Part shown: piece after piece, positions 1 to 64,000 of the stretch
How positions within the stretch are numbered: position 1 is the first letter of the stretch
How the letters are laid out: each line of letters opens with the position of its first letter
Assembly (NCBI GenBank): GCA_902796035.1
Contig: CADBNR010000005.1
Span: forward strand, 24,162 to 88,161
Length of the DNA: 64,000 bases
Direction of reading: 5' to 3'
Source: an uncultured Bacteroidales bacterium
GTDB taxonomy: Bacteria; Bacteroidota; Bacteroidia; Bacteroidales; Muribaculaceae
Notes under the pieces: generated by a model
Told to the model about the DNA's origin: nothing
Seen by the model: the letters and a program-made list of their open reading frames with translations, nothing else
Databases searched by the model: none
Made by a program: the position numbers and the translations under genes

Positions 1-507
1 GCTCGGATCTCCTGCGCCAAGAGCCTCGCCTGCCCCCGCGTTCTTGGAATTCGGATCGCCGGTCTGTACCATGAATTCGTCTATAACGCGATGGAACAGC
101 ATCCCATCATAATAACCCTCCTTAACCAGCTTCTCGAAATTATCGCGATGCTCGGGAGTATCGTCATAAAGCTTGATACGTATCGGACCCATCGTGGTCG
201 CGAAGTCCACCATTATATTCTTTTCCACTATCGGTTTCTCCTGTTCCTGCACTTTCGTTTTTACTTTCAGCAATTCGGTTCCGGGACGAACGTTCTGTGC
301 GGCCTTCGACTGACCCGTCCGTGCGCTCGCGGTTCCTTTTGCCGTACCGGTTGTTTTTTTCTTAGCGGCACATGTGGTTGCGGTCTTCTGTGAGGTCCGT
401 GCCTTTTGGGTGGTGCGCACCTGTGTCCCGCTTTTGTTTACGGCAGCCTCGCCGTTGGCTATCATTCCGACAGTCAGCAGGAGCACGCCCAATATGTTAC
501 ATCGCAT
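1..507 (-). CDS. Cyclophilin-type peptidyl-prolyl cis-trans isomerase, 3' part cut by window edge
   Basis: A prolyl isomerase that would speed protein folding, probably in the periplasm. Only the first 169 codons are visible; the gene runs off the left edge. The start at 505-507 gives a hydrophobic signal-like segment (MRCNILGVLLLTVGMIANG). A basic, Thr/Ala/Lys-rich linker of about 50 residues follows, and then the cyclophilin fold begins. Diagnostic cyclophilin motifs are visible: MVDFATTMGPIRIKLYDDTP, then GYYDGMLFHRVIDEFMVQ, then TGDP. The signal segment contains Cys4 but no clear lipobox, so soluble periplasmic or membrane-anchored are both possible. The first 11 bases overlap the end of the 120-residue gene upstream, which suggests translational coupling. 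The long basic linker is unusual for a minimal cyclophilin. Family assignment is confident; the exact start is less certain. Confidence 0.85.
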   Translation of the reverse strand, partial: MRCNILGVLLLTVGMIANGEAAVNKSGTQVRTTQKARTSQKTATTCAAKKKTTGTAKGTASARTGQSKAAQNVRPGTELLKVKTKVQEQEKPIVEKNIMVDFATTMGPIRIKLYDDTPEHRDNFEKLVKEGYYDGMLFHRVIDEFMVQTGDPNSKNAGAGEALGAGDPS

Positions 508-859
508 CTTCTTCAGGGTGTATGCGCCGGTATATCCGGCGGAAATTATTATCCGTTTCTTTCAGTTCCGCCACATGCTCTTCGTAGTCGCTGCCCCACA
601 GGGCCTCGAGCAACGAACCGATGTAACGGCGTTCCCGATCCTTTTCGATGGCCCCCTCCACCAGCGGACTCAGCCAGCATTCAAACCGCTCGCGGTCTAT
701 CGCCGCAAGATAACGGGCCGTGCTCGCCAGAAACTGTCCCGTCTGGTCCGCCCCCCTTAATTTATCAACTATTTCTTTAGGATCGCTCCCCAGTTCGTCC
801 ACATGGTCAACTATATATTCATACAGCTCCATACCTTTGCTTTCGTTCTGTTCGCTCAT
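497..859 (-). CDS. Conserved-looking hypothetical protein, 120 aa
   Basis: I do not recognise the family. The product is a 120-residue acidic soluble protein with no signal peptide or membrane segment, and it is probably mostly helical. Notable stretches are ELYEYIVDHVDELGSDPKEI and a charged C-terminus (RRIYRRIHPEEDA). The reading frame is credible because it starts just downstream of a plausible -7 box and overlaps the cyclophilin start by 11 bases, so the two probably form an operon. The N-terminal half resembles small regulatory or adaptor proteins only in composition, so no function is proposed. Confidence 0.65.
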   Translation of the reverse strand: MSEQNESKGMELYEYIVDHVDELGSDPKEIVDKLRGADQTGQFLASTARYLAAIDRERFECWLSPLVEGAIEKDRERRYIGSLLEALWGSDYEEHVAELKETDNNFRRIYRRIHPEEDAM

Positions 860-907
860 AATGTTCTTGTTGTCTTAAAAAATCTGTTTCAAAAACAGAC
901 GTTTGGA

Positions 908-939
908 ATTGCAAAAATACCTAATTATTTATAATTTTG
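908..939 (+). promoter_or_regulatory. Candidate promoter for the cytidylate kinase-like gene
   Basis: On the plus strand a -7 box TAATTTTG (932-939) fits TAnnTTTG and is preceded, after 20 bp, by ATTG (908-911), a partial -33 box. It lies about 85 bp before the gene at 1023. The -33 match is imperfect, so confidence is moderate. Confidence 0.4.
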
Positions 940-945
940 AGCCAA
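912..945 (-). promoter_or_regulatory. Candidate promoter for the hypothetical/cyclophilin pair
   Basis: On the minus strand TATTTTTG (912-919) matches the -7 consensus TAnnTTTG, with TTGG at 942-945 upstream. The spacing of 22 bp is slightly long. This element interleaves with the plus-strand candidate at 908-939, so the divergent genes appear to share one promoter region. Confidence 0.35.
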
Positions 946-1022
946 TTTCTGAAATATTTTTATCCGCGCATCCATCGATCGATCCGGATTATACACAATA
1001 TTAAATTAATTATCAGAGCGTT

Positions 1023-1682
1023 ATGCCTCAGCAAGAACCAGTCGTAAAAGACACGTCGAACACACAGTTTATCATAGCCATAGGTCGCCAGTTCGGATGC
1101 GGCGGACGTGAAATAGGTAAAATGATAGCACAAAGCCTTGGTGCCGACTATTACGACAAAACGCTTCTGAGCCGTGCGGCCGAAGCCCTGGGATTCGACA
1201 AGCGACTGTTTGACGGCGTTGACGAAAAACGTCCCTCCTGGATCCGAAGCATGCTGCAGTTCAATTATGGCGTGGAGAACGCCATGGCTGAATTTTCCGA
1301 CATAGATAACGAGGGGCTGTACAGCATACAGTCCCGAGTCATAAACCAGCTGGCAGACAAGGGTCCGTGCGTGATAGTGGGTCGCACCGCCGACTATATC
1401 CTACGCGACCGGCAGGGCCTTATCAGCATCTTTCTGCACGCTCCGGCAGAATACCGCATACGCAAGATCATGGAACGCCACGATACCGACACGGAATCGG
1501 CCGCCCGCTCGCTGGCCCGAAAGATGGACAATGCCCGCGAATCGTACTACAGCTATTACACCAATCACAAATGGGGCCATGCCGAAACATACCATATATG
1601 TCTCGACACTTCCCGCTTCTCTCCCGAAGAGATTGTGGATATATGCAGGGCACACATCAAGGCGTTGTCTCTGAATCGCTGA
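1023..1682 (+). CDS. Cytidylate kinase-like family protein
   Basis: A predicted P-loop nucleoside-monophosphate kinase-like enzyme of the cytidylate kinase-like (AAK/Cmk-like) family, 219 residues, cytoplasmic. After about 15 polar residues the fold opens with FIIAIGRQFGCGGREIGKMI, the degenerate glycine-rich nucleotide loop typical of this family. ADYYDKTLLSRAAE follows, then a second strand CVIVGRTADYIL and an Arg-rich lid (RIRKIMERHDTD, then SLARKMDNARESYY) expected to clamp the phosphates. The substrate is not established for most members, so I do not call it cmk. The last 26 bases overlap the end of the oppositely oriented YihY gene. A second canonical cmk elsewhere in the genome would be expected. 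Confidence 0.85.
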   Translation: MPQQEPVVKDTSNTQFIIAIGRQFGCGGREIGKMIAQSLGADYYDKTLLSRAAEALGFDKRLFDGVDEKRPSWIRSMLQFNYGVENAMAEFSDIDNEGLYSIQSRVINQLADKGPCVIVGRTADYILRDRQGLISIFLHAPAEYRIRKIMERHDTDTESAARSLARKMDNARESYYSYYTNHKWGHAETYHICLDTSRFSPEEIVDICRAHIKALSLNR

Positions 1683-3060
1683 CCGTTGCCTCTCCGGTCA
1701 CCATGGCATGCACCTGCTCGGGCAACGGCACCGGCACGTCTACGAGCCTGATGCGCGAAAATGCATCGTAGCTTTTCCTCTCCGGGCCTGACAACATCTC
1801 GAGCACCGGCTCATATATCTTGCTGAAATCAGGCGACACCTCGCTGTCACCGGCATTGGTGAATGTCTCGAGCACCTCTCCGACCGTCATGTCGTGCACA
1901 TCTCGGCTCGGTCCGATGCCCAGTTCATCCTCCTTGATTGACACAGGATATATCAACCCTCCTTCCTTAAGCCGCTCCAATATGCGGCCCAACACCCGAA
2001 CGGGCAGGTTATATTCCGCCGCAAACTGAGTGCGGGTCAGCGGAGTCTCTCCTTTTTCGAAACGGCGTGCCACCACAGCCATAACTATCACGGCGACTGC
2101 GGCCCGCGATTGGTACGACAGGGTCTCCTCGCTGCCCAGGAAGTTGAACGTAAACACATTCTGTAGCGAATATGTCAGCACGCATCCGCTCAGCAATATC
2201 AACCATGAAATCTGCAGCCATACCAACAGCAACGGCAGGAAGGCAAACGACCCGTAGATGGCGTTATAGCGCGACACATATATCTGGCCGTTGATGAAAA
2301 GCCATTGCACCACATAGAAGCCGATCGCGGCCATCAGTCCCGAAATGGCGGCAAACTTGAAGTTAACTTTCGTATTGGGAATCAGCCAGTAGGAGATGGT
2401 GAACGCCAGCCACGACAACGCCAGAGGCGCCAGTTCGAGCATCAGGTTCACCACCGGCGTCAGAAACGAGAAATAAACCATCCCCTGCACCGTGTCCGAC
2501 ATGAATATCGACACTCCCGACGAACATATCAGCAATATCGGTACCATAAGGCATATCGTGATATAGTCGGTAAACTTACGGAACAGGGTGCGCTCGCTCC
2601 GCACGTCCCAGATGGAATTGAAGGCGTCGTCGATGCCCGACAGCAGCATTATCACCGTCCAAAACAACACTATGATGCCCACTCCCACAAACAGACCATG
2701 CGTGGTGCTTGACAGATACGAGTCAACGAATTTCATAAATGTCGTTATGGCCTTATGCTGGGCCGGGAACAGCATGTACAGTTCGTTCTGCACCGAATCC
2801 TGTAGACCGAATCCCCGGCCGATGGCCACCATCAGCGCGAACGCCGGCACTATCGACAGCACAGTGTTGTAGGTCAGCGCCATCGACTTGATCTGAAGAC
2901 CGCGGTCAAAAAAGGATTTCACCGACAGATTGACAGTCTTCACGAACCTGACGCCCACAGTGTTGCGCCCGTCGCTCCACACCCCGGTGGAACAATATTC
3001 CCACCATCGCATTATCCTGACCACCAGTCTTGTGATGAAATTATCCTTTTTCTTCTTCAT
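1657..3060 (-). CDS. YihY/BrkB-family inner-membrane protein with C-terminal winged-helix-like extension
   Basis: A polytopic membrane protein of the YihY (formerly 'RNase BN'/BrkB) family, 467 residues. The family core is recognisable from SMALTYNTVLSIVPAFALMV and about six hydrophobic segments through roughly residue 300, including LSWLAFTISYWLIPN and YGSFAFLPLLLVWLQISW. Transport or envelope roles have been suggested for the family, but its biochemical function is unsettled. Residues about 325-467 form a soluble tail. Its first part (PLTRTQFAAEYNLPVRVLGR, then ILERLKEGGLIYPV) reads like a winged helix, so a regulatory cytoplasmic domain is plausible (inference). The gene ends tail to tail over the cytidylate kinase-like gene with a 26-bp overlap. 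Its start is 55 bp from the RNase P terminator. Confidence 0.88.
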   Translation of the reverse strand: MKKKKDNFITRLVVRIMRWWEYCSTGVWSDGRNTVGVRFVKTVNLSVKSFFDRGLQIKSMALTYNTVLSIVPAFALMVAIGRGFGLQDSVQNELYMLFPAQHKAITTFMKFVDSYLSSTTHGLFVGVGIIVLFWTVIMLLSGIDDAFNSIWDVRSERTLFRKFTDYITICLMVPILLICSSGVSIFMSDTVQGMVYFSFLTPVVNLMLELAPLALSWLAFTISYWLIPNTKVNFKFAAISGLMAAIGFYVVQWLFINGQIYVSRYNAIYGSFAFLPLLLVWLQISWLILLSGCVLTYSLQNVFTFNFLGSEETLSYQSRAAVAVIVMAVVARRFEKGETPLTRTQFAAEYNLPVRVLGRILERLKEGGLIYPVSIKEDELGIGPSRDVHDMTVGEVLETFTNAGDSEVSPDFSKIYEPVLEMLSGPERKSYDAFSRIRLVDVPVPLPEQVHAMVTGEATVSDSETTP

Positions 3061-3115
3061 ATATCTGCATAATCGGTAAACATAGGCCGGATGCCGGCCG
3101 CTCTGCTATAATAAC

Positions 3116-3150
3116 AAAAAAAACGGGTCTTCAGCCTTGGCCAAAGACCC
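3116..3150 (-). terminator. Rho-independent terminator of rnpB
   Basis: On the minus strand a GC-rich hairpin (arms GGGTCTTTGGCC and its imperfect complement ending GAAGACCC) is followed directly by a run of eight Ts. It lies 9-40 bases past the 3' end of the RNase P RNA. Confidence 0.85.
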
Positions 3151-3158
3151 ATTATTAT

Positions 3159-3531
3159 GCACAGAGGCGCTGTAAGCCGGGTTATGTACGGAACAATTTT
3201 CTTTCCGCGTCTGTCATTTATCTTTGTCGGCAGTTGCCTGCCGGCTATAGCAGCCTACCCCCCGGCAATGGACGGACCATCCTTGACTGCCGGTGTATTT
3301 GGCCTTGCAACCCGCAGGATGTGCGGCGCCGTATGTCGCCATGCGGCCCGGTGGTCTCTTACACTCGCCTTTTCACCCTTACCCGGCGACTTGCGCCTCC
3401 GGGCGGTCGTTCTCTGTCACTTATCCCTGACATTGCTGCCAGCTTTCCGTTAGAAAATGCGGCGTCCTGTGTTGCCCGGACTTTCCTCTACGGCCCCGCA
3501 GGCCGGAGCGACAGACCACGCCTCTGTGTGG
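3159..3531 (-). ncRNA. rnpB: RNase P RNA (M1-like, bacterial class A)
   Basis: The catalytic RNA of ribonuclease P, which trims the 5' leader of precursor tRNAs. On the minus strand the P4 signature GAGGAAAGTCCGGGC (near 3476-3490) is present. Further conserved blocks are ACAGAGAACGACCGCC, GGGTAAGGGTGAAAAGGCG, and the 3' element ACATAACCCGGCTTAC. The outer ends pair: CACAGAGGCG at the 5' end with CGCCTCTGTG at the 3' end (3160-3169), closing helix P1. The roughly 370-nt length is normal. It has its own promoter upstream and terminator downstream, and the open frames crossing it are therefore not genes. Exact ends are uncertain by a few bases; the promoter position suggests transcription begins near 3540. 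Confidence 0.97.
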
Positions 3532-3549
3532 TTTCCTCTATTTTCGGTA

Positions 3550-3581
3550 CAAAATTATCATTTTTTCCTCATTTTCACAAC
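3550..3581 (-). promoter_or_regulatory. Promoter of rnpB
   Basis: On the minus strand GTTG (3578-3581), 20 bp, then TAATTTTG (3550-3557) fits the Bacteroidetes -33/-7 pattern. It sits right where transcription of the RNase P RNA should begin. Confidence 0.7.
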
Positions 3582-3633
3582 TTCCTTGGCGATATCCTCT
3601 TTTTTAACTACCTTTATCGAAATTATTCAGACT

Positions 3634-6012
3634 ATGAAAAGTATTCTTGTCCCCCTCGCTATAATAGGAGCCGGAGTCCTGACTTATTCGGCATCAGTGT
3701 CGTCGCGTACGCGCATCAACATCGACCCGGATTGGGCATTCGCTTTCGGACATACCGACCCCGCAAAGGACTTCGGACGTGGCACCGAATATTTCAACTA
3801 TCTCACCAAGGCCAATTCCATTCACAACACAGGTCCGTATTCCCCTAAATTCAACGATTCGCTCTGGCATCGCGTCAACCTGCCGTTCGACTTCGTGGTA
3901 GACCTCCCCTACGATTCGCTGGCATCACACAGCCACGGTTACAAAACCGTGGGCTATAAATACCCCGAGACATCCGTAGGATGGTATCGCAGGACATTCA
4001 CGCTGCAGCCCGAGGACTCGGCCTCTCACTACGACCTGATGTTTGACGGCATATTCCGCGACTCGCAGGTATGGGTCAACGGCTTCTACCTCGGTGGCGA
4101 GCCTTCGGGATATACTCGCCAACGCTACGACATCACCCCCTATCTGAATTACGGCCCCGATTCCGAGAATGTCATCGCCGTCCGCTCCGACGCCACTTTC
4201 GAGGAAGGCTGGTTCTACGAGGGCGGCGGCATCTACCGCCATGCCTGGATTGAAAAGTCGCCGTTGGTGCGCCTTAAGCCCGACAAGACACGTGTGCAGT
4301 ACAGCACCTCGGACAACGGCAAAGTGACAGTAAGCGGCATCATTGAAAACCTGTCACATGCCGATATCAGGAATCTGAAAGTTATCGTCAATATCACATC
4401 GTTATCGGGTCAGTCGGTGCCGGGTGGATCGTCCTCAATCTCAGTTCCAGCGGTCATAAAGCCACGCGGCAACGCCAAATGGCATATCGACCTTAAGCCT
4501 CAGGACCTTAAGCTGTGGAGTCCCGACACCCCCGAACGTTACGACGTGACCGTCACACTGCAGGACAAGGGCCGCGACATCGAATCCGAACGTATCCGCA
4601 CAGGATTCCGCACCCTGACGTTCGACCCGGACAAAGGACTGTTCGTCAACGGCCGGCATTACAAGATACATGGCGTGGACCAGCATCAGGACCATGCGGG
4701 CGTAGGCGCCGGTATCCCCGATGCCGTCAATGTCTACCGTCTGAAGGAGCTTAAAAAATACGGCATCAACACCGTCCGCACCTCGCACAATCCCTTCACC
4801 CCCGAAGCCATCGCGGCTGCCGACTCACTCGGCATCATGTTGGTTGAGGAGAACCGCCTGCTGGGCATCAACGACTACCACACCGGTCAGCTTGAGAAGA
4901 TGATAGACCGCGACTTCAATCATCCGTCGGTGATACTGTGGAGTGTCGGCAACGAGGAATGGGGCGTGGAATGGGACAAGCGCGGCGACCGCATCGTGAA
5001 GGACCTGCGCGACATATCGCACAGCCTCGATTCCACGCGCCTTATGACCGTGGCCACGTCCAGCGGCCCGACAGTCGTAATCAGCCCTGACGTGGCCGGA
5101 TACAACTACATCATGCAGAATCCCGTTGAGGAACACCGCCGAAACTATCCCGACCGCATCGCATTCGGCTCGGAGGAGACCACGGGCAGAGGTACGCGAG
5201 GCGTTTATTTCGACGACAGAGCCAACGGTCACATGGCATCGCTGAACCGTACGCCCGACAAGGACGGCACGCTGAACCGCATTGCACGCGGCTGGACTTT
5301 CTACCGCGACCGCCCCTGGCTGCTCGGCCTCTGCTACTGGACAGGCTTCGACTATCGCGGTGAACCGAATCCCCTTGTATTCCCGGCCACAGGCAGCGAG
5401 TCCGGAATCCTGGACTATGCCGGATTCCCCAAGGACGAGGCGTTCTATCTGAAGTCGCAGTGGACCGATCAGCCTGTGCTCCACATCCTGCCGCACTGGA
5501 ATCTTGAAGGTCACGAGGGCGAGACCATCGACATCTGGGTTTATTCCAACATGGACGAGGTGGAACTGAACGTGAACGGCAAGAACTTAGGTCGCAAGAA
5601 AGTGACGCCCGGTCAGCACGTATCGTTCCCGGCTGTCTACAAACCGGGCAAGGTAACGGCCAAGGGCTATAAGAACGGAAAGCTCGTCAAGACCTCGGTC
5701 GTAGAGACTTCCGGCCCTGCCGAGAAGCTGGACATAGAGACGGCTCACGAACAGGACGGCATTCGCGTCATCAACGTCACTCTACGCGACAGGAAGGGGC
5801 GTTTCGCCCCCACAGCCTGCAATCCGCTGACCATCCGGTTGTCGGAGGGTCAGACCCTGTTAGGCTGCGGCAACGGCGACCCGGCATTCCGCATCAAGGA
5901 GCGTCCCGCGCCCGGCGAGCATCCCGACTCGTTCACCCTACCCGCCTTCAACGGCCACGCTCAGTTCATCGTCAAAGGTTCAGGTCCCATAAGCATCACC
6001 CTTGACAAATAA
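3634..6012 (+). CDS. Glycoside hydrolase family 2 protein (probable beta-galactosidase), exported
   Basis: A 792-residue GH2 enzyme, likely a periplasmic beta-galactosidase-type exo-glycosidase. The start at 3634 gives a signal peptide (MKSILVPLAIIGAGVLTYSA). Earlier in-frame starts would lie inside the RNase P RNA gene. Order: sugar-binding jelly-roll domain (about 30-215, with RDSQVWVNGFYLGG and EGWFYEGGGIYRHAWI), immunoglobulin-like domain (about 215-330), TIM barrel (about 335-620), then further beta domains. Catalytic signatures are present: RTSHNPFTPE, the acid/base Glu in VGNEEW (about residue 441), and the likely nucleophile Glu in FGSEET (about 514). There is no SusC/SusD pair nearby, so it is not in a classic polysaccharide locus and the substrate linkage is inferred from family only. 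It ends 2 bp before the convergent acyl-CoA synthetase gene. Confidence 0.88.
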   Translation: MKSILVPLAIIGAGVLTYSASVSSRTRINIDPDWAFAFGHTDPAKDFGRGTEYFNYLTKANSIHNTGPYSPKFNDSLWHRVNLPFDFVVDLPYDSLASHSHGYKTVGYKYPETSVGWYRRTFTLQPEDSASHYDLMFDGIFRDSQVWVNGFYLGGEPSGYTRQRYDITPYLNYGPDSENVIAVRSDATFEEGWFYEGGGIYRHAWIEKSPLVRLKPDKTRVQYSTSDNGKVTVSGIIENLSHADIRNLKVIVNITSLSGQSVPGGSSSISVPAVIKPRGNAKWHIDLKPQDLKLWSPDTPERYDVTVTLQDKGRDIESERIRTGFRTLTFDPDKGLFVNGRHYKIHGVDQHQDHAGVGAGIPDAVNVYRLKELKKYGINTVRTSHNPFTPEAIAAADSLGIMLVEENRLLGINDYHTGQLEKMIDRDFNHPSVILWSVGNEEWGVEWDKRGDRIVKDLRDISHSLDSTRLMTVATSSGPTVVISPDVAGYNYIMQNPVEEHRRNYPDRIAFGSEETTGRGTRGVYFDDRANGHMASLNRTPDKDGTLNRIARGWTFYRDRPWLLGLCYWTGFDYRGEPNPLVFPATGSESGILDYAGFPKDEAFYLKSQWTDQPVLHILPHWNLEGHEGETIDIWVYSNMDEVELNVNGKNLGRKKVTPGQHVSFPAVYKPGKVTAKGYKNGKLVKTSVVETSGPAEKLDIETAHEQDGIRVINVTLRDRKGRFAPTACNPLTIRLSEGQTLLGCGNGDPAFRIKERPAPGEHPDSFTLPAFNGHAQFIVKGSGPISITLDK

Positions 6013-6014
6013 CG

Positions 6015-7667
6015 TCACGACACCTTTTTGCGGATATCCACACGACGTATCTTGCCGCTGATGGTCTTGGGAAGTTCGTCCACAAACTCTATGACACGAG
6101 GATACTTGTACGGAGCGGTCTGATGCTTCACATAGTTCTGAAGCTCTTTCACCAGCTCGTCGCCGGCTTTTTCCTTGTATGCCTCGCTCAGCACTATCGT
6201 GGCCTTTACCAACTGTCCGCGTATCGGGTCGGGAACGCCGGTGATGGCGCATTCCACCACAGCCTCGTGACTCATCAGGGCATTCTCCACCTCGAACGGT
6301 CCGATGCGGTAGCCTGACGATTTGATTACGTCGTCGGCGCGGCCTACGAACCAGAAATAACCGTCCTCGTCGCGCGTGGCCATATCGCCGGTGTAATACA
6401 CGCCGTTGCGGTGCGCGGCCTTGGTCAGCTCAGGGTCGTACAGATACTCGCGGAACAATCCCAACGGGCGGTCAGGCTCGGTGTATATCACTATCTGGCC
6501 CTGCTCCCCGGGCTTGCAGCTCTCGCCTGCATCGTTCAGCAGGTCGATGTGATAACCGGGACTCGGGATGCCCATCGAGCCTGGCTTCGGCGTCATCCAC
6601 GGGAAGGTGCCGATGGTCAGCGTCGTCTCGGTCTGCCCGAAGGCTTCATGAATGGATAGGCCCGTAAGTTCCTCCCACCTCTCGAACACGCTCGGATTCA
6701 TGGCCTCGCCGGCAGTGGTGCAGTACCGCAACGCACTCAGGTCATAGCTCCCGACATCCTCCAGTATCAGAAAGCGGTAGACGGTCGGCGGCGCGCAGAA
6801 CGAGGTGATGTGGTATTTCTGGAACATATTAAGCAGTTCCTTCGGCTTGAATTTGTCGAAATCATATACGAACACGTTGGCCCCCGAGAACCATTGTCCG
6901 TACAATTTTCCCCATACGGCTTTGCCCCATCCCGTATCGGCGAGGGTGAGGTGCAGCGAGTTCTCGTCAAGGTTGTGCCAGTATTTGCCGGTTATGATAT
7001 GGCCCAACGGATAGATGAAATCGTGCGCCACCATCTTCGGTTCGCCTGTTGTACCTGATGTGAAATAGAGCAATGACAGGTCTTCGTTGTGGTTCTTCAA
7101 TGCCGGGCGTCTGAATTCCGGAGCCTCTGCTATCCCCTTGTTGAAGTCCTCCCAACCTTCGGGCACGATAGGTCCGGTAGAGATTACCCGACGTACCGTA
7201 GGGCACTGGGGCAGCGCCTTCTCTATGTTCCCGGTCACGACCTCGTCACCCACAGCCACTATCGCCTTGATTTTCGCGGCATTGCAGCGATACACTATAT
7301 CCTTGGGCATCAGCAGGTGTGTGGCCGGTATCGCTACGGCACCCAATTTGTGCAGGGCAAGGATGGAGAACCAGAACTGGTATCTGCGCTTCAATATCAG
7401 CATCACCATGTCCCCGCGCCCTATTCCGAGGCTCTGGAAGAATGACGCCGTGCGGTCGGAGTATTCCTTCATCTCACGGAACGTGAACTGTCGTTCCTCA
7501 CCCGCTTCGTTGGTCCACAGCAATGCCGGTTTGTCGGGCTGTTCCTCGGCCCACCGGTCAACGACATCGTATGCGAAATTGAAGTGCTCCGGCACTTTTA
7601 TCTTGAAATTACGCTGGAAATCCTCCAGCGAATCGAACTCCGTCTTTTCCAAATACCGTTCTAACAT
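6015..7667 (-). CDS. AMP-binding acyl-CoA synthetase (acetyl-/medium-chain acyl-CoA ligase type)
   Basis: Activates a carboxylic acid with ATP and CoA to an acyl-CoA via an acyl-adenylate. The product is 550 residues and cytoplasmic. ANL-superfamily motifs are visible in order: the phosphate loop YFTSGTTGEPKM (about 205-216), the aromatic core region EAFGQTETT, the adenine/ribose Asp region GVYYTGDMATRDEDGYFWFV, the hinge GRADDVIKSSGYRIGPFEVE, and the catalytic C-terminal Lys in LPKTISGKIRR. The overall pattern resembles ACSM or acetyl-CoA synthetase-like ligases of Bacteroidales. The chain length of the substrate cannot be read from sequence. It stands alone; its end nearly touches the convergent GH2 gene. 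No clear -33/-7 pair was found upstream. Confidence 0.88.
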   Translation of the reverse strand: MLERYLEKTEFDSLEDFQRNFKIKVPEHFNFAYDVVDRWAEEQPDKPALLWTNEAGEERQFTFREMKEYSDRTASFFQSLGIGRGDMVMLILKRRYQFWFSILALHKLGAVAIPATHLLMPKDIVYRCNAAKIKAIVAVGDEVVTGNIEKALPQCPTVRRVISTGPIVPEGWEDFNKGIAEAPEFRRPALKNHNEDLSLLYFTSGTTGEPKMVAHDFIYPLGHIITGKYWHNLDENSLHLTLADTGWGKAVWGKLYGQWFSGANVFVYDFDKFKPKELLNMFQKYHITSFCAPPTVYRFLILEDVGSYDLSALRYCTTAGEAMNPSVFERWEELTGLSIHEAFGQTETTLTIGTFPWMTPKPGSMGIPSPGYHIDLLNDAGESCKPGEQGQIVIYTEPDRPLGLFREYLYDPELTKAAHRNGVYYTGDMATRDEDGYFWFVGRADDVIKSSGYRIGPFEVENALMSHEAVVECAITGVPDPIRGQLVKATIVLSEAYKEKAGDELVKELQNYVKHQTAPYKYPRVIEFVDELPKTISGKIRRVDIRKKVS

Positions 7668-7698
7668 AATGCAAACAGTTTAGTGTAATTATCATCTT

Positions 7699-7770
7699 CA
7701 TAATGCAGCCACGCCTCAGGCATAATGCAGCCTCATAATGCAGCCACGTCTCTGGTATAACCAGCCACGT
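7699..7770. repeat. Degenerate direct repeat, unit CATAATGCAGCC(ACG...)
   Basis: CATAATGCAGCC occurs exactly at 7699-7710, 7721-7732 and 7734-7745. A decayed fourth copy (TATAACCAGCCACG) ends near 7770. Three copies continue with ACG(C/T)CTC-like or ACG text, giving an irregular unit of about 22 bp. It lies in the leader of the acyl-CoA synthetase gene. Confidence 0.75.
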
Positions 7771-7970
7771 TTTTTCATAGCTGCTCAACACTGTTTTTCA
7801 ACAGCTTTTTAATACAGAATGCAAATGTCAACAAAATATTTTAACATTCCAACATTTTGCCACCAAAATATTCCCATATTGCACACTATTCCTCCCTAAG
7901 TGCAGTCTATATTGCACATTGCCAATCCATCAGTGCATTCTTAACCATATTCACCCATACGCATAAAGCA

Positions 7971-7998
7971 GGCGGGTGGAGCACCGGTTCCACCCGCC
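7971..7998 (-). terminator. Hairpin downstream of the glycogen operon
   Basis: A perfect 10-bp stem, GGCGGGTGGA paired with TCCACCCGCC, with an 8-base loop, lies 120 bp past the GH57 stop codon. The following bases are AT-rich but there is no long T run on the minus strand. Termination is therefore likely but may need further factors. Confidence 0.55.
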
Positions 7999-8119
7999 TT
8001 AATTATTACTGAGATTGTATTTCTAAATTACCCCGACTGCCCTCTTGTTGTGTAAAGTATGCTTACTCTACCCCGTGCCGTGTGGGTTGGTTCGGGCGCA
8101 GGCCTTTAGGTCTGCTTGC

Positions 8120-9580
8120 TTATTTCTCGGCCTTCTTAGCAGTCTTCTTGGCCGAAGTCTTCTTTGCGGCAGGCTTCTTTTCAGTTGCCTTCTTTGCTGC
8201 TGGCTTGCGGCCGGGTTTCTTGGCGAGAGCCTCCACATCGGCCTTCTCAACCGGCACCACCTGCTCCACGGGGAGGTCTTCGCTGTCCTGAGCGGCACGC
8301 AACGACTTCACTTCCTTATTGAGCGATGCGATCTCCGACGCCTGGTTGCGGATGGTGAGCAGCAGCGAGTTCAGTTCCTCGTTGTCGATGCTTTCCGGAT
8401 ACTGCTCCTCTACGCGCACCAGGAAGTCGGCCAACACGTTCATGTAGTTGGTGAATGCCGAGAACGGCGAATCGTACGGCGAGAATGCCGCGTGGCTTGC
8501 GCCGTCAGCCATGTTCTTTGTGCTCATGTAGTAGAAGTGGTCGGAGCTCTGCAGGTACTCCCAGTCCTGCTTCAGCTGGCGGTCGGAGCATAGGCTTACG
8601 CGCTCGGCCACGGCATACAGCTTGTTCAGGGCCTCGTTCTGCAGGTCGTTACCCTTCCATGCCGATACATCGCGGGCCTCGTCGATGTCCGAGATGGGGT
8701 AAGGCACACTCATCATGCCCACGGGCTTGAGCTGTGCCGTCACCTCGCTCGGTGTGGCGAAGCGGATGCCACGCTCGGCGGCAAACTGCGGCAGGGCCTT
8801 CATGAACATGAAGATACCGGTGTTGGCGGGCAGGAACGATCCGAACACGTCCATTGAGAACCACAGGTTCACCACCTGCTCCGGCTCGGGCAGCGCGGCG
8901 ATCCAGTCCATGTACTTGTCGGCGGTCAACGGATAAGCGGGCCATTCGGGGTTGGCGAAATTGCGGGCCACGTCGTCGGCCAGCTTGTCGTTGCTGAGCA
9001 GCAACTTCAGATCGGGTGCCGTCTCGGCCTGATATACGTAGTTGGGCGACTTCCATCCTAAGATATGCTTCGCACCTACTGTCACGCAGGTGTTGAAGCC
9101 CATGCGTCCCACTTCGGCGGCGATGTCGTCGTCGTAGATCAGCTCTGTGTTGGCGAATGTGGTGGGTTTCTTGCCGAACAGATCCTTGATCATGGCGTCG
9201 TGACGCTTCACGTCGCGCATGAATTCCTCTGTGTCCTCCAGACTCGAGAGGGAGTGTGCGTACGTGCCCGACAGGAACTCCACGCAGCCTGTGTCGGCCA
9301 GTGCCTTGAGTTTGTCTATCATCTCGGGCACATAGAGCTGCAGCTGCTCTATGGCCGTACCGCTCACGCTCAGCGCGCATTTGAACGCTCCGTTCGTGCT
9401 CTTGATCATATCCAGCAGAGTGTCGCACATCGGCATATACGAATTCTCTGCCAGGCGGGTGATGATGTCGTCGTCCGAGAAATCATCGAAATAGTAGTGG
9501 TCGTTACCTATGTCGAAGAAACGGTAACGTTTCAGCCGGAACGGCTGATGTATGTGGAAATAAAAACAAACTGATTTCAT
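8120..9580 (-). CDS. Glycoside hydrolase family 57 alpha-amylase-like protein with histone H1-like tail
   Basis: Predicted intracellular alpha-glucan hydrolase or transferase, 486 residues, no signal peptide. GH57 motifs: FHIHQPF at the N-terminus, FANTELIYDD with the presumed nucleophile Glu, and WFSMDVFGSF with the presumed acid/base Asp. Residues about 400-430 look like a coiled coil (IRNQASEIASLNKEVKSL). The last roughly 35 residues are a Lys/Ala/Pro tail (KKPGRKPAAKKATEKKPAAK and onward) resembling histone H1 C-termini. This tail is not part of the GH57 fold. It is the last gene of a three-gene operon, 19 bp after the glycosyltransferase, which supports a role in glycogen turnover. Regulation is presumably from the promoter at 12926-12957. 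Confidence 0.9.
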   Translation of the reverse strand: MKSVCFYFHIHQPFRLKRYRFFDIGNDHYYFDDFSDDDIITRLAENSYMPMCDTLLDMIKSTNGAFKCALSVSGTAIEQLQLYVPEMIDKLKALADTGCVEFLSGTYAHSLSSLEDTEEFMRDVKRHDAMIKDLFGKKPTTFANTELIYDDDIAAEVGRMGFNTCVTVGAKHILGWKSPNYVYQAETAPDLKLLLSNDKLADDVARNFANPEWPAYPLTADKYMDWIAALPEPEQVVNLWFSMDVFGSFLPANTGIFMFMKALPQFAAERGIRFATPSEVTAQLKPVGMMSVPYPISDIDEARDVSAWKGNDLQNEALNKLYAVAERVSLCSDRQLKQDWEYLQSSDHFYYMSTKNMADGASHAAFSPYDSPFSAFTNYMNVLADFLVRVEEQYPESIDNEELNSLLLTIRNQASEIASLNKEVKSLRAAQDSEDLPVEQVVPVEKADVEALAKKPGRKPAAKKATEKKPAAKKTSAKKTAKKAEK

Positions 9581-9599
9581 ATCTTTGATGTGCGGTATT

Positions 9600-10859
9600 T
9601 TACTTGTTGATGACCTGGTTGTAGATGTCTATTACCTTCTGGCCGGCCTTCTCCCAGGTGATGCCGTGTATCTCCTCTATGCCTTTGACGCGGAGATAGT
9701 CGTGCATGGCGGGATAGGACACCAGTGCGTGCATGGCGTCGGCCATGGCGTCGATGTCCCAGTAGTCGGTCTTGATTACGTTGGTCAGGATTTCTGCGCA
9801 TCCCGACTGCTTGGATATGATGGAGGGAACGCCCATTTCCATGGCCTCAAGCGGCGAGATACCGAAAGGCTCGGACACCGACGGCATCACATACACGTCG
9901 GAATCGGCCAGCATCTCGTACACCTGCTTGCCGCGCAGGAAGCCCGTGAAGTGGAACCTGTCGGCTATGTTGCGCTGGGCAGCCAGACGTATCATGGCGT
10001 CCATCATGTCGCCGCTGCCGGCCATCACGAAGCGTACGTTCTTGGTTTTCTGCAGCACCTTGGCTGCTGCCTCCACGAAGTATTCCGGACCCTTCTGCAT
10101 CGTGATGCGGCCCAGGAACGTGATCACCTTGTCTTTCTTTTCGTGGCGAGGCAGGTTCAGCAGGTCGTCGCTCAAAGGTATCACGGCGTTGTGCACTGTC
10201 GTCACCTTGTCGGGATTGATGCCGTATTTCTCGATGACCGTGCGGCGCGTCAGGTCGGACACCGTGATGATATGGTCGGCGTTGTTCATTCCGTCCTTCT
10301 CGATGGAGAACACGGTAGGATTCACGTTGCCTCGGCTGCGGTCGAAGTCGGTGGCGTGTACGTGGATCACCAGCGGCTTGCCGGTCACGTTCTTGGCGTG
10401 GATGCCGGCCGGATATGTCAGCCAGTCGTGCGAGTGTATCACGTCGCAAGGCACCGTGCGCGCTATCACGCCGGCAACGATCGAATAATTGTTTATCTCC
10501 TCCAGGATGTTGTCGGGATACCGGCCGGAGAACTCGATGCAGCCCAGGTCGTTGAGCCGCATATAGTTGAAGTCGGCATAGATGTGGTCACGAAGCTGGA
10601 AGTACAGCTGAGGATCCATCACCTTTCCAAGACGGTTGGCCACGTAGTCATAGTCCACGTCGCGCCACGCCACCGGGGTGCTGTTGGCGCCTATGATGTT
10701 GGCAAAGCCCTTCTCCTCGTCGCCGTACGGCTTCGGAATCACGAACGTGATGTCCATGTTGCCGCAATTGTGCATCCCCTTGGTCAGTCCGTAGCTTGCC
10801 GTTCCCAATCCCCCGAGAATGTGGGGAGGAAACTCCCATCCGAACATTAATGCTCTCAT
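9600..10859 (-). CDS. GT4-type glycosyltransferase (glycogen synthase-like)
   Basis: A 419-residue GT-B glycosyltransferase, probably extending alpha-1,4-glucan from a nucleotide sugar. The acceptor domain opens with MFGWEFPPHILGGLGTAS, the Gly-rich loop found in starch/glycogen synthase-like enzymes. CDVIHSHDWLTYPAGI and IHVHATDFDRS follow. The nucleotide-sugar domain shows FLGRITMQKGPEYF and the EX7E motif SEPFGISPLEAMEMG. It lies between debranching enzyme and GH57 amylase genes with gaps of 18 and 19 bp, an arrangement also found in Bacteroides glycogen loci, so glycogen synthesis is the best inference. Other GT4 activities (for example trehalose- or sucrose-type) cannot be excluded by sequence alone. 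Confidence 0.88.
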   Translation of the reverse strand: MRALMFGWEFPPHILGGLGTASYGLTKGMHNCGNMDITFVIPKPYGDEEKGFANIIGANSTPVAWRDVDYDYVANRLGKVMDPQLYFQLRDHIYADFNYMRLNDLGCIEFSGRYPDNILEEINNYSIVAGVIARTVPCDVIHSHDWLTYPAGIHAKNVTGKPLVIHVHATDFDRSRGNVNPTVFSIEKDGMNNADHIITVSDLTRRTVIEKYGINPDKVTTVHNAVIPLSDDLLNLPRHEKKDKVITFLGRITMQKGPEYFVEAAAKVLQKTKNVRFVMAGSGDMMDAMIRLAAQRNIADRFHFTGFLRGKQVYEMLADSDVYVMPSVSEPFGISPLEAMEMGVPSIISKQSGCAEILTNVIKTDYWDIDAMADAMHALVSYPAMHDYLRVKGIEEIHGITWEKAGQKVIDIYNQVINK

Positions 10860-10877
10860 TTCTCTTCTGTTTAGGGG

Positions 10878-12830
10878 TTATTTCTGTAATTTGATCATCT
10901 GGTTCACTGTCTTGATCACGGTCAGGATGCCACCCACGTTCTTGGCCGTAGACACGGCGCCACGGCCGGTGTACGGCGGATTGGCGTCATACATCTCGCT
11001 CAGCGATCCTATACATCCGGTCGACATCTCGTCCTCGTAGCCGATCAACATACGTTCTATGAACGAGAGGCCGGACAGGCCGAACACCTTGAAATAGGCG
11101 TCGGCGTAGAATCCGAACAGCCAGGGACGCGCCGGACCCTGATGCACGGCGTATTCACGCTCTATCGGGTTGCCGACGTATGTGGGATGGTAATTCTGGC
11201 TCTTCGGGCTCAGCGAACGCAGTCCCTTGGGAGTCAAAAGCTCGCGTGTGCAGAAGTCGAGCACCGTCTTGCGCTGGCGACGGTTCAGCGGACTGTATTC
11301 CAGACCGATGGCGATGGCCATGTTGGGACGCACCTCAAGATCGGTGTAGGTGCCGTTCACATAGTCGTACAGATAACCGTAGCCGTTCAGGAACGTGTTG
11401 ACGAACGATTCGCCACACTTCGTGGCCAGCTCGTCGAGTTCCTTTACATATTCCTGCTCGCCCGGTTCGTTCTCCAGCAGAGACTGCAGGAAACGCAGGC
11501 TGTTGTACCACAGGGCGTTGAATTCCAGGATGTATCCTGTGCGCGGTATGATGGGCTTGCCGTTGATGGAAGCCGACAGCCAGGTCACAGGCTTGTCGCG
11601 GCCCTCGGTCGAAACGAGGCCGTTGTCGTTGACACGCAGGTTGACAATGCGTCCGTTGCGTATATCCTCCACCAGACGGCGCACCTCGTCGCCATATTTT
11701 TCAAGGCATTGCTTCTCGTCAGTAGCCTTGCGGTAGGCCTGGATGGCCCAGATGGTCCACAACGGAATGTCGGGCAGGTCTATCTCGTGGATTACCGGAT
11801 CCGTCTCTTTCGTGTCGATATAATGATTCAGGGCATTGATGAAGGTGCCCATTATCTTGTGGTAATCATCCTCGTGGCCAACGGACAGCGTACATCCGGG
11901 CAGCGCAATCAGCTCATCGCGGCTGCGTACGTTATACCAGGGATAGCCCGCCATGATGTAGTCGCCGTGCTCGTTCTTCAGGTAGAACTGCTTGGCGGCG
12001 TTCTTAAGGCAGTTGTAGAAACTGGTGCGGCATGTGCGTGTCTTCAGCTCCTCGTCGTATACCGTCTCGAACCGTGCCGGATCGGTCTCGGCCGTCGAAG
12101 CGGAGAAGATGATGGACTCTCCCTTCTTGATGGGCACTTCGAAATAACCGGGCACCCACAGGTCCTCCTTGTAGGGTATGCCGCGGTCGCGGTCCTTGTA
12201 ATACTCTATTCCCTTGTACCAATGGCCGTCGTCCACCCATTTCACTTCCTTGTTGAACTGCATGTACAGTTCGGGATATCCCTGGTACAGACAGGTGGAC
12301 ACTCCGTTGGGAACATGATTGATGGTCTTGTTGATGGCAGAGTTTTCCATCACCAGCGCGTTGGCGTTGCGGAACGCCAGGAAGGGACGGAACTTGAGCG
12401 TGGTGTCCGAATGCGCGTCTATGAGCGTATAGCGGATAAGAATGCGGTTCTGATGGGAGATGAACACTTTCTCCTTCGACAATATCACGCCGCCCACGCG
12501 GTACAATATGCTCGGAACCACCTCGCAGCTGTATTCCCTGATGTACTTGTGACCGTTCGGACTGAACGTCGTCGGTCCGTACTGGTGCAGTCCCAGGTTG
12601 AACTCAGCGCCGTGCTGTACTACTGTCTCGTCGAGCGATGACAGCAGAACATGGGCCTGATCGTCCATCTCAGGTATCGGTATCACCAGCAATCCATGCT
12701 GTTTGCGTGTGTTGCATCCCACAATCGTCGTACAATGATAGGCCCCCGACCGATTCGTCCGGAGCATTTCTTTCGGAAGACTCTGCTCCAAATTTATCAT
12801 CAGGTTCTTGTCAAATTTCAGATAACTCAT
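10878..12830 (-). CDS. Amylo-alpha-1,6-glucosidase (glycogen debranching enzyme)
   Basis: Hydrolyses alpha-1,6 branch points of glycogen; 650 residues, cytoplasmic. The N-terminal beta domain carries RTNRSGAYHCTTIVGCNTRK, and the central region has the long beta-rich block ending near residue 280. The C-terminal (alpha/alpha)6 domain has AGYPWYNVRSRDELIALPG, TWLSASINGKPIIPRTGYIL and VHQGPARPWLFG, all typical of bacterial GDE enzymes. It is the first gene of the operon with the GT4 and GH57 genes. A well-matched promoter lies about 95 bp upstream of its start. Typical length for the bacterial family. It is the bacterial single-activity type, not the dual transferase/glucosidase of animals. Confidence 0.92.
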   Translation of the reverse strand: MSYLKFDKNLMINLEQSLPKEMLRTNRSGAYHCTTIVGCNTRKQHGLLVIPIPEMDDQAHVLLSSLDETVVQHGAEFNLGLHQYGPTTFSPNGHKYIREYSCEVVPSILYRVGGVILSKEKVFISHQNRILIRYTLIDAHSDTTLKFRPFLAFRNANALVMENSAINKTINHVPNGVSTCLYQGYPELYMQFNKEVKWVDDGHWYKGIEYYKDRDRGIPYKEDLWVPGYFEVPIKKGESIIFSASTAETDPARFETVYDEELKTRTCRTSFYNCLKNAAKQFYLKNEHGDYIMAGYPWYNVRSRDELIALPGCTLSVGHEDDYHKIMGTFINALNHYIDTKETDPVIHEIDLPDIPLWTIWAIQAYRKATDEKQCLEKYGDEVRRLVEDIRNGRIVNLRVNDNGLVSTEGRDKPVTWLSASINGKPIIPRTGYILEFNALWYNSLRFLQSLLENEPGEQEYVKELDELATKCGESFVNTFLNGYGYLYDYVNGTYTDLEVRPNMAIAIGLEYSPLNRRQRKTVLDFCTRELLTPKGLRSLSPKSQNYHPTYVGNPIEREYAVHQGPARPWLFGFYADAYFKVFGLSGLSFIERMLIGYEDEMSTGCIGSLSEMYDANPPYTGRGAVSTAKNVGGILTVIKTVNQMIKLQK

Positions 12831-12925
12831 GAGGAATTATTAAATTTTGGGTAAGTTTTTCATTTCTTGCGAAGGGGTCGTAAGGCTCTGGTCTTAGAAT
12901 CTCAGGCTCGCTTCTATTATTATTA

Positions 12926-12957
12926 CAAATTTAGTTACTTTTTAATCAATTGACAAA
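12926..12957 (-). promoter_or_regulatory. Promoter of the glycogen operon
   Basis: On the minus strand TTTG (12954-12957), exactly 20 bp, then TAAATTTG (12926-12933) is a full match to the Bacteroidetes -33/-7 consensus. Transcription would give a leader of about 90 nt before the debranching enzyme start. Confidence 0.8.
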
Positions 12958-13038
12958 CAAATATGTTGCAAAACAATATTTTTGATAGATTATTATCAAT
13001 TATTACATTTGATACGCTCAAACATGCCTCTACACTCA

Positions 13039-13066
13039 GAGAGCGCGCCCTTTCGGACACGCTCTC
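13039..13066 (-). terminator. Hairpin at the end of the nuo-atp gene run
   Basis: GAGAGCG pairs with CGCTCTC around a 14-base loop, 45-72 bp past the nuoN stop. No T run follows on the minus strand, so it may act as a weak terminator or as a 3'-end stabiliser. Confidence 0.4.
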
Positions 13067-13110
13067 CGTATGAATGATTCGGCCGCATCCGCAGCCGTTT
13101 CCGTCACTTC

Positions 13111-14574
13111 TTACTGTCCCAGGCCGGGAATCAGTGCGGCATTGTAGCAGTATTCGTAGATGTAAGGCACGAGACCGAACAGTACGATACCGGCCACACA
13201 GATCCAGAGCGCGGCGCGCTCGCCCGTGTTGCTCTTGAACGCCTCCACCTTGGCCTCGCCGGGATTGATCCAGATGGCCTTTACCACCAGCAGATAGTAG
13301 TACAGAGAGATTATGGTGTTGATCAGCGCGATAAGCACCAGGATGTACAGCGGCATCGAACCCGTGGAGGTTGCCGACGTGAAGATCAGGAACTTCGAGA
13401 AGAATCCTGCGAACGGCGGAATACCTGCCAGCGAGAACATGGCCAGTGTCATTGCGAACGACAGCCAGGGGTTCGTCTTGTGCAGTCCGTCGTAATCGTC
13501 CATGCCGACCTTGCCGGTCTTGTTCTCTATGCTCGTGATCACGGCAAATGCACCGAGGTTGCTGACGATGTACACGAAGATGTAGTACATCATCGAACCC
13601 AGTCCGATTGTGGAGCTTGTCATGGCGCCCAGCATGATGTATCCTGCCTGCGAGATGGACGAGAAGGCCATGAATCGCTTCAGGTTCTTCTGACGGATGG
13701 CGAACAGGTTACCGACGGTGATCGTTGCGATGATCACTGCATACAGCATCCATTCCCAGCAGTCGGGATAGATCTGGCCGAATGCCTGGACAAAGATGAT
13801 GAAGAATGCGAATGCCGTGGCACCCTTGGAGATTACCGACAGATACGATGTGATGGCCGTGGGTGCACCCTGGTAAACATCCGCTGTCCAGAGATGGAAC
13901 GGAACAAGGCTCAGCTTGAAACCGATGCCGGCAATCATGAATGCCATGGCCACGATAAGCAGCCCGGACATCTGTCCGCTGGCGATGTTGGTGTAGATGT
14001 CGCTGTAATAGAGCGAACCGCCGGAGAAAGCATACACAAAGCTCAGGCCCATCAGCAGGATTGCCGACGAGAACACTGCCGTCAGTATATATTTTATGGC
14101 TGCCTCATCGCTCTCGTAGTGCTTCTTGTTGAATGCCACCAGTGCGGCCAGCGGCAGAGACGCTGCCTCCAGACCGATGACGAACAGAAGGAAGTGACGT
14201 GCCGAAATCATCAGGTACATGCCGAACAGCGTGACGAGCAGCAGCTCGTAGAACTCACCCTTGCGGATGGCTACTTCGTCGCTCTCAACCCAGTGGGCCG
14301 ACTGCAGCAGCACGATGAATACACCTATGTTCAGTATGGCCTTGATGGCCATGCTTGCGGTGTCGTTGACATACATGCCGCCGAACACCGATACCTCGCA
14401 CGACGGCAGCAGCCAGATCGCTATCGTCCCAAGACCGAACAACACCGTGGTCATGGGCGTCAGAAATTTCTTCGCGGAGCCGTCGCGACTGAACACGTCA
14501 GCCACAAACACCACAAGGAAAATGCCCAGTATTATTAACTCGGGGATCATTGCCCCAAATTGAGAATATCCCAT
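13111..14574 (-). CDS. nuoN: NADH-quinone oxidoreductase-type complex I subunit N
   Basis: Antiporter-like proton-channel subunit of respiratory complex I in the inner membrane; 487 residues, about 14 hydrophobic helices. The family signature is IGFKLSLVPFHLWTADVYQG followed by APTAITSYLSVISKGA, which contains the conserved helix-7/8 Lys region. It is the last gene of the 18-gene complex I/ATP synthase run, 27 bp after nuoM. Length matches NuoN rather than the longer NuoL. Confidence 0.95.
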   Translation of the reverse strand: MGYSQFGAMIPELIILGIFLVVFVADVFSRDGSAKKFLTPMTTVLFGLGTIAIWLLPSCEVSVFGGMYVNDTASMAIKAILNIGVFIVLLQSAHWVESDEVAIRKGEFYELLLVTLFGMYLMISARHFLLFVIGLEAASLPLAALVAFNKKHYESDEAAIKYILTAVFSSAILLMGLSFVYAFSGGSLYYSDIYTNIASGQMSGLLIVAMAFMIAGIGFKLSLVPFHLWTADVYQGAPTAITSYLSVISKGATAFAFFIIFVQAFGQIYPDCWEWMLYAVIIATITVGNLFAIRQKNLKRFMAFSSISQAGYIMLGAMTSSTIGLGSMMYYIFVYIVSNLGAFAVITSIENKTGKVGMDDYDGLHKTNPWLSFAMTLAMFSLAGIPPFAGFFSKFLIFTSATSTGSMPLYILVLIALINTIISLYYYLLVVKAIWINPGEAKVEAFKSNTGERAALWICVAGIVLFGLVPYIYEYCYNAALIPGLGQ

Positions 14575-14601
14575 TTTTTCGTTTCTTGTTGTTCTAATTG
14601 A

Positions 14602-16119
14602 TTAGATAGCCATCGCCAATGCATCGACGATTGGTTTGAAGCTATGCTGTATTGTCTCGCTAAGCCAGTTGGGGAAGAATCCGATACCGGCCAGACACGC
14701 TATCAGGGTCACCGTCGACAGACGCTCCCACCATGTGGCGTCGGTCAGGCTGAGATGATGCTCGTCCTGTACCGGACCGAGTATCAGCTTGCCCACCACG
14801 CGCAGGATGTAGACAGCCGTGATCACGATCGAGGTCGTGGCGGCAATCACGAAGATGCGGTGGAACATGTCGGCGTGCTCGAACGATCCGAAGAAGATGG
14901 TCATCTCGGCCACGAAGCCCGACATACCGGGAAGTCCTAAGGATGCGAAACCGGCAATCATGTAGCATACGCCGAGGTAAGGCATTATCTTCATCAGGCC
15001 GCCCATCTGGCGGATGTCACGTGTATGCGTACGTCCGTATATCATACCGATCAGGGCGAAGAACAGGGCCGTCATCAGACCGTGGCTAAGCATCTGCAGT
15101 ATTGCACCGGTCATTGCCGTGGTGTTGAGCATCAGCAGCGCGAACAGCACCATGCCGCAGTGCGACACCGACGAATATGCGTTGATATACTTGAGGTCGG
15201 TCTGGACGCAGGCCGAGAAGGCTCCGTACACGATGCTGATACCGGTAAGGATAATGAATATCCAGGCCAGCTCGTTGGCGGCGTGAGGCAGCAGGAAGAT
15301 GGCGATACGGAAGCATCCGTAACCACCGAGCTTCATCAGCACGCCTGCGTGAAGCATCGACACTGCCGTCGGGGCACATGCGTGACCGTCGGGACTCCAT
15401 GTATGGAACGGGAACATGGCGCCCAGAACGCCGAAGCCAACGAACGTGAACACGAACAGCAGGTTTTGCCAGCCATAGTCGATATTGCCGTAATGCGATA
15501 TCTCGAGTATGTTCCAGGTGTGGGGCATTCCTTCAGGAGTGCCGTGCCAGTAAATTCCGAGCAGACCGAGCATCAGGAAGGCCGAGCCTCCCATCAGCAT
15601 CAGCGTCAGCTTCATTGCCGAGTATTCCTTGCGACCCGTGCCCCATACGCCGATCAGCAGGTACATAGGAATCAGAGCCACCTCGTAGAACATGAACATG
15701 GTGAACATGTCTATCGAGATGAAGAATCCGTACACACCCGTAGACAGTAGCGAGTACCACAGGAAGAAGTTCTTGGGAAGCGGGTTGATCTTCCATGAAG
15801 CGAAGGTGCCCGCAAACACTATGATAGAGGTAAGCAGCAGCATCAGGACGGAGATACCGTCCACACCCACTGCCAGGTGAATGTTCAGTGGCTTATACCA
15901 CATCCATGAATCCATCCACAGCATTTCGGCCTGATTGCCTGCTGCCCGCTGTGCCAGGAAGTCGCACACCAGCCAGATGCTCATGCCAAGCAATACCGTA
16001 GAGCAGGTTACCATAACCCCGCGGATTGCCTTCATGTTGTTCTGACCGCACAATGCGAGTCCGGCCAGCATCAGGATCGGCACTACTACGAACCAGATTA
16101 AGATATTTCCGAAAAACAT
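14602..16119 (-). CDS. nuoM: Complex I subunit M
   Basis: Second antiporter-like membrane subunit of complex I; 505 residues, about 14 helices. Recognised from GFGVLGAMFPFHTWSPDGHA followed by CAPTAVSMLHAGVLMKLGGYG, and from the proton-channel Glu region MFYEVALIPMYLLIGVWG. It lies 26 bp after nuoL and 27 bp before nuoN. Nothing unusual in length. Confidence 0.95.
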   Translation of the reverse strand: MFFGNILIWFVVVPILMLAGLALCGQNNMKAIRGVMVTCSTVLLGMSIWLVCDFLAQRAAGNQAEMLWMDSWMWYKPLNIHLAVGVDGISVLMLLLTSIIVFAGTFASWKINPLPKNFFLWYSLLSTGVYGFFISIDMFTMFMFYEVALIPMYLLIGVWGTGRKEYSAMKLTLMLMGGSAFLMLGLLGIYWHGTPEGMPHTWNILEISHYGNIDYGWQNLLFVFTFVGFGVLGAMFPFHTWSPDGHACAPTAVSMLHAGVLMKLGGYGCFRIAIFLLPHAANELAWIFIILTGISIVYGAFSACVQTDLKYINAYSSVSHCGMVLFALLMLNTTAMTGAILQMLSHGLMTALFFALIGMIYGRTHTRDIRQMGGLMKIMPYLGVCYMIAGFASLGLPGMSGFVAEMTIFFGSFEHADMFHRIFVIAATTSIVITAVYILRVVGKLILGPVQDEHHLSLTDATWWERLSTVTLIACLAGIGFFPNWLSETIQHSFKPIVDALAMAI

Positions 16120-16145
16120 AATCTTTTATTGTTGTTATTGAGGGG

Positions 16146-18137
16146 TTAGATAAGACAGATCCATGTGATTACAGCCAGTACCAACGCTCCTGCAAAGTAC
16201 CACAGCACGTAAGCCTGGACATAACCGGACTGCATGCCTTTGATCTTTACGGAGAAGAAGTTGGTGACGTAAGCCAGCGCGTTCATCGTGCCGTCGATCA
16301 CGTGACGGTCGAACCATGCTATGCTGCGGCAGATGATGTTGAATATGATCTTATGCGTGACGAACTGATATATCTCGTCCCAGTAGAAGCGATGGTGAGC
16401 TGCCTTCCAGAGACCGGGCATCGCGTTCTTGAACTTCGCGGGCAGAGGATTCTTCTTGGCGTACATCACGGTTGCAAGGCCGATAGCCAGCAGAGCTATC
16501 ACTATCGAAGTCACGGCAACCGGAGTCTCCAAATGAATGTGGTAGGGCTCGCCGTTGTAGGTCACGAACTCTCCGAAGGGGATGAAACCCGCCACGCAGC
16601 TTACGGCTGCCAGGAATATCAGAGGCACCGACATCTGCCAGGGGGCGTCGTGCGGCTTGTGGCCTTCCTTCTTGTATTCGGGATTCTCCTCCCACCAGAA
16701 GATGAGGTAGTAGAGACGGAACATATAGAATGCGGTCAGACCTGCCACCATCGACATCCATGCACCCCAGAACCAGTGGTTGTTGTACATGGCTGCCAGC
16801 ATCTCGTCCTTGGAGAAGAAGCCCGAGAACGGAGGTATGCCTGCGATGGCAAGACAGCCTATCAGGAACGTCCAGTGTGTGATGGGCATATATTTGCGGA
16901 GTCCGCCCATCTTGGTGTAGTCGTTGCTATGAACGGCATGTATCAGTGCGCCGGCGCCAAGGAACAGGAGTGCCTTGAACATGGCGTGCGTGAACAGGTG
17001 GAACATCGAGGCCATATATCCGAGTCCGGAATAGTGAACTCCCTCTATGGGCTGGTTGTATGCCACGCCTAACGAAACCATCATGAACGCAATCTGCGAA
17101 ATGGTGGAGAAGGCCAACACGCGCTTGATGTCTATCTGCGTACATGCCACTACAGCTGCGTAGAATGCCGTGATGGCGCCCACTATCGTAATGAATGTGA
17201 GCGAATCGGGTACGATGCAGTACAGAGGGAAGAAACGTGCCACCAAGTATACGCCGGCCACGACCATCGTAGCGGCGTGAATCAGAGCCGATACAGGCGT
17301 CGGGCCCTCCATTGCGTCGGGCAGCCAGATGTGCAGGGGAAGCATGGCCGATTTACCCATACCGCCGACGAATATCAGCACCATGGCCCATGTCAGCACG
17401 GAACCGCTCATGAACGTAGCGCCTACCACTGTGTTTGCTATTACGCCTGCGTTGTTGTTCAGCATCTGGAAGTTGAACGCCGATGCGCTGCCGAGAGGTC
17501 CGTCGGCCGGTGCGTTCGATACATAGTAGCTCAGCACCAGGATACCGATCAGCATAAACAGGTCGGCGAAACGCGTCACGATGAATGCCTTCTTCGATGC
17601 CGATACGGCCGACGGCAGCTTATAGAAGAATCCGATCAGCAGATACGAGCTGACACCCACCAGCTCCCAGAATATATACATCTGGAATATGTTGGTGGCT
17701 ACCACCAGGCCTAACATCGAGAATGTGAACAGGGCCAGGAACGCATAGTAGCGCTGGAAACCCGGCTCGTGTTCCATATATCCCCAGCTGTAGAGGTGAA
17801 CCATGAACGAGATGGTGGTGATTACCACCAGCATCATGGCCGAGATGGGATCCAGCAGGAAGCCGATGTTCACCACCATACGGTCGGTAAACGCCAGCCA
17901 GGTCACGTCGAACATCTGACACTGCTGTCTTACTCCGTCATCTATGAACAGCGAATCACCGCTGAAGAAATATGTGAATGCAACGTAATAACTGATCACT
18001 GCCACAGCCCCCAAAGCCGTGATGCCAAGTATGCCCGCAAGCTTGCGCGACATCTTTACGCCACCGATGCCCAGCAACAGGAACATGAACAGCGGTATGG
18101 CAAGAATTAATATCGGTAGTGTAACGCTCATGATCAA
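16146..18137 (-). CDS. nuoL: Complex I subunit L
   Basis: The distal antiporter-like subunit of complex I, with the long lateral helix; 663 residues. Diagnostic core: GGMGKSAMLPLHIWLPDAME followed by GPTPVSALIHAATMVVAGVYL. FWELVGVSSYLLIGF holds the conserved Glu, and PPFSGFFSKDEML is also present. The C-terminal roughly 150 residues, including the KNPLPAKFKNAMPG stretch, correspond to the extra helices found only in NuoL. The start codon overlaps the nuoK stop by 4 bp, so the two are translationally coupled. Confidence 0.95.
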   Translation of the reverse strand: MIMSVTLPILILAIPLFMFLLLGIGGVKMSRKLAGILGITALGAVAVISYYVAFTYFFSGDSLFIDDGVRQQCQMFDVTWLAFTDRMVVNIGFLLDPISAMMLVVITTISFMVHLYSWGYMEHEPGFQRYYAFLALFTFSMLGLVVATNIFQMYIFWELVGVSSYLLIGFFYKLPSAVSASKKAFIVTRFADLFMLIGILVLSYYVSNAPADGPLGSASAFNFQMLNNNAGVIANTVVGATFMSGSVLTWAMVLIFVGGMGKSAMLPLHIWLPDAMEGPTPVSALIHAATMVVAGVYLVARFFPLYCIVPDSLTFITIVGAITAFYAAVVACTQIDIKRVLAFSTISQIAFMMVSLGVAYNQPIEGVHYSGLGYMASMFHLFTHAMFKALLFLGAGALIHAVHSNDYTKMGGLRKYMPITHWTFLIGCLAIAGIPPFSGFFSKDEMLAAMYNNHWFWGAWMSMVAGLTAFYMFRLYYLIFWWEENPEYKKEGHKPHDAPWQMSVPLIFLAAVSCVAGFIPFGEFVTYNGEPYHIHLETPVAVTSIVIALLAIGLATVMYAKKNPLPAKFKNAMPGLWKAAHHRFYWDEIYQFVTHKIIFNIICRSIAWFDRHVIDGTMNALAYVTNFFSVKIKGMQSGYVQAYVLWYFAGALVLAVITWICLI

Positions 18138-18445
18138 TACTTCATTTTATCTACCTCGTCAATCTCCGTGCTGTGGAGCTTGCGGTAAATGTTCACGATT
18201 ATCGCAATCGCAATGGCTGTCTCGGCGGCCGCAATGGCTATGGCGAACAGGGTAAACACCATGCCCTCCATCGAACCGGGATACAGGAAACGATTGAAAA
18301 TCACAAAATTCAGGTCTGCCGAATTGAGCATCAGCTCCAACGATATCAGCAACGCTATCATATTTTTGCGTGTCACGAATCCGTACACGCCGGCCACGAA
18401 CATTATAACGCTCGGAACCAAATACCATAACATATTCAAATCCAT
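18134..18445 (-). CDS. nuoK: Complex I subunit K
   Basis: Small three-helix membrane subunit of complex I (103 residues, the usual size). Conserved features are the first-helix region YGFVTRKNMIALLISLELML, containing the functionally important Glu, and VFTLFAIAIAAAETAIAIAI, containing the second Glu. It sits 5 bp after nuoJ and overlaps nuoL by 4 bp. Confidence 0.95.
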   Translation of the reverse strand: MDLNMLWYLVPSVIMFVAGVYGFVTRKNMIALLISLELMLNSADLNFVIFNRFLYPGSMEGMVFTLFAIAIAAAETAIAIAIIVNIYRKLHSTEIDEVDKMKY

Positions 18446-18450
18446 CGCGC

Positions 18451-18978
18451 TTAACGTTTACGGGCAACTGTTACGCCGCCGATTATACATGCCAACAACA
18501 GTATCGATATTGCCTCGAACGGCAACAGATACTGGAACTTCTCGGTGCCCGTGAAGGCCTTGCCTATCTCTTTCATGCTGATTGTCGCGCTGCCGTCCAG
18601 ACAGGACATCAGATTCGCCTCATGGGACAACGGCATATACAGCAGTGCCAGCACCAGCAGGATGCCTCCCAACACCGATACCGTCGCGCCGATGGCACGG
18701 CGGTGGTTGCGCAGATATGCCACCTCCTCGTCAGGCCGGTGCGTCAGATGGATCGCGAACACAAACAGCACCATGATGCCGCCCGCGTATACAGCGATCT
18801 GCACCGCGCCCAGGAACTGATACCCTAACTGGAAATAGAATATCGAGGTTCCGATCAGCACGAAAAGCAGATATGTGGCCGCACGCAATATCTTGCGCGT
18901 CATCACAGTTGCTACCGAAAAGATAACCACTATCAGGGCCACAACGAAATATAAAATTATATTCGCTACTGAATCCAT
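18451..18978 (-). CDS. nuoJ: Complex I subunit J
   Basis: Membrane subunit of complex I, five predicted helices, 175 residues. Recognised from TYLLFVLIGTSIFYFQLGYQ followed by FLGAVQIAVYAGGIMVLFVFAI, which contains the pi-bulge helix region of NuoJ. It lies between nuoI (40 bp gap) and nuoK (5 bp gap). Confidence 0.94.
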   Translation of the reverse strand: MDSVANIILYFVVALIVVIFSVATVMTRKILRAATYLLFVLIGTSIFYFQLGYQFLGAVQIAVYAGGIMVLFVFAIHLTHRPDEEVAYLRNHRRAIGATVSVLGGILLVLALLYMPLSHEANLMSCLDGSATISMKEIGKAFTGTEKFQYLLPFEAISILLLACIIGGVTVARKR

Positions 18979-19018
18979 TATATTGTTATTGTTTCTTAAT
19001 TAAGTGTTATGCGGAAGG

Positions 19019-19570
19019 TCATGCTTTGGCCTCAGGCTGAGCCGGTGCTTCGGGCTTTGGAGCCTCTGCAGGCTTAGCGGGGGCTGCCGGCTTGGGCGCT
19101 GGTGCCGGATCCTCCGGCTCGGGACGGTAATTAAGCTGTTTCACAAGTTTGTCGCGCTCGAACACCGCCTGCTCGAAATCATTGCTGAATTCCAGGGCGT
19201 TCTGCGGACAGCTCGTGACGCACAGCATACAGAACGTGCAGCTGCCAAGGTCGTACAGGTACTTGTCCAGCTTGCGCTTCTTCTTGCCGTCGGGCAGTTC
19301 CACCATTTTTGTGTCCAGATGAATGGTCCCGTTCGGGCAATTCATCTGGCAGATGCCACACGCTATGCACTTGTGGCGTCCCTCCGAATCGTATATCAGC
19401 GTAAGTTCCGCACGGAACCGGTCGCTGATCTTCAGGTCCTGTCGGTTCTCCGGATACTGCTCAGTGATCTTCGGCGTCACGAACTCTTTGCCCGTAACGG
19501 CCATTCCCGTCACCAGACTTTTCAGTCCCGTACCGACCTCCTTAAAGTATTCTAATATATTGGCCATCAA
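19019..19570 (-). CDS. nuoI: Complex I subunit I (two 4Fe-4S clusters), with Pro/Ala-rich C-terminal tail
   Basis: Electron-transferring ferredoxin-like subunit that carries clusters N6a and N6b between the peripheral arm and NuoB; 183 residues. Both ligand sets are intact: CIACGICQMNCP and CTFCMLCVTSCP. Residues about 150-183 are a low-complexity Pro/Ala/Lys/Glu tail (PAPAPKPAAPAKPAEAPKPE) not found in the minimal family. The gene is the first complex I gene after the embedded ATP synthase genes, starting 42 bp past atpG. I found no convincing promoter in that 42-bp gap, so co-transcription with atp genes is likely. Confidence 0.95.
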   Translation of the reverse strand: MMANILEYFKEVGTGLKSLVTGMAVTGKEFVTPKITEQYPENRQDLKISDRFRAELTLIYDSEGRHKCIACGICQMNCPNGTIHLDTKMVELPDGKKKRKLDKYLYDLGSCTFCMLCVTSCPQNALEFSNDFEQAVFERDKLVKQLNYRPEPEDPAPAPKPAAPAKPAEAPKPEAPAQPEAKA

Positions 19571-19612
19571 ATATTGATTTTTCTCTCTCGGTTAGTTTTC
19601 AAATAAGGTTGT

Positions 19613-20488
19613 TCATCGTTCCACCTGGCCTCCCAGCAGGTCAAGCAATTCGGCGGTGATGCTCTGCTGGCGCAGCTTGTTGTACTCCAGCTGGAGTTCG
19701 TCGCGCAGCTTCTGGGCGTTGTCGTTGGCCGTCTGCATGGCCATCACGCGCGCCGCCTGTTCGCTGGCCCGGTTCTCGATAGTGATCTCCTGCATGGTCG
19801 ACTGTACGAACATCGGCAGCACCTCGTTGAAGATGCTGTTGGGATCCGGCTCGAAAATGTACAGCTGATTCTCGTCTGCCTCAATCCCGTCAATCAGCGA
19901 CGCCTGCTCCACCGGGAACAGCCGGTCTGCGGTCAGCGTCTGCTTGCTCATCGACTTATACTTCATGTAGATCACGTCCACACGATCCACCGTGCCCTTG
20001 ACAAAACGGTCGCGCAGATCCTCGGTGAACTCCGTCACCTTCGGGCCGGCCATCTTCGAATCCACACCTTCGGGGATTTCCACCTTCACGCCATCGAGCT
20101 TCGACACGGCGCGGGCTATCTTCTGCCCTACCGGTATCACGGTGATTGTGGCACCGGGACAGTCGCGGCGCAACTTGTCCAGCTCGATCAGAAGTCCCTT
20201 GAAGATATTGATATTGTACGCGCCGCACAGACCGTCGTCCGAACCATACACCACCACGGCCGCATTCATCACCTCGCGACTCTCAATCAGAGGCGATTCG
20301 AAATTCTCCTGCGCCCCCAGTATATGACCCATGATCTCCGTCAGCTTGGCGCGGAACGGCTTCAGCTGCTTCAGCTGCATCTCGTTCTGATGCGCCTTGG
20401 CCGACGATATCATCTTCATCGCTCCGGTTATCTTCTCCGTCGATGATACCGACCCAATGCGGTTCTTTAGTTCTCTTAACGTTGCCAT
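19613..20488 (-). CDS. atpG: F1 ATP synthase gamma subunit
   Basis: Central rotor shaft of F1; 291 residues, normal length. N-terminal signature: MATLRELKNRIGSVSSTEKI followed by TGAMKMISSAK. C-terminal signature: LRQQSITAELLDLLGG. Both form the coiled-coil that turns inside the alpha3beta3 ring. It is the last of eight contiguous atp genes, 19 bp after atpA and 42 bp before nuoI. Confidence 0.96.
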   Translation of the reverse strand: MATLRELKNRIGSVSSTEKITGAMKMISSAKAHQNEMQLKQLKPFRAKLTEIMGHILGAQENFESPLIESREVMNAAVVVYGSDDGLCGAYNINIFKGLLIELDKLRRDCPGATITVIPVGQKIARAVSKLDGVKVEIPEGVDSKMAGPKVTEFTEDLRDRFVKGTVDRVDVIYMKYKSMSKQTLTADRLFPVEQASLIDGIEADENQLYIFEPDPNSIFNEVLPMFVQSTMQEITIENRASEQAARVMAMQTANDNAQKLRDELQLEYNKLRQQSITAELLDLLGGQVER

Positions 20489-20507
20489 GCGGTATGACTC
20501 CTCTTAT

Positions 20508-22091
<1,584 letters not shown>

Positions 22092-22092
22092 G

Positions 22093-22641
22093 TTAATTGT
22101 TACCTGTTAAGAGGTTTTGTCGTAATTGTTGCAGTTCTCCGCTGATCGAGGCGTCCATGCGGGTAGAATCCACATCAATCACAAACCCTCCGATCACTTC
22201 CGGATCCACCTTGTGTTCGTATTCGAACTTTGACTTAGGGAATGATTTCTCCACCACGTCGTGCAGACGCTTCATCTCGGTGTCGGGAATCTCAACCGCC
22301 GTCACTATCCGGACCTGCGATATGTTGTTCTCTTTGCGATATATGTCGCGATATGCCAGCGCCATGAGCTGGAAGAATTCTTCCCGCTTATGGTCCAGCA
22401 CCAGTTGTACGAACCTGTCGAACGGGCTGTCGGGCTTAGCCTGGCACAGTCCGTCCAGAACCTTGCGCTTGTCCTCGCCCTTCACATAGGGATTGGACAT
22501 CGTTTTCTGCAGGTCTTTGTTATCTGAGTATGCGGCCAGCACTGTCTTCATCGCCTCGTAGATCGGCTGCTGAGAGCCGGTCTCCCGGGCGTATTTGTAC
22601 AGCGCCATGGCATAACGGTGGGGTATCAGTCCGGAAATCAT
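22093..22641 (-). CDS. atpH: F1 ATP synthase delta subunit
   Basis: Stator subunit that ties F1 to the b-subunit dimer; 182 residues. The N-terminal helical domain has [15 protein letters not shown]. The C-terminal part contains [20 protein letters not shown] and [20 protein letters not shown], the expected final strand/helix of the family. It is 4 bp after atpF and one base before atpA. Confidence 0.93.
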
Positions 22642-22645
22642 GGTT

Positions 22646-23140
22646 TTAGTTCTTCTCGATATCGTCCAGCATCTTGTTCACCAGCTCGGTCTGAGCCTTG
22701 GTGTCCTTAAGCTGCGAACGCATCATTTTTTCAGCAATTTCTATTGAGAATCTGCTCACCTCGTCACGAATCTGGGACTCGGCCTGCTTCCGCGCCTGCT
22801 CTATCGAGACCTTCGCGGCATCCATCTCGCCCTGGGCCACCTTGGCCGCCTCGTTGCGTGCCTGCTCTATGATTTCGGTCTTCATCTTCTGAGCGTCACG
22901 CAGCATCTCCTGCTGCTTGGCCATCACCTCCTTCATATAGCGATCCGCCTCGGCGCGCGCGTTGTCCAGCTGCTCCTTGGCCTGACGGGCGTTCTCCACT
23001 CCTTCGTCTATGGTGCTCGCCCGCTTGTCCATCATCTTGATTATCACCGGCCAACCCCATTTTGCCAATACCAGGAACAACAGGATGAACGCTACGAACA
23101 TCCAGAAAACCAGGCCAAAATCAGGCGTAAATAATTCCAT
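22646..23140 (-). CDS. atpF: F0 ATP synthase b subunit
   Basis: Peripheral stalk subunit; 164 residues. One N-terminal membrane helix (GLVFWMFVAFILLFLVLAKW) is followed by a long charged coiled coil with MDKRASTIDEGVENARQAKE. Normal length and order. It follows atpE by 80 bp, the widest gap within the atp block, in which I see no coding frame or promoter match. Confidence 0.95.
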   Translation of the reverse strand: MELFTPDFGLVFWMFVAFILLFLVLAKWGWPVIIKMMDKRASTIDEGVENARQAKEQLDNARAEADRYMKEVMAKQQEMLRDAQKMKTEIIEQARNEAAKVAQGEMDAAKVSIEQARKQAESQIRDEVSRFSIEIAEKMMRSQLKDTKAQTELVNKMLDDIEKN

Positions 23141-23220
23141 ATCTTATTTGTTTAGGGTTGCGAGAATGCGCGTGCCGTCGCCTTATGCCGCGACGACACG
23201 CGGATTATACAGTTCGATTC

Positions 23221-23502
<282 letters not shown>

Positions 23503-23528
23503 TTATTTGTTTTTTATTATTTATCTTT

Positions 23529-24905
23529 TTATATCTTTACGCTGTCTATTTTCTCCGCTTCTTTATGAAGCAAGGATTCCTCGGCTGTCTTGGCCTCGCC
23601 GTGCTCGCCTTTCTCCTGCGCCATCGCTATGAACAGCGTGGACAGCAGCGTGAACACGTATGCCTGGATGAAACTTACAAGCACGTCCAGCGCCAGCATG
23701 AACACCGAGAACAATATCGAAATCACCGCCGCGCTTCCCGCCACCGCCGCGCCGAACGACGCGAAGATGAATATGAGCAGTGTCAGCGTTATCACAATCA
23801 TGTGGCCTCCCATCATGTTCGCGAACAGACGGACTGCCAAGGCGGCCGGCTTGGTGAAGATTCCGAATATCTCTATGAACTGCATTATGGGCAGCGGACA
23901 CTTAAGCCAGATGGGCACATCCGGCCACAGTATCTCTTTCCAATAATGTTTCGTGCCTAATACGTTGGTCAGCACGAACGTGCACACCGCAAGTACCAGT
24001 GTCACTGCGATGTTGCCGGTCAGGTTGGCACCACCCGGGAACACCACTATCAGGCCTAACAGGTTCATAGTCAGAATAAAGAAGAACACCGTCAGCAGGT
24101 ACGGGGCGAATTTACGGGAATTCTCGCCTAAGGTCGGCTTGATGTTGTCGTAGTAAATGAAGCTGACCAGCAGCTCTATGAATCCCATTCCCTTGCGCGG
24201 AGCCTTCATGTCGGGATGACGGCGGTAGAAGCCCACCAGTCCCAACACCATGGCTATCACGACGAGAACGGAGATAAACAATGCCATCACGTCCTTAGTG
24301 ATCGACAGGTCAAGAGGCCGGTATTCCTTGTAATACTCTCCGGCCACCTTATGAGCGGCTGCCGCATCGGCGTCGGGCACGTAGACATAACCGTCGATGA
24401 CGGGCATGCCCTCGTCCACCACATCGCCTTCCTTATGCTTGGCCAGTTCGGCATCCACTTTCTTCCGGTCTTCGGGCGACAGATCGAATATCTCCACCAC
24501 CTTGTCCTTGTGCGTACTGATCTGAGCCAGCACGAAACGGTACTGCTTGCCGTCGCGCTCACATGTCTTCACCACGGGCACCATCTGCTTGTGCTCTTTG
24601 TCGGTGGCGGGATCCTTGACCTCGACGGACTTGGTCAGGTCCGCGCTCGAGAAGCAGAACCAGCTGTGGTCCTCCGCACGCACTATCACAGGCAGCGGCA
24701 TACGCATGGTATGCGAGAAGGGAACCTCCCAGCCATACCCGTCGCCGAGATGCTCGAAGATTAGCTCCTTCACGTCCATCTTCTCCTCGTTCTGTTCCTC
24801 CTTCTGCAGCTCCGACGACACTTTCTCCGAGTCATCCTTCGAGCATCCGGGGACCATAACGACTGTCAGGACCGCCAGTAACAATATGTAGATGCGTTTT
24901 AACAT
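23529..24905 (-). CDS. atpB: F0 ATP synthase a subunit with exported, lipoprotein-like N-terminal domain
   Basis: Stator subunit forming the proton half-channels; 458 residues, far longer than the usual 240-290. The canonical a-subunit fold occupies about residues 205-430 and includes the essential Arg region TKPAALAVRLFANMMGGHMI and the last-helix FIQAYVFTLLSTLFIAM. Ahead of it is a roughly 200-residue extra domain that begins with a signal sequence and a lipobox-like VMVPGCSK (Cys21), followed by Glu/Lys-rich and beta-rich sequence. The extension would lie on the periplasmic side (inference). Extended a subunits are known in Bacteroidetes, but the role of the extra domain is not. It lies 36 bp after atpC and 38 bp before atpE. 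Confidence 0.93.
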   Translation of the reverse strand: MLKRIYILLLAVLTVVMVPGCSKDDSEKVSSELQKEEQNEEKMDVKELIFEHLGDGYGWEVPFSHTMRMPLPVIVRAEDHSWFCFSSADLTKSVEVKDPATDKEHKQMVPVVKTCERDGKQYRFVLAQISTHKDKVVEIFDLSPEDRKKVDAELAKHKEGDVVDEGMPVIDGYVYVPDADAAAAHKVAGEYYKEYRPLDLSITKDVMALFISVLVVIAMVLGLVGFYRRHPDMKAPRKGMGFIELLVSFIYYDNIKPTLGENSRKFAPYLLTVFFFILTMNLLGLIVVFPGGANLTGNIAVTLVLAVCTFVLTNVLGTKHYWKEILWPDVPIWLKCPLPIMQFIEIFGIFTKPAALAVRLFANMMGGHMIVITLTLLIFIFASFGAAVAGSAAVISILFSVFMLALDVLVSFIQAYVFTLLSTLFIAMAQEKGEHGEAKTAEESLLHKEAEKIDSVKI

Positions 24906-24941
24906 ATCTTTCTTTATATTCCGGTCTCTGGGATTATCCTA

Positions 24942-25178
24942 TCAATAGGCCAAAACCGAGATTTTATTATCGTTCACATCCGCCAGACCGCCGTTGATGG
25001 GCATGTCGCCGCTCTCACCGTCGGGCTTGACATAATGCACCGTTCCCCTCACCAGCACCGATATGATCGGGGCGTGGTTCTTAAGCACGGTGAACGATCC
25101 GAGCTGACCGGGCAACGTCACCATCGTGACCTCGCCGCTGTAGCTCACTTCGTGTGCGGATATAATTTCAAGGTTCAT
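24942..25178 (-). CDS. atpC: F1 ATP synthase epsilon subunit, beta-domain only
   Basis: Rotor subunit linking gamma to the c ring; only 78 residues against about 130-140 in most bacteria. The N-terminal beta-sandwich is intact (LEIISAHEVSYSGEVTMVTL, LGSFTVLKNHAPIISVL, INGGLADVNDNKISVLA). The C-terminal two-helix domain, which inhibits ATP hydrolysis in other species, is missing, and the stop codon follows directly after the last strand. Short epsilon subunits occur in other Bacteroidetes, so this is probably natural and not a frameshift. It is 7 bp after atpD. Confidence 0.93.
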   Translation of the reverse strand: MNLEIISAHEVSYSGEVTMVTLPGQLGSFTVLKNHAPIISVLVRGTVHYVKPDGESGDMPINGGLADVNDNKISVLAY

Positions 25179-25185
25179 GGCTCGA

Positions 25186-26700
<1,515 letters not shown>

Positions 26701-26716
26701 TTATTTTCAGTTAGTA

Positions 26717-27796
26717 TTAGAAGTGCCACCCTAATGCTACGAACACCGTCATCAGCAAAAGGTTTGCCAGCGCGAACGGCATCAGGTATTTCCACTCGAA
26801 CGACAGCAGCTGGTCGATACGCACACGGGGGAACGTCCACTTGAACCAGATGATGACGAACGAGATGAAGAATGCCTTGCCCAGGAACCACACCACGCTC
26901 GGGATATAGTCCATCACCATGTTGAAGCCGTCCCAGCCGGGAATGTGCAGAGGCATCCAGCCGCCTAAGAACATCAGCGAGGCGATGCCCGACACGATGA
27001 ACAGGTTCAGATACTCGGCCAGATAGAAGAAGCCGAAGTGGATACCCGAATACTCCGTGTGGTAACCGGCTGTAAGCTCATGCTCGGCCTCGGGAAGGTC
27101 GAACGGGCCGCGGTTGGTCTCGGCCGTAGCAGCCACGATATATATCAGGAATGCTATGATGGCGGGGATGTGTCCCTTGAACAGGAACCATGCGTCCTCC
27201 TGAGCCCATACAAGCTCGTTTATGTTCATGGTGCCGGACAGTACGATGATGGTCATTATGGCCAGACCCAACGACACCTCGTAGCTTATCATCTGCGCGC
27301 CGCTTCGCATGGCGCCGATCAGCGTGTATTTGTTATTCGATGCCCAACCGGCCAGCAGGATACCCAATACACCCACCGAACTGACCGCCAGCACGAAGAA
27401 GATGCCTATGTTCCAGTCTATAATCTGCAGACCGTTGCCCCACGGCAGACACGCCAGCATTATCACCGACGACGTGATGACCAGGTAGGGCGCGAGCTTG
27501 AACAGGAATCGGTCGGTGCCTTTCAGACATATCAGCTCCTTGATCAGGATCTTGAACATGTCGGCGAACACCTGCAGAAGTCCCCACGGACCTACACGCA
27601 TCGGGCCCAGTCGGCACTGGAACCATGCGCACAGCTTGCGCTCGTACAATATATAGAACAGGGCCAGCACAGTGTATGCCAGCAGAACGATCACTCCGAC
27701 AATGACACACTCTATAAGGACGGCCAGCCAGTCGGCCATGCCCGTCCCCAACAGCCAGTCATTGAAGCACGATGTCCATTTCCCAAAATCAAACAT
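26717..27796 (-). CDS. nuoH: Complex I subunit H
   Basis: Membrane subunit that forms most of the quinone-access channel; 359 residues, about eight helices. Signature regions: CRLGPMRVGPWGLLQVFADM, GPFDLPEAEHELTAGYHTEY and GIHFGFFYLAEYLNLFIVSG (acidic loop residues at the quinone cavity). It follows nuoCD by 39 bp and is followed, 28 bp later, by atpD instead of nuoI. Confidence 0.95.
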   Translation of the reverse strand: MFDFGKWTSCFNDWLLGTGMADWLAVLIECVIVGVIVLLAYTVLALFYILYERKLCAWFQCRLGPMRVGPWGLLQVFADMFKILIKELICLKGTDRFLFKLAPYLVITSSVIMLACLPWGNGLQIIDWNIGIFFVLAVSSVGVLGILLAGWASNNKYTLIGAMRSGAQMISYEVSLGLAIMTIIVLSGTMNINELVWAQEDAWFLFKGHIPAIIAFLIYIVAATAETNRGPFDLPEAEHELTAGYHTEYSGIHFGFFYLAEYLNLFIVSGIASLMFLGGWMPLHIPGWDGFNMVMDYIPSVVWFLGKAFFISFVIIWFKWTFPRVRIDQLLSFEWKYLMPFALANLLLMTVFVALGWHF

Positions 27797-27835
27797 ATCT
27801 TGTTATTGTTGTTTTATGCGTGGTTTATATCACTG

Positions 27836-29461
27836 TTAACGGTCAATATCGGGGATCACGAAGTCCAGGGCGGCGCCGATCGTGATCAGGTCCGCGATCA
27901 TATAGCCTGTACAAGTCAGGTCCATCACACCCACCAGGTTGAAGCATGGGCTCTGGAAGTGTACGCGGTAGGGATTCTTCGATCCGTCACTCTCGATGTA
28001 CACTCCGAACGCGCCGCGCGATGCCTCCACCTGCTGGTACCAGTGGCCCACAGGCAGCTTGATCAGCTTCGGAACCTGAGCGCGGATGTCGCCCTCGGGA
28101 ATATTGTCCACTAACTGGGCCAGTATCTTGCAGCTCTCCTCTATCTCCTTCATGCGCACCATGTAGCGGCTGTACGAGTCGCAGCCGTCCAGCAGCACCT
28201 CGTCGAAATCCAGCTCCGAATATATACCGTACGGATGCTTCTTGCGCGTGTCGTTGCTCCAGCCCGATCCGCGTCCGCTCGGTCCGGTGATGGCGTAGTT
28301 GATGGCGTCCTCTTTCGAAAGCTTGCCCACTCCCACCAGACGGTTCTTGGCTATAAGGTTGTTGGAGAATACGTTGTGATATTCCTTCAGACGCTTGGGC
28401 ATGATGGCAATCAGCTCCTTCACATCCTTCTGGAAGTCTGGGTGCAGGTCGGCGATGACGCCGCCTATCACATTATAGTTCATCGACATGCGTGCGCCGC
28501 AGGTCTTCTCGAATATGTCGAGTATCATTTCGCGTTCACGGAATCCGTAGAAGAACGCCGTGGTGGCGCCTAAGTCCATTGCCGTACATCCGAACGACAG
28601 CAGATGGGACGAAATACGCATCAGCTCGTCCATCATGCAACGTATCACCTCGGCGCGGCGCGGTACCTCGATGCCTAAGGCCTTTTCTATACACATGCAC
28701 AGACAGTGGCGGTTCATGTGGGCCGACATATAGTCCATACGGTCGGTGAAGTGCAGGGTCTGCGGATAGGTCATGCCCTCCGACAGCTTCTCGATGCCTC
28801 GGTGAATATAACCGGACACCACATCCACCTTCTTCACATACTCGCCGTCGAGCGACGTGCGGAAACGCATCACACCGTGCGTGGAAGGGTGTTGCGGACC
28901 GATGTTAACCACATAGTCGTCCTTCTCGAACACGCGGCCATATTCAGGCTTAAGTTCGCCGTTCACCAGCTTGTAGCTCACGGTCTGGTCCTCGTTCTCC
29001 TCGTCCTCCATGCGGATAGGATTCAGTTCGGGATTTGCGTCATAGTCTTTGCGCAGGGGGTGTCCCACCCAGTCGTTGCGCAGGAAGAAACGGCGCATGT
29101 CGGGATGGTTCACGAACTTGATGCCGAACATGTCGTACACCTCGCGCTCCTGGAAATTAGCAACCTTCCACAAGTCGCTTACAGTATGTATATAGCTGTT
29201 GTCGCGGTCGCCCGATGCCTCCACCTTCACCGACAGCATCTCCCAGTCACGGGAAGTAGCGGTCAGATAGTACATCACGCCTAATTTCTCCTTCCAGTCC
29301 ATACCCACTACGGCTGTCAGGACATCGAAACCGAAATCTTCCTTCAGTTTTTTTGCGAAGTCATGCCAATCCGGCTCCGCTACATTCACCTGCAGGCACT
29401 CTCCATCCTCGAATGTGGCCGCAGGATAAATTTTCTCTATCTTTTCTTTTAATTGGCTCAT
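27836..29461 (-). CDS. nuoCD: Complex I subunits C and D, fused
   Basis: Peripheral-arm subunits of complex I in one 541-residue chain. The NuoC part spans about 1-150 (YLTATSRDWEMLSVKVEASG, FQEREVYDMFGIKFVNHPDM). A roughly 25-residue linker follows, then NuoD at about 178-541 (VNIGPQHPSTHGVMRF, VSGYIHRGIEKLSEGMTYPQ, C-terminal TIGAALDFVIPDIDR). NuoD contributes the quinone-binding His/Tyr region. Fusion of C and D is known in several lineages including Bacteroidetes. It is 6 bp after nuoB. Confidence 0.96.
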   Translation of the reverse strand: MSQLKEKIEKIYPAATFEDGECLQVNVAEPDWHDFAKKLKEDFGFDVLTAVVGMDWKEKLGVMYYLTATSRDWEMLSVKVEASGDRDNSYIHTVSDLWKVANFQEREVYDMFGIKFVNHPDMRRFFLRNDWVGHPLRKDYDANPELNPIRMEDEENEDQTVSYKLVNGELKPEYGRVFEKDDYVVNIGPQHPSTHGVMRFRTSLDGEYVKKVDVVSGYIHRGIEKLSEGMTYPQTLHFTDRMDYMSAHMNRHCLCMCIEKALGIEVPRRAEVIRCMMDELMRISSHLLSFGCTAMDLGATTAFFYGFREREMILDIFEKTCGARMSMNYNVIGGVIADLHPDFQKDVKELIAIMPKRLKEYHNVFSNNLIAKNRLVGVGKLSKEDAINYAITGPSGRGSGWSNDTRKKHPYGIYSELDFDEVLLDGCDSYSRYMVRMKEIEESCKILAQLVDNIPEGDIRAQVPKLIKLPVGHWYQQVEASRGAFGVYIESDGSKNPYRVHFQSPCFNLVGVMDLTCTGYMIADLITIGAALDFVIPDIDR

Positions 29462-29467
29462 ATCCGT

Positions 29468-30082
29468 TTATCCTATCTGCCCCTTTTCGTCGGGATGTTG
29501 TGCGAAAAAGTCCTCTATTTTCTCCTTGCGGTTGGCTCCGCCGAAGAATTTCTGCACCTTGATTTTGCGCTGCAGCTGCATCAGACCGTAGAACATGGCC
29601 TCGGGACGCGGAGGACAACCGGGGATGTACACGTCCACAGGCAGAATCTGGTCCACGCCGGGCACCACGCAGTATGAGTTCTTGAACGGGCCGCCCGAAA
29701 CGGCGCAGCCACCGCATGCTATCACATATTTGGGTTCGGCCAGCTGCTCGTACAGACGGCGCAGCGCCGGCGCCATACGGTGTACGATGGTGCCCTGCAC
29801 CATTATATAGTCGGCCTGACGGGGCGAGTTTCGGGCCACCTCGAATCCGAATCGTGCCATATCATAGCGCGCCGCGCCCAGACACATGAACTCGATGGCG
29901 CAGCACGACGTGCCGAAGCACAGCGGCCACAAAGAATTGGCACGACCCCAGTTGATCAGGTCGTCGAATGCCCCCACCATTACGTTTGCTCCTGTAGCGT
30001 TCAGCTCCTCGACCAACTTGTCTATGTAATCGTTGTTCTTGAAGTCCTCGCGCTTCATGCTTTTAATATGGTCTACTCCCAT
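29468..30082 (-). CDS. nuoB: Complex I subunit B
   Basis: Carries cluster N2, the terminal electron donor to quinone; 204 residues. Ligand cysteines are all present: the tandem pair in [10 protein letters not shown], one in [10 protein letters not shown] and one in [11 protein letters not shown]. The given start overlaps the end of nuoA by 10 bp. An internal Met nine codons in ([10 protein letters not shown]) is an alternative start. Second gene of the run. Confidence 0.95.
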
Positions 30083-30444
30083 TTCAGCGCACCTTTACGC
30101 CAGGCGTATGCCAGGCCCATTATCAATACAAACATGAATATGCCGATGCAAAGTATTCCCGAAGGACCCATATCCTTCATCACCACGGACCAGGGATACA
30201 GGAACACCACCTCCACATCGAACAATAAAAACAAAATGGCGAAGATATAGTATCCCGCCTTAAACTGTAGCATAGACGCGCCTCGCGTCGGTATGCCGCA
30301 CTCGTATGCCTCCGCCTTCTTCACCGAATATGAACGAGGCGATATCAATTTGGCAATAAGCAGCGCCGCAAACACCAGGGCAAGACCAGTTATCATGGCC
30401 GTGATGCTCAACACTCCATTACCGATATGGCACAATAACTCCAT
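30073..30444 (-). CDS. nuoA: Complex I subunit A
   Basis: Three-helix membrane subunit at the junction of the two complex I arms; 123 residues. Recognised from the conserved loop [12 protein letters not shown] and from [20 protein letters not shown]. First gene of the 18-gene run, with a full-consensus promoter about 75 bp upstream (30517-30548). No NuoE, NuoF or NuoG genes occur in the run. The electron donor is therefore probably not NADH through the usual module; ferredoxin or another donor is an inference from similar 11-subunit enzymes. Confidence 0.95.
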
Positions 30445-30516
30445 ATTGTGTTTATGATTAGTTAGTTACATGGTTTTAGACGCGCCCCCAACTTGCGCAT
30501 CCCGTTACTTCTTGTG

Positions 30517-30548
30517 CAAAGTTACCCAAAATTTTTCACTCTGACAAA
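30517..30548 (-). promoter_or_regulatory. Promoter of the nuo-atp gene run
   Basis: On the minus strand TTTG (30545-30548), exactly 20 bp, then TAACTTTG (30517-30524) matches the -33/-7 consensus fully. The -33 box lies within the T-rich tail of the terminator of the preceding lipoprotein gene. Confidence 0.85.
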
Positions 30549-30585
30549 TAAAAAAGCCGCTGTTCCGTCTTGGGCAGCGGCTTTT
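30549..30585 (-). terminator. Terminator of the lipoprotein gene
   Basis: A strong 11-bp stem, AAAAGCCGCTG paired with CAGCGGCTTTT, is followed by Ts on the minus strand. It sits 60 bp past the lipoprotein stop codon and directly abuts the nuoA promoter. A T-rich tract on the plus strand makes it bidirectional in principle. Confidence 0.85.
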
Positions 30586-30644
30586 AATTACATCTATGAC
30601 GCGTCACGGGACCGTTGCCCGCGCGCTCCACGCTTCGGCGTGTC

Positions 30645-31598
30645 TCACTGCTTCACATCCGACATGTTGAACCCGATCAGGCACATTCCCTGGAACGATA
30701 CCACATATCCGTTGTCGAGCATAATACGGCATGTTGCCTGTGTCAGGTCGGGCGACGAGCTGTTCATTATCAGCTTATCGACTTTGATGGCCGGTGCTTT
30801 GGCTCCATCCTTCTCCAGAATGGCCTCAGGCGTAACGTCGCTGCATTCCAGCGTGTAGCCGAGCGCTCCGAACTTCACAGGCACGCCCTTCAACACGTAG
30901 TTATAAGTGTTGTCAGCGTTCAGATAAGATACATTGTACAGGAATACATCGGCCTTGTAGTCGCCGGCCTTCTCCAGATTCATCATCACGCGTATCGAAG
31001 GCGTCTTGGTCTCTATCGGCGCACTCATACCTGTTCCCCCGACACTTGTATTGCCGGTGAAGATCATATCCTTCCAGAACGTGCGCACTTGATAGTCACC
31101 AAGCTTGAACTGTGTCTCGCAATATACGCGCGTGCTCGGATATTGTATAGGATTCAGCTTGATCTGCGCGGCCAACAGGTTGATGATCGAATCGTTGAAG
31201 GTGTTGGAGCAGGTGGTGAAGTCGGCAAATACGTTGGTTATATTGGCGCCACCCTCTTGGCTGGCGTCGGCGGCCTCGCCCAGGAAGAACTGTGACAGGT
31301 TCTTGCATCCCTGCATACGTATCCGACCCATGATCATAGGTATTTCCTTGGTGCTGAAGCTCTTCACCGAACCACCTATGTTCAGGTCGTTGCTCATCAT
31401 CATCATCTTGAAATTATAGTTGTCGGTCACGAACGTATAATTGTTCAATGAAACCGACGGCTCCACGTCGCTTCCTGTCACCAGCGAATATGTCTCTACC
31501 TTGAATGTAGAGGTCGATGTGAATGAATTTTCATTCTTATTGCACGAGGCTGCTCCCACCAGGAACAACGCGCAGCCAATCATGGTGATTTTCTTCAT
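30645..31598 (-). CDS. Putative outer-surface or periplasmic lipoprotein, 317 aa, unknown function
   Basis: I do not recognise the family. The N-terminus is a lipoprotein signal (MKKITMIGCALFLVGAASCN) with a lipobox VGAASC and the lipidated Cys at 19. The mature part is beta-rich with no obvious catalytic motif and reads like a Bacteroidales hypothetical lipoprotein of about 300 residues. It follows the RNase Z gene by 59 bp and is closed by the terminator at 30549-30585, so it is probably the last gene of the cluster that begins at 39476. A structural or ligand-binding role is possible but not shown. Confidence 0.75.
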   Translation of the reverse strand: MKKITMIGCALFLVGAASCNKNENSFTSTSTFKVETYSLVTGSDVEPSVSLNNYTFVTDNYNFKMMMMSNDLNIGGSVKSFSTKEIPMIMGRIRMQGCKNLSQFFLGEAADASQEGGANITNVFADFTTCSNTFNDSIINLLAAQIKLNPIQYPSTRVYCETQFKLGDYQVRTFWKDMIFTGNTSVGGTGMSAPIETKTPSIRVMMNLEKAGDYKADVFLYNVSYLNADNTYNYVLKGVPVKFGALGYTLECSDVTPEAILEKDGAKAPAIKVDKLIMNSSSPDLTQATCRIMLDNGYVVSFQGMCLIGFNMSDVKQ

Positions 31599-31657
31599 AG
31601 TTCTGTTTTGTCTTTGTTATGTCTCCAATAACAAACGCTGAATAATGGCGGATATTG

Positions 31658-32572
31658 TCAACGCACGTCTGTTATCAGTCCTTCGCGGTTCTGCAGCACG
31701 CAAGGGAATACCTCGCATGCTTCCTTTACGAACAGCGAGTCATCGTCATATCTTGAAGAATAATGTCCTGTCAGCAGCCGCTTTGCGCCGGCGTCACGTG
31801 CCACGATGGCCGCCTGCTCGGCTGTGGAATGAAACCGTTCGCGGGCGTTGTCGGCGTTGTCGCGAAGATAGGTGGTCTCGTGAAACATCAGGTCCACCGG
31901 CCCCACCTTGGCCGCCAGTTCGGGCATGTACAGCGTATCCGACAGGTGCGCGTATTTCCGTCCCGGCTCTGCGGGACTGGTCAGAATTTCGTTCGGCACA
32001 ACAGTGCCGTCCTCCTTCACGAAGTCAGCACCCTCCTTTATCTCGCGCATCCTGAACACAGGCACACCGTGGAAGTCGCACATGTCGCGACGCATGTGGC
32101 GCAGCGGCTCGGCCTCCTCGAACACATACCCTACCGTCGGCACACGGTGCTTCAACGGTATGGTGCGGACACGCAGCGAGCCGGTGTCGAGTATCACCTT
32201 CTCCTCCGGCCCTATCACGTCATATTCCAGCTCGAACGACAGCTCACGTGCGAAGAATCCCAATATCTGCTCCAGTATTTCCTTTCCTTCCTTAAATGTG
32301 TGGACAGTCAGCTTTCCCTCCTTGCCGCCGAGCGCCATGGTCGAGATCAGCCCTGGAAGTCCCAACACATGGTCGCCGTGAAGATGGGTCAGGAATATAT
32401 GGCGCAGACGCCCGAACTTCAGCCTCTGTTTCTGAAACTGAAGCTGCGCGCCTTCGCCGCAGTCTACCATATACAGAGTGCCGCGATGTTCCACAACAGT
32501 CGACGACGGCTGATGCTTCACGGTCGGCTTGGCCGAACCGCATCCTAACGTATGTATCCTGAAGTCGCTCAT
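31658..32572 (-). CDS. rnz: Ribonuclease Z
   Basis: Zinc-dependent endonuclease that removes 3' trailers from precursor tRNAs; 304 residues, cytoplasmic. Metallo-beta-lactamase motifs: the N-terminal LGCGSAKPTVKHQPSS, IFLTHLHGDHVLGLPGLIST (zinc-binding HxHxDH), KYAHLSDTLYMPEL with the metal-bridging Asp, LMFHETTYL, and the C-terminal AKRLLTGHYSSRY with the last His. Length fits the short bacterial form. It starts 28 bp after the alpha-2-macroglobulin-like gene, so it is probably in the same transcript although the functions differ. Confidence 0.95.
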   Translation of the reverse strand: MSDFRIHTLGCGSAKPTVKHQPSSTVVEHRGTLYMVDCGEGAQLQFQKQRLKFGRLRHIFLTHLHGDHVLGLPGLISTMALGGKEGKLTVHTFKEGKEILEQILGFFARELSFELEYDVIGPEEKVILDTGSLRVRTIPLKHRVPTVGYVFEEAEPLRHMRRDMCDFHGVPVFRMREIKEGADFVKEDGTVVPNEILTSPAEPGRKYAHLSDTLYMPELAAKVGPVDLMFHETTYLRDNADNARERFHSTAEQAAIVARDAGAKRLLTGHYSSRYDDDSLFVKEACEVFPCVLQNREGLITDVR

Positions 32573-32600
32573 TTCACAGACGTATATATTCTTTTACAGC

Positions 32601-35600
32601 TCATTTCACATTGATTATCATTCCGGCGGAATGCGCCGTTATCACAGGTGCGTACTGGCTCTGAGCCTGTGCGATGCCGAGACTGTACTCGCCGGCACGG
32701 TCCACGTAGCATTCGTAGTTCAGCACATGAGTGCCCTTACCTAAGAATGGTATGAACAGGTTGGTGCCTTCGTTACGCACCTCGCGGTAATACCACACGC
32801 CGTCGGACGATGTGTAGCCGGACAGCTGGCCGGCGGGTTCCAGACATGCACTGCGTGAATCCATCACGGCCACATAGTCCAGATCGCGGTCGCACTTTAT
32901 GGTCAGCGTCACGCGCACCTTGTCGCCGGTCTTCAAATCGGCCATCTGCGCCTTGTTGCCGTCCATCGTATATATGTTCTTGAATATGCTCAGCTGTGGT
33001 ATGCTCTGATCCTTCACATCCTCTATCGGCGCCACATACTGACTTATCACGCCACCCCATGCCGGGCCTGCCGAATGCTTCTCTATCTTTATGTCTCCCT
33101 TCTTCACCATGTCCGGTGTCAGAGTCATCGTGAAGCTGTCGGTCAGTTTGGCGCGCTTCGGCACGGCCACCTCTCTGCCGCCGACCGTGACGGTGGCGTT
33201 CTGCGACGGCACGGTCCAGTCTGTTCCCGAGCTAAGCAATGCCTGCACCACCTCGGCCGTGGCACGGTTGTCGCTCCAGCTCTGGGTCTGCTTCGACATC
33301 AGCAACCATTGGCGCAACTGGTCTACGGCATCGGCATCGGGCTGCACCTCGGTATAGGCTTCCAATACCTGAGCGGTCGTGATAAGCGGATTCCAACCCG
33401 ACCATACGCCGCGCAGGTTCTCGAAGCACATCCCCTTTTCGGGACTTACCGTAGCAAACTGACGCAACGATTCCAATATATTGCCTGACAGCGTCTTATT
33501 ACCCGAACGATGCTCAAGTATCACGGCCACTGCCTTGTCGTAAATGTCGAAGTTCTTCCAGCCGTCAGCAATCTCCTTCATGGTCGCCCTACGCATCTGG
33601 CCGAAATTGCCGGCGTCATTCACATCGGGGAAGAAGCTCTTGACATACAGATAATTCAGCATCTGCGACACGCTGATATATTTGCGTTTGTTACGCTCCC
33701 ATTCCTTCACCAGTTCCTTGTCTACGTACGCGAATGCTTTTTTCAACATCGGCATGGAGTTGGCGGGCATATATCCCATACCCTTCAGCATGGCGAAATG
33801 TAGCAGCACGCGTGACGTGATGAATTCCGATGTCGGCATGTTGTCGCACCAGCTCCAGCCGCCGTCGTTGTTCTGCTTCTCGCGCAGCTTGTTCATAATG
33901 GCGTTCACCGCGGCCCCGGCCGCCTTGGTGTCCGTGTACTTTATCAGCGACTGCATCCGCATGGTCTCGTCCTTGGCGTCGTTCACCCAGGGGGTGTTGT
34001 TAAGGGTCGTCACCTTCAGATTCTGATTCTTCTCCAGGTGTGATACCAATGTGGAGTCACCGGCATTCTCGGGCGCGGCGAAAGTCTTAAGTGCTTCGCC
34101 AAGCTGCGGGAATTGCTTTATAAGGCCCGACGCAATGGCATTGCCGTACAGGGCATCTACCTGCGACAGGATGTTGTCGGACTTCGGAGTCACTATATCG
34201 GGAAGTGCCGTGACGCATTCCCAGACGGGATTCCCGCAATATTGCAGCGTTACGTTGGCATCCTTGGCATTGGCAGGGATATCTGCCTTGATCACCTGCT
34301 CGCCGGGTCCGGCGTAGAAGGACTTGGACTCAATCACAGGAGTACTGCTGGGCAGAACGGCCACATCCGTACCCTCTCCGTCGCGGTGGTTGCCGCCGAT
34401 GGCGTATGCGCGGATTGTTACTGCCGAGAGGTTGTCCGGGACATTATATTTTATCGTGACTATACGCGATCCTGATGCCTTGGTTTCCTCGGCACCGAAA
34501 TCTTCGGCCACAAGCACCTTGCCCTCCGCATTCAATATCTCGATGCGCCCTGCCAAAGGCAACGTCTCGCCGCTGTTGTTGAACAGCGTGGCGCTCACCT
34601 CGGCCTTGTCGCCTGTGCGCAGGAAGCGAGGCGCGTTCATCTGCACCATCACTTTCTTGGTGGCTACGGCCGTCAGCATCTTCACGCCGCCTCGCATATA
34701 CTTGTCGTACCCGGCTATCTGCAGCTGCCATGTACCGTTGAACTGCGGCACGTCAAAGTCCAGCATAGCCACGCCGTCGCCGTCGGTCGTCAACTCCGGC
34801 ATAAAGAATGCCAGCGGACACTCCACGGGACGTACTTCCTCCTCAGTGTCGGCCGGGCCTGCTCCTGCTTCTGTCACCTCGGCCTCGGCCAATTCCTCGT
34901 CGGCCGCCTCCTCGGTCATGACGCGGGCCATCTGTTTCATTTTGACACCGGCACTTCTGCTCGATCGCAATTCTACGGGAGCGGCATCCATTTTCATCTC
35001 ATTCACCACACAATCATATAGTATCATGCCGCTTCCCCAGCGATCGTACAGGCCATAGCCGTACGTATTGAGTTCGGGCTCGGCGAATCTATTGTAGTTC
35101 TTGCCACCGAGCCGCACATATTTATGGAAGTCCGTGGACCAGGAACCAATCTGCCTCATGCTTATAGATGAAGCCGTGCTCCACGAACGCATCGAAGCGG
35201 GATTGAACGACCATTCGAACGGTGCGATGGCGTTCAGGGCCTGGTTGCTCATAACGGCCATAACGGGACGGTATGTCATTGGCTTACCGCCTATCTTAAA
35301 GCCGAACTTCCATTGCTCTTTCGCCCCGGGTTCCAGTTTGTCGCGGAAACTCTCGGTGCTGATCTCAACCTTTTCCTGCTGGAGCGGGGGAATTACCGTA
35401 ACATTCCATGTCTCGCCCTTCAGGTCGTGCATTCCGGTAAAGTGCAGGAATATCCTTCGGTCGGCAGCCGGAGCATCGACTTTGACCGATGTCATGCCGT
35501 CAGAAACTTTCAGCCATTTGCGCTCCAGAGTCTTCTCGCCGTCATCCATAACGCAATATATGTAGCTGTCTTTGTAGCTGCTGCCTACCGGCACGCTCAG

Positions 35601-38375
35601 CGTCTTTTCGCCCTTGGCCATATAGTATGTGTACTCGGGTACCCACAATACAGTCTCCACCGGCGGTTTCTTTTCATCGGCGCTCCAGACAATTACTGTA
35701 GTCGACTGATTGGGGCATTCATCCGTGTCCCTCATATCCTCGTTGAGCGAGAAGGTTATCTTATACTTACCGGGAATAATGGCATTTGTCCCGGGCACGA
35801 AAGCCCCCGGAGCAAACTCACCTTTCTCCACGGTCGCGCCCTTGGCATCGGCGATGGTGTAATATATCTTCCTGTCGGCGGGTTTGCCGGTCATGTCGCG
35901 CACGGTCACCGTTCCGAATTTTGCATCGGGTTCCGATTTAAATCTCTCCGGCACATTTGCATCAATGGTATACGCCGCTGCCATGCTGAACATCGTGGCC
36001 GGTGCCTGACGGGTCTCGCCGGCGGCGTCGGTCACATCCACCTTAAGCGTAAACAGTCCCTTGGCATACGGGGTGCCTTTCAATGTCTCCGTGGGCAGTT
36101 CTATCACAAACTTGCCGTCACCGTCCGTGGTGGTCGTTCCGGTGCACGATTGATTACTCTCGAACATCCCCCGCCACCAGCGCCACGGGCTGTACGTTAC
36201 AGTGTATGCCACTTTCGCGCCGGCTACCGGCATACCGGAATATGTCCTGGCGTCACCTTCTATCTTCAGCACGTCGCCGAACTTGAAGTTCTCGGCTACC
36301 TTACCGGTCTCGACCTTGAATGTCGGGGTCTTGTAGTCCGCCACCTGCACGTTGGTTCCGGCCGCTACCCTGTCTCCTGCCACCAACTGTAACGCATAAC
36401 TGCCCAGCAGTCCGTCGGTAGGCACACGGAATTCACCCGTCAGTCGTCCGTACGCATCGGTAGTTCCGCGCACCGTGTCAATGGGCTGATAGTTGGCATC
36501 GCGCAACACAACTTTCATCTCCTTGCCGCCGGTCTCCTTCATGTCGTTACCTTTGCGGCTGCCTGCCACGGCCACGAACCGCACCGTATCACCGGGCTTG
36601 TAGACAGACAGGTCGGTCAGCACCGTGCCGAACGGCTGTTCTTTTACCTCCGACCGGCCTCGTCCGTACATCCAATACGACAAGTCGCAGAAACTGTCAC
36701 CCTTGCGCACAAAGAGTGACGCGTCGCCTGTCGGCAGTTCCACACAGCCGTTTAAGTCCGTAGTGAAGTGCTTCGTCTCCGCAACGCCTCGGTAAGTCTT
36801 TTTGGTCCAGGTCACTTTAGCGCCCTGCACCGGCTGCTGCGTGCGGGCATCTACCACATGCAGCCTCTTTATGTTTTCGTTTATGTCTGTTTCCTCAAAG
36901 TAACTGATGTCGCTCACCTGCATTCGGCTACTCGACACATCCTTCTGCGAGTTGCGGATTATTCCGGCTTCCTTACCGGTAGTGCTTGCAAACAATGCAT
37001 AATTGCCGGCATCCATCAGCGGCATCTCCACTTCGGCGGTCGACATGTCGGGGGCCGTGCCGGTCAGTTTGACAGGCACGGTGGTTATGAGCTGCCCCTT
37101 CGTCCTGAAAGTATCGTAATTTATGTTGTTATCGGTCAACGTGTCGGGGAATTTATATACCATGATATAGAAATCATAGACATTCATGCCCGTCACCTTG
37201 CATTTCCATTCCTCGCCGGGCATCACCGCCTGCGGATAGTTAAGGGTGACACCCTGTGACGTCAGTGTCTCGATGAAAGAACGCACCTCGCCATTGCCTC
37301 GCGCCGTGGGAAAAGCATTGTTGTAACGGGTGGCTATCACAAGAGCCTCGCGGCTCCGCTTGTTCCTGATTGCGTTGTCATCCTCTTTATCATCGCCTAT
37401 CCTGTCCTCGTCTATCCTTGTAAGATCACGCAGATACGCGCCCACGAAATACGCTCCGTATGCCGTGTTGCCGTATTCCTTGTAGCAACGATCCAGCCAG
37501 TTTTGTTTCTGTTCCCTGTTTTCGATATTCTGCCATACGCGGTAAGCGAACTCGGAGGCTAACTCCGTGTTTCCTTTCTCCCTGTTGATATTCTCGCCCT
37601 CGCGCAGTAGTTTTTGCTGTAATTCCCCGCATTTCTGCGCTTCGGTCAGTTTCGTAATGTCGCCGAATCGGAGCGGTTCGATCTTGTCGGCATACACATC
37701 TAACGCTTGGGCGCCGGCAAATCTCACGAAGTCGCTGACGGTCATCCTGGCGGCGACAGCATCCTTGGTATTCTTCAATACGCCTGCCACGTCGGCGATG
37801 CCGTAGTTTCCGGCTCCGGCCATATCCGCAGCCCGTTCCACGCATTGCTGCGTACAGATGGCGAACATATCCTTGCTCCAGGACAGAACGTTATCGGGAA
37901 ACCGGTCCAACGGCAGTTTACGCTGGTTGAAGTCCCATTGGTTAGACTGATATATGCTGTTGTATAGTTGCGCCTGGGCTATCAGCGACATAGCGTTCCA
38001 CGGTGCCGGCAAAGAGTTGGCCAGCGTGTCGAAACGGGCGATGTTACCGTTCACGTTTCCCTCAGAGTTCACGAGACTCGATGCCACGCTAAGCTGTATG
38101 GCACCCTGCAGCGCCCTCTGTCCGTCACCGGCCTTCAGAGCCTTGGCATATTCGGCGCGGGCGTTCTTCATCACCATCTCCGGATAAGCGAAGTCCGGAA
38201 CCGCAAATGTGTTTTTCATGGTCTTTCCCTGGTTATTCTTTTTCCCGGTCGTCTTAGTCGCTACGGGTCTTTTACTGACCGGCGCCCCATAAGCGTTCCC
38301 GCATACCGGCGTCGCCATTAAACAAAAAAAGGCGATCGTGGCGAACGCCTTTCTTATGATGCTGTATGTTTTCAT
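32601..38375 (-). CDS. Alpha-2-macroglobulin-like (YfaS-type) exported protein without thioester motif
   Basis: A 1924-residue envelope protein of the alpha-2-macroglobulin family, which in bacteria is thought to trap proteases that reach the periplasm. A signal peptide occupies about 1-30. Macroglobulin-type beta domains run through about 1390; the MG2 hallmark TDLSVYKPGDTVRFVAVAG lies near residue 590. A helical thioester-domain-like region spans about 1390-1750, and terminal beta domains follow. In family members with a reactive bond the helical domain opens with CxEQ. The equivalent point here reads SDNILSQVDALYGNAIASG with no Cys, so the covalent trap appears to be absent. An Ala/Glu-rich low-complexity linker (EEAADEELAEAEVTEAGAGP) sits near residue 1160. 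It is flanked by an LTXXQ protein gene upstream and rnz downstream. Confidence 0.9.
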   Translation of the reverse strand: MKTYSIIRKAFATIAFFCLMATPVCGNAYGAPVSKRPVATKTTGKKNNQGKTMKNTFAVPDFAYPEMVMKNARAEYAKALKAGDGQRALQGAIQLSVASSLVNSEGNVNGNIARFDTLANSLPAPWNAMSLIAQAQLYNSIYQSNQWDFNQRKLPLDRFPDNVLSWSKDMFAICTQQCVERAADMAGAGNYGIADVAGVLKNTKDAVAARMTVSDFVRFAGAQALDVYADKIEPLRFGDITKLTEAQKCGELQQKLLREGENINREKGNTELASEFAYRVWQNIENREQKQNWLDRCYKEYGNTAYGAYFVGAYLRDLTRIDEDRIGDDKEDDNAIRNKRSREALVIATRYNNAFPTARGNGEVRSFIETLTSQGVTLNYPQAVMPGEEWKCKVTGMNVYDFYIMVYKFPDTLTDNNINYDTFRTKGQLITTVPVKLTGTAPDMSTAEVEMPLMDAGNYALFASTTGKEAGIIRNSQKDVSSSRMQVSDISYFEETDINENIKRLHVVDARTQQPVQGAKVTWTKKTYRGVAETKHFTTDLNGCVELPTGDASLFVRKGDSFCDLSYWMYGRGRSEVKEQPFGTVLTDLSVYKPGDTVRFVAVAGSRKGNDMKETGGKEMKVVLRDANYQPIDTVRGTTDAYGRLTGEFRVPTDGLLGSYALQLVAGDRVAAGTNVQVADYKTPTFKVETGKVAENFKFGDVLKIEGDARTYSGMPVAGAKVAYTVTYSPWRWWRGMFESNQSCTGTTTTDGDGKFVIELPTETLKGTPYAKGLFTLKVDVTDAAGETRQAPATMFSMAAAYTIDANVPERFKSEPDAKFGTVTVRDMTGKPADRKIYYTIADAKGATVEKGEFAPGAFVPGTNAIIPGKYKITFSLNEDMRDTDECPNQSTTVIVWSADEKKPPVETVLWVPEYTYYMAKGEKTLSVPVGSSYKDSYIYCVMDDGEKTLERKWLKVSDGMTSVKVDAPAADRRIFLHFTGMHDLKGETWNVTVIPPLQQEKVEISTESFRDKLEPGAKEQWKFGFKIGGKPMTYRPVMAVMSNQALNAIAPFEWSFNPASMRSWSTASSISMRQIGSWSTDFHKYVRLGGKNYNRFAEPELNTYGYGLYDRWGSGMILYDCVVNEMKMDAAPVELRSSRSAGVKMKQMARVMTEEAADEELAEAEVTEAGAGPADTEEEVRPVECPLAFFMPELTTDGDGVAMLDFDVPQFNGTWQLQIAGYDKYMRGGVKMLTAVATKKVMVQMNAPRFLRTGDKAEVSATLFNNSGETLPLAGRIEILNAEGKVLVAEDFGAEETKASGSRIVTIKYNVPDNLSAVTIRAYAIGGNHRDGEGTDVAVLPSSTPVIESKSFYAGPGEQVIKADIPANAKDANVTLQYCGNPVWECVTALPDIVTPKSDNILSQVDALYGNAIASGLIKQFPQLGEALKTFAAPENAGDSTLVSHLEKNQNLKVTTLNNTPWVNDAKDETMRMQSLIKYTDTKAAGAAVNAIMNKLREKQNNDGGWSWCDNMPTSEFITSRVLLHFAMLKGMGYMPANSMPMLKKAFAYVDKELVKEWERNKRKYISVSQMLNYLYVKSFFPDVNDAGNFGQMRRATMKEIADGWKNFDIYDKAVAVILEHRSGNKTLSGNILESLRQFATVSPEKGMCFENLRGVWSGWNPLITTAQVLEAYTEVQPDADAVDQLRQWLLMSKQTQSWSDNRATAEVVQALLSSGTDWTVPSQNATVTVGGREVAVPKRAKLTDSFTMTLTPDMVKKGDIKIEKHSAGPAWGGVISQYVAPIEDVKDQSIPQLSIFKNIYTMDGNKAQMADLKTGDKVRVTLTIKCDRDLDYVAVMDSRSACLEPAGQLSGYTSSDGVWYYREVRNEGTNLFIPFLGKGTHVLNYECYVDRAGEYSLGIAQAQSQYAPVITAHSAGMIINVK

Positions 38376-38390
38376 ACCGAATTACAATTG

Positions 38391-38405
38391 GACCGCTCTG
38401 CGGTC
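38391..38405. repeat. Small perfect inverted repeat before the alpha-2-macroglobulin-like gene
   Basis: GACCGC TCT GCGGTC forms a 6-bp stem with a 3-base loop, 15-30 bp upstream of the start codon. It would lie in the mRNA leader and could affect ribosome access. Confidence 0.5.
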
Positions 38406-38444
38406 AATTAATTCACTGGGTTATATACATTTGCACTTTCACCG

Positions 38445-38478
38445 GATTCTCTCGATAATCGGAATAATCGAGAGAATC
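38445..38478. repeat. Perfect 12-bp inverted repeat, with decayed copies to about 38510
   Basis: GATTCTCTCGAT (38445-38456) and ATCGAGAGAATC (38467-38478) are exact reverse complements around a 10-base spacer that itself contains AATCGGAATA. The following 35 bases repeat TCTCGA/TCGAGA text. No T run follows on either strand, so it is not an obvious terminator. A dyad operator or an mRNA hairpin is possible. Confidence 0.7.
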
Positions 38479-38524
38479 GGGATAATCTCGAAGTAAATCT
38501 CGAGAATCCTGAAACAGATATGCT

Positions 38525-39022
38525 TCAGTTTATACGCTGTTTGGCGGCCTTTTGTTTTGTGTGCATCTTCTGTTTCCGCTCCATTCGCATCTTCATCATG
38601 CGCTGGTTGAAAGCGTCCTCGGCCTCCTTCATCTTATACACTTGCTTGGCGGTAAGGAACTTCTGAAACTTTTCGTTATAGTTCTTTTCAATTTGCGCAC
38701 CCTTTTCCTTAGCCTGATTCAATGCCTTGACCACCGACTCGTAATCGGCGTCTGTAGCCGTCTTGTCGTTCTTCAGCTTCTTTTCCAACGCACGAGTCTC
38801 CCGGAACAGCTGCCAGCGTTCGCGGTCCATCTGCTCGTACAGCGGAGCGAACTTTTCCTTCTGCTCGTCGGTCAATTCCATCTCCTGCGCTATGTACTTG
38901 GTCTTGAACTCCACCATCTCCTTATGCATCTCCGCACGGCTTTTCTTAGGCTTGTCCTGCGCATAGCCGGGCAGAATACACGCCAACAGCGTCATTATCA
39001 GCATATAGACTAACTTCTTCAT
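38525..39022 (-). CDS. Periplasmic LTXXQ-motif (Spy/CpxP-like) protein
   Basis: A 165-residue exported helical protein. Signal peptide: MKKLVYMLIMTLLACILPGYAQ. The mature part is highly charged and helical with two LTxxQ motifs (MELTDEQKEKFAPLYEQM and FLTAKQVYKM), as in Spy/CpxP-type chaperone or stress sensors. The Met/Arg/Lys-rich tail (QRMMKMRMERKQKMHTKQKA) is unusual and could bind metal or nucleic acid (inference). It is separated by one base from the 150-residue membrane protein gene upstream, so the two are coupled. Family assignment is by motif and composition only. Confidence 0.78.
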   Translation of the reverse strand: MKKLVYMLIMTLLACILPGYAQDKPKKSRAEMHKEMVEFKTKYIAQEMELTDEQKEKFAPLYEQMDRERWQLFRETRALEKKLKNDKTATDADYESVVKALNQAKEKGAQIEKNYNEKFQKFLTAKQVYKMKEAEDAFNQRMMKMRMERKQKMHTKQKAAKQRIN

Positions 39023-39023
39023 A

Positions 39024-39476
39024 TCATTCCAGGTTCTGGTCCGTTGCGCCGGCCTCGTTGAAGGCCTCCACGAATTCGTTCATGTCGGTAAATTCCAACA
39101 GCACTGCATCTTCTGTCTCCATGGCGGACATCAGGCTTGTCGGTATATAGATGGCATCCTGTTCCACGGCTTTCTCCATCAGCTGCGCATATTGCTCCGG
39201 CGGATTGTCCAGGTTAAGCTCCCGGCTGGTCATCACGCGGCCGAACACGTTCATCATCACCCAGATTCCGAGGAACATCGCGGCGAGATACACGTACGGC
39301 TTCAGCTTCTGCCAGCGCGTCATCTCCACATATCGCTGCTCCTGAGGCTGTGCGGGCAACTTGCCTTCCACCTCCGTCATCATCTGCGCAAAATATCCTT
39401 CCGGCACCTTCCACGGACCTTTGCGCCCGAAACGGTCCAGAAGCATCTGCTCTTCCTTATTTATTTCTTTCCCCAT
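39024..39476 (-). CDS. Single-pass membrane protein, candidate anti-sigma factor
   Basis: A 150-residue protein with a cytoplasmic N-terminal segment containing KVPEGYFAQMMTEVEGKLP, a 'VPEGYF' motif that I associate with small membrane proteins encoded next to ECF sigma factors in Bacteroidetes. One membrane helix (YVYLAAMFLGIWVMMNVFG, about 77-95) and an acidic periplasmic C-terminal part (about 95-150) follow. The divergent neighbour at 39831 is an ECF sigma factor and the next gene is an LTXXQ stress protein. Together these suggest that it holds the sigma factor at the membrane (inference). Confidence 0.7.
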   Translation of the reverse strand: MGKEINKEEQMLLDRFGRKGPWKVPEGYFAQMMTEVEGKLPAQPQEQRYVEMTRWQKLKPYVYLAAMFLGIWVMMNVFGRVMTSRELNLDNPPEQYAQLMEKAVEQDAIYIPTSLMSAMETEDAVLLEFTDMNEFVEAFNEAGATDQNLE

Positions 39477-39830
39477 CGTTCGTATTCTTTATATCATAAA
39501 GACTTTTCCGGGCCTTTTTGGTTTAATTGAAAAAATTTTTTTGCTTTTCGTGAACTATTCCCGATGGCTGATGTTATAGAGGTATAAGAAATCGTTTCAT
39601 GATGTTAGGTTAGTTCGAAAAAGTATTATGGAAAACACTTGAAAGCGGCTGGTTGTGAAACCGGCCGCTTTCGTTGTATATATGTCGTAAAAGTTGTCAC
39701 CCTCGCGCATTTTCAGGCTTTTTTGTTAAATTTTCTTAGAAACTGACGCAAGCTCGGATTTTTTATATAATTTTACGGGCTGAACCGGGAATATATAGCC
39801 CATAACGGAGTTCATACCCAATAACGTATT
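39477..39830. other. Divergent intergenic region, 354 bp
   Basis: It separates the candidate anti-sigma gene (minus) from the ECF sigma gene (plus). AT-rich, with one strong hairpin at 39641-39672. I found no full -33/-7 match for either gene, which would fit promoters read by an alternative sigma factor. No credible small coding frame was seen. Confidence 0.55.
39641..39672. repeat. Long hairpin inside the divergent region
   Basis: GAAAGCGGC-T-GGTT pairs with AACC-G-GCCGCTTTC around a short GTGA-type loop. The stem is nearly perfect over 14 bases. Because both neighbours are transcribed away from it, it cannot be a simple terminator of either one. It could end an unannotated small RNA or be an operator. 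Confidence 0.65.
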
Positions 39831-40391
39831 GTGGCATACAAAGCACCGATAGATGAATCCAAACTGGTGAGTGACCTCAAGGAGCCGTCGACGGCCCAGC
39901 AGGCATTCCGTACGCTGATGGAGACGTTCGGCGAGCAACTCTATTGGCTTATCCGCAAGATGGTCGCGTCGCACGATGACGCCAACGACCTGGTGCAGCA
40001 GTCGTTCATGAAGGTGTGGACCAACATCCACAATTTCCGCGGCGATGCCAAACTATCGACGTGGCTTTACAAAATCGCGGTTAACGAAGCTATTAATTTT
40101 ATTAATAAGGAAAAACAGCGCAACAGCATCGTAGGTCCCGAGGATTCCTACCTGATGTCCACCTTGGAAAGCGATCCCTATTTCGACGGCGACGAACTCC
40201 AGCTCAAACTCCAGAAGGCCATACTGGCCCTCCCTGAAAAGCAACGGCTCGTTTTCAACATGCGGTATTATGACGAAATGAAATATGAGGAGATTTCCGA
40301 AGTTCTCGGCACCTCGGTCGGCGCCCTCAAGGCATCGTACCATCACGCCCTGAAGAAGGTGACCGCCGCCATCGAGGTCGAAGATATTTAA
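39831..40391 (+). CDS. ECF-type RNA polymerase sigma factor
   Basis: A sigma-70 family alternative sigma factor of 186 residues. Region 2: LIRKMVASHDDANDLVQQSF and TNIHNFRGDAKLSTWLYKIA. Region 4 helix-turn-helix: LPEKQRLVFNMRYYDEMKYE followed by EISEVLGTSVGALKASYHHA. The start is GTG: an in-frame stop lies 7 bases upstream, and no ATG is in frame before region 2. It is divergent from the candidate anti-sigma/LTXXQ/alpha-2-macroglobulin genes, so envelope stress is a reasonable guess at the signal (inference). The transporter gene 48 bp downstream may be co-transcribed. Confidence 0.92.
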   Translation: MAYKAPIDESKLVSDLKEPSTAQQAFRTLMETFGEQLYWLIRKMVASHDDANDLVQQSFMKVWTNIHNFRGDAKLSTWLYKIAVNEAINFINKEKQRNSIVGPEDSYLMSTLESDPYFDGDELQLKLQKAILALPEKQRLVFNMRYYDEMKYEEISEVLGTSVGALKASYHHALKKVTAAIEVEDI

Positions 40392-40439
40392 ACTGCTGTT
40401 TTTTGATTGTAACTTGTTGTTTCTACATTTAGCTGATTA

Positions 40440-41918
40440 ATGAGCAAACCTGACGTTAGGACCTCTCAGTCCACCGTTTCAACTTCCGTGCCCTTGCGCC
40501 GGCTCGGCATCGGGGGCCTGTCGGCCATCGTTTTCAGCATGATGGTCGGTTCCGGCATTTTCAACATCCCGCAGAACATCGGCTCCGAGGCCGGTCTCGC
40601 CTCTTGCCTTATGGCATGGGTCGTAACCGCCATAGCCATGCTGTCGCTGCTGTACACGTTCCGACAGCTCTCCACCAAACGCCCCGAGCTCAACGCCGGT
40701 ATCTATCAGTATGCCCTGGCCGGTTTCGGCAACTATGCCGGATTCAACATGGCATGGGGCTACTGGCTCTGCGTCTGCTTCGCCAACATCGCATACGCCG
40801 TGATGCTCAACGACAGCTTCGGCGCCTTCATTCCCGTGCTGCTGGATCACGGCTGGGGTCTCGCCATATTTGGCTCGCTGCTGATATGGCTCATGTATTT
40901 TCTGGTCAGCAACGGCCTGAAAACTGCCAAGCTGCTGAACAACATCATGACGGTGTTCAAGCTGATTCCCATCGTGCTCATCATCGTGCTGCTTTTCATA
41001 TATTGCAGTATGCCTACCCTTGAATCCAACTGGCCCGGCACCAGCGCTGAGGCTCCTTTCTGGAGCCAGGTGCGCAATTCCATGATGGTCACGCTGTGGT
41101 GCTTCATCGGCATCGAGGGGGCCGTGATGATGTCGGCACGAGCCAAACGGCCTAAGGACGTGAGCCGTGCCGGAGTCCTCGGATTCTTCTCGGCATGGAT
41201 TCTCTACGTGGGCGTCTCGGTACTGGCTTTCGGCATATTGTCGCGCTCCGGCCTCTCCGACCTCAAGGACCCTTCCGTAGCCTATCTGTTGCGCGACGTC
41301 TCGGGCAACTGGGCATATTGGTTCGTCATCGTCTCGGTAATAATCTCCGTGCTCGGCTCATGGGTGTCATGGTCTCTTGTCTGCGCACAGGTGCCGATGG
41401 AAGCGGCCCAGGCCGGCATCCTGCCGTCCGTATTCAAGAAACTGAACCGCCACGCCATGCCGGCGTTCGGACTGCGCGTGTCCAGCATCGCCATGAACCT
41501 TTTTCTGTTCATCGTCATCATGTCCGACGACGTATATATGGCCGCCCTCAACATCACCGGCATGATGATACTGCCCTGCTACCTGTTCAGCGCCCTCTAT
41601 CTGTTCAAGCTCGGACTGCACAAGGCCAACGGCCTGCGCCACACCATTCCCGTGGCATTGCTCTGCATCCTGTCGTGCCTCTGGATGCTCTATTCCTCAG
41701 GTCCCGGACTTATGGCCACCTCGATATTCTACGTAGCCGGCACTTTCTATTACTTCAAGTGCGGCCACGAGAAGAACCGCTACCTCGGCGTCCGCCTTCC
41801 CTGGTCGCAGTCGTGGCGCCACCACTTCACCATCCCCGAGCTCTGGGTGTTCATCATCCTCAGCCTGCTGGCCCTCGCCTCGATCATCCTCATCGCCACC
41901 GGCGTCCTCACATTCTAA
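40440..41918 (+). CDS. APC-superfamily amino-acid antiporter (basic amino acid/polyamine type)
   Basis: A 492-residue inner-membrane transporter with about 12-14 helices. The substrate-binding helix 1 motif VFSMMVGSGIFNIPQNIGSE, WVVTAIAMLSLLYTFRQLST, LNAGIYQYALAGFGNYAGFN, and helix 6 SMMVTLWCFIGIEGAVMMSA place it in the basic amino acid/polyamine antiporter group, closest in style to arginine/ornithine or arginine/agmatine exchangers. No arginine deiminase or decarboxylase gene is nearby, so substrate is inferred only at family level. Its C-terminal half includes the HEKNRYLG loop and a final hydrophobic helix. A bidirectional terminator follows 16 bp after the stop. Confidence 0.87.
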   Translation: MSKPDVRTSQSTVSTSVPLRRLGIGGLSAIVFSMMVGSGIFNIPQNIGSEAGLASCLMAWVVTAIAMLSLLYTFRQLSTKRPELNAGIYQYALAGFGNYAGFNMAWGYWLCVCFANIAYAVMLNDSFGAFIPVLLDHGWGLAIFGSLLIWLMYFLVSNGLKTAKLLNNIMTVFKLIPIVLIIVLLFIYCSMPTLESNWPGTSAEAPFWSQVRNSMMVTLWCFIGIEGAVMMSARAKRPKDVSRAGVLGFFSAWILYVGVSVLAFGILSRSGLSDLKDPSVAYLLRDVSGNWAYWFVIVSVIISVLGSWVSWSLVCAQVPMEAAQAGILPSVFKKLNRHAMPAFGLRVSSIAMNLFLFIVIMSDDVYMAALNITGMMILPCYLFSALYLFKLGLHKANGLRHTIPVALLCILSCLWMLYSSGPGLMATSIFYVAGTFYYFKCGHEKNRYLGVRLPWSQSWRHHFTIPELWVFIILSLLALASIILIATGVLTF

Positions 41919-41933
41919 CATAAGATACTGGCA

Positions 41934-41967
41934 CAAAAAAACTCCGTCGTTGACGGAGTTTTAATTT
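41934..41967 (+). terminator. Bidirectional terminator between convergent genes
   Basis: AAAACTCCGTC and GACGGAGTTTT form an 11-bp stem with a GTT loop, with As before and Ts after. It serves the antiporter gene on the plus strand and could end the secreted-protein pair on the minus strand (gene end at 42069). Confidence 0.85.
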
Positions 41968-42068
41968 TAAAGTGCTAAGCATTCCCATGTACTACACCTG
42001 AAAGTATTATTATTGACATGTGAAATATGCTTTGATACTTTGCTCGTGGCAAAGTCAGGATATTCTAT

Positions 42069-44609
42069 TTAACGTACCACGCACTTGTAACGCTGCCCGT
42101 TAGCTTTGATCACGATTACTACCGTGCCGGGTGCCGGCCGGGTTACTTTATGTCCGTTCAAGTTAAATATCATGGTTCCCTCTTCGAGGTTGTCCATCTC
42201 TATACCGAGGATACCCGATGATTTTGCGTTATCATAGATCTGCTGAATCAATGCCTGGATGCTGTCGACAGGAACGTCATAATCATAATTACCTGCGCTC
42301 TCTACCGAAGCATATTCAGCATCAGCGGCAGCCTTTGCATCATTAATCGCCAGCTGAGCAGCATTCACATCGGCTGTGGCATCATAATCGGGGAATTCGC
42401 TCTGCACCTTGGCCTTCATATTATTCAACGAAGTTTGCAGTGTCTGAATCTGGCTCAGCGACTCATTATATGCGGCCAGATTAGCCTCCTTGCGCTGATT
42501 CTCCACCCACTCGGCTTCCTTGGCGTCGGCCGAAGTACGGACGTTCTGAATCAGGGTCTCGATTTCCTCTACGGGAACGGTAAAGTTGAACAGACCTGAA
42601 TTCTCGCATGCCAGGAACGCCAGCTTGGCATCGTTGCGGGCATTGGTAATGGCCGTCTGTGCCTCGTTTACCTGAGCTACTACATTTGCATGCGGGCAGT
42701 GCTCTTCGGCATACTGAATAGCGGCATTTAACTTTGTCTGCAGCTCATCAATAGATGCCAACGCTGCGTTGTATGCGTCCTGGTTGAAGGTCTTCCGGTT
42801 ATTCTCAGATGCTGTGGCAGCAGCCGTGAGAATGGCGTTGATCTGACCCTGGATTTCAGTCTCGGGAACTTCATAGTTGAATGTTCCAACCTCTGCCACT
42901 GCATTGAATGCGGCAAGCGCATCGGCTTTTGCCTTGTTGATGGCGTTCTGTGCGGCTGTTATCTCGGCCGTTACGTCTACGTCATCATACTGCTCGTTGA
43001 CCTGAGCTACCGTTGCGTCCAGCGAAGCCTGCAGGGCGTTTATCTTGGCCAAAGCTGCGTCGTAGGCTGCCTGGTTGGCTGCCTGACGAGCCTCTTCCTG
43101 AGCTTGGTCGTAAGCTGTCTTAGCGTCGCTGAGCACCTTGGCTATCAGAGCCTTGATACCGGTTTCGTCAAGAGTATACTCATATGTTCCGGCTTCGGCA
43201 ACAGCATTGAAGGCTGTAAGGGCTCCTGCCTTGGCAGCATCGATTGCTGCCTGGGCAGCCTGAACATTGGCCGTGATGTCGATGCCGGGATAGTCCTGCT
43301 CGCACTTGGCCTTGGCATTGTTCAGCTCGGTCTGCAGAGCGGCTATCTTGGCCAGAGTGGCATCGTAAGCTGCCTGGTTGGCGGCCTGACGCTGCTCTTC
43401 CTTATATTGAGCCTCTGCTGCCTTGGCGGCCTCGACGTATGCATTGATGGCTGCCTCTACGCCTGCTATGGCAGTGTTGATGGCTGCAGCATTCTCGGTC
43501 AGATTGCCAGCGGCATAGTAATTCTCGATATCCTGCGAAATCCGGGTGATTCTTGATGAAAGTTCAGAGCCGTCATACTGATCGGCAACATCGGGACACT
43601 CCTGAGCTATTGTAGCAAGAGCTGTCTGGAGTGCTGTCTCGAGGTTTGCCACCGCTGCAGTCAGAGTCTGATACAGAGGTGTCTCGTTCACTGCCTGGAT
43701 GCTGAACGGATCTGCAATGACGATTTCGTCGTTCTGATTGGAGATCTTTATGTTCTGAACCTCTATTTCGGCTGCCGCTACGCTATATGTGGCATCCGAA
43801 TTGAAATTGATAGTAAACACCTCGCCCGAATCGCCGGTCAGTCCCTTATGTCTCATGTTGGCAAAAACCACCCGATAAAACGTGCCGTTGTCGTACAGCG
43901 ATATCACTGACAGACTCGGACACCGGTTGGACTTTACAATCGATTCTGCGTCCAATTTCAGACCTTCGGGCATAACTATATCAAGCTGGAATCCTACCAC
44001 TTGGCAGTCGGCCTCGAAATTGAATCCGATAGTCGTGGGAGTGCCGGGTTTCACGGATACCTTGTCCGATGAAGGCGTCACCGTGACATGGCAAGGTGAA
44101 TAAGCGGCCTGAACTGTAAAAGTAGGCTGCGACCACTGTTGTGCGTTTCCTGAGGAGGCTACGCCTGAATAAACGATGTTCTCTACAGTTATGCTTCCAG
44201 ACTGAGACTGAGACTGCGACACATTGCCTTTAACCTTAACGGGCAGGTAAACCAATGCACCGTCTTCACCCTGGATCGTGGCCTGAGGCATACTGTAGAT
44301 GAGGACCCTACCTGTTGTTTGATTCATCAGACAGTAATGAGTCTTTATACGCTCGGGATTCAACTCGGCCTCGTCCCCATCAAATTCCAGGAAGCTCGGA
44401 AGACTGACGTCAAACTGCATTCCTGCGATGGGTTCCTTGTTCTCAAAATTGACAGCCACCATCTTCTTGTCCTTGTTCGAGAAACTGACAGGGTCAATTG
44501 AGAGCACGCTTTGAGCAGTTTCCGCCGCATAGCCTGTCATGCCACACAGCATGAACATGGCAAGCCACATCATAGCCTTCAGCGATTTATTTTGGAAAGT
44601 GATTTTCAT
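42069..44609 (-). CDS. Secreted protein with two cohesin-like domains and helical tandem repeats
   Basis: An 846-residue exported protein that I cannot name. Signal peptide about 1-29 (MKITFQNKSLKAMMWLAMFM...GYAA). Two beta-sandwich domains follow at about 35-168 and 172-308. Each has the cohesin-like pattern of 'GMQFDVSLP' or 'GFQLDIVMPEGLKLD' followed by a Gly/Asp stretch and a strand such as SGEVFTINFNSDATYSV. From about 311 to 800 there are roughly five helical repeats of about 98-100 residues. Four are clear, starting N(Q/L)(A/D)AY near 411, 512, 609 and 710. Each unit also contains the motif G-x-(Y/F)-x-(Y/F)-x-(V/L). The final 45 residues (GTMIFNLNGHKVTRPAPG and on) resemble the sorting-like tail of Bacteroidales secreted proteins. 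It lies 96 bp after the 2063-residue gene and is probably in the same operon. A matching dockerin is in that neighbour. Confidence 0.8.
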   Translation of the reverse strand: MKITFQNKSLKAMMWLAMFMLCGMTGYAAETAQSVLSIDPVSFSNKDKKMVAVNFENKEPIAGMQFDVSLPSFLEFDGDEAELNPERIKTHYCLMNQTTGRVLIYSMPQATIQGEDGALVYLPVKVKGNVSQSQSQSGSITVENIVYSGVASSGNAQQWSQPTFTVQAAYSPCHVTVTPSSDKVSVKPGTPTTIGFNFEADCQVVGFQLDIVMPEGLKLDAESIVKSNRCPSLSVISLYDNGTFYRVVFANMRHKGLTGDSGEVFTINFNSDATYSVAAAEIEVQNIKISNQNDEIVIADPFSIQAVNETPLYQTLTAAVANLETALQTALATIAQECPDVADQYDGSELSSRITRISQDIENYYAAGNLTENAAAINTAIAGVEAAINAYVEAAKAAEAQYKEEQRQAANQAAYDATLAKIAALQTELNNAKAKCEQDYPGIDITANVQAAQAAIDAAKAGALTAFNAVAEAGTYEYTLDETGIKALIAKVLSDAKTAYDQAQEEARQAANQAAYDAALAKINALQASLDATVAQVNEQYDDVDVTAEITAAQNAINKAKADALAAFNAVAEVGTFNYEVPETEIQGQINAILTAAATASENNRKTFNQDAYNAALASIDELQTKLNAAIQYAEEHCPHANVVAQVNEAQTAITNARNDAKLAFLACENSGLFNFTVPVEEIETLIQNVRTSADAKEAEWVENQRKEANLAAYNESLSQIQTLQTSLNNMKAKVQSEFPDYDATADVNAAQLAINDAKAAADAEYASVESAGNYDYDVPVDSIQALIQQIYDNAKSSGILGIEMDNLEEGTMIFNLNGHKVTRPAPGTVVIVIKANGQRYKCVVR
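42209..43380 (-). repeat. Four tandem repeats of about 295 bp inside the 846-residue protein gene
   Basis: The coding units encode residues about 411-509, 512-608, 609-709 and 710-800. At protein level each starts with an AAY(D/N) helix, contains ALQTxL-type heptads, an acidic or aromatic turn, a second Ala-rich helix, and a G-x-(Y/F)-x-(Y/F) turn followed by an IxALI-type helix. A more decayed copy lies at residues about 311-410. Confidence 0.8.
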
Positions 44610-44705
44610 TTTGTTGGAATTTCTAACTTCCGGGAAGCGCGGTGCGGTAATGCCCCACCGCCCCTCCCGGGATTGTTAACTGACTATATTAGAGTCGCAA
44701 CATTA

Positions 44706-47700
44706 TCAATGCATCTCCTTGGTGGTCTTACCGTTGGAGTGACGGATGATGTTGATTCCCTTCTGAATCTTACGCATAACCTTACCGGATACGTCATAGA
44801 TACGGTCGCGGAGGTTACGTGCATCGTTGATGATGTTCTCGATAGCCGAGCTGCCGCCTTTCTTCAGCTGTTCGGCGTTACCCATCTCATCTGCGAAGAT
44901 TACATTCTCCATTTCCGGAGTACCGATGCCTGTGGTGTGGATGCGGAGCATCACGCCGTCCACCGCATTGACGGTACTGTTAGTCATGGACGCGATTACA
45001 AGTCGGTAGTTGCCGCTGCCATTGTCGAATACTGCGATCTCGTGATCGGTCGATGCATCGGCCAGCTCAACGCCCTCGAGGGTCATGCCGGCGGGCAGGT
45101 TCACGTCTATCTGTGCGCCTACGAAACCGTTGACACCGGTCAAAGCCATCACGTACTCACGGCCTGTGCCCTCGGACGATACCATCTCCATTCCGTACAC
45201 ACCCTGGCTTGCTGCCACAGTGCGGCGCGGAACCCTTGTCGGAGCTGCGTTCGGATTGGATTCGGCACCCTGGTTGATAACCATGGAGATCAGCTTCGTC
45301 ACATCGGCGATGTTGAGGTCCTTGCCACCTGTTACGTCTGCTGCGCATGCCTGACGGGCATTCTCCTCATACAGCTTCTGATAGGTCATGTCCTCGCCGA
45401 CCCAGTTGATGAGGATCTGTACGTCTACTACATTCACCTCGCCATCGGGCTCGAGATTGACATCACCCAGTACGAATGTGTTCTCATCCGCGTCAGTCTG
45501 CACGGCTGTCGCAGCCTCGCTGATCGAGTTGAGTTCGTCAACCACCTCATGTACGATGGTTCTGAATTCAACACCTGTGATCTCTTGAGTGTTAAACTTC
45601 TCGACTGCATCGTTAACCTTCTGTCCTGCCTCGTTGAGTCGAGCTTTAATTGCATCCAGTTTGGCCTCAAGCTCTGCCTTTACCTCAGGCACCAGATTCT
45701 GACCCAGAGCTATGTATGCAACGTTAAGAACCTCCCAAGTTGCATTTTTCACATTCACAACATAGTTGAACTCACTTTGTGCAATAGCAAAGTTGAGATA
45801 CGTCGCAATGTCAATGGCGTTGTTCAGCGTTGACTCTGCATTGAGGGTTCCGTCCTCATGCTGTGATGTAAGCCACTCACGATCCTGACCGATCCAGAAC
45901 TCGATATTGTTGACCCAGCTATTAATCGATTCCAGTACACCATGTTCCTTAGCCTCAGCCTTGAGAGCATCAAGCTGTGCCTGATAACCATCGAGTTCCG
46001 CTCCTAACTTGACGAACGCATCGTTATTGGCCTTCACTATCTGGGCTTTTGCCTCAGCATCCTGAACCTCAGCAAGGAGAGCCGATACGGCAGCCTTGAC
46101 AGCTTCCATCTGGGCTACATAACGGTCCTTGGTGACCACGAGTGTACTACCCTCGTTGGTATAGGTAGTCTGAATGCCCTTCAGATCGCCGACGAGAGCC
46201 TCGTATCTGCCGGCAAATTCTTCCTGCACGCTCTCCAGACACTTGGCCAGATCCGCCTTGGCTGCGTCGATCACGCCCATTACCTCTGCATGCTTGGCAT
46301 TCAGTTCAGCAATGATTCCGGGCAGCGGGTCGCCACCATCAACACCTTCCTGACTCTCATAGCTGCTCATCAGCTTCACATAGATATCCGACAGGTCCTT
46401 CTCAAGCTTACGTGCTGTTGCGCTGTAATCATCCTTCTTGTCGGGAACAGCTATGGCTCCGAGTGTGTTGTTGATCTCGGTTTCCAGTTTGTCGATCTGG
46501 ATGTTGATCTCAGCCAGTTCGGCGTCCGTGAGTGTATGCGGATCTATAACCTTGGCGTTGTTGAAGGCTACCTTGGTGTCGGCGAGCAGAGTCTGCAGAG
46601 CTACATTCTCCTGGGTCTTGACATCTGCATAGCCGTTGACTATCGCATTCTGGGCATTGGCAAGAGCTGCGTCGATAACTGCCTTATTGGCAACCAGCGT
46701 CGTCGGATATGTCTTGGTATACAGTTCCTCGAAGTATGCTATCAGACCTTCTATGGCCCCGAAGTTATATCCGGCTCCACCGGCAACGGATGCCGCGAAT
46801 GCCTTCAGTGCTTCCAGGTCACCGTTGAGACCGTCATATGCCAAAGCATACTCCTTAGCGGCATCCTTGTTGGCCTGGTCTTTGTCGAAGGCATCCTGTT
46901 TCCCATCAACAAGAGCCTTGGCTGCAGCAAGAATTCGGTTGATTTCTGCCGTGTCATCAACCAGATTACTAATCAGCTCCGTATCGGATGTCGCCGTCGT
47001 ATTGAGGGCATCAGCCTCGGCAACATATCCTGCAAGTGTCTCAATGGAGGGATCGCCGGCGTCTACTATCTTCTTGAGCTGTTCGGTCAGGTCATCCAGA
47101 GTCTTTTCAGCGGCTTTGTATGTTTGATCCCACTGGTCATGAGCGGCCTTCTCTACGTTGATGCTCTGCATCAGGTGATCATAGATATTGGCTATGTTGT
47201 CCATCGGGATCAAGCAGAAGGTCGATGTAGCCATAGCTTGAGCATCACTGGCATCCGGAGCACCGGGAACAGCAGGGGTCTCGCCATCAGCGGGAGTGCC
47301 TTTGTAGAGCTTCTGCATACTGGCCAGATCGTTGTTGGCTACAGTAAGAGCATTAGTTCTGATTTCCTCTGAAATCTCAGCGCCTATCATTGCATCGTCA
47401 GCATCAGTAATCGCTGTTTTGGCCTTCGGATAGATGCCCGTCGTAGCCTCGCCATAATACTGCTGGGCAGCTTCGTTAGCATCCGTCATCATGGCTTTCA
47501 CCTTGTCGCCGATCTCTCCTATCAATGCGTTGGCAGGCGTTGTTGCAACTGCATTGAAGTCTTCCTCGGTGAATATCACCTTGTTCTTGTTGTTATCAGC
47601 AACCCAGCTCTTGACGTCAGACAACAGCTGTGCGATCTTCTCGCTGTACTGATAGATGATCTCATGAGTCTTGACGACCTTGAGGATGTATTCGCGATAA

Positions 47701-50700
47701 TCCTTGTTTGACAGGCCGAAGAACTCATTGTACTGCCGGATAGCCTGGTCATAGGCACCGTTCAGATGCTTCTGTGTATCAGCCCATTCGGCTCCCGCGA
47801 TAGTGGTATTATTTGTATCTTCAACCACATTGTCGAATCCGGCCTTATACTGGTCAGCCTTAGCCATGATCTCCTCATAGCGTTTGATCAGACTGGCATT
47901 CTCCTTGGCTGACTGACCTATGCTGTAGAACTTGTTGACGTCAAGATCCACATTGGCCAGATCATCGTTCATCAGTTTCTCGAGATCTTCCTTCCAGGTC
48001 GGAACCAAACCACCCTTATCGTTATTCTCGATATACTCGATTACACCCTGGATATGCTTACGGACTTCATCGCTCTTGACCAGCTGAGCGTCGTGGTTGG
48101 AGTTGTTGGCCTGGATGGCAAGCTTCATGTCGGAGATGGCCTTCGACAGGTTGTTGATCTTACCCGTCAGCTTGGCCTGCAATTCCTTGACATTGCGGTC
48201 CTCCTTAAGAGCCTTGTCAATCTCGGCCTCCAACGCATCGTGCTGTTTCTGGAGCGACGGAGTTTCCTCCGTACCCTCGCCGTTGATAAGGTTTGCATAA
48301 TATTCCTTGGCGGGAGTCAGCGAATAGTCTTGGTTATACTGAATCAGTGCATCGAGGGCATCCTGCAGTGAGGGTGCGAAGAGATTCATCAGCTCATCGT
48401 ATGCCTTCTGGTTATCCTTCAGTTTGTTCACTTCCTGATTCTTGGCGTCTACCTTACCTAACAGCTCATTCAGGGTCTTGTCGATCTCGCTCCATGCCTT
48501 GGTGTCGACATCCTCGTCACCGGTATAGCCGCTTACAAGGGCGTCGATGGCATCCTTGGCAGCCTTCAGTTCTGTATCGAGTGCGTCAAGTCCCAGGGTA
48601 TCCTTACCGTCATATACAACCTCGTCGTTGTCTATACCGGCATTTACCTTGAGGGCCTTGATGGCATTGTCTACGGCATTGTAGTTACCTACCTGAGTTG
48701 ATGCTACCTCGAATGCCTCTGTAACCTCGCGTACTTTAACCTGCCAGCCATATTCCTCTATTGCCTTCTGCAGTTCCGTTGCCTTGGCATAGGCGTCCTG
48801 GGCATTTGCTGCGGCGGCCTCCGACAGATTGGCCTGGAAACCTGATAGTGTCTGTACAAGGGCGGTATAGACCGGTCCGTTCTTGAACGCATCTGCCGTC
48901 CAGGTGCTTCCCTTGACTATCAGCTTGCCCTTGATATCCTTGTCAAGAGTATCTATAGCACCCTTGAAGTCCTTGACTGCTACGGAAGCCTCCTTGTAAG
49001 CGGTCATCAGGGTCAAAGCGTTGCTCTCCGTTTCTTCGATGCTCTCCTTCACATCCTTGACGCCTTTGTCGAATGCCTCCTGCGAGAAGTCTTCTGCGCC
49101 TATCATTGCGCCTAAGGCGTTGATGGCATCCATAATCGTAGTGTAGGTGCCTGCGAACTTGCCGTTCAGATCGAATTCGTCAACCGTAATTCCCGAATCC
49201 TGCTGCTGTTGCTTGACATAGCCCTGCATTCCGTTGTACCTCGACCACAGTTCGGCAATGGGCGCCCAGTTTACATTGAAGTCCTTGACAGCCTGAATGG
49301 CTTCGTTTATGGCATCGACATCTTCTGTATAATCGGGAATTGCCGGAATCTTAGCATTATAGCCTGCCTCGATCTTTGCCTTCAGGGCATTGATCAGATC
49401 CTGAGCAGCCTTGACGAGAGCCTGGAACTCCTTTTGCTGATCCTCGGGAAGTGTATACAGTACACGTACTTTATTGAGTTCATCCTGCAATGCCTTTACG
49501 TTGGCCATCGCATCCTCGTATGCCTGGTCGGTTTCCTGTATCTTCTGCTGAGTCTGTGTCAGCACATTCTGGATTGCGGTAATGGCATCGTTGATGATCT
49601 GGGTGTCCCCATCCTGTGCGGCAACTGCGCCACGGGGATCACCGGTCTTGATCGTCACGGTGTTCAAGGCATCGTTATAGATCTTGTTGACTGCGAGCTT
49701 CTGAGTGGCTATATACGTATTATATACATCGTTAGACTCTGTATCGATCTTGTCCAGTGCGGTGTTTACATCCGTAGCGGCGGTGCTGAGCTGGGCCTGC
49801 AGGTTTATCAGTACCTTGTATGCGTCCCACTGGGCTTTCGCGTCATTGAGGGCAGTAGCCACAGCATCGATCTTTTCCTGAACAGCCGGTTTCTGGCTCT
49901 CGAACTCTACGACAAACTTATCCAGATTATACTGAGGAGCGGGGAACGCAGCGTCTACCGCATTCTTGAATGCATCATAGCTTGCGACAGCCGCTGCATA
50001 CGCCTCGTTCGAAGCCTGCATATTGACTGTATAGGCATCCTTCCATGCTCCCTCGGTAACTGCACCGTTAGCCTCGTCCAGAGCTTTCTTCTGAGTGTTC
50101 AGGTTGTTCTCCAGCTCGGTCAGATCTGCCTGCAGCGCGGCGTATTTGTCAAGATTGGGCTTTACGATCTGATTCCAGGTATTGGTCTCTGCTTCTGCTC
50201 CCTCGTTGTAGGTTTCTACAGTGGGCTTCAATGCATCGATTGCAGCCTGAATGGTGTTGGGTGTTTTCCAAAGCTGGAATTCATTATAAACCTTTAGGTC
50301 TGTGGCAGCATCTACATAAGTCACTTTGGCTACATTCGCAGCCAGGGCATCCCACTGTGCTTTCAGGCCATTATCGCCATTATACTGGCTCCAAAGGCTC
50401 TTTGCCGCGTCACGTTCTGTGTCAAGTTCAGGAAGCGCAATAGGCTTGATTGCATTCAGATTGCCCTCCAGAGTGGTACGAATCTCATCGAAGTTAACCA
50501 CAACTACCAGTTCTGCCCTTTCGAAGCTGAAGCCGTTGATCTTATCGGCGGATTCAACCTTCAATGCCACTGTAGTATTGGCCTCTGTTACTTCAAATTC
50601 AACATTTCCTTCTGCCTCTACCGTATTTCCGTTCACAGTCACGGAAACCTTGATATTTGCAGGATTAGTGAACGCAATCTTATATGTACCGGGGTTCTGA

Positions 50701-50897
50701 ACCGTCAGAGATGTGTTCAGTACTCCTCCCATCATAGGACAGTTCACGCCAGTGCCGTTGAAGATATTCACTCCACTGACTCCGGACTGATCCCATCCTT
50801 CTCCTCCATTGACAAGGTCACCGTTTACGGTGATATCTGCTAACGCGTTGAGCGCCAGCGGACTTGCCAATAAACAAGCAAGTACTCTTTTCTGCAT
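44706..50897 (-). CDS. Giant secreted helical protein with dockerin, cohesin-like domain and sorting-like tail
   Basis: A 2063-residue exported protein of no recognised family. Signal peptide MQKRVLACLLASPLALNALA. A beta-sandwich follows at about 21-135, then about 1650 residues of Ala/Asp/Lys/Glu/Asn-rich predicted helix with few Cys or Trp, suggesting a long rod. At about 1811-1876 lies a type-I-like dockerin with both calcium-loop repeats, GDVNLEPDGEVNVVDVQILI and CAADVTGGKDLNIADVTKLI. A cohesin-like beta domain follows at about 1898-2006 (GFVGAQIDVNLPAGMTLEGV, NYRLVIASMTNSTVNAVDGV). A sorting-like tail ends the chain (IYDVSGKVMRKIQKGINIIR). It is the first gene of a pair with the 846-residue cohesin-like protein, 96 bp away. 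Upstream lies a -7 box and a run of nine Gs. A surface fibre, scaffold or adhesin is plausible (inference). Confidence 0.8.
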   Translation of the reverse strand: MQKRVLACLLASPLALNALADITVNGDLVNGGEGWDQSGVSGVNIFNGTGVNCPMMGGVLNTSLTVQNPGTYKIAFTNPANIKVSVTVNGNTVEAEGNVEFEVTEANTTVALKVESADKINGFSFERAELVVVVNFDEIRTTLEGNLNAIKPIALPELDTERDAAKSLWSQYNGDNGLKAQWDALAANVAKVTYVDAATDLKVYNEFQLWKTPNTIQAAIDALKPTVETYNEGAEAETNTWNQIVKPNLDKYAALQADLTELENNLNTQKKALDEANGAVTEGAWKDAYTVNMQASNEAYAAAVASYDAFKNAVDAAFPAPQYNLDKFVVEFESQKPAVQEKIDAVATALNDAKAQWDAYKVLINLQAQLSTAATDVNTALDKIDTESNDVYNTYIATQKLAVNKIYNDALNTVTIKTGDPRGAVAAQDGDTQIINDAITAIQNVLTQTQQKIQETDQAYEDAMANVKALQDELNKVRVLYTLPEDQQKEFQALVKAAQDLINALKAKIEAGYNAKIPAIPDYTEDVDAINEAIQAVKDFNVNWAPIAELWSRYNGMQGYVKQQQQDSGITVDEFDLNGKFAGTYTTIMDAINALGAMIGAEDFSQEAFDKGVKDVKESIEETESNALTLMTAYKEASVAVKDFKGAIDTLDKDIKGKLIVKGSTWTADAFKNGPVYTALVQTLSGFQANLSEAAAANAQDAYAKATELQKAIEEYGWQVKVREVTEAFEVASTQVGNYNAVDNAIKALKVNAGIDNDEVVYDGKDTLGLDALDTELKAAKDAIDALVSGYTGDEDVDTKAWSEIDKTLNELLGKVDAKNQEVNKLKDNQKAYDELMNLFAPSLQDALDALIQYNQDYSLTPAKEYYANLINGEGTEETPSLQKQHDALEAEIDKALKEDRNVKELQAKLTGKINNLSKAISDMKLAIQANNSNHDAQLVKSDEVRKHIQGVIEYIENNDKGGLVPTWKEDLEKLMNDDLANVDLDVNKFYSIGQSAKENASLIKRYEEIMAKADQYKAGFDNVVEDTNNTTIAGAEWADTQKHLNGAYDQAIRQYNEFFGLSNKDYREYILKVVKTHEIIYQYSEKIAQLLSDVKSWVADNNKNKVIFTEEDFNAVATTPANALIGEIGDKVKAMMTDANEAAQQYYGEATTGIYPKAKTAITDADDAMIGAEISEEIRTNALTVANNDLASMQKLYKGTPADGETPAVPGAPDASDAQAMATSTFCLIPMDNIANIYDHLMQSINVEKAAHDQWDQTYKAAEKTLDDLTEQLKKIVDAGDPSIETLAGYVAEADALNTTATSDTELISNLVDDTAEINRILAAAKALVDGKQDAFDKDQANKDAAKEYALAYDGLNGDLEALKAFAASVAGGAGYNFGAIEGLIAYFEELYTKTYPTTLVANKAVIDAALANAQNAIVNGYADVKTQENVALQTLLADTKVAFNNAKVIDPHTLTDAELAEINIQIDKLETEINNTLGAIAVPDKKDDYSATARKLEKDLSDIYVKLMSSYESQEGVDGGDPLPGIIAELNAKHAEVMGVIDAAKADLAKCLESVQEEFAGRYEALVGDLKGIQTTYTNEGSTLVVTKDRYVAQMEAVKAAVSALLAEVQDAEAKAQIVKANNDAFVKLGAELDGYQAQLDALKAEAKEHGVLESINSWVNNIEFWIGQDREWLTSQHEDGTLNAESTLNNAIDIATYLNFAIAQSEFNYVVNVKNATWEVLNVAYIALGQNLVPEVKAELEAKLDAIKARLNEAGQKVNDAVEKFNTQEITGVEFRTIVHEVVDELNSISEAATAVQTDADENTFVLGDVNLEPDGEVNVVDVQILINWVGEDMTYQKLYEENARQACAADVTGGKDLNIADVTKLISMVINQGAESNPNAAPTRVPRRTVAASQGVYGMEMVSSEGTGREYVMALTGVNGFVGAQIDVNLPAGMTLEGVELADASTDHEIAVFDNGSGNYRLVIASMTNSTVNAVDGVMLRIHTTGIGTPEMENVIFADEMGNAEQLKKGGSSAIENIINDARNLRDRIYDVSGKVMRKIQKGINIIRHSNGKTTKEMH

Positions 50898-51015
50898 GTG
50901 AGTAAGTAGTTAAAGTTAATATTATTGTTTTTTGTTTTTCACTTTCTGTATTGATCTTGTGTCGACATACATTTATATCGGGGTATGGGACGATCGTCTT
51001 ACTGCTATTGCGCCA

Positions 51016-51054
51016 CAAAGTTAAATATAATTTTACAAATTACCCCCCCCCAAC
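51016..51054 (-). promoter_or_regulatory. Candidate promoter of the giant-protein gene, containing a G9 tract
   Basis: On the minus strand the -7 box TAACTTTG (51016-51023) is a full match. The expected -33 position (about 51044-51047) falls inside a run of nine Gs (51043-51051), which is preceded by GTTG (51051-51054, sharing the first G of the run). GTTG to -7 spacing is 27 bp instead of about 20. Loss of six or seven Gs would restore the normal spacing. Confidence 0.5.
51043..51051. repeat. Homopolymer tract, C9 on plus strand (G9 on coding strand)
   Basis: Nine consecutive Cs on the plus strand; by eye it is the longest G/C homopolymer in the intergenic regions of the window. It lies between the candidate -33 and -7 elements of the giant-protein gene. 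Confidence 0.85.
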
Positions 51055-51126
51055 TGTTAAACATTGTTAATTATTCATCCAAGTGTTAATTTAGCACTTT
51101 TTATGTAAAAAAGCAGGGCCCAATAA

Positions 51127-51161
51127 TAGACAAAAGACCCGCCAGCGGTCGCTGACGGGTC
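51127..51161 (-). terminator. Terminator of the grpE-dnaJ operon
   Basis: GACCCGTCAGCG pairs with CGCTGGCGGGTC (one mismatch) on the minus strand and is followed by TTTTGTCTATT. It lies about 60 bp past the dnaJ stop. Confidence 0.82.
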
Positions 51162-51223
51162 TCTTCATATCGTTATAAGTATTATCTTAACTTTCTAAAC
51201 TCTTTCAACTCTTTAAACTCCCC

Positions 51224-52423
51224 TTACTCTCCTTCCTTCTCGCGGGTGAAGATGTGGCGGAGTTTCGAGAATATCCTGTCGGAAGTCGACTTGGTGGGTA
51301 CGATGTTCGGCGCGTCCTTCAGGCTTTCGATCGCTGCCTTTTCGGCATCTGTCAGATTCTCGGGAACATATACCATCACGTTGACCAGCAGGTCGCCCAC
51401 GTGACTGGAGTTCATCTTAGGCAGTCCCTTGCCACGCAGTCTCAACACCTTGCCGGGCTGCGTTCCGGGGGCAATCTTGAGCCGTGCGCGTCCGTCGATG
51501 GTCGGCACCTCGGCCTGACCGCCTAACGCTGCCGTCGGGAAGTCCAGCATCAGGTTATAGATCAGGTCGCTTTCGTCGCGGATTAGCTCGGGGTCCTTTT
51601 CCTCCTGTATCTTGATCAGCAGGTCGCCGTTCACGCCACCGCCCCGCGGGGCGTTGCCCTTGCCGCGCAACGTCAGCACCATGCCGTCCTCTACGCCGGC
51701 GGGGATGTGGAAGCTGACTATCTCCTCCTTCTTCTCCACGCCGGTGCCGTTGCAGTATTGGCACTTCTCGGTTATAATCTTGCCTTCGCCGTTACATTCA
51801 GGACATACGGCCTGACTCTGCATGGCGCCCATGAAGGTCTGCTGAACGGTCGTTACGTAACCCGAACCGTTGCATCGCGGACACGTATGGAACGCGGTGC
51901 CGTCCTTGGCGCCGGTGCCTTTGCAGTGAGGACAAGCCACCTGCATCGGAATCTTCAGCTTCTTGTCGACGCCCTCCTTGATGTCCTTCAGCGTCACCTT
52001 GACGGTGATGCGCAGGTCGGTGCCCTTGTTGACGTGCCGGCGCGGACGTGCGCCCGCTGCACCGCCGAAGCCGCCGAAGTCACCGCCGCCGAAATGTCCG
52101 CCGAAGATATCGCCGAAGTGGGCGAAGATATCCTCCATCGACATGCCGCCGCCGAAACCGCCGTAGCCGGCTCCACCGCCACCGAAGCCCTGCGGACCCA
52201 TCGAGTGGCCGAACTTGTCGTACTTGGCCCGCTTCTCCGTATCGCTCAACACATCGTAGGCCTCGGCCGCCTCCTTGAATTTCTCCTCGGCGGCCTTGTC
52301 GCCCGGATTTCGGTCAGGATGGTACTTGACCGCCATCTTGCGATACGCTTTCTTTATTTCTTCCGGGGTAGCGTCCTTGCTGACGCCAAGCACCTCGTAA
52401 TAATCTCTTTTCTCGTCTGCCAT
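51224..52423 (-). CDS. dnaJ: Chaperone protein DnaJ
   Basis: Co-chaperone that delivers unfolded clients to DnaK and stimulates its ATPase; 399 residues. J domain at about 5-70 with the HPD motif ([10 protein letters not shown]). A Gly/Phe-rich region follows (about 75-125). Four CxxCxGxG zinc repeats come next: [24 protein letters not shown] and CQYCNGTG. The C-terminal substrate-binding domains follow ([20 protein letters not shown]). It starts 51 bp after grpE; the two probably share a transcript ending at 51127-51161. Confidence 0.97.
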
Positions 52424-52474
52424 AATTCCGGCTCCTTGTTATTTATCCGACTGTTGGAATATCCAGCCGGGATG

Positions 52475-53080
52475 TTACTGTCCGACAACTACCTTAGCGT
52501 GGCGCAGCACTTTATCGTTTATCGTATATCCCTTTTCCACGGTGTCTATCACCTTGCCCTTCTGGTCCTCGGACTGTGCGGGCACCATGGCTATGGCTTC
52601 GGCCTTGTCGGCGTCAAACGGATTGCCGGTGGTTTCCATCTCCTTCACTCCGTTCTGCTCCATATATTTCTTCAGCTTCTTGTATATCAGCTCCATCCCC
52701 TCGCGCAGCGTCTTGGGGTCGGTCGTATCGTCGCTGTGAACCAACGCGCGCTCCATGTCGTCGACCACGGGCAGCAGACCCTTGAATGCCGATTCGGCGG
52801 CGTTCTTGATCAGTTCGGATTTCTCCTTCAGAGTGCGCTTGCGGAAATTGTCGAATTCGGCACGAAGATACAGCTCGTCGTTCTTGGCCTTGTCCAGTTT
52901 CCCCTTAAGTTCATCCACTTCCTTCTGAAGTTTGGCTTCTTCGCTCAGCTCTTCGTCGGCGCCTTCGGCCACGACATTCCCGGCCTCCTGTTCTTCGGCC
53001 GGTGTGCTGTTCACTTCGTCGACAACAACGTCGTTTTCAGGCGCTTCCTGTGCATTCTTATTTGTAGTGTTTTCTTCCAT
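52475..53080 (-). CDS. grpE: Nucleotide exchange factor GrpE
   Basis: Releases ADP from DnaK; 201 residues from the start chosen here. An acidic N-terminal stretch is followed by the dimerising long helix (LQKEVDELKGKLDKAKNDEL) and the GrpE core with YLRAEFDNFRKRTLKEKSEL and LLPVVDDMERAL. It ends in the beta domain (GKVIDTVEKGYTINDKVLRH). I chose the Met at 53078-53080 because it has AAAGGAAT just upstream. An in-frame Met at 53149 would add 23 basic residues but sits almost on top of a possible -7-like TAAAATTTG. Operon with dnaJ. Confidence 0.93.
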   Translation of the reverse strand: MEENTTNKNAQEAPENDVVVDEVNSTPAEEQEAGNVVAEGADEELSEEAKLQKEVDELKGKLDKAKNDELYLRAEFDNFRKRTLKEKSELIKNAAESAFKGLLPVVDDMERALVHSDDTTDPKTLREGMELIYKKLKKYMEQNGVKEMETTGNPFDADKAEAIAMVPAQSEDQKGKVIDTVEKGYTINDKVLRHAKVVVGQ

Positions 53081-53278
53081 ATTCCTTTGATCCGTTCCGG
53101 GATGTTGCGTGCCGTTATTGTAATTACGGCGTTTCTTATTATGTCTCATACCTTACAAATTTTATGCCAATAAATGTTAAACAGAGGGCAACTCCCCATA
53201 TTTGTCGGCTTTTTGCAACCCGGCTGTGAGATTTTCTTCCCTTCGAACGGTTTTTGAATGACTTCACAATCAGGTCTC

Positions 53279-54151
53279 TCACATTTTTAACAAGTATGAA
53301 GCCTCGATAGTTCCGTCATTCATAAATTCATGTCTTGCCGTCGCGGCAAGCTCGCGGTCGGTGAATATGCCGTATATCGACGAGCCGCTTCCGCTCATCG
53401 ACGCATATTTCGCTCCCATATCATACAGCCTGCGCTTGATGGCCGGCAGTTCGGGATGCGCGGGAAACACACTCGCCTCGAAGTCATTGACGGCCACGAA
53501 TCTGTAATCCCCCAACGGCCTGCCCGCTAACTCTCGCAGGTCTGTTTCCGACGGTCGGCAATGTATCCCGGCAAACGCCTCCTTGGTCGATATGTAAATT
53601 CTCGGCTTTATTATCGTGATCCAGCATCCGCTCAGGTCAACGCCCGGCTCCGGCTCCAGCAGTTCGCCGATACCCTCGGCATACATCGGACAGTTGTATA
53701 TAAAGAAGGGACAGTCGGCACCCAACCGTAGAGCCTGCCTTGCCAATGTCGCATCATCGGCAAGGGCGTCGAGTGCCGACAGTCCTTTAAGTGTAAATGC
53801 CGCGTCCGCGCTTCCGCCTCCAAGTCCGGCTCCGTCGGGCAGATGCTTCTCCAGCACTATCCTCGCTCCGAACCCGGGGCTCGCCATCTCGTCGAAATAT
53901 AGTTTCGCGGCCTTATATACTAAATTTTTATCCACCGGACAGTCTACGACACGACCCCGTGTCTCGAACCGGAAACCAGGCTCAGCCTCCGGCGTTATCT
54001 CGAGGATATCGCCGAACCTCTCCGTATTCTCGGCCGTGCCGGCATAGATGCCTACCGGATAAAAAAGCGTCTCAAGATTGTGATATCCGTCGGGACGCTT
54101 GCCTGTAACCCGGAGTCCGATATTGATCTTTGCGTTTACGAACCAAATCAT
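53279..54151 (-). CDS. ispE: 4-diphosphocytidyl-2-C-methyl-D-erythritol kinase
   Basis: Phosphorylates the CDP-methylerythritol intermediate of the non-mevalonate isoprenoid pathway; 290 residues, cytoplasmic GHMP kinase. Motif 1 region: VNAKINIGLRVTGKRPDGYH. The ATP-binding Gly loop: PDGAGLGGGSADAAFTLKGL. Motif 3: YASMSGSGSSIYGIF. The start overlaps the end of the S9 peptidase gene by 4 bp, so translation is probably coupled. The 129 bp after it hold no clear terminator hairpin. Confidence 0.96.
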   Translation of the reverse strand: MIWFVNAKINIGLRVTGKRPDGYHNLETLFYPVGIYAGTAENTERFGDILEITPEAEPGFRFETRGRVVDCPVDKNLVYKAAKLYFDEMASPGFGARIVLEKHLPDGAGLGGGSADAAFTLKGLSALDALADDATLARQALRLGADCPFFIYNCPMYAEGIGELLEPEPGVDLSGCWITIIKPRIYISTKEAFAGIHCRPSETDLRELAGRPLGDYRFVAVNDFEASVFPAHPELPAIKRRLYDMGAKYASMSGSGSSIYGIFTDRELAATARHEFMNDGTIEASYLLKM

Positions 54152-56955
54152 TTCGTCTCGTCCTCAATCAATTCGAATCCGAATTCCTGGCCCTTTCTGA
54201 TCATGGGTACCCCCTCCTTCATCCATCTGGGCATCGGGTCGTCCTTCAGATAGTGGTCGAAGAACTGCTGCAGTCTCTTTGTGATGTCCTTGCGGTTCTT
54301 GCGCGCCTTGATGTTGTGGCTCTCGCCGTTGTACTGCAGCATCCACACAGGCTTCTGCAGACGTCGCAGGGCCATGAACATCTCTATGCCCTGGTACCAT
54401 GGCACCGCACCGTCGTTGTCGTTGTGCATTATCAGCAGCGGAGTGTTGACGCGGTTGGCGTAGAACACCGGCGAGTTGGCTATGTACTGCTGTGTCTTGT
54501 CCCACAGATTGCCGCCGATACGGCTCTGACCCTGCTCGTACTGGGCCTGGCGTGAGTCGCCCGACTCCCAGCGGATGCCTCCGTAGGCCGACGTCATATT
54601 CGAGACCGGGGCGCCCGATCCTGCGCAGGCAAACATATTGGTACGTGTCACTAAGAACGCAGTCTGATAGCCGCCCCAGCTCTGGCCGTCGATGCCCACC
54701 TTGTCCTTGTTGATCCAGGGATAGCGGCGGCACATCTCCTCCACACCGCTGCATACGTAATTGTAGGCGTCCTCGCCGGGGCGTCCGGAGGTGTAGTGAA
54801 TGTCGGGCACGAATACCACATACCCACGGCTGACATAGAAGCCATAGTTCACCCAGCTCCATGAGGGCTGCATGGTGTAATGGCTGTACAAGTCCTCGGT
54901 GCCCGTCTCGTAGAACACGCACAGCATCGGATACTGCTTCGAGGTATCGAGGTCATCGGGCACGTAGAGTACACCCTCGGTCGGTTTGCCGTCGTAGGCA
55001 TGCCACTTCACGAGTTGCGCCGTGCCCCATCTTACGTCCTTGAGCTGGTCGCTGACCTGCGTCAGTTTCTGTGCTTTCTCGAAAGCCGTTCCCTTGCTCA
55101 GCCACACCTCGGGAATCTCGGAGAAATTGCCGCGCGTCCAGGTATACACCGGGGCGTCCTTGGCCTTGCGCACATAGCTGTATTCATGGCCGTCCAGCAC
55201 CTCGAAGTGAGGCGCGTCGTTCTTGCCGTAGCGCATCCAGCCCAGGCCGTAGTAATGGTCCTTGTAATCGTACAGCGACAGTGTCATCACGTCTCCGTCA
55301 CTGAGATAACGGTGTTCCGGATCCAGTTCCTTGTAACGTATACGGACTCCGTCGGCCTCTCCCTTTCCTTTGGTCAGGTTCACGGGCTTGGCCTCCCCTT
55401 TCGGGTCGAGGCTCCAGATGTCGCATTTGCCGTAAACCAGGAATCGGCCGTCGTCCTTGCTCCAGCCTGCGCTGCCCCATGCCATCGAGGGCGACGGATG
55501 CTCGTCGAGCGTGTCCCACAGCGGCTCGGGCACATCCTTGCCCGCGTCCACCGTACGGTTGTTCTTTATGTCGTAAACGTTCCAGGTGCGGTTGTCGAAC
55601 CATGCCACATAGTTGCCGCTGGGCGACAGCTGGGGATGCTGGTCTAACATGAACTTGCCCACCTCGCGCTTCTCGCCGGTGTTCACGTTCATCACGTACA
55701 TCCGCGTGGGCGCGAAATAGTCCCATTGCTCGCTGACTACGGATTCATTGCGGTCCACTACCAATACCCAGTCGCTGTCCCAGCGGTCGCCGGGCTCTAC
55801 CGTTTCCAACAGGTTGTCGGTCAGCAGAGTCTGCTTCCCGTTGTCAAGGTCAACCACCACCGGGTAGGACACCTTTTTGATGTCATCGAGGTTATGTTTC
55901 TCCTGCGGTGGAGTCATGGGTGCGTCCCAGCGCCAGATGTCTAGCTTACCGGTCTCGAAGTCATAGATGGTGGTGTCGTCGGGCGCGATTACGGGCGCCA
56001 CGCCCCCTATCAGCCGCTTGCCGTTGTGCGAGAACTTAGGTTCGGTGTATTCGTTGGGCCGAAGCACATTGCCCCGGCGGTCCTTATAATTCAATATGAT
56101 TTCTCGGGGACTGCGCATCTCGTGGCGAAGGTCGCTCACGAATATCTTCACGTCCTTTGTGCCGCTTTTCACGGTATCGTCGCTGCAGGTATAGGCAAGT
56201 TTCTCGCCGGCATAGTCCAATACGGGCGTACCGTAAAACTTCTTGTCGCGGTCTATCAACACATAGCTTGTGTCCGGAAAGAAAACCATCCCGACGCTAT
56301 TGGTGGCCAGAGTGTCCTTCTCCGGTTTCTCTATGCTCAGCGCCAATTTACCTCCGTCGCGCGAGAACACATAGTCCTTCACATATTTTATGGCGCGCTT
56401 CTGCCCCGTCTCCATGTCGTACATCACTATGGGACGGTTTATATCCTTGTCTTTAAGCTCCTTGGGTTTGATGTAAGCGGTATCGGCCGACACCCAGGCC
56501 ACCCAGTCGCCGCCGTCGCGTCCCAACTTATAGCTCTTGACGTCGGCCACCTTCTCGACCTTCAGCGTCTCTAAGTCGACCATAGCCAGAGAGTCGGTCG
56601 GCATCTCATGGTCTTTCTTCTTGGCTATCTTGGCTTTGCGGGTCTTGGCATACTGAGGCTTGATCAACGCCACGCCATATTTGCCGTCGGCTGTAAACTG
56701 CGGTTTGTAACCGCGCGGTATCATCACGCTTTTGCCGGTCTTAACGTTACGGAAGAAGAGCTCGCCGTCACCCTCCTGAGGATTGACGGCATACGCTGCC
56801 CATGCGCCGTCACGGCTCACGCTATAATTGGTCACACCCTTCCAGTTGTCGAAATCACCATGGCCCAGTGCCCTCTTTTCGGCACCGGCTCCGTATGCCA
56901 TAGCTGCTGCTGCCGCCATCGCCGCTAACACTCCTGCTGTTATTGTCCGCCTCAT
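54148..56955 (-). CDS. S9-family (prolyl oligopeptidase-type) peptidase, exported
   Basis: A serine peptidase of 935 residues, probably periplasmic. The signal peptide is MRRTITAGVLAAMAAAAAMA followed by YGAGA. A long beta-propeller region (about 35-620) with repeated YDxxTGxxR-type strands precedes the alpha/beta-hydrolase domain (about 660-935). Catalytic residues: Ser in VGIDGQSWGGYQTAF, Asp in MHNDNDGAVPWYQG and His in YNGESHNIKARK. The unusually long propeller (with inserted Lys-rich LKDKDINRP and AKIAKKKDHEMP segments) matches the large Bacteroidales S9 proteins. Specificity is unknown. The upstream 100 bp contain a 9-bp tandem repeat, and the end overlaps ispE by 4 bp. Confidence 0.92.
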   Translation of the reverse strand: MRRTITAGVLAAMAAAAAMAYGAGAEKRALGHGDFDNWKGVTNYSVSRDGAWAAYAVNPQEGDGELFFRNVKTGKSVMIPRGYKPQFTADGKYGVALIKPQYAKTRKAKIAKKKDHEMPTDSLAMVDLETLKVEKVADVKSYKLGRDGGDWVAWVSADTAYIKPKELKDKDINRPIVMYDMETGQKRAIKYVKDYVFSRDGGKLALSIEKPEKDTLATNSVGMVFFPDTSYVLIDRDKKFYGTPVLDYAGEKLAYTCSDDTVKSGTKDVKIFVSDLRHEMRSPREIILNYKDRRGNVLRPNEYTEPKFSHNGKRLIGGVAPVIAPDDTTIYDFETGKLDIWRWDAPMTPPQEKHNLDDIKKVSYPVVVDLDNGKQTLLTDNLLETVEPGDRWDSDWVLVVDRNESVVSEQWDYFAPTRMYVMNVNTGEKREVGKFMLDQHPQLSPSGNYVAWFDNRTWNVYDIKNNRTVDAGKDVPEPLWDTLDEHPSPSMAWGSAGWSKDDGRFLVYGKCDIWSLDPKGEAKPVNLTKGKGEADGVRIRYKELDPEHRYLSDGDVMTLSLYDYKDHYYGLGWMRYGKNDAPHFEVLDGHEYSYVRKAKDAPVYTWTRGNFSEIPEVWLSKGTAFEKAQKLTQVSDQLKDVRWGTAQLVKWHAYDGKPTEGVLYVPDDLDTSKQYPMLCVFYETGTEDLYSHYTMQPSWSWVNYGFYVSRGYVVFVPDIHYTSGRPGEDAYNYVCSGVEEMCRRYPWINKDKVGIDGQSWGGYQTAFLVTRTNMFACAGSGAPVSNMTSAYGGIRWESGDSRQAQYEQGQSRIGGNLWDKTQQYIANSPVFYANRVNTPLLIMHNDNDGAVPWYQGIEMFMALRRLQKPVWMLQYNGESHNIKARKNRKDITKRLQQFFDHYLKDDPMPRWMKEGVPMIRKGQEFGFELIEDETK

Positions 56956-56998
56956 ATATTCCCCAATTTACACTATTCTCTTGATTTTCTTAATTTTC

Positions 56999-57052
56999 TT
57001 TAAGGTCTTTAAGGTCTTTAAGGTCCTTAAAGTCCTTAAAGTCTTTAAGGTC
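56999..57052. repeat. Six tandem copies of a 9-bp unit, (T/C)TTAA(G/A)GTC
   Basis: The units are TTTAAGGTC three times, CTTAAAGTC twice, then TTTAAGGTC, in perfect 9-bp register, ending one base before the ribBA stop codon. The central units form TTTAAGG-t-CCTTAAA, so the array can also fold as a hairpin. It lies 44-97 bp upstream of the S9 peptidase start. Confidence 0.9.
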
Positions 57053-57053
57053 C

Positions 57054-58268
57054 TTACACTTTGTTTAGCCGATGTCCCATGCGCTCCTTCTTGGTGCGCA
57101 TATAGAACCGGTTGTACTCGTTCGGCTCTATCTCCAGCGGGATTATCTCTGTAATCTCCAGACCATATCCGTCCAGACCGATTCGCTTCATGGGGTTATT
57201 GGTCATCAGCTTCATTTTCCGTATTCCTAACGAATGCAATATGTTGGCACCCACTCCGTAGTCGCGTTCGTCGGCCTTGTGACCGAGGTGCAGGTTGGCG
57301 TCGACGGTGTCCATGCCGTTTTCCTGCAGTTTGTAAGCTTTTATCTTCTCCATCAGTCCGATGCCGCGTCCCTCCTGGTTAAGATATATCACGGCACCGC
57401 GCCCCTCCTTGTCTATCGTCTGCATCGCCTTGTGCAGCTGCTCGCCGCATTCGCAGCGCATCGAGCCGAAGATGTCGCCGGTGGCGCAGCTGGAATGCAC
57501 GCGCACCAATACCGGCTCGTCGCCCGTCACGTCGCCTTTGATCAGTGCCACATGCTCCAACCCGTTGTCCTTCTGACGGAAGGGTATCAGGTGGAAATGT
57601 CCGTATGCCGTGGGAAGGTCGACCTCCTCGCCGCGCTCCACTAATGAGTCGTTCTGCAGACGGTATGCTATCAGGTCGGCGATGCTGACCAACTTCAGCC
57701 CCCATTCGTCGGCGTGCTTGCGCAGCTCTGGGAGACGGGCCATGGTACCGTCCTCGTTCATTATCTCCATCAGCACGCCGGCGGGTTCGAGTCCGGCGAG
57801 GCGGCACAGGTCAACGGCGGCCTCGGTATGTCCGGCGCGCTGCAGCACTCCGCGATCCTGGGCATACAGCGGGTTTATGTGACCGGGTCGTCCGAAAGTC
57901 TCGGGCACCGACGCGGGGTCGGCCAGGGCGCGCAGCGTGGCGCTACGGTCGGCGGCGCTCACACCGGTAGAGCAGCCTTCCAGCTTGTCGACGGTCACGG
58001 TAAACGGCGTGCCGAGCATAGAGGTGTTGTCCTCCACCTGTTTCTCAAGCTTCAGCTCGCGGCAACGCTCCTGGGTAATCGGGGCGCACAGCACGCCGCG
58101 GGCGTTCTTAAGCATGAAGTTCACGTCCTCGGGCGTGATCTTCTCGGCGGCCATGATCAGGTCGCCCTCGTTCTCGCGGTCCTCGTCGTCAACAACTATC
58201 ACCATCTTGCCGTTGCGGAAATCCTCAATGGCGTCCTCTATCCTGTCCAGTCTTATCTTATTGTCCAT
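57054..58268 (-). CDS. ribBA: Bifunctional 3,4-dihydroxy-2-butanone-4-phosphate synthase / GTP cyclohydrolase II
   Basis: Makes both precursors of riboflavin: the four-carbon unit from ribulose 5-phosphate (N-terminal RibB, about 1-200) and the pyrimidine from GTP (C-terminal RibA, about 205-404). RibB motifs: [34 protein letters not shown] and [20 protein letters not shown]. RibA motifs: zinc-binding [20 protein letters not shown], then [20 protein letters not shown] and [20 protein letters not shown]. Full-length fusion of the standard type. I see no FMN riboswitch: only 38 bp separate it from rsmD. Confidence 0.97.
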
Positions 58269-58306
58269 CTTGAGTCTTCTTTCTGATTATACCTTAATCT
58301 TCTGTC

Positions 58307-58855
58307 TTACTGTTCCTGCTGTTTCTTTCTGAAGAAACTGAAGTTTACGCTGCCGTATTCCCGTTTCTCGGTAAACTCGGGCATATCGCTGAAATCGAAC
58401 TTCGAGGAATGCTCTACTATCACTAATGCTCCGGGCTTTGCGGCGGCCGAGTTGAGTATCAGCCCGGGAATCTCGCCGAAACGCGGATGGTCGTACGGCG
58501 GGTCGGCAAACACCACGTCGTATTCGCCGCGTGGCCGCTCTAGATAACGGAACACGTCGCCGCGAAACAGTCGGAGCGTCTTGTCACCCAATTTCTCCTG
58601 CACCGACAGGATGAACCGCGCCTGCACCGGTGCCTCCTCCACAGCTGTAACCTCGCGTGCGCCGCGCGACACGAATTCCCACGAAATCGCTCCGGTGCCG
58701 GCAAACAGATCCAGCACCGACATATCCTCTATCTCGCCGCGGTTCTCCAGCACGTTGAACAGGTTCTCGCGCGCGAAGTCCGTAGTCGGACGCGCGGTGA
58801 TGTTCTTCGGCACATCAAAACGCCTGCGGCCATATTTCCCTCTTATTATCCTCAT
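58307..58855 (-). CDS. rsmD: 16S rRNA (guanine-966-N2)-methyltransferase
   Basis: S-adenosylmethionine-dependent methylation of 16S rRNA; 182 residues. N-terminal MRIIRGKYGRRRFDVPKNIT and RPTTDFARENLFNVLENR, the SAM-binding VLDLFAGTGAISWEFVSRGA, and the catalytic VVFADPPYDHP are all present. It sits between the DUF3822 gene and ribBA, an arrangement with DUF3822 that is common in Bacteroidetes. Confidence 0.94.
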   Translation of the reverse strand: MRIIRGKYGRRRFDVPKNITARPTTDFARENLFNVLENRGEIEDMSVLDLFAGTGAISWEFVSRGAREVTAVEEAPVQARFILSVQEKLGDKTLRLFRGDVFRYLERPRGEYDVVFADPPYDHPRFGEIPGLILNSAAAKPGALVIVEHSSKFDFSDMPEFTEKREYGSVNFSFFRKKQQEQ

Positions 58856-58925
58856 CCAGTCTCTCTGATTCTATCTTATTATCTCGTCCCCGATCACTTC
58901 TGACTTAGTCACTCTGACTTCTGAC

Positions 58926-59771
58926 TTACGCTTTCTCGCTCCTCATCAATAACGACGCCACCAACGACATCCCCGTCTTGGAGGCTATGCCGGGCACCAA
59001 CGTTTTCATCACATACGCCACATCGCCGCGCAACGCCTGCATCAGCGCATTCTTTTCGTCGCGCATTCCGGACAGGCTGACATGCACACCCTTCGGGTCG
59101 ATGTCGTACACGTCCAATAGATTAAACAAATGATAACGGATATCTTCCTGCGCACGCCATTCGTGACTCACAGCCATCAGCAGCTTCGTGCCATCGAACA
59201 CCACAAAATCGGCCCAACCCTTGCGTATGTCAATGTACACACGCGGCATGTCCACTACCCTGTCGCACAGGCGTTTCACCAGTACAGACTGATGACAGCG
59301 TATCCGTGCGCCGGGGAACGTGCGCTGCAGGAACGCCTGCAGACCAGGCACGAGGGTGTAGGCGCACACCTTGCCGTCAACGTAGTCCTGCATTATGTCC
59401 TCCTCGGCGGCTTCGTACACTGTGTTGTATATCTTCTCCACGGTCGGCGTCTCGTCTTCGGAATCGGATTCTTCTCCTTTTTCCACTATTTTTTCAGGAA
59501 TCCATAACGCCTTGGGTGTCTCTATCGCTATGTCGGCGGCAAAGTCGTCGAGAAGTTGAGGATGATCGTACACAGCGCTCTCCACTCGCTCCAGCAACGA
59601 TGAGTCCTCGCCGTCCCATTCCTCGCGGAACAATGTCTCTACCTCATCCATCGGATTCTCCACATTGCGCAGGTAGGCCTCGATGCCTCCGGCACCGATC
59701 GCCATTACCAACCGCCAGTCCGACGGATCGCCTATGCGTATCGCCCTGTAACCGCTATTCGTTTCTTCCAT
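58926..59771 (-). CDS. DUF3822 family protein
   Basis: A 281-residue cytoplasmic protein of unknown function typically encoded next to rsmD in Bacteroidetes. Its fold appears related to the actin-like ATPase/PilM-like group (strands such as VYIDIRKGWADFVVFDGTKL and VHVSLSGMRDEKNALMQAL). This relation is my inference from pattern, not a search. No signal peptide or helix-turn-helix. A -7-like TAAATTTG occurs at 59807-59814 upstream, overlapping the MATE gene end, without a good -33 partner. Confidence 0.8.
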   Translation of the reverse strand: MEETNSGYRAIRIGDPSDWRLVMAIGAGGIEAYLRNVENPMDEVETLFREEWDGEDSSLLERVESAVYDHPQLLDDFAADIAIETPKALWIPEKIVEKGEESDSEDETPTVEKIYNTVYEAAEEDIMQDYVDGKVCAYTLVPGLQAFLQRTFPGARIRCHQSVLVKRLCDRVVDMPRVYIDIRKGWADFVVFDGTKLLMAVSHEWRAQEDIRYHLFNLLDVYDIDPKGVHVSLSGMRDEKNALMQALRGDVAYVMKTLVPGIASKTGMSLVASLLMRSEKA

Positions 59772-59811
59772 CTATGCTTTATCCGGGGTATTTTGCACCC
59801 ATTGTGCAAAT

Positions 59812-61158
59812 TTACGAAATTTTCGCCATTTTTTTGCCATCCACAGCGTAAAAGGTTGCCAGCCATGCACCGCGAAGCACCAAGTAGGCCTCAAAAGCCA
59901 GCCAAAGCACGCCCGTCCCGTCTTGTTTCAGTCCGCTCACGCCGGTTATGACATAAAACACTGCCATGCCGGCAAGCGCCGACCACATCATGACGCCGGT
60001 GCGCCCCAATCCGATGTATATGCCGTCGAATATGAAGGCCAAGACGGTCAGCGGAGGCAGCAACATAACGAACACTTTAAGACGTTCCACATGGTCAACC
60101 ACTACCATCTTATCAGTAAGCAATCCTGTAATGTGCGGCGTGAACAGCGCATATATCGTGAAGAAAATCACGGCCATCCAGGCTCCCCATTTCAGCAACG
60201 CGCGCACGCTGCACCGCATCATCAGAGCATCGCCTGCGCCATGATATTTCCCCACCAATCCCTCGCCTGCAAAGGCGAATCCATCCATAAAATAGCTGAA
60301 CAGCAAGAAGAACTGCATCATCACGGCGTTGGCTGCTAAAGAAACGGCTCCCATCCTGGCACTATACGCCGTCATCGACAGCGACACGGCCATGATGCAC
60401 GCCGACCGTACGAACAGATAGCCGTTCATCCCGAACAGTTCCTTCCAGGCCACGCGACCCTCCGCATGTTCTGTTATAGTCCTGAGAACCCCGCTCCGGC
60501 TCCGCACCCAGCTGATACATACCCCCACTGCCACAGCACATCCGATCCAATTGGAAATGGTCGTGCCCATAGCCACGCCGCGCACTCCATAGCCCAAAAC
60601 AAGTCCCAACAGCACGTTAAGCGTCACATTCACCACGTTCACGCCAATGGCTATCCACATCGGCACTCGGGTATTCTGCAGTCCGATAAACCACCCGGTC
60701 AACGTCATGATTACCAATTGTGGCGCCACGCCCCATACGCATATCCTGTAATATTGCCGCGTCAGTTCCTGCACGTCATCGTCAGGCTTCATCAACGCCA
60801 TCAGCGCGTTCCATAGCGGCCCCTGCGCCACGATGACCACGATGCCACCTATGCCGGCAGCCCACAGCGTCTTGCGCAATATGTCCAGGCAGCGTCCGCG
60901 GTTGCGCGCGCCGTATGCCTGCGCCACCAGCCCCGTGGTGCCCATGCGCAGAAAACCGAACAGCCAGCAAAACACATTGATCATCATGGAGCCGACGGAT
61001 ATGGCTCCTATTGCCGCAACTTCGGGCAGATGTCCCGCCACGGCCGTGTCGCACAGCCCCAACAGCGGTACGGTGATGTTGCTTATTATCGCGGGGAGGG
61101 CCAGGGCGAGTATCTGACGGTTCAGACCCGGCTCCCGCTTGGCATCAGTGCTTGTCAT
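59812..61158 (-). CDS. MATE-family efflux transporter
   Basis: A 448-residue sodium- or proton-driven multidrug/metabolite exporter with about 12 helices in two bundles. N-terminal bundle: LALPAIISNITVPLLGLCDT, GFLRMGTTGLVAQAYGARNR. The second bundle includes MQFFLLFSYFMDGFAFAGEG and LVGKYHGAGD, placing it near the DinF-like branch. Substrate unknown. It follows the asparaginase gene by 29 bp and precedes the DUF3822 gene by 40 bp, so it is probably within a longer transcript. Confidence 0.9.
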   Translation of the reverse strand: MTSTDAKREPGLNRQILALALPAIISNITVPLLGLCDTAVAGHLPEVAAIGAISVGSMMINVFCWLFGFLRMGTTGLVAQAYGARNRGRCLDILRKTLWAAGIGGIVVIVAQGPLWNALMALMKPDDDVQELTRQYYRICVWGVAPQLVIMTLTGWFIGLQNTRVPMWIAIGVNVVNVTLNVLLGLVLGYGVRGVAMGTTISNWIGCAVAVGVCISWVRSRSGVLRTITEHAEGRVAWKELFGMNGYLFVRSACIMAVSLSMTAYSARMGAVSLAANAVMMQFFLLFSYFMDGFAFAGEGLVGKYHGAGDALMMRCSVRALLKWGAWMAVIFFTIYALFTPHITGLLTDKMVVVDHVERLKVFVMLLPPLTVLAFIFDGIYIGLGRTGVMMWSALAGMAVFYVITGVSGLKQDGTGVLWLAFEAYLVLRGAWLATFYAVDGKKMAKIS

Positions 61159-61187
61159 TTCCTGACCTTGAGATGTAGCGTTGACCC

Positions 61188-62285
61188 TTACGCGTGCATC
61201 TCGCCCACAAGCGGTATCTCCATCAGCCGCTTCACTTCCTCACGGTCATAGCCCTGGCCGAATAGGAACATCAGCTTGGTTATCGCGGCCTCGCTCGTAA
61301 GGTCCTTGCCCGAAATCACTCCGGCGCGACGCAGTCCCTCACCCGTCTCGTAACGATACGGATCCACCATGCCGTTGTGGCATTGCGTCACGTTCACTAT
61401 CACCAGGCCGCGGTCCACCGCCTCCTTAAGGGTATTGACAAACCAATCGTCGGTCGGAGCGTTACCGGCTCCGAAAGTCTTCAGCACCACCCCGCGCAGG
61501 TCCGGAGCCTCAAGCATATAACGCATTATCGATTCGTTCAGGCCGGGGAACAGACTGAGGTAAATCACATGCGGATCGATGCCGTAATGCACTGTCAGCG
61601 GTTTGTCCTCCCTTGGACGCCACAGCACATCCCTGCGGAAACTGATGCCTAAGCCTATCTTGGCCAGACGCGGGAAATTGTTGCTCTTGAAGGCGTTGAA
61701 ATTGTCGGCCGAATATTTGGTGCTACGGTTGCCGCGCCACAGATAGTTTTCAAACAGGATGCACACCTCCTGTATCATCGGCTCTCCCTCGGGCGTCCGC
61801 TCGGCGGCCACCTGCAGCGATGTAATCAGGTTTTCCTCCCCATCGGTACGGACCTCACCGATGGGGAGCTGGCTGCCTGTGATCACCACAGGCTTACGCA
61901 GATTTTCCAGCATGAAACTCATCATCGATGCGGTATAGGCCATTGTATCGGTGCCGTGAAGCACCACATAGCCGTCATACTGGTCGTACGTGTCCTCGAT
62001 TATGTGAGCCATCGTCACCCAATGGTTCGGATTGATGGCCGATGAGTCTACCGGTACGTCAAACTGATAATAATCTATATTGAAATCAAGCCGTCGAAGT
62101 TTTGGCACGTTTTCTATCAGATTGGCGAAGTTGTAGGGCTCAAGACGTCCCGTCACAGGGTTCTCGGTCATACCGATGGTTCCACCCGTATAGATTATAA
62201 GGATGCGCGGTTTCGTAATGCCATTGCTTTCCTCGACACGTGTCAAAGTGCCGATAGTTCCCGTCAAATCATTACTTCGCTTCAT
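61188..62285 (-). CDS. Type I L-asparaginase, cytoplasmic
   Basis: Hydrolyses L-asparagine to aspartate and ammonia; 365 residues from the start chosen. First catalytic Thr in ILIIYTGGTIGMTENP, the second Thr/Asp/Lys set in YDGYVVLHGTDTMAYTASMM and KPVVITGSQLPIG. C-terminal allosteric-type region LRGVVLKTFGAGNAPTDDWF. An in-frame Met at 62370-62372 would add a hydrophobic segment, but the promoter elements at 62316-62347 lie inside that extension. The start at 62285 therefore gives a cytoplasmic enzyme of the usual length. First gene of the run that continues to ispE. Confidence 0.93.
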   Translation of the reverse strand: MKRSNDLTGTIGTLTRVEESNGITKPRILIIYTGGTIGMTENPVTGRLEPYNFANLIENVPKLRRLDFNIDYYQFDVPVDSSAINPNHWVTMAHIIEDTYDQYDGYVVLHGTDTMAYTASMMSFMLENLRKPVVITGSQLPIGEVRTDGEENLITSLQVAAERTPEGEPMIQEVCILFENYLWRGNRSTKYSADNFNAFKSNNFPRLAKIGLGISFRRDVLWRPREDKPLTVHYGIDPHVIYLSLFPGLNESIMRYMLEAPDLRGVVLKTFGAGNAPTDDWFVNTLKEAVDRGLVIVNVTQCHNGMVDPYRYETGEGLRRAGVISGKDLTSEAAITKLMFLFGQGYDREEVKRLMEIPLVGEMHA

Positions 62286-62315
62286 ATCCCTGACGTTGAT
62301 TATCCGTTTAAAATG

Positions 62316-62347
62316 CAAAACTAATAAATTTCCGCCACAAATGCAAA
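62316..62347 (-). promoter_or_regulatory. Promoter of the asparaginase gene run
   Basis: On the minus strand TTTG (62344-62347), exactly 20 bp, then TAGTTTTG (62316-62323) is a full match. Like the nuoA promoter, its -33 box lies in the T-rich tail of the preceding terminator. Confidence 0.8.
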
Positions 62348-62374
62348 CAAAAAGAAGGATGCCGAATGGCACCC
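62347..62374 (-). terminator. Terminator of the secreted-protein gene
   Basis: GGGTGCC and GGCATCC pair around an ATTC loop on the minus strand and are followed by TTCTTTTTG. It lies about 28 bp past the stop of the 360-residue secreted protein and abuts the asparaginase promoter. Confidence 0.75.
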
Positions 62375-62402
62375 TTCCCTTGATATTATCGCGTGTTACC
62401 TA

Positions 62403-63485
62403 TTAGAGTATCACCTTCTGGCTCTTGCCGCCCTTTACCACGATGTACAGGCCCTTTACGGGGTTCTCTACGCGAACGCCCTGCAGGTTGTAGTAAACAG
62501 CCTCGCCGTTGTTCTCGACTGCGATGTTGGCAACACCGCTGCCGGCCTGCTTAACATACAACATGGGGAGAGTAGATCCTTCACGGTCTGTCGGACACAT
62601 TTCATAGTTGCTCTGATATGTCTTACCGCAAAGATATACTTCCTTACCGTCGCTTGATTTGGCAGTGTTTGCTATCTTAACTTTGCCGTCTACTATTGTA
62701 GCTGTCCAGTAGCAATTGCCCTCATCCGATGTGGTGTAGGCATTGAACGACCAGTGCTGGCCGTCCCAGCCCATGAAACGATTGTTGCAGTCCTTGATGG
62801 TATAGCCCTTGTCTGTGGAAGCCAAGGTGAAGATAGCCTCTTTAGACACCTTCATCTCATCAGCCGGAGTAGCGGCTACAGCCATCCAGTAACCGAAAGC
62901 CTTATCAGCTGCAAAAGTCTCTACATAACCCTCGTTGAATACGAAAGCCACCTCACCGGCTGCAACCTCTGTAGCCTTCTTTACAGTGATATCACCACCT
63001 GCCGGAGGATTAGGAGTCTCCCCAGCCTCGGTGCTGATTACGAACTTATCCCATTTAACAGTAGCCGTAGCAGTGAAAGTACATGTCGCGGTCTTCTCGC
63101 CGTTGTATACGACAGTTTCTGTAGATCCCTGATAAGCTTTCACACAAGCGAACTCCTTGCCGGCAGGTACCGTTATCGTCATCGTATTATTGGCATACAA
63201 ACGGATTGTTCTGACATCATTCTGGCTCGTGGACATCGAGTAGTAGTAAGCGGGCTCAGTCTTGCCGCCGTTGTTTCCGAATGTGAACGAGTAATCTCCG
63301 ATTTTCAGAGACTCCAGGGGCTGGATGTGGCGAGCCTGACCATTGCTGGTGCCTTCAGCAGGCTTTTCGGGTACGTCTGTTCCCTTGATGTCGGTAGCGT
63401 CCTTAACCTCAAGGGTAGTCTCAGCGGCGTACGATGCGAAACCGCACATTGCCACCGTTGCGAGTGTGAGTAAAAGTTTCTTCAT
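62403..63485 (-). CDS. Secreted beta-rich protein with Bacteroidales sorting-like tail, unknown function
   Basis: A 360-residue exported protein. Signal peptide MKKLLLTLATVAMCGFASYA. The mature part appears to be two beta domains (about 22-155 and 165-315) joined by a Pro/Gly-rich linker (ETPNPPAGG). No catalytic motif was recognised. The second domain contains RFMGWDGQHWSFNAYT and EVYLCGKTYQSNYEM, which reads like a carbohydrate-binding or ricin-like fold (weak inference). The last roughly 35 residues, including YYNLQGVRVENPVKGLYIVV and KGGKSQKVIL, are the canonical sorting-like tail seen in many Prevotella and Muribaculaceae secreted proteins. Two other proteins in the window carry variants. 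A -33/-7 promoter lies upstream and a terminator follows. Confidence 0.82.
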   Translation of the reverse strand: MKKLLLTLATVAMCGFASYAAETTLEVKDATDIKGTDVPEKPAEGTSNGQARHIQPLESLKIGDYSFTFGNNGGKTEPAYYYSMSTSQNDVRTIRLYANNTMTITVPAGKEFACVKAYQGSTETVVYNGEKTATCTFTATATVKWDKFVISTEAGETPNPPAGGDITVKKATEVAAGEVAFVFNEGYVETFAADKAFGYWMAVAATPADEMKVSKEAIFTLASTDKGYTIKDCNNRFMGWDGQHWSFNAYTTSDEGNCYWTATIVDGKVKIANTAKSSDGKEVYLCGKTYQSNYEMCPTDREGSTLPMLYVKQAGSGVANIAVENNGEAVYYNLQGVRVENPVKGLYIVVKGGKSQKVIL

Positions 63486-63591
63486 AATTTTGTATTTAGG
63501 TTTGTATTAGTATTTCCGTGGTCTTCTATTATATCATAGTATTGTTCAGATTGTTGAATAATGCCTGACACTATAGACACTTTTCAGCTCA

Positions 63592-63623
63592 CAAAGTTAA
63601 GAAAAAAAAGCCTAAGCCCCAAC
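63592..63623 (-). promoter_or_regulatory. Promoter of the 360-residue secreted-protein gene
   Basis: On the minus strand GTTG (63620-63623), 20 bp, then TAACTTTG (63592-63599). The -7 box is a full match and the -33 box three of four. The spacer includes eight Ts. The leader to the start at 63485 is about 100 nt. Confidence 0.7.
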
Positions 63624-63848
63624 TAAATTGTGTTAAAATAATGCTAATTACCAAAGTAGCCGATCTGCCGGCGTTTCATCCAGGCGATTTGTCCAGGTGT
63701 TTTGTGAGACAGTAGCGCCTTAGTGGCGCATACACGCTATTGGATGGTCCCCACGAAGGCCGGTGCCAGCTGACGCTGTCACCGCCCATCGTGGGGTTAA
63801 CGAGAAACAGCCTCTCCGAGGCAAATTGGACAGCTATAGACATGGACT

Positions 63849-63875
63849 TCGGCGGGATAAGGTTTAACTTGTATG
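63849..63875 (-). pseudogene. Short 5S rRNA-like remnant
   Basis: TCGGCG-G-GATAAGGTTTAACTT followed by GTATGT matches the 5S gene text TCGGCG-T-GATAAGGTTTAACTT followed by CTCTGT (at about 63956-63982). They are identical over 15 consecutive bases plus the flanking TCGGCG. It lies just outside the rRNA terminator, in the same orientation as the true 5S. Confidence 0.5.
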
Positions 63876-63881
63876 TATAAC

Positions 63882-63909
63882 AAAAAAGGGACTCATTTCT
63901 GAGTCCCTT
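63882..63909 (-). terminator. Terminator of the rRNA operon
   Basis: AAGGGACTCA and TGAGTCCCTT form a perfect 10-bp stem with a GAAA loop on the minus strand, followed by TTTTTTG. It lies 10-35 bp past the 3' end of 5S rRNA. Confidence 0.9.
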
Positions 63910-63917
63910 CCTGTCAA

Positions 63918-64000
<83 letters not shown>

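Follow-up and report, generated by a model that had tools for sequence, protein, structure and literature searches.

An ATP synthase gene set embedded in the complex I operon of Muribaculaceae and related Bacteroidales families

The window analyzed here, a 64,000-nucleotide stretch of the genome of an uncultured Bacteroidales bacterium, carries a complete ATP synthase gene set inside a complex I operon. On the minus strand, between positions 13111 and 30444, the order is nuoA-B-CD-H, atpD-C-B-E-F-H-A-G and nuoI-J-K-L-M-N, with every gene intact. We read the locus with good confidence as a clade-typical nuo-atp operon of long standing, formed by an ancestral atp insertion, likely read as one transcript, and coding for a headless complex I and a predicted proton-type synthase. 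An initial annotation made from the sequence alone had proposed this order, with all genes intact and junction gaps of only 28 bp (nuoH/atpD) and 42 bp (atpG/nuoI), and both proposals were borne out (Table 1). All 18 ORFs were found in place, and each matched its named subunit by Pfam, NuoI being recognized through generic 4Fe-4S models and gene position only. An Rfam scan of positions 9000-33000 returned nothing at gathering thresholds. The terminator-like hairpin upstream of the operon was missing from the output of an earlier pattern scan.

Table 1. Coordinates of the nuo-atp operon and flanking elements in the window
Feature	Position	Strand	Basis
Intrinsic-terminator-like hairpin with U-tract, separating the upstream gene from the operon	30552..30585	-	Fold of 30550-30600: -18.3 kcal/mol, z -3.7
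Bacteroidales-type promoter pattern TTTG-N20-TAACTTTG, 5′ of nuoA	30517..30548	-	Pattern scan
nuoA	30073..30444	-	PF00507, E 1.4e-33
nuoB	29468..30082	-	PF01058, E 2.7e-29
nuoCD (fused)	27836..29461	-	PF00329 + PF00346
nuoH	26717..27796	-	PF00146, E 7e-117
nuoH/atpD junction, 28 bp; neither hairpin nor promoter pattern	26689..26716	-	Sequence, folding, pattern scan
atpD (beta)	25186..26688	-	PF00006
atpC (epsilon; 78 aa, consisting of the beta-sandwich domain alone)	24942..25178	-	PF02823
atpB (subunit a; N-terminal extension of ~200 residues)	23529..24905	-	PF00119 at residues 212-426; alignment
atpE (c ring; E-G motif, interpreted as proton type)	23221..23490	-	PF00137; alignment
atpF (b)	22646..23140	-	PF00430
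atpH (delta)	22093..22641	-	PF00213
atpA (alpha)	20508..22091	-	PF00006, PF00306
atpG (gamma)	19613..20488	-	PF00231
atpG/nuoI junction, 42 bp; neither stable hairpin nor promoter pattern	19571..19612	-	Sequence, folding, pattern scan
nuoI (two 4Fe-4S motifs)	19019..19570	-	PF12838 + other 4Fe-4S models
nuoJ	18451..18978	-	PF00499
nuoK	18134..18445	-	PF00420
nuoL	16146..18137	-	PF00361, PF00662
nuoM	14602..16119	-	PF00361
nuoN	13111..14574	-	PF00361
Strong hairpin 3′ of nuoN, without U-tract, possible transcript end	13037..13069	-	Fold of 13030-13110: -44.5 kcal/mol, z -6.8

Pfam detected NuoA, B, C, D and H to N, i.e., an 11-subunit complex I set in which C and D are fused. No NuoEFG genes occur in the operon, and the C-terminal domain of NuoF (PF10589) had no match in the window genome, which is 92% complete; the control search gave positives in 7 of 14 genomes. 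Complex1_49kDa had one match in the whole genome. All eight subunits of an F1Fo ATP synthase are present, and a G directly follows the c-subunit carboxylate in 24 of 24 aligned rows, a position usually held by S or T in Na+-type c subunits. As predicted from these features, the operon would encode a headless (NuoEFG-less) 11-subunit complex I delivering electrons, probably from ferredoxin-like donors, to the quinone pool, and a proton-type F1Fo ATP synthase that would run on the proton gradient built by complex I. The NDH-1 of Bacteroides fragilis (PMC7002350) and the complex I of Prevotella (PMC6560451) are described with the same subunits, also without NuoEFG. According to the biochemical data reported for the headless B. 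fragilis enzyme, it does not oxidize NADH and uses another electron donor (PMC7002350).

The arrangement is common across Muribaculaceae. Among the 80 nearest NuoH loci with organism names (77-100% identity), whose record titles read Muribaculaceae or Muribaculum (33), Porphyromonadaceae (27), Bacteroidales (10), Bacteroides sp. (8) or other (2), atpD lies directly 3′ of nuoH in 78, and the remaining two are cut by a contig edge. Both atpG and nuoI are present and in order in 64 of these named loci, and in 76 of 92 when loci from genomes without names (12 of the 76) are included. The nuoH/atpD gap has a median of 52 bp and a maximum of 143 bp (n=91), and the atpG/nuoI gap a median of 43 bp and a maximum of 244 bp (n=77). 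In one family member (G027, locus L158), nuoJ-N were not found past nuoI, where the scaffold has a 100-N gap. As the window comes from a 76-contig draft, an assembly or binning artefact was considered. The same junctions recur, however, in dozens of independent assemblies and in single-contig genomes, with one match spanning nuoH-atpD in G189 and the embedded order present in G540 and G572. Mis-assembly was thus rejected, and its probability is negligible.

The embedded order occurs in seven families (coded f1, f18, f24, f54, f61, f80 and f102), and was read directly in loci of the last six. In a sample of 89 genomes of the order, nuoH stands beside atpD in at least seven, from six families. 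In 24 others with NuoH-like and AtpD proteins among the matches listed, the genes lie on separate contigs or at a long distance from each other; for the other 58, the matches listed include at most one of the two proteins. These 24 genomes led us to reject the possibility, raised in the initial annotation, that the mixed order is ancestral and universal in Bacteroidales. Among the matches listed for 70 genomes from other parts of the phylum, none placed nuoH next to atpD.

The embedded arrangement is already published for one family. Ormerod et al. (2016) described 26 genomes of 'Ca. Homeothermaceae', i.e., S24-7, now Muribaculaceae (PMC4936053), in which the complex I locus incorporates the genes of an F-type ATP synthase; as in the window, this complex I has 11 subunits and lacks NuoEFG. 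The window genome very probably belongs to that same family. The passages of that account considered here describe neither the gene order nor a promoter, and address neither occurrence in other families nor the phylogeny of the atp genes. As Barnesiella and Coprobacter are named there as the closest characterised relatives of S24-7, some of families f18, f24, f54, f61, f80, f99 and f102 may be one or the other. What appears to be added here is that the order is common to at least seven related families and that their atp genes have a differing tree. On wider family spread or atp transfer, the literature matches listed comprised PMC4936053 and work that, judged by title and abstract, was unrelated or served as background only. 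In bacteria that are abundant in the mammalian gut, the locus ties a headless complex I to one particular ATP synthase, and co-inheritance fits the view that complex I builds the gradient used by that synthase, beside the Na+-pumping Nqr.

The initial annotation had proposed that a pre-formed atp block was inserted into a nuo operon, and had stated that nuo genes are contiguous in known Bacteroides genomes. The latter agrees with B. fragilis, whose nuo operon is listed as ten consecutive locus tags, BF638R_0841-0850, and so contains no atp genes (PMC7002350). The minor Bacteroidetes ATP synthase unit of Bacteroides and Prevotella, beta-epsilon-a-c-b-delta-alpha-gamma, has the gene order of the window; it is presented as an atp unit, in a text where the word nuo does not appear (PMC5709465). 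In the outgroup loci examined, nuoH adjoins nuoI.

Phylogenies were inferred under LG+G4 with 21-28 taxa, and under a mixture model for Atp only; RpoBC and SecA served as two single-locus markers. The sampled embedded loci formed one clade with Nuo, RpoBC and SecA (100/100 each). The nuoA-H and nuoI-N halves placed the embedded families identically, and both rejected their union with the distant family f99 (AU p 0.0036 and 0.0021, respectively). A joint arrival of nuoI-N with the atp genes was rejected on this basis. In contrast, the atp genes grouped the embedded families with f99, which RpoBC, SecA and Nuo place elsewhere; support was 100/100 for the concatenate and 100 SH-aLRT under the mixture model. 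The proposed insertion is thus supported by nuoH-nuoI adjacency in outgroups, concordant nuo halves and discordant atp genes.

The atp genes might instead have been inherited vertically with a mere change of rate, the f99 grouping being a tree artefact. AtpG identity is indeed continuous, with 43-46% to f99 and 40-41% to f26 and f53, and the Nuo and RpoBC trees also conflict on several outgroups, e.g., f3_G014. Yet each of the six single-subunit atp trees (D, A, G, B, H and F) returned the embedded families with f99 at bootstrap 95-100, and constraining the embedded families to group with f20, f53, f16, f83 and f26, without f99, lowered the log-likelihood of the atp data by 639 units (set without f80). 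Furthermore, RpoBC, SecA and Nuo each rejected the grouping with f99 (AU p 3e-5, 3e-8 and 2e-4, respectively), and the three f99 loci lack the atpI-like ORF between atpC and atpB, as does the embedded unit. We regard vertical descent as rather unlikely. Ancient hidden paralogy, in which one of two ancestral atp operons survived in f99 and the seven families and the other in their relatives, would account for the atp tree without transfer but requires several losses. Moreover, the window genome has only the atpA and atpD of this locus, plus one weaker ATP-synt_ab match on contig C64, which we take to be a putative Rho. This explanation is improbable.

As the nuo halves agree and the atp genes group with f99, the atp block probably goes back to one ancient insertion, and the inserted DNA was probably acquired by horizontal exchange. 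Any such transfer may have gone in either direction, since an embedded group without f99 was unrecovered, though not rejected, in four of the six single-subunit atp trees. In the proposed scenario, a ready-made atpDCBEFHAG unit, without the atpI-like gene found in several related operons, would have entered between nuoH and nuoI of the native nuo operon in one event, in an ancestor shared by Muribaculaceae and at least six other Bacteroidales families.

We next consider transcription. A sigma-70 promoter scan was set aside, as Bacteroidales use a different promoter type. Within positions 12500-31700 of the minus strand, the strict Bacteroidales-type pattern TTTG-N17-23-TAnnTTTG occurs only at 30548-30517, 5′ of nuoA, and at 12957-12926, past nuoN and 5′ of the next gene. 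This agrees, within a scan of low sensitivity, with the earlier claim that both junctions lack a promoter. Among the embedded loci, the strict motif precedes nuoA in 48 of 87, and a TAnnTTTG box lies within 200 nt 5′ of nuoA in 82 of 87. This box alone is found 5′ of nuoB in 34 of 90, in a stretch mostly within nuoA. The missing motif at the junctions is weak evidence, because outside the embedded clade the strict motif precedes none of 14 atpD genes and, where nuo is contiguous, 3 of 11 nuoA genes.

The atp block might thus have a non-consensus promoter of its own, and nuoI-N perhaps another, giving two or three transcripts with incidental positions. Such a promoter could escape detection, as it would at atpD outside the clade; some relatives' junctions reach the maximal lengths given above, and a looser pattern precedes atpD in 2 of 91 loci. 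Against this, the window junctions are short and unstructured, the TAnnTTTG box is found at nuoH/atpD in 3 of 91 loci and at atpG/nuoI in 1 of 77 vs the high frequency at nuoA, and the order is preserved in seven families. Separate promoters are unlikely. Co-transcription of the nuo-atp operon is likely, and transcription of the 18-gene unit (~17.4 kb), most likely from the promoter at 30517-30548, is consistent with the low-sensitivity scan. Co-expression may bring a benefit. That one transcript sets the pump-to-synthase stoichiometry is speculation, because subunit ratios within ATP synthase already need control at the level of translation.

The exchanged ATP synthase may have displaced a native, atpI-containing one and, captured in the complex I operon in the ancestor of the seven families, become part of one heritable energy module of proton pump and proton turbine, kept together ever since and losable as a whole; we give this about even chances. 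The discordant atp tree offers a testable example of an enzyme at the core of energy metabolism being replaced and wired into a different operon. The nearest atp genes by tree, those of f99 (G402, G685 and G570), have the same atp order, but unlike in the window their nuo and atp genes form separate operons, and the f99 nuo genes group elsewhere. The two operons are convergent in G402 and G685, with ~23 and ~45 kb, respectively, from nuoH to atpD, and lie on different contigs in G570. Ormerod et al. report that genome H5 is without both complex I and ATP synthase (PMC4936053).

The initial annotation's claim of eighteen intact genes, in the order nuoA-B-CD-H, atpD-C-B-E-F-H-A-G, nuoI-J-K-L-M-N, was borne out, with Pfam support for every subunit. 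The nuoH/atpD and atpG/nuoI junctions, described as short, measure 28 and 42 bp, and a pattern scan matched a Bacteroidales-type promoter where one had been claimed. The simplest reading of the sequence is a single transcription unit of 17.4 kb. Coordinates are collected in the table. The gene upstream of the operon has no Pfam match, and only some relatives have it close to nuoA.

Features of the nuo-atp locus and its flanks in the window
Feature	Coordinates	Remarks
nuo-atp locus	13111-30444	minus strand
NuoM gene	14602-16119	
atpB	23529-24905	subunit a, 458 aa
Promoter pattern	30517-30548	Bacteroidales type
Terminator-like hairpin	30552-30585	-18.3 kcal/mol, z -3.7; promoter pattern immediately downstream
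Upstream gene	30645-31598	317 aa, co-directional with the operon
Strong hairpin without U-tract		3' of nuoN; -44.5 kcal/mol, z -6.8
Second strict promoter pattern	12957-12926	beyond the post-nuoN hairpin; precedes the gene for glycogen debranching enzyme
Glycogen debranching enzyme gene	10878-12830	
Another promoter pattern	12981	strict Bacteroidales type, plus strand

The arrangement is widespread within the family. Among the 80 nearest named NuoH loci, atpD immediately follows nuoH in 78, and in the remaining two (L022 and L041) the stretch ends about 110 bp or less from nuoH. Both atpG and nuoI are present, in that order, in 64 of these loci, the others being shorter stretches. A search of 297 same-family genomes gave a match in 289, including all 205 good-quality genomes; the eight without a match are all <90% complete. 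At least 54 genomes among the matches listed have a single match spanning the nuoH-atpD junction. At one locus (L158, G027:C11, 12400-19901), a 100-N gap and then unrelated genes come after nuoI, and nuoJ-N were not found in that stretch; either faulty scaffolding or a true interruption of the locus may be the reason.

The mixed order is not universal in Bacteroidales. In a sample of 89 genomes, approximately one per family, nuoH adjoins atpD in seven from six families (G000, G033, G320, G326, G356, G363 and G382). The two genes are far apart or on different contigs in the 24 others with both matches listed, and the remaining 58 have one match listed or neither. The gene order of the window is repeated in fetched loci of families f18, f24, f54, f61, f80 and f102, although nuoA falls outside the fetched stretch in L119 and nuoN reaches the stretch end in L121. 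A broader search of 393 genomes gave matches at E 1e-52 in 48, and atpG adjoins nuoI in 34 of these (f1, 6; f80, 3; f18, f24, f54, f61 and f102, 5 each); four of the other 14 have both matches apart, and ten have only one listed. In f102, nuoH also adjoins atpD in 5/5 genomes. Elsewhere in the phylum, no nuoH-atpD adjacency was found among the matches listed for 70 genomes. In family f126 of the same phylum (G709, G721, G725, G741 and G752), nuoH (+) and atpD (-) share a contig at a distance of approximately 10 to 14 kb, which would fit convergent neighbouring operons; operon proximity may recur.

Genomes with atp genes embedded between nuoH and nuoI form one clade with the Nuo concatenate, RpoBC and SecA (100/100 each; the RpoBC tree was built without G382 of f80, which had no RpoB match). 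Outside this clade, the fetched nuo loci have nuoH next to nuoI. The atp concatenate, in contrast, unites the embedded clade with a distant family, f99 (100/100; 100 SH-aLRT under a mixture model), as do single trees of AtpD, AtpA, AtpG, AtpB, AtpH and AtpF (bootstrap 95 to 100), the six subunits analyzed singly. This union is rejected by RpoBC (AU p 3.3e-5), Nuo (p 1.7e-4) and SecA (p 2.8e-8), and likewise by each half of the nuo genes (A-H, p 0.0036; I-N, p 0.0021). Because both halves agree, the atp block is the stranger inside a uniform nuo operon. That the atp trees differ from both halves supports the part of the initial proposal in which a unit was inserted between nuoH and nuoI.

In four of the six single atp trees, f99 is not separated from the embedded clade, and separation is not rejected there either. 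An ORF of 124 to 142 residues lies between atpC and atpB in f20, f26, f83, f16 and f4 and is missing from the f99 operons and the window. As it was not found in f9 either, and the gap in f53 holds only a short frame, its absence is not a clean character. The atpC/atpB gap among embedded loci has a median of 15 bp and a maximum of 702. RpoBC also rejects a grouping of the embedded clade with f20, f53, f16, f83 and f26 (p 3.9e-4), because f3_G014 falls beside the embedded clade in that tree (92/79). The nuo and atp genes of f3_G014 (L131, L132) are very divergent, with atp order B-E-F-H-A-G-D-C; RpoBC and the respiratory genes thus disagree in more than one place. The three f99 genomes are congeneric and amount to a single case. 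The atp operon of G402 (atpG end 32822) faces the nuo operon (nuoN end ~44236) at about 11 kb; the gap is about 33 kb in G685, and the operons are on different contigs in G570. This closeness may be left over from the joining, may have preceded it, or may be coincidental. In a genome of family f2 (G013), a contig-edge fragment (L138, G013:C25) carries an AtpD piece of 78% identity, whereas AtpG, encoded on a different contig, reaches just 32%, and no nuoH was found, possibly reflecting mixed atp origins or contamination.

We surveyed embedded loci for TTTG-N17-23-TAnnTTTG, the strict Bacteroidales-type promoter motif. It was found no more than 200 nt upstream of nuoA in 48/87 loci and, within the same distance, ahead of no gene at the 17 internal junctions (n 74 to 92 each; 12 for nuoL/nuoM and nuoM/nuoN). 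Relaxing the upstream box of the motif gave hits at nuoA in 61/87, at nuoH/atpD in 2/91 and at atpG/nuoI in 0/77; nuoA/nuoB, nuoK/nuoL and nuoM/nuoN each had a single positive locus. In controls (strict motif, ≤300 nt), 0/14 atpD genes outside the clade and 3/11 contiguous nuoA genes were positive. Given these low counts, the motif ahead of nuoA is informative and its absence at junctions only mildly so. One atpG/nuoI distance of -113 is probably due to a wrong start codon.

Ormerod et al. 2016 (PMC4936053) report nuo-atp integration for this family, so the observation in its initial form is already in the literature; the atp gene order is a known minor unit in Bacteroidetes (PMC5709465). The seven-family distribution and the separate atp history did not come up in searches of open-access text, some of which covered the best-ranked papers only.

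The complex I of the window is the 11-subunit form, and the source genome (2.2 Mb, 76 contigs, 92% complete) lacks the NuoF domain PF10589, the control being positive in 7/14 genomes. For the headless Nuo of B. fragilis, PMC7002350 describes no contribution to NADH oxidation and a non-significant colonisation difference upon deletion. A Desulfitobacterium enzyme of this kind has been proposed to accept electrons from ferredoxin or a hydrogenase (PMC11238625), and for Prevotella the proposal is a part in building the proton gradient used by ATP synthase, fed to some extent by the Na+ gradient that Nqr sets up (PMC6560451). Co-transcription of a pump with its consumer would be consistent with these proposals. 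In the c subunit, which we read as the proton type, glycine follows the carboxylate in 24/24 aligned rows. The TM7 lysine of NuoM lies in FAVK in the aligned 7p61 chain. At that position, 21 of 22 Bacteroidales NuoM sequences have Leu and one has Phe, whereas the lysines of NuoL and NuoN are retained in the rows shown. Judging from these alignments, one of three antiporter-like channels in headless complex I may work differently. The subunit a encoded by atpB is extended at its N terminus by about 200 residues, beginning with a signal-like segment, and is the longest of eight aligned rows; other family loci reach 405 to 439 aa.
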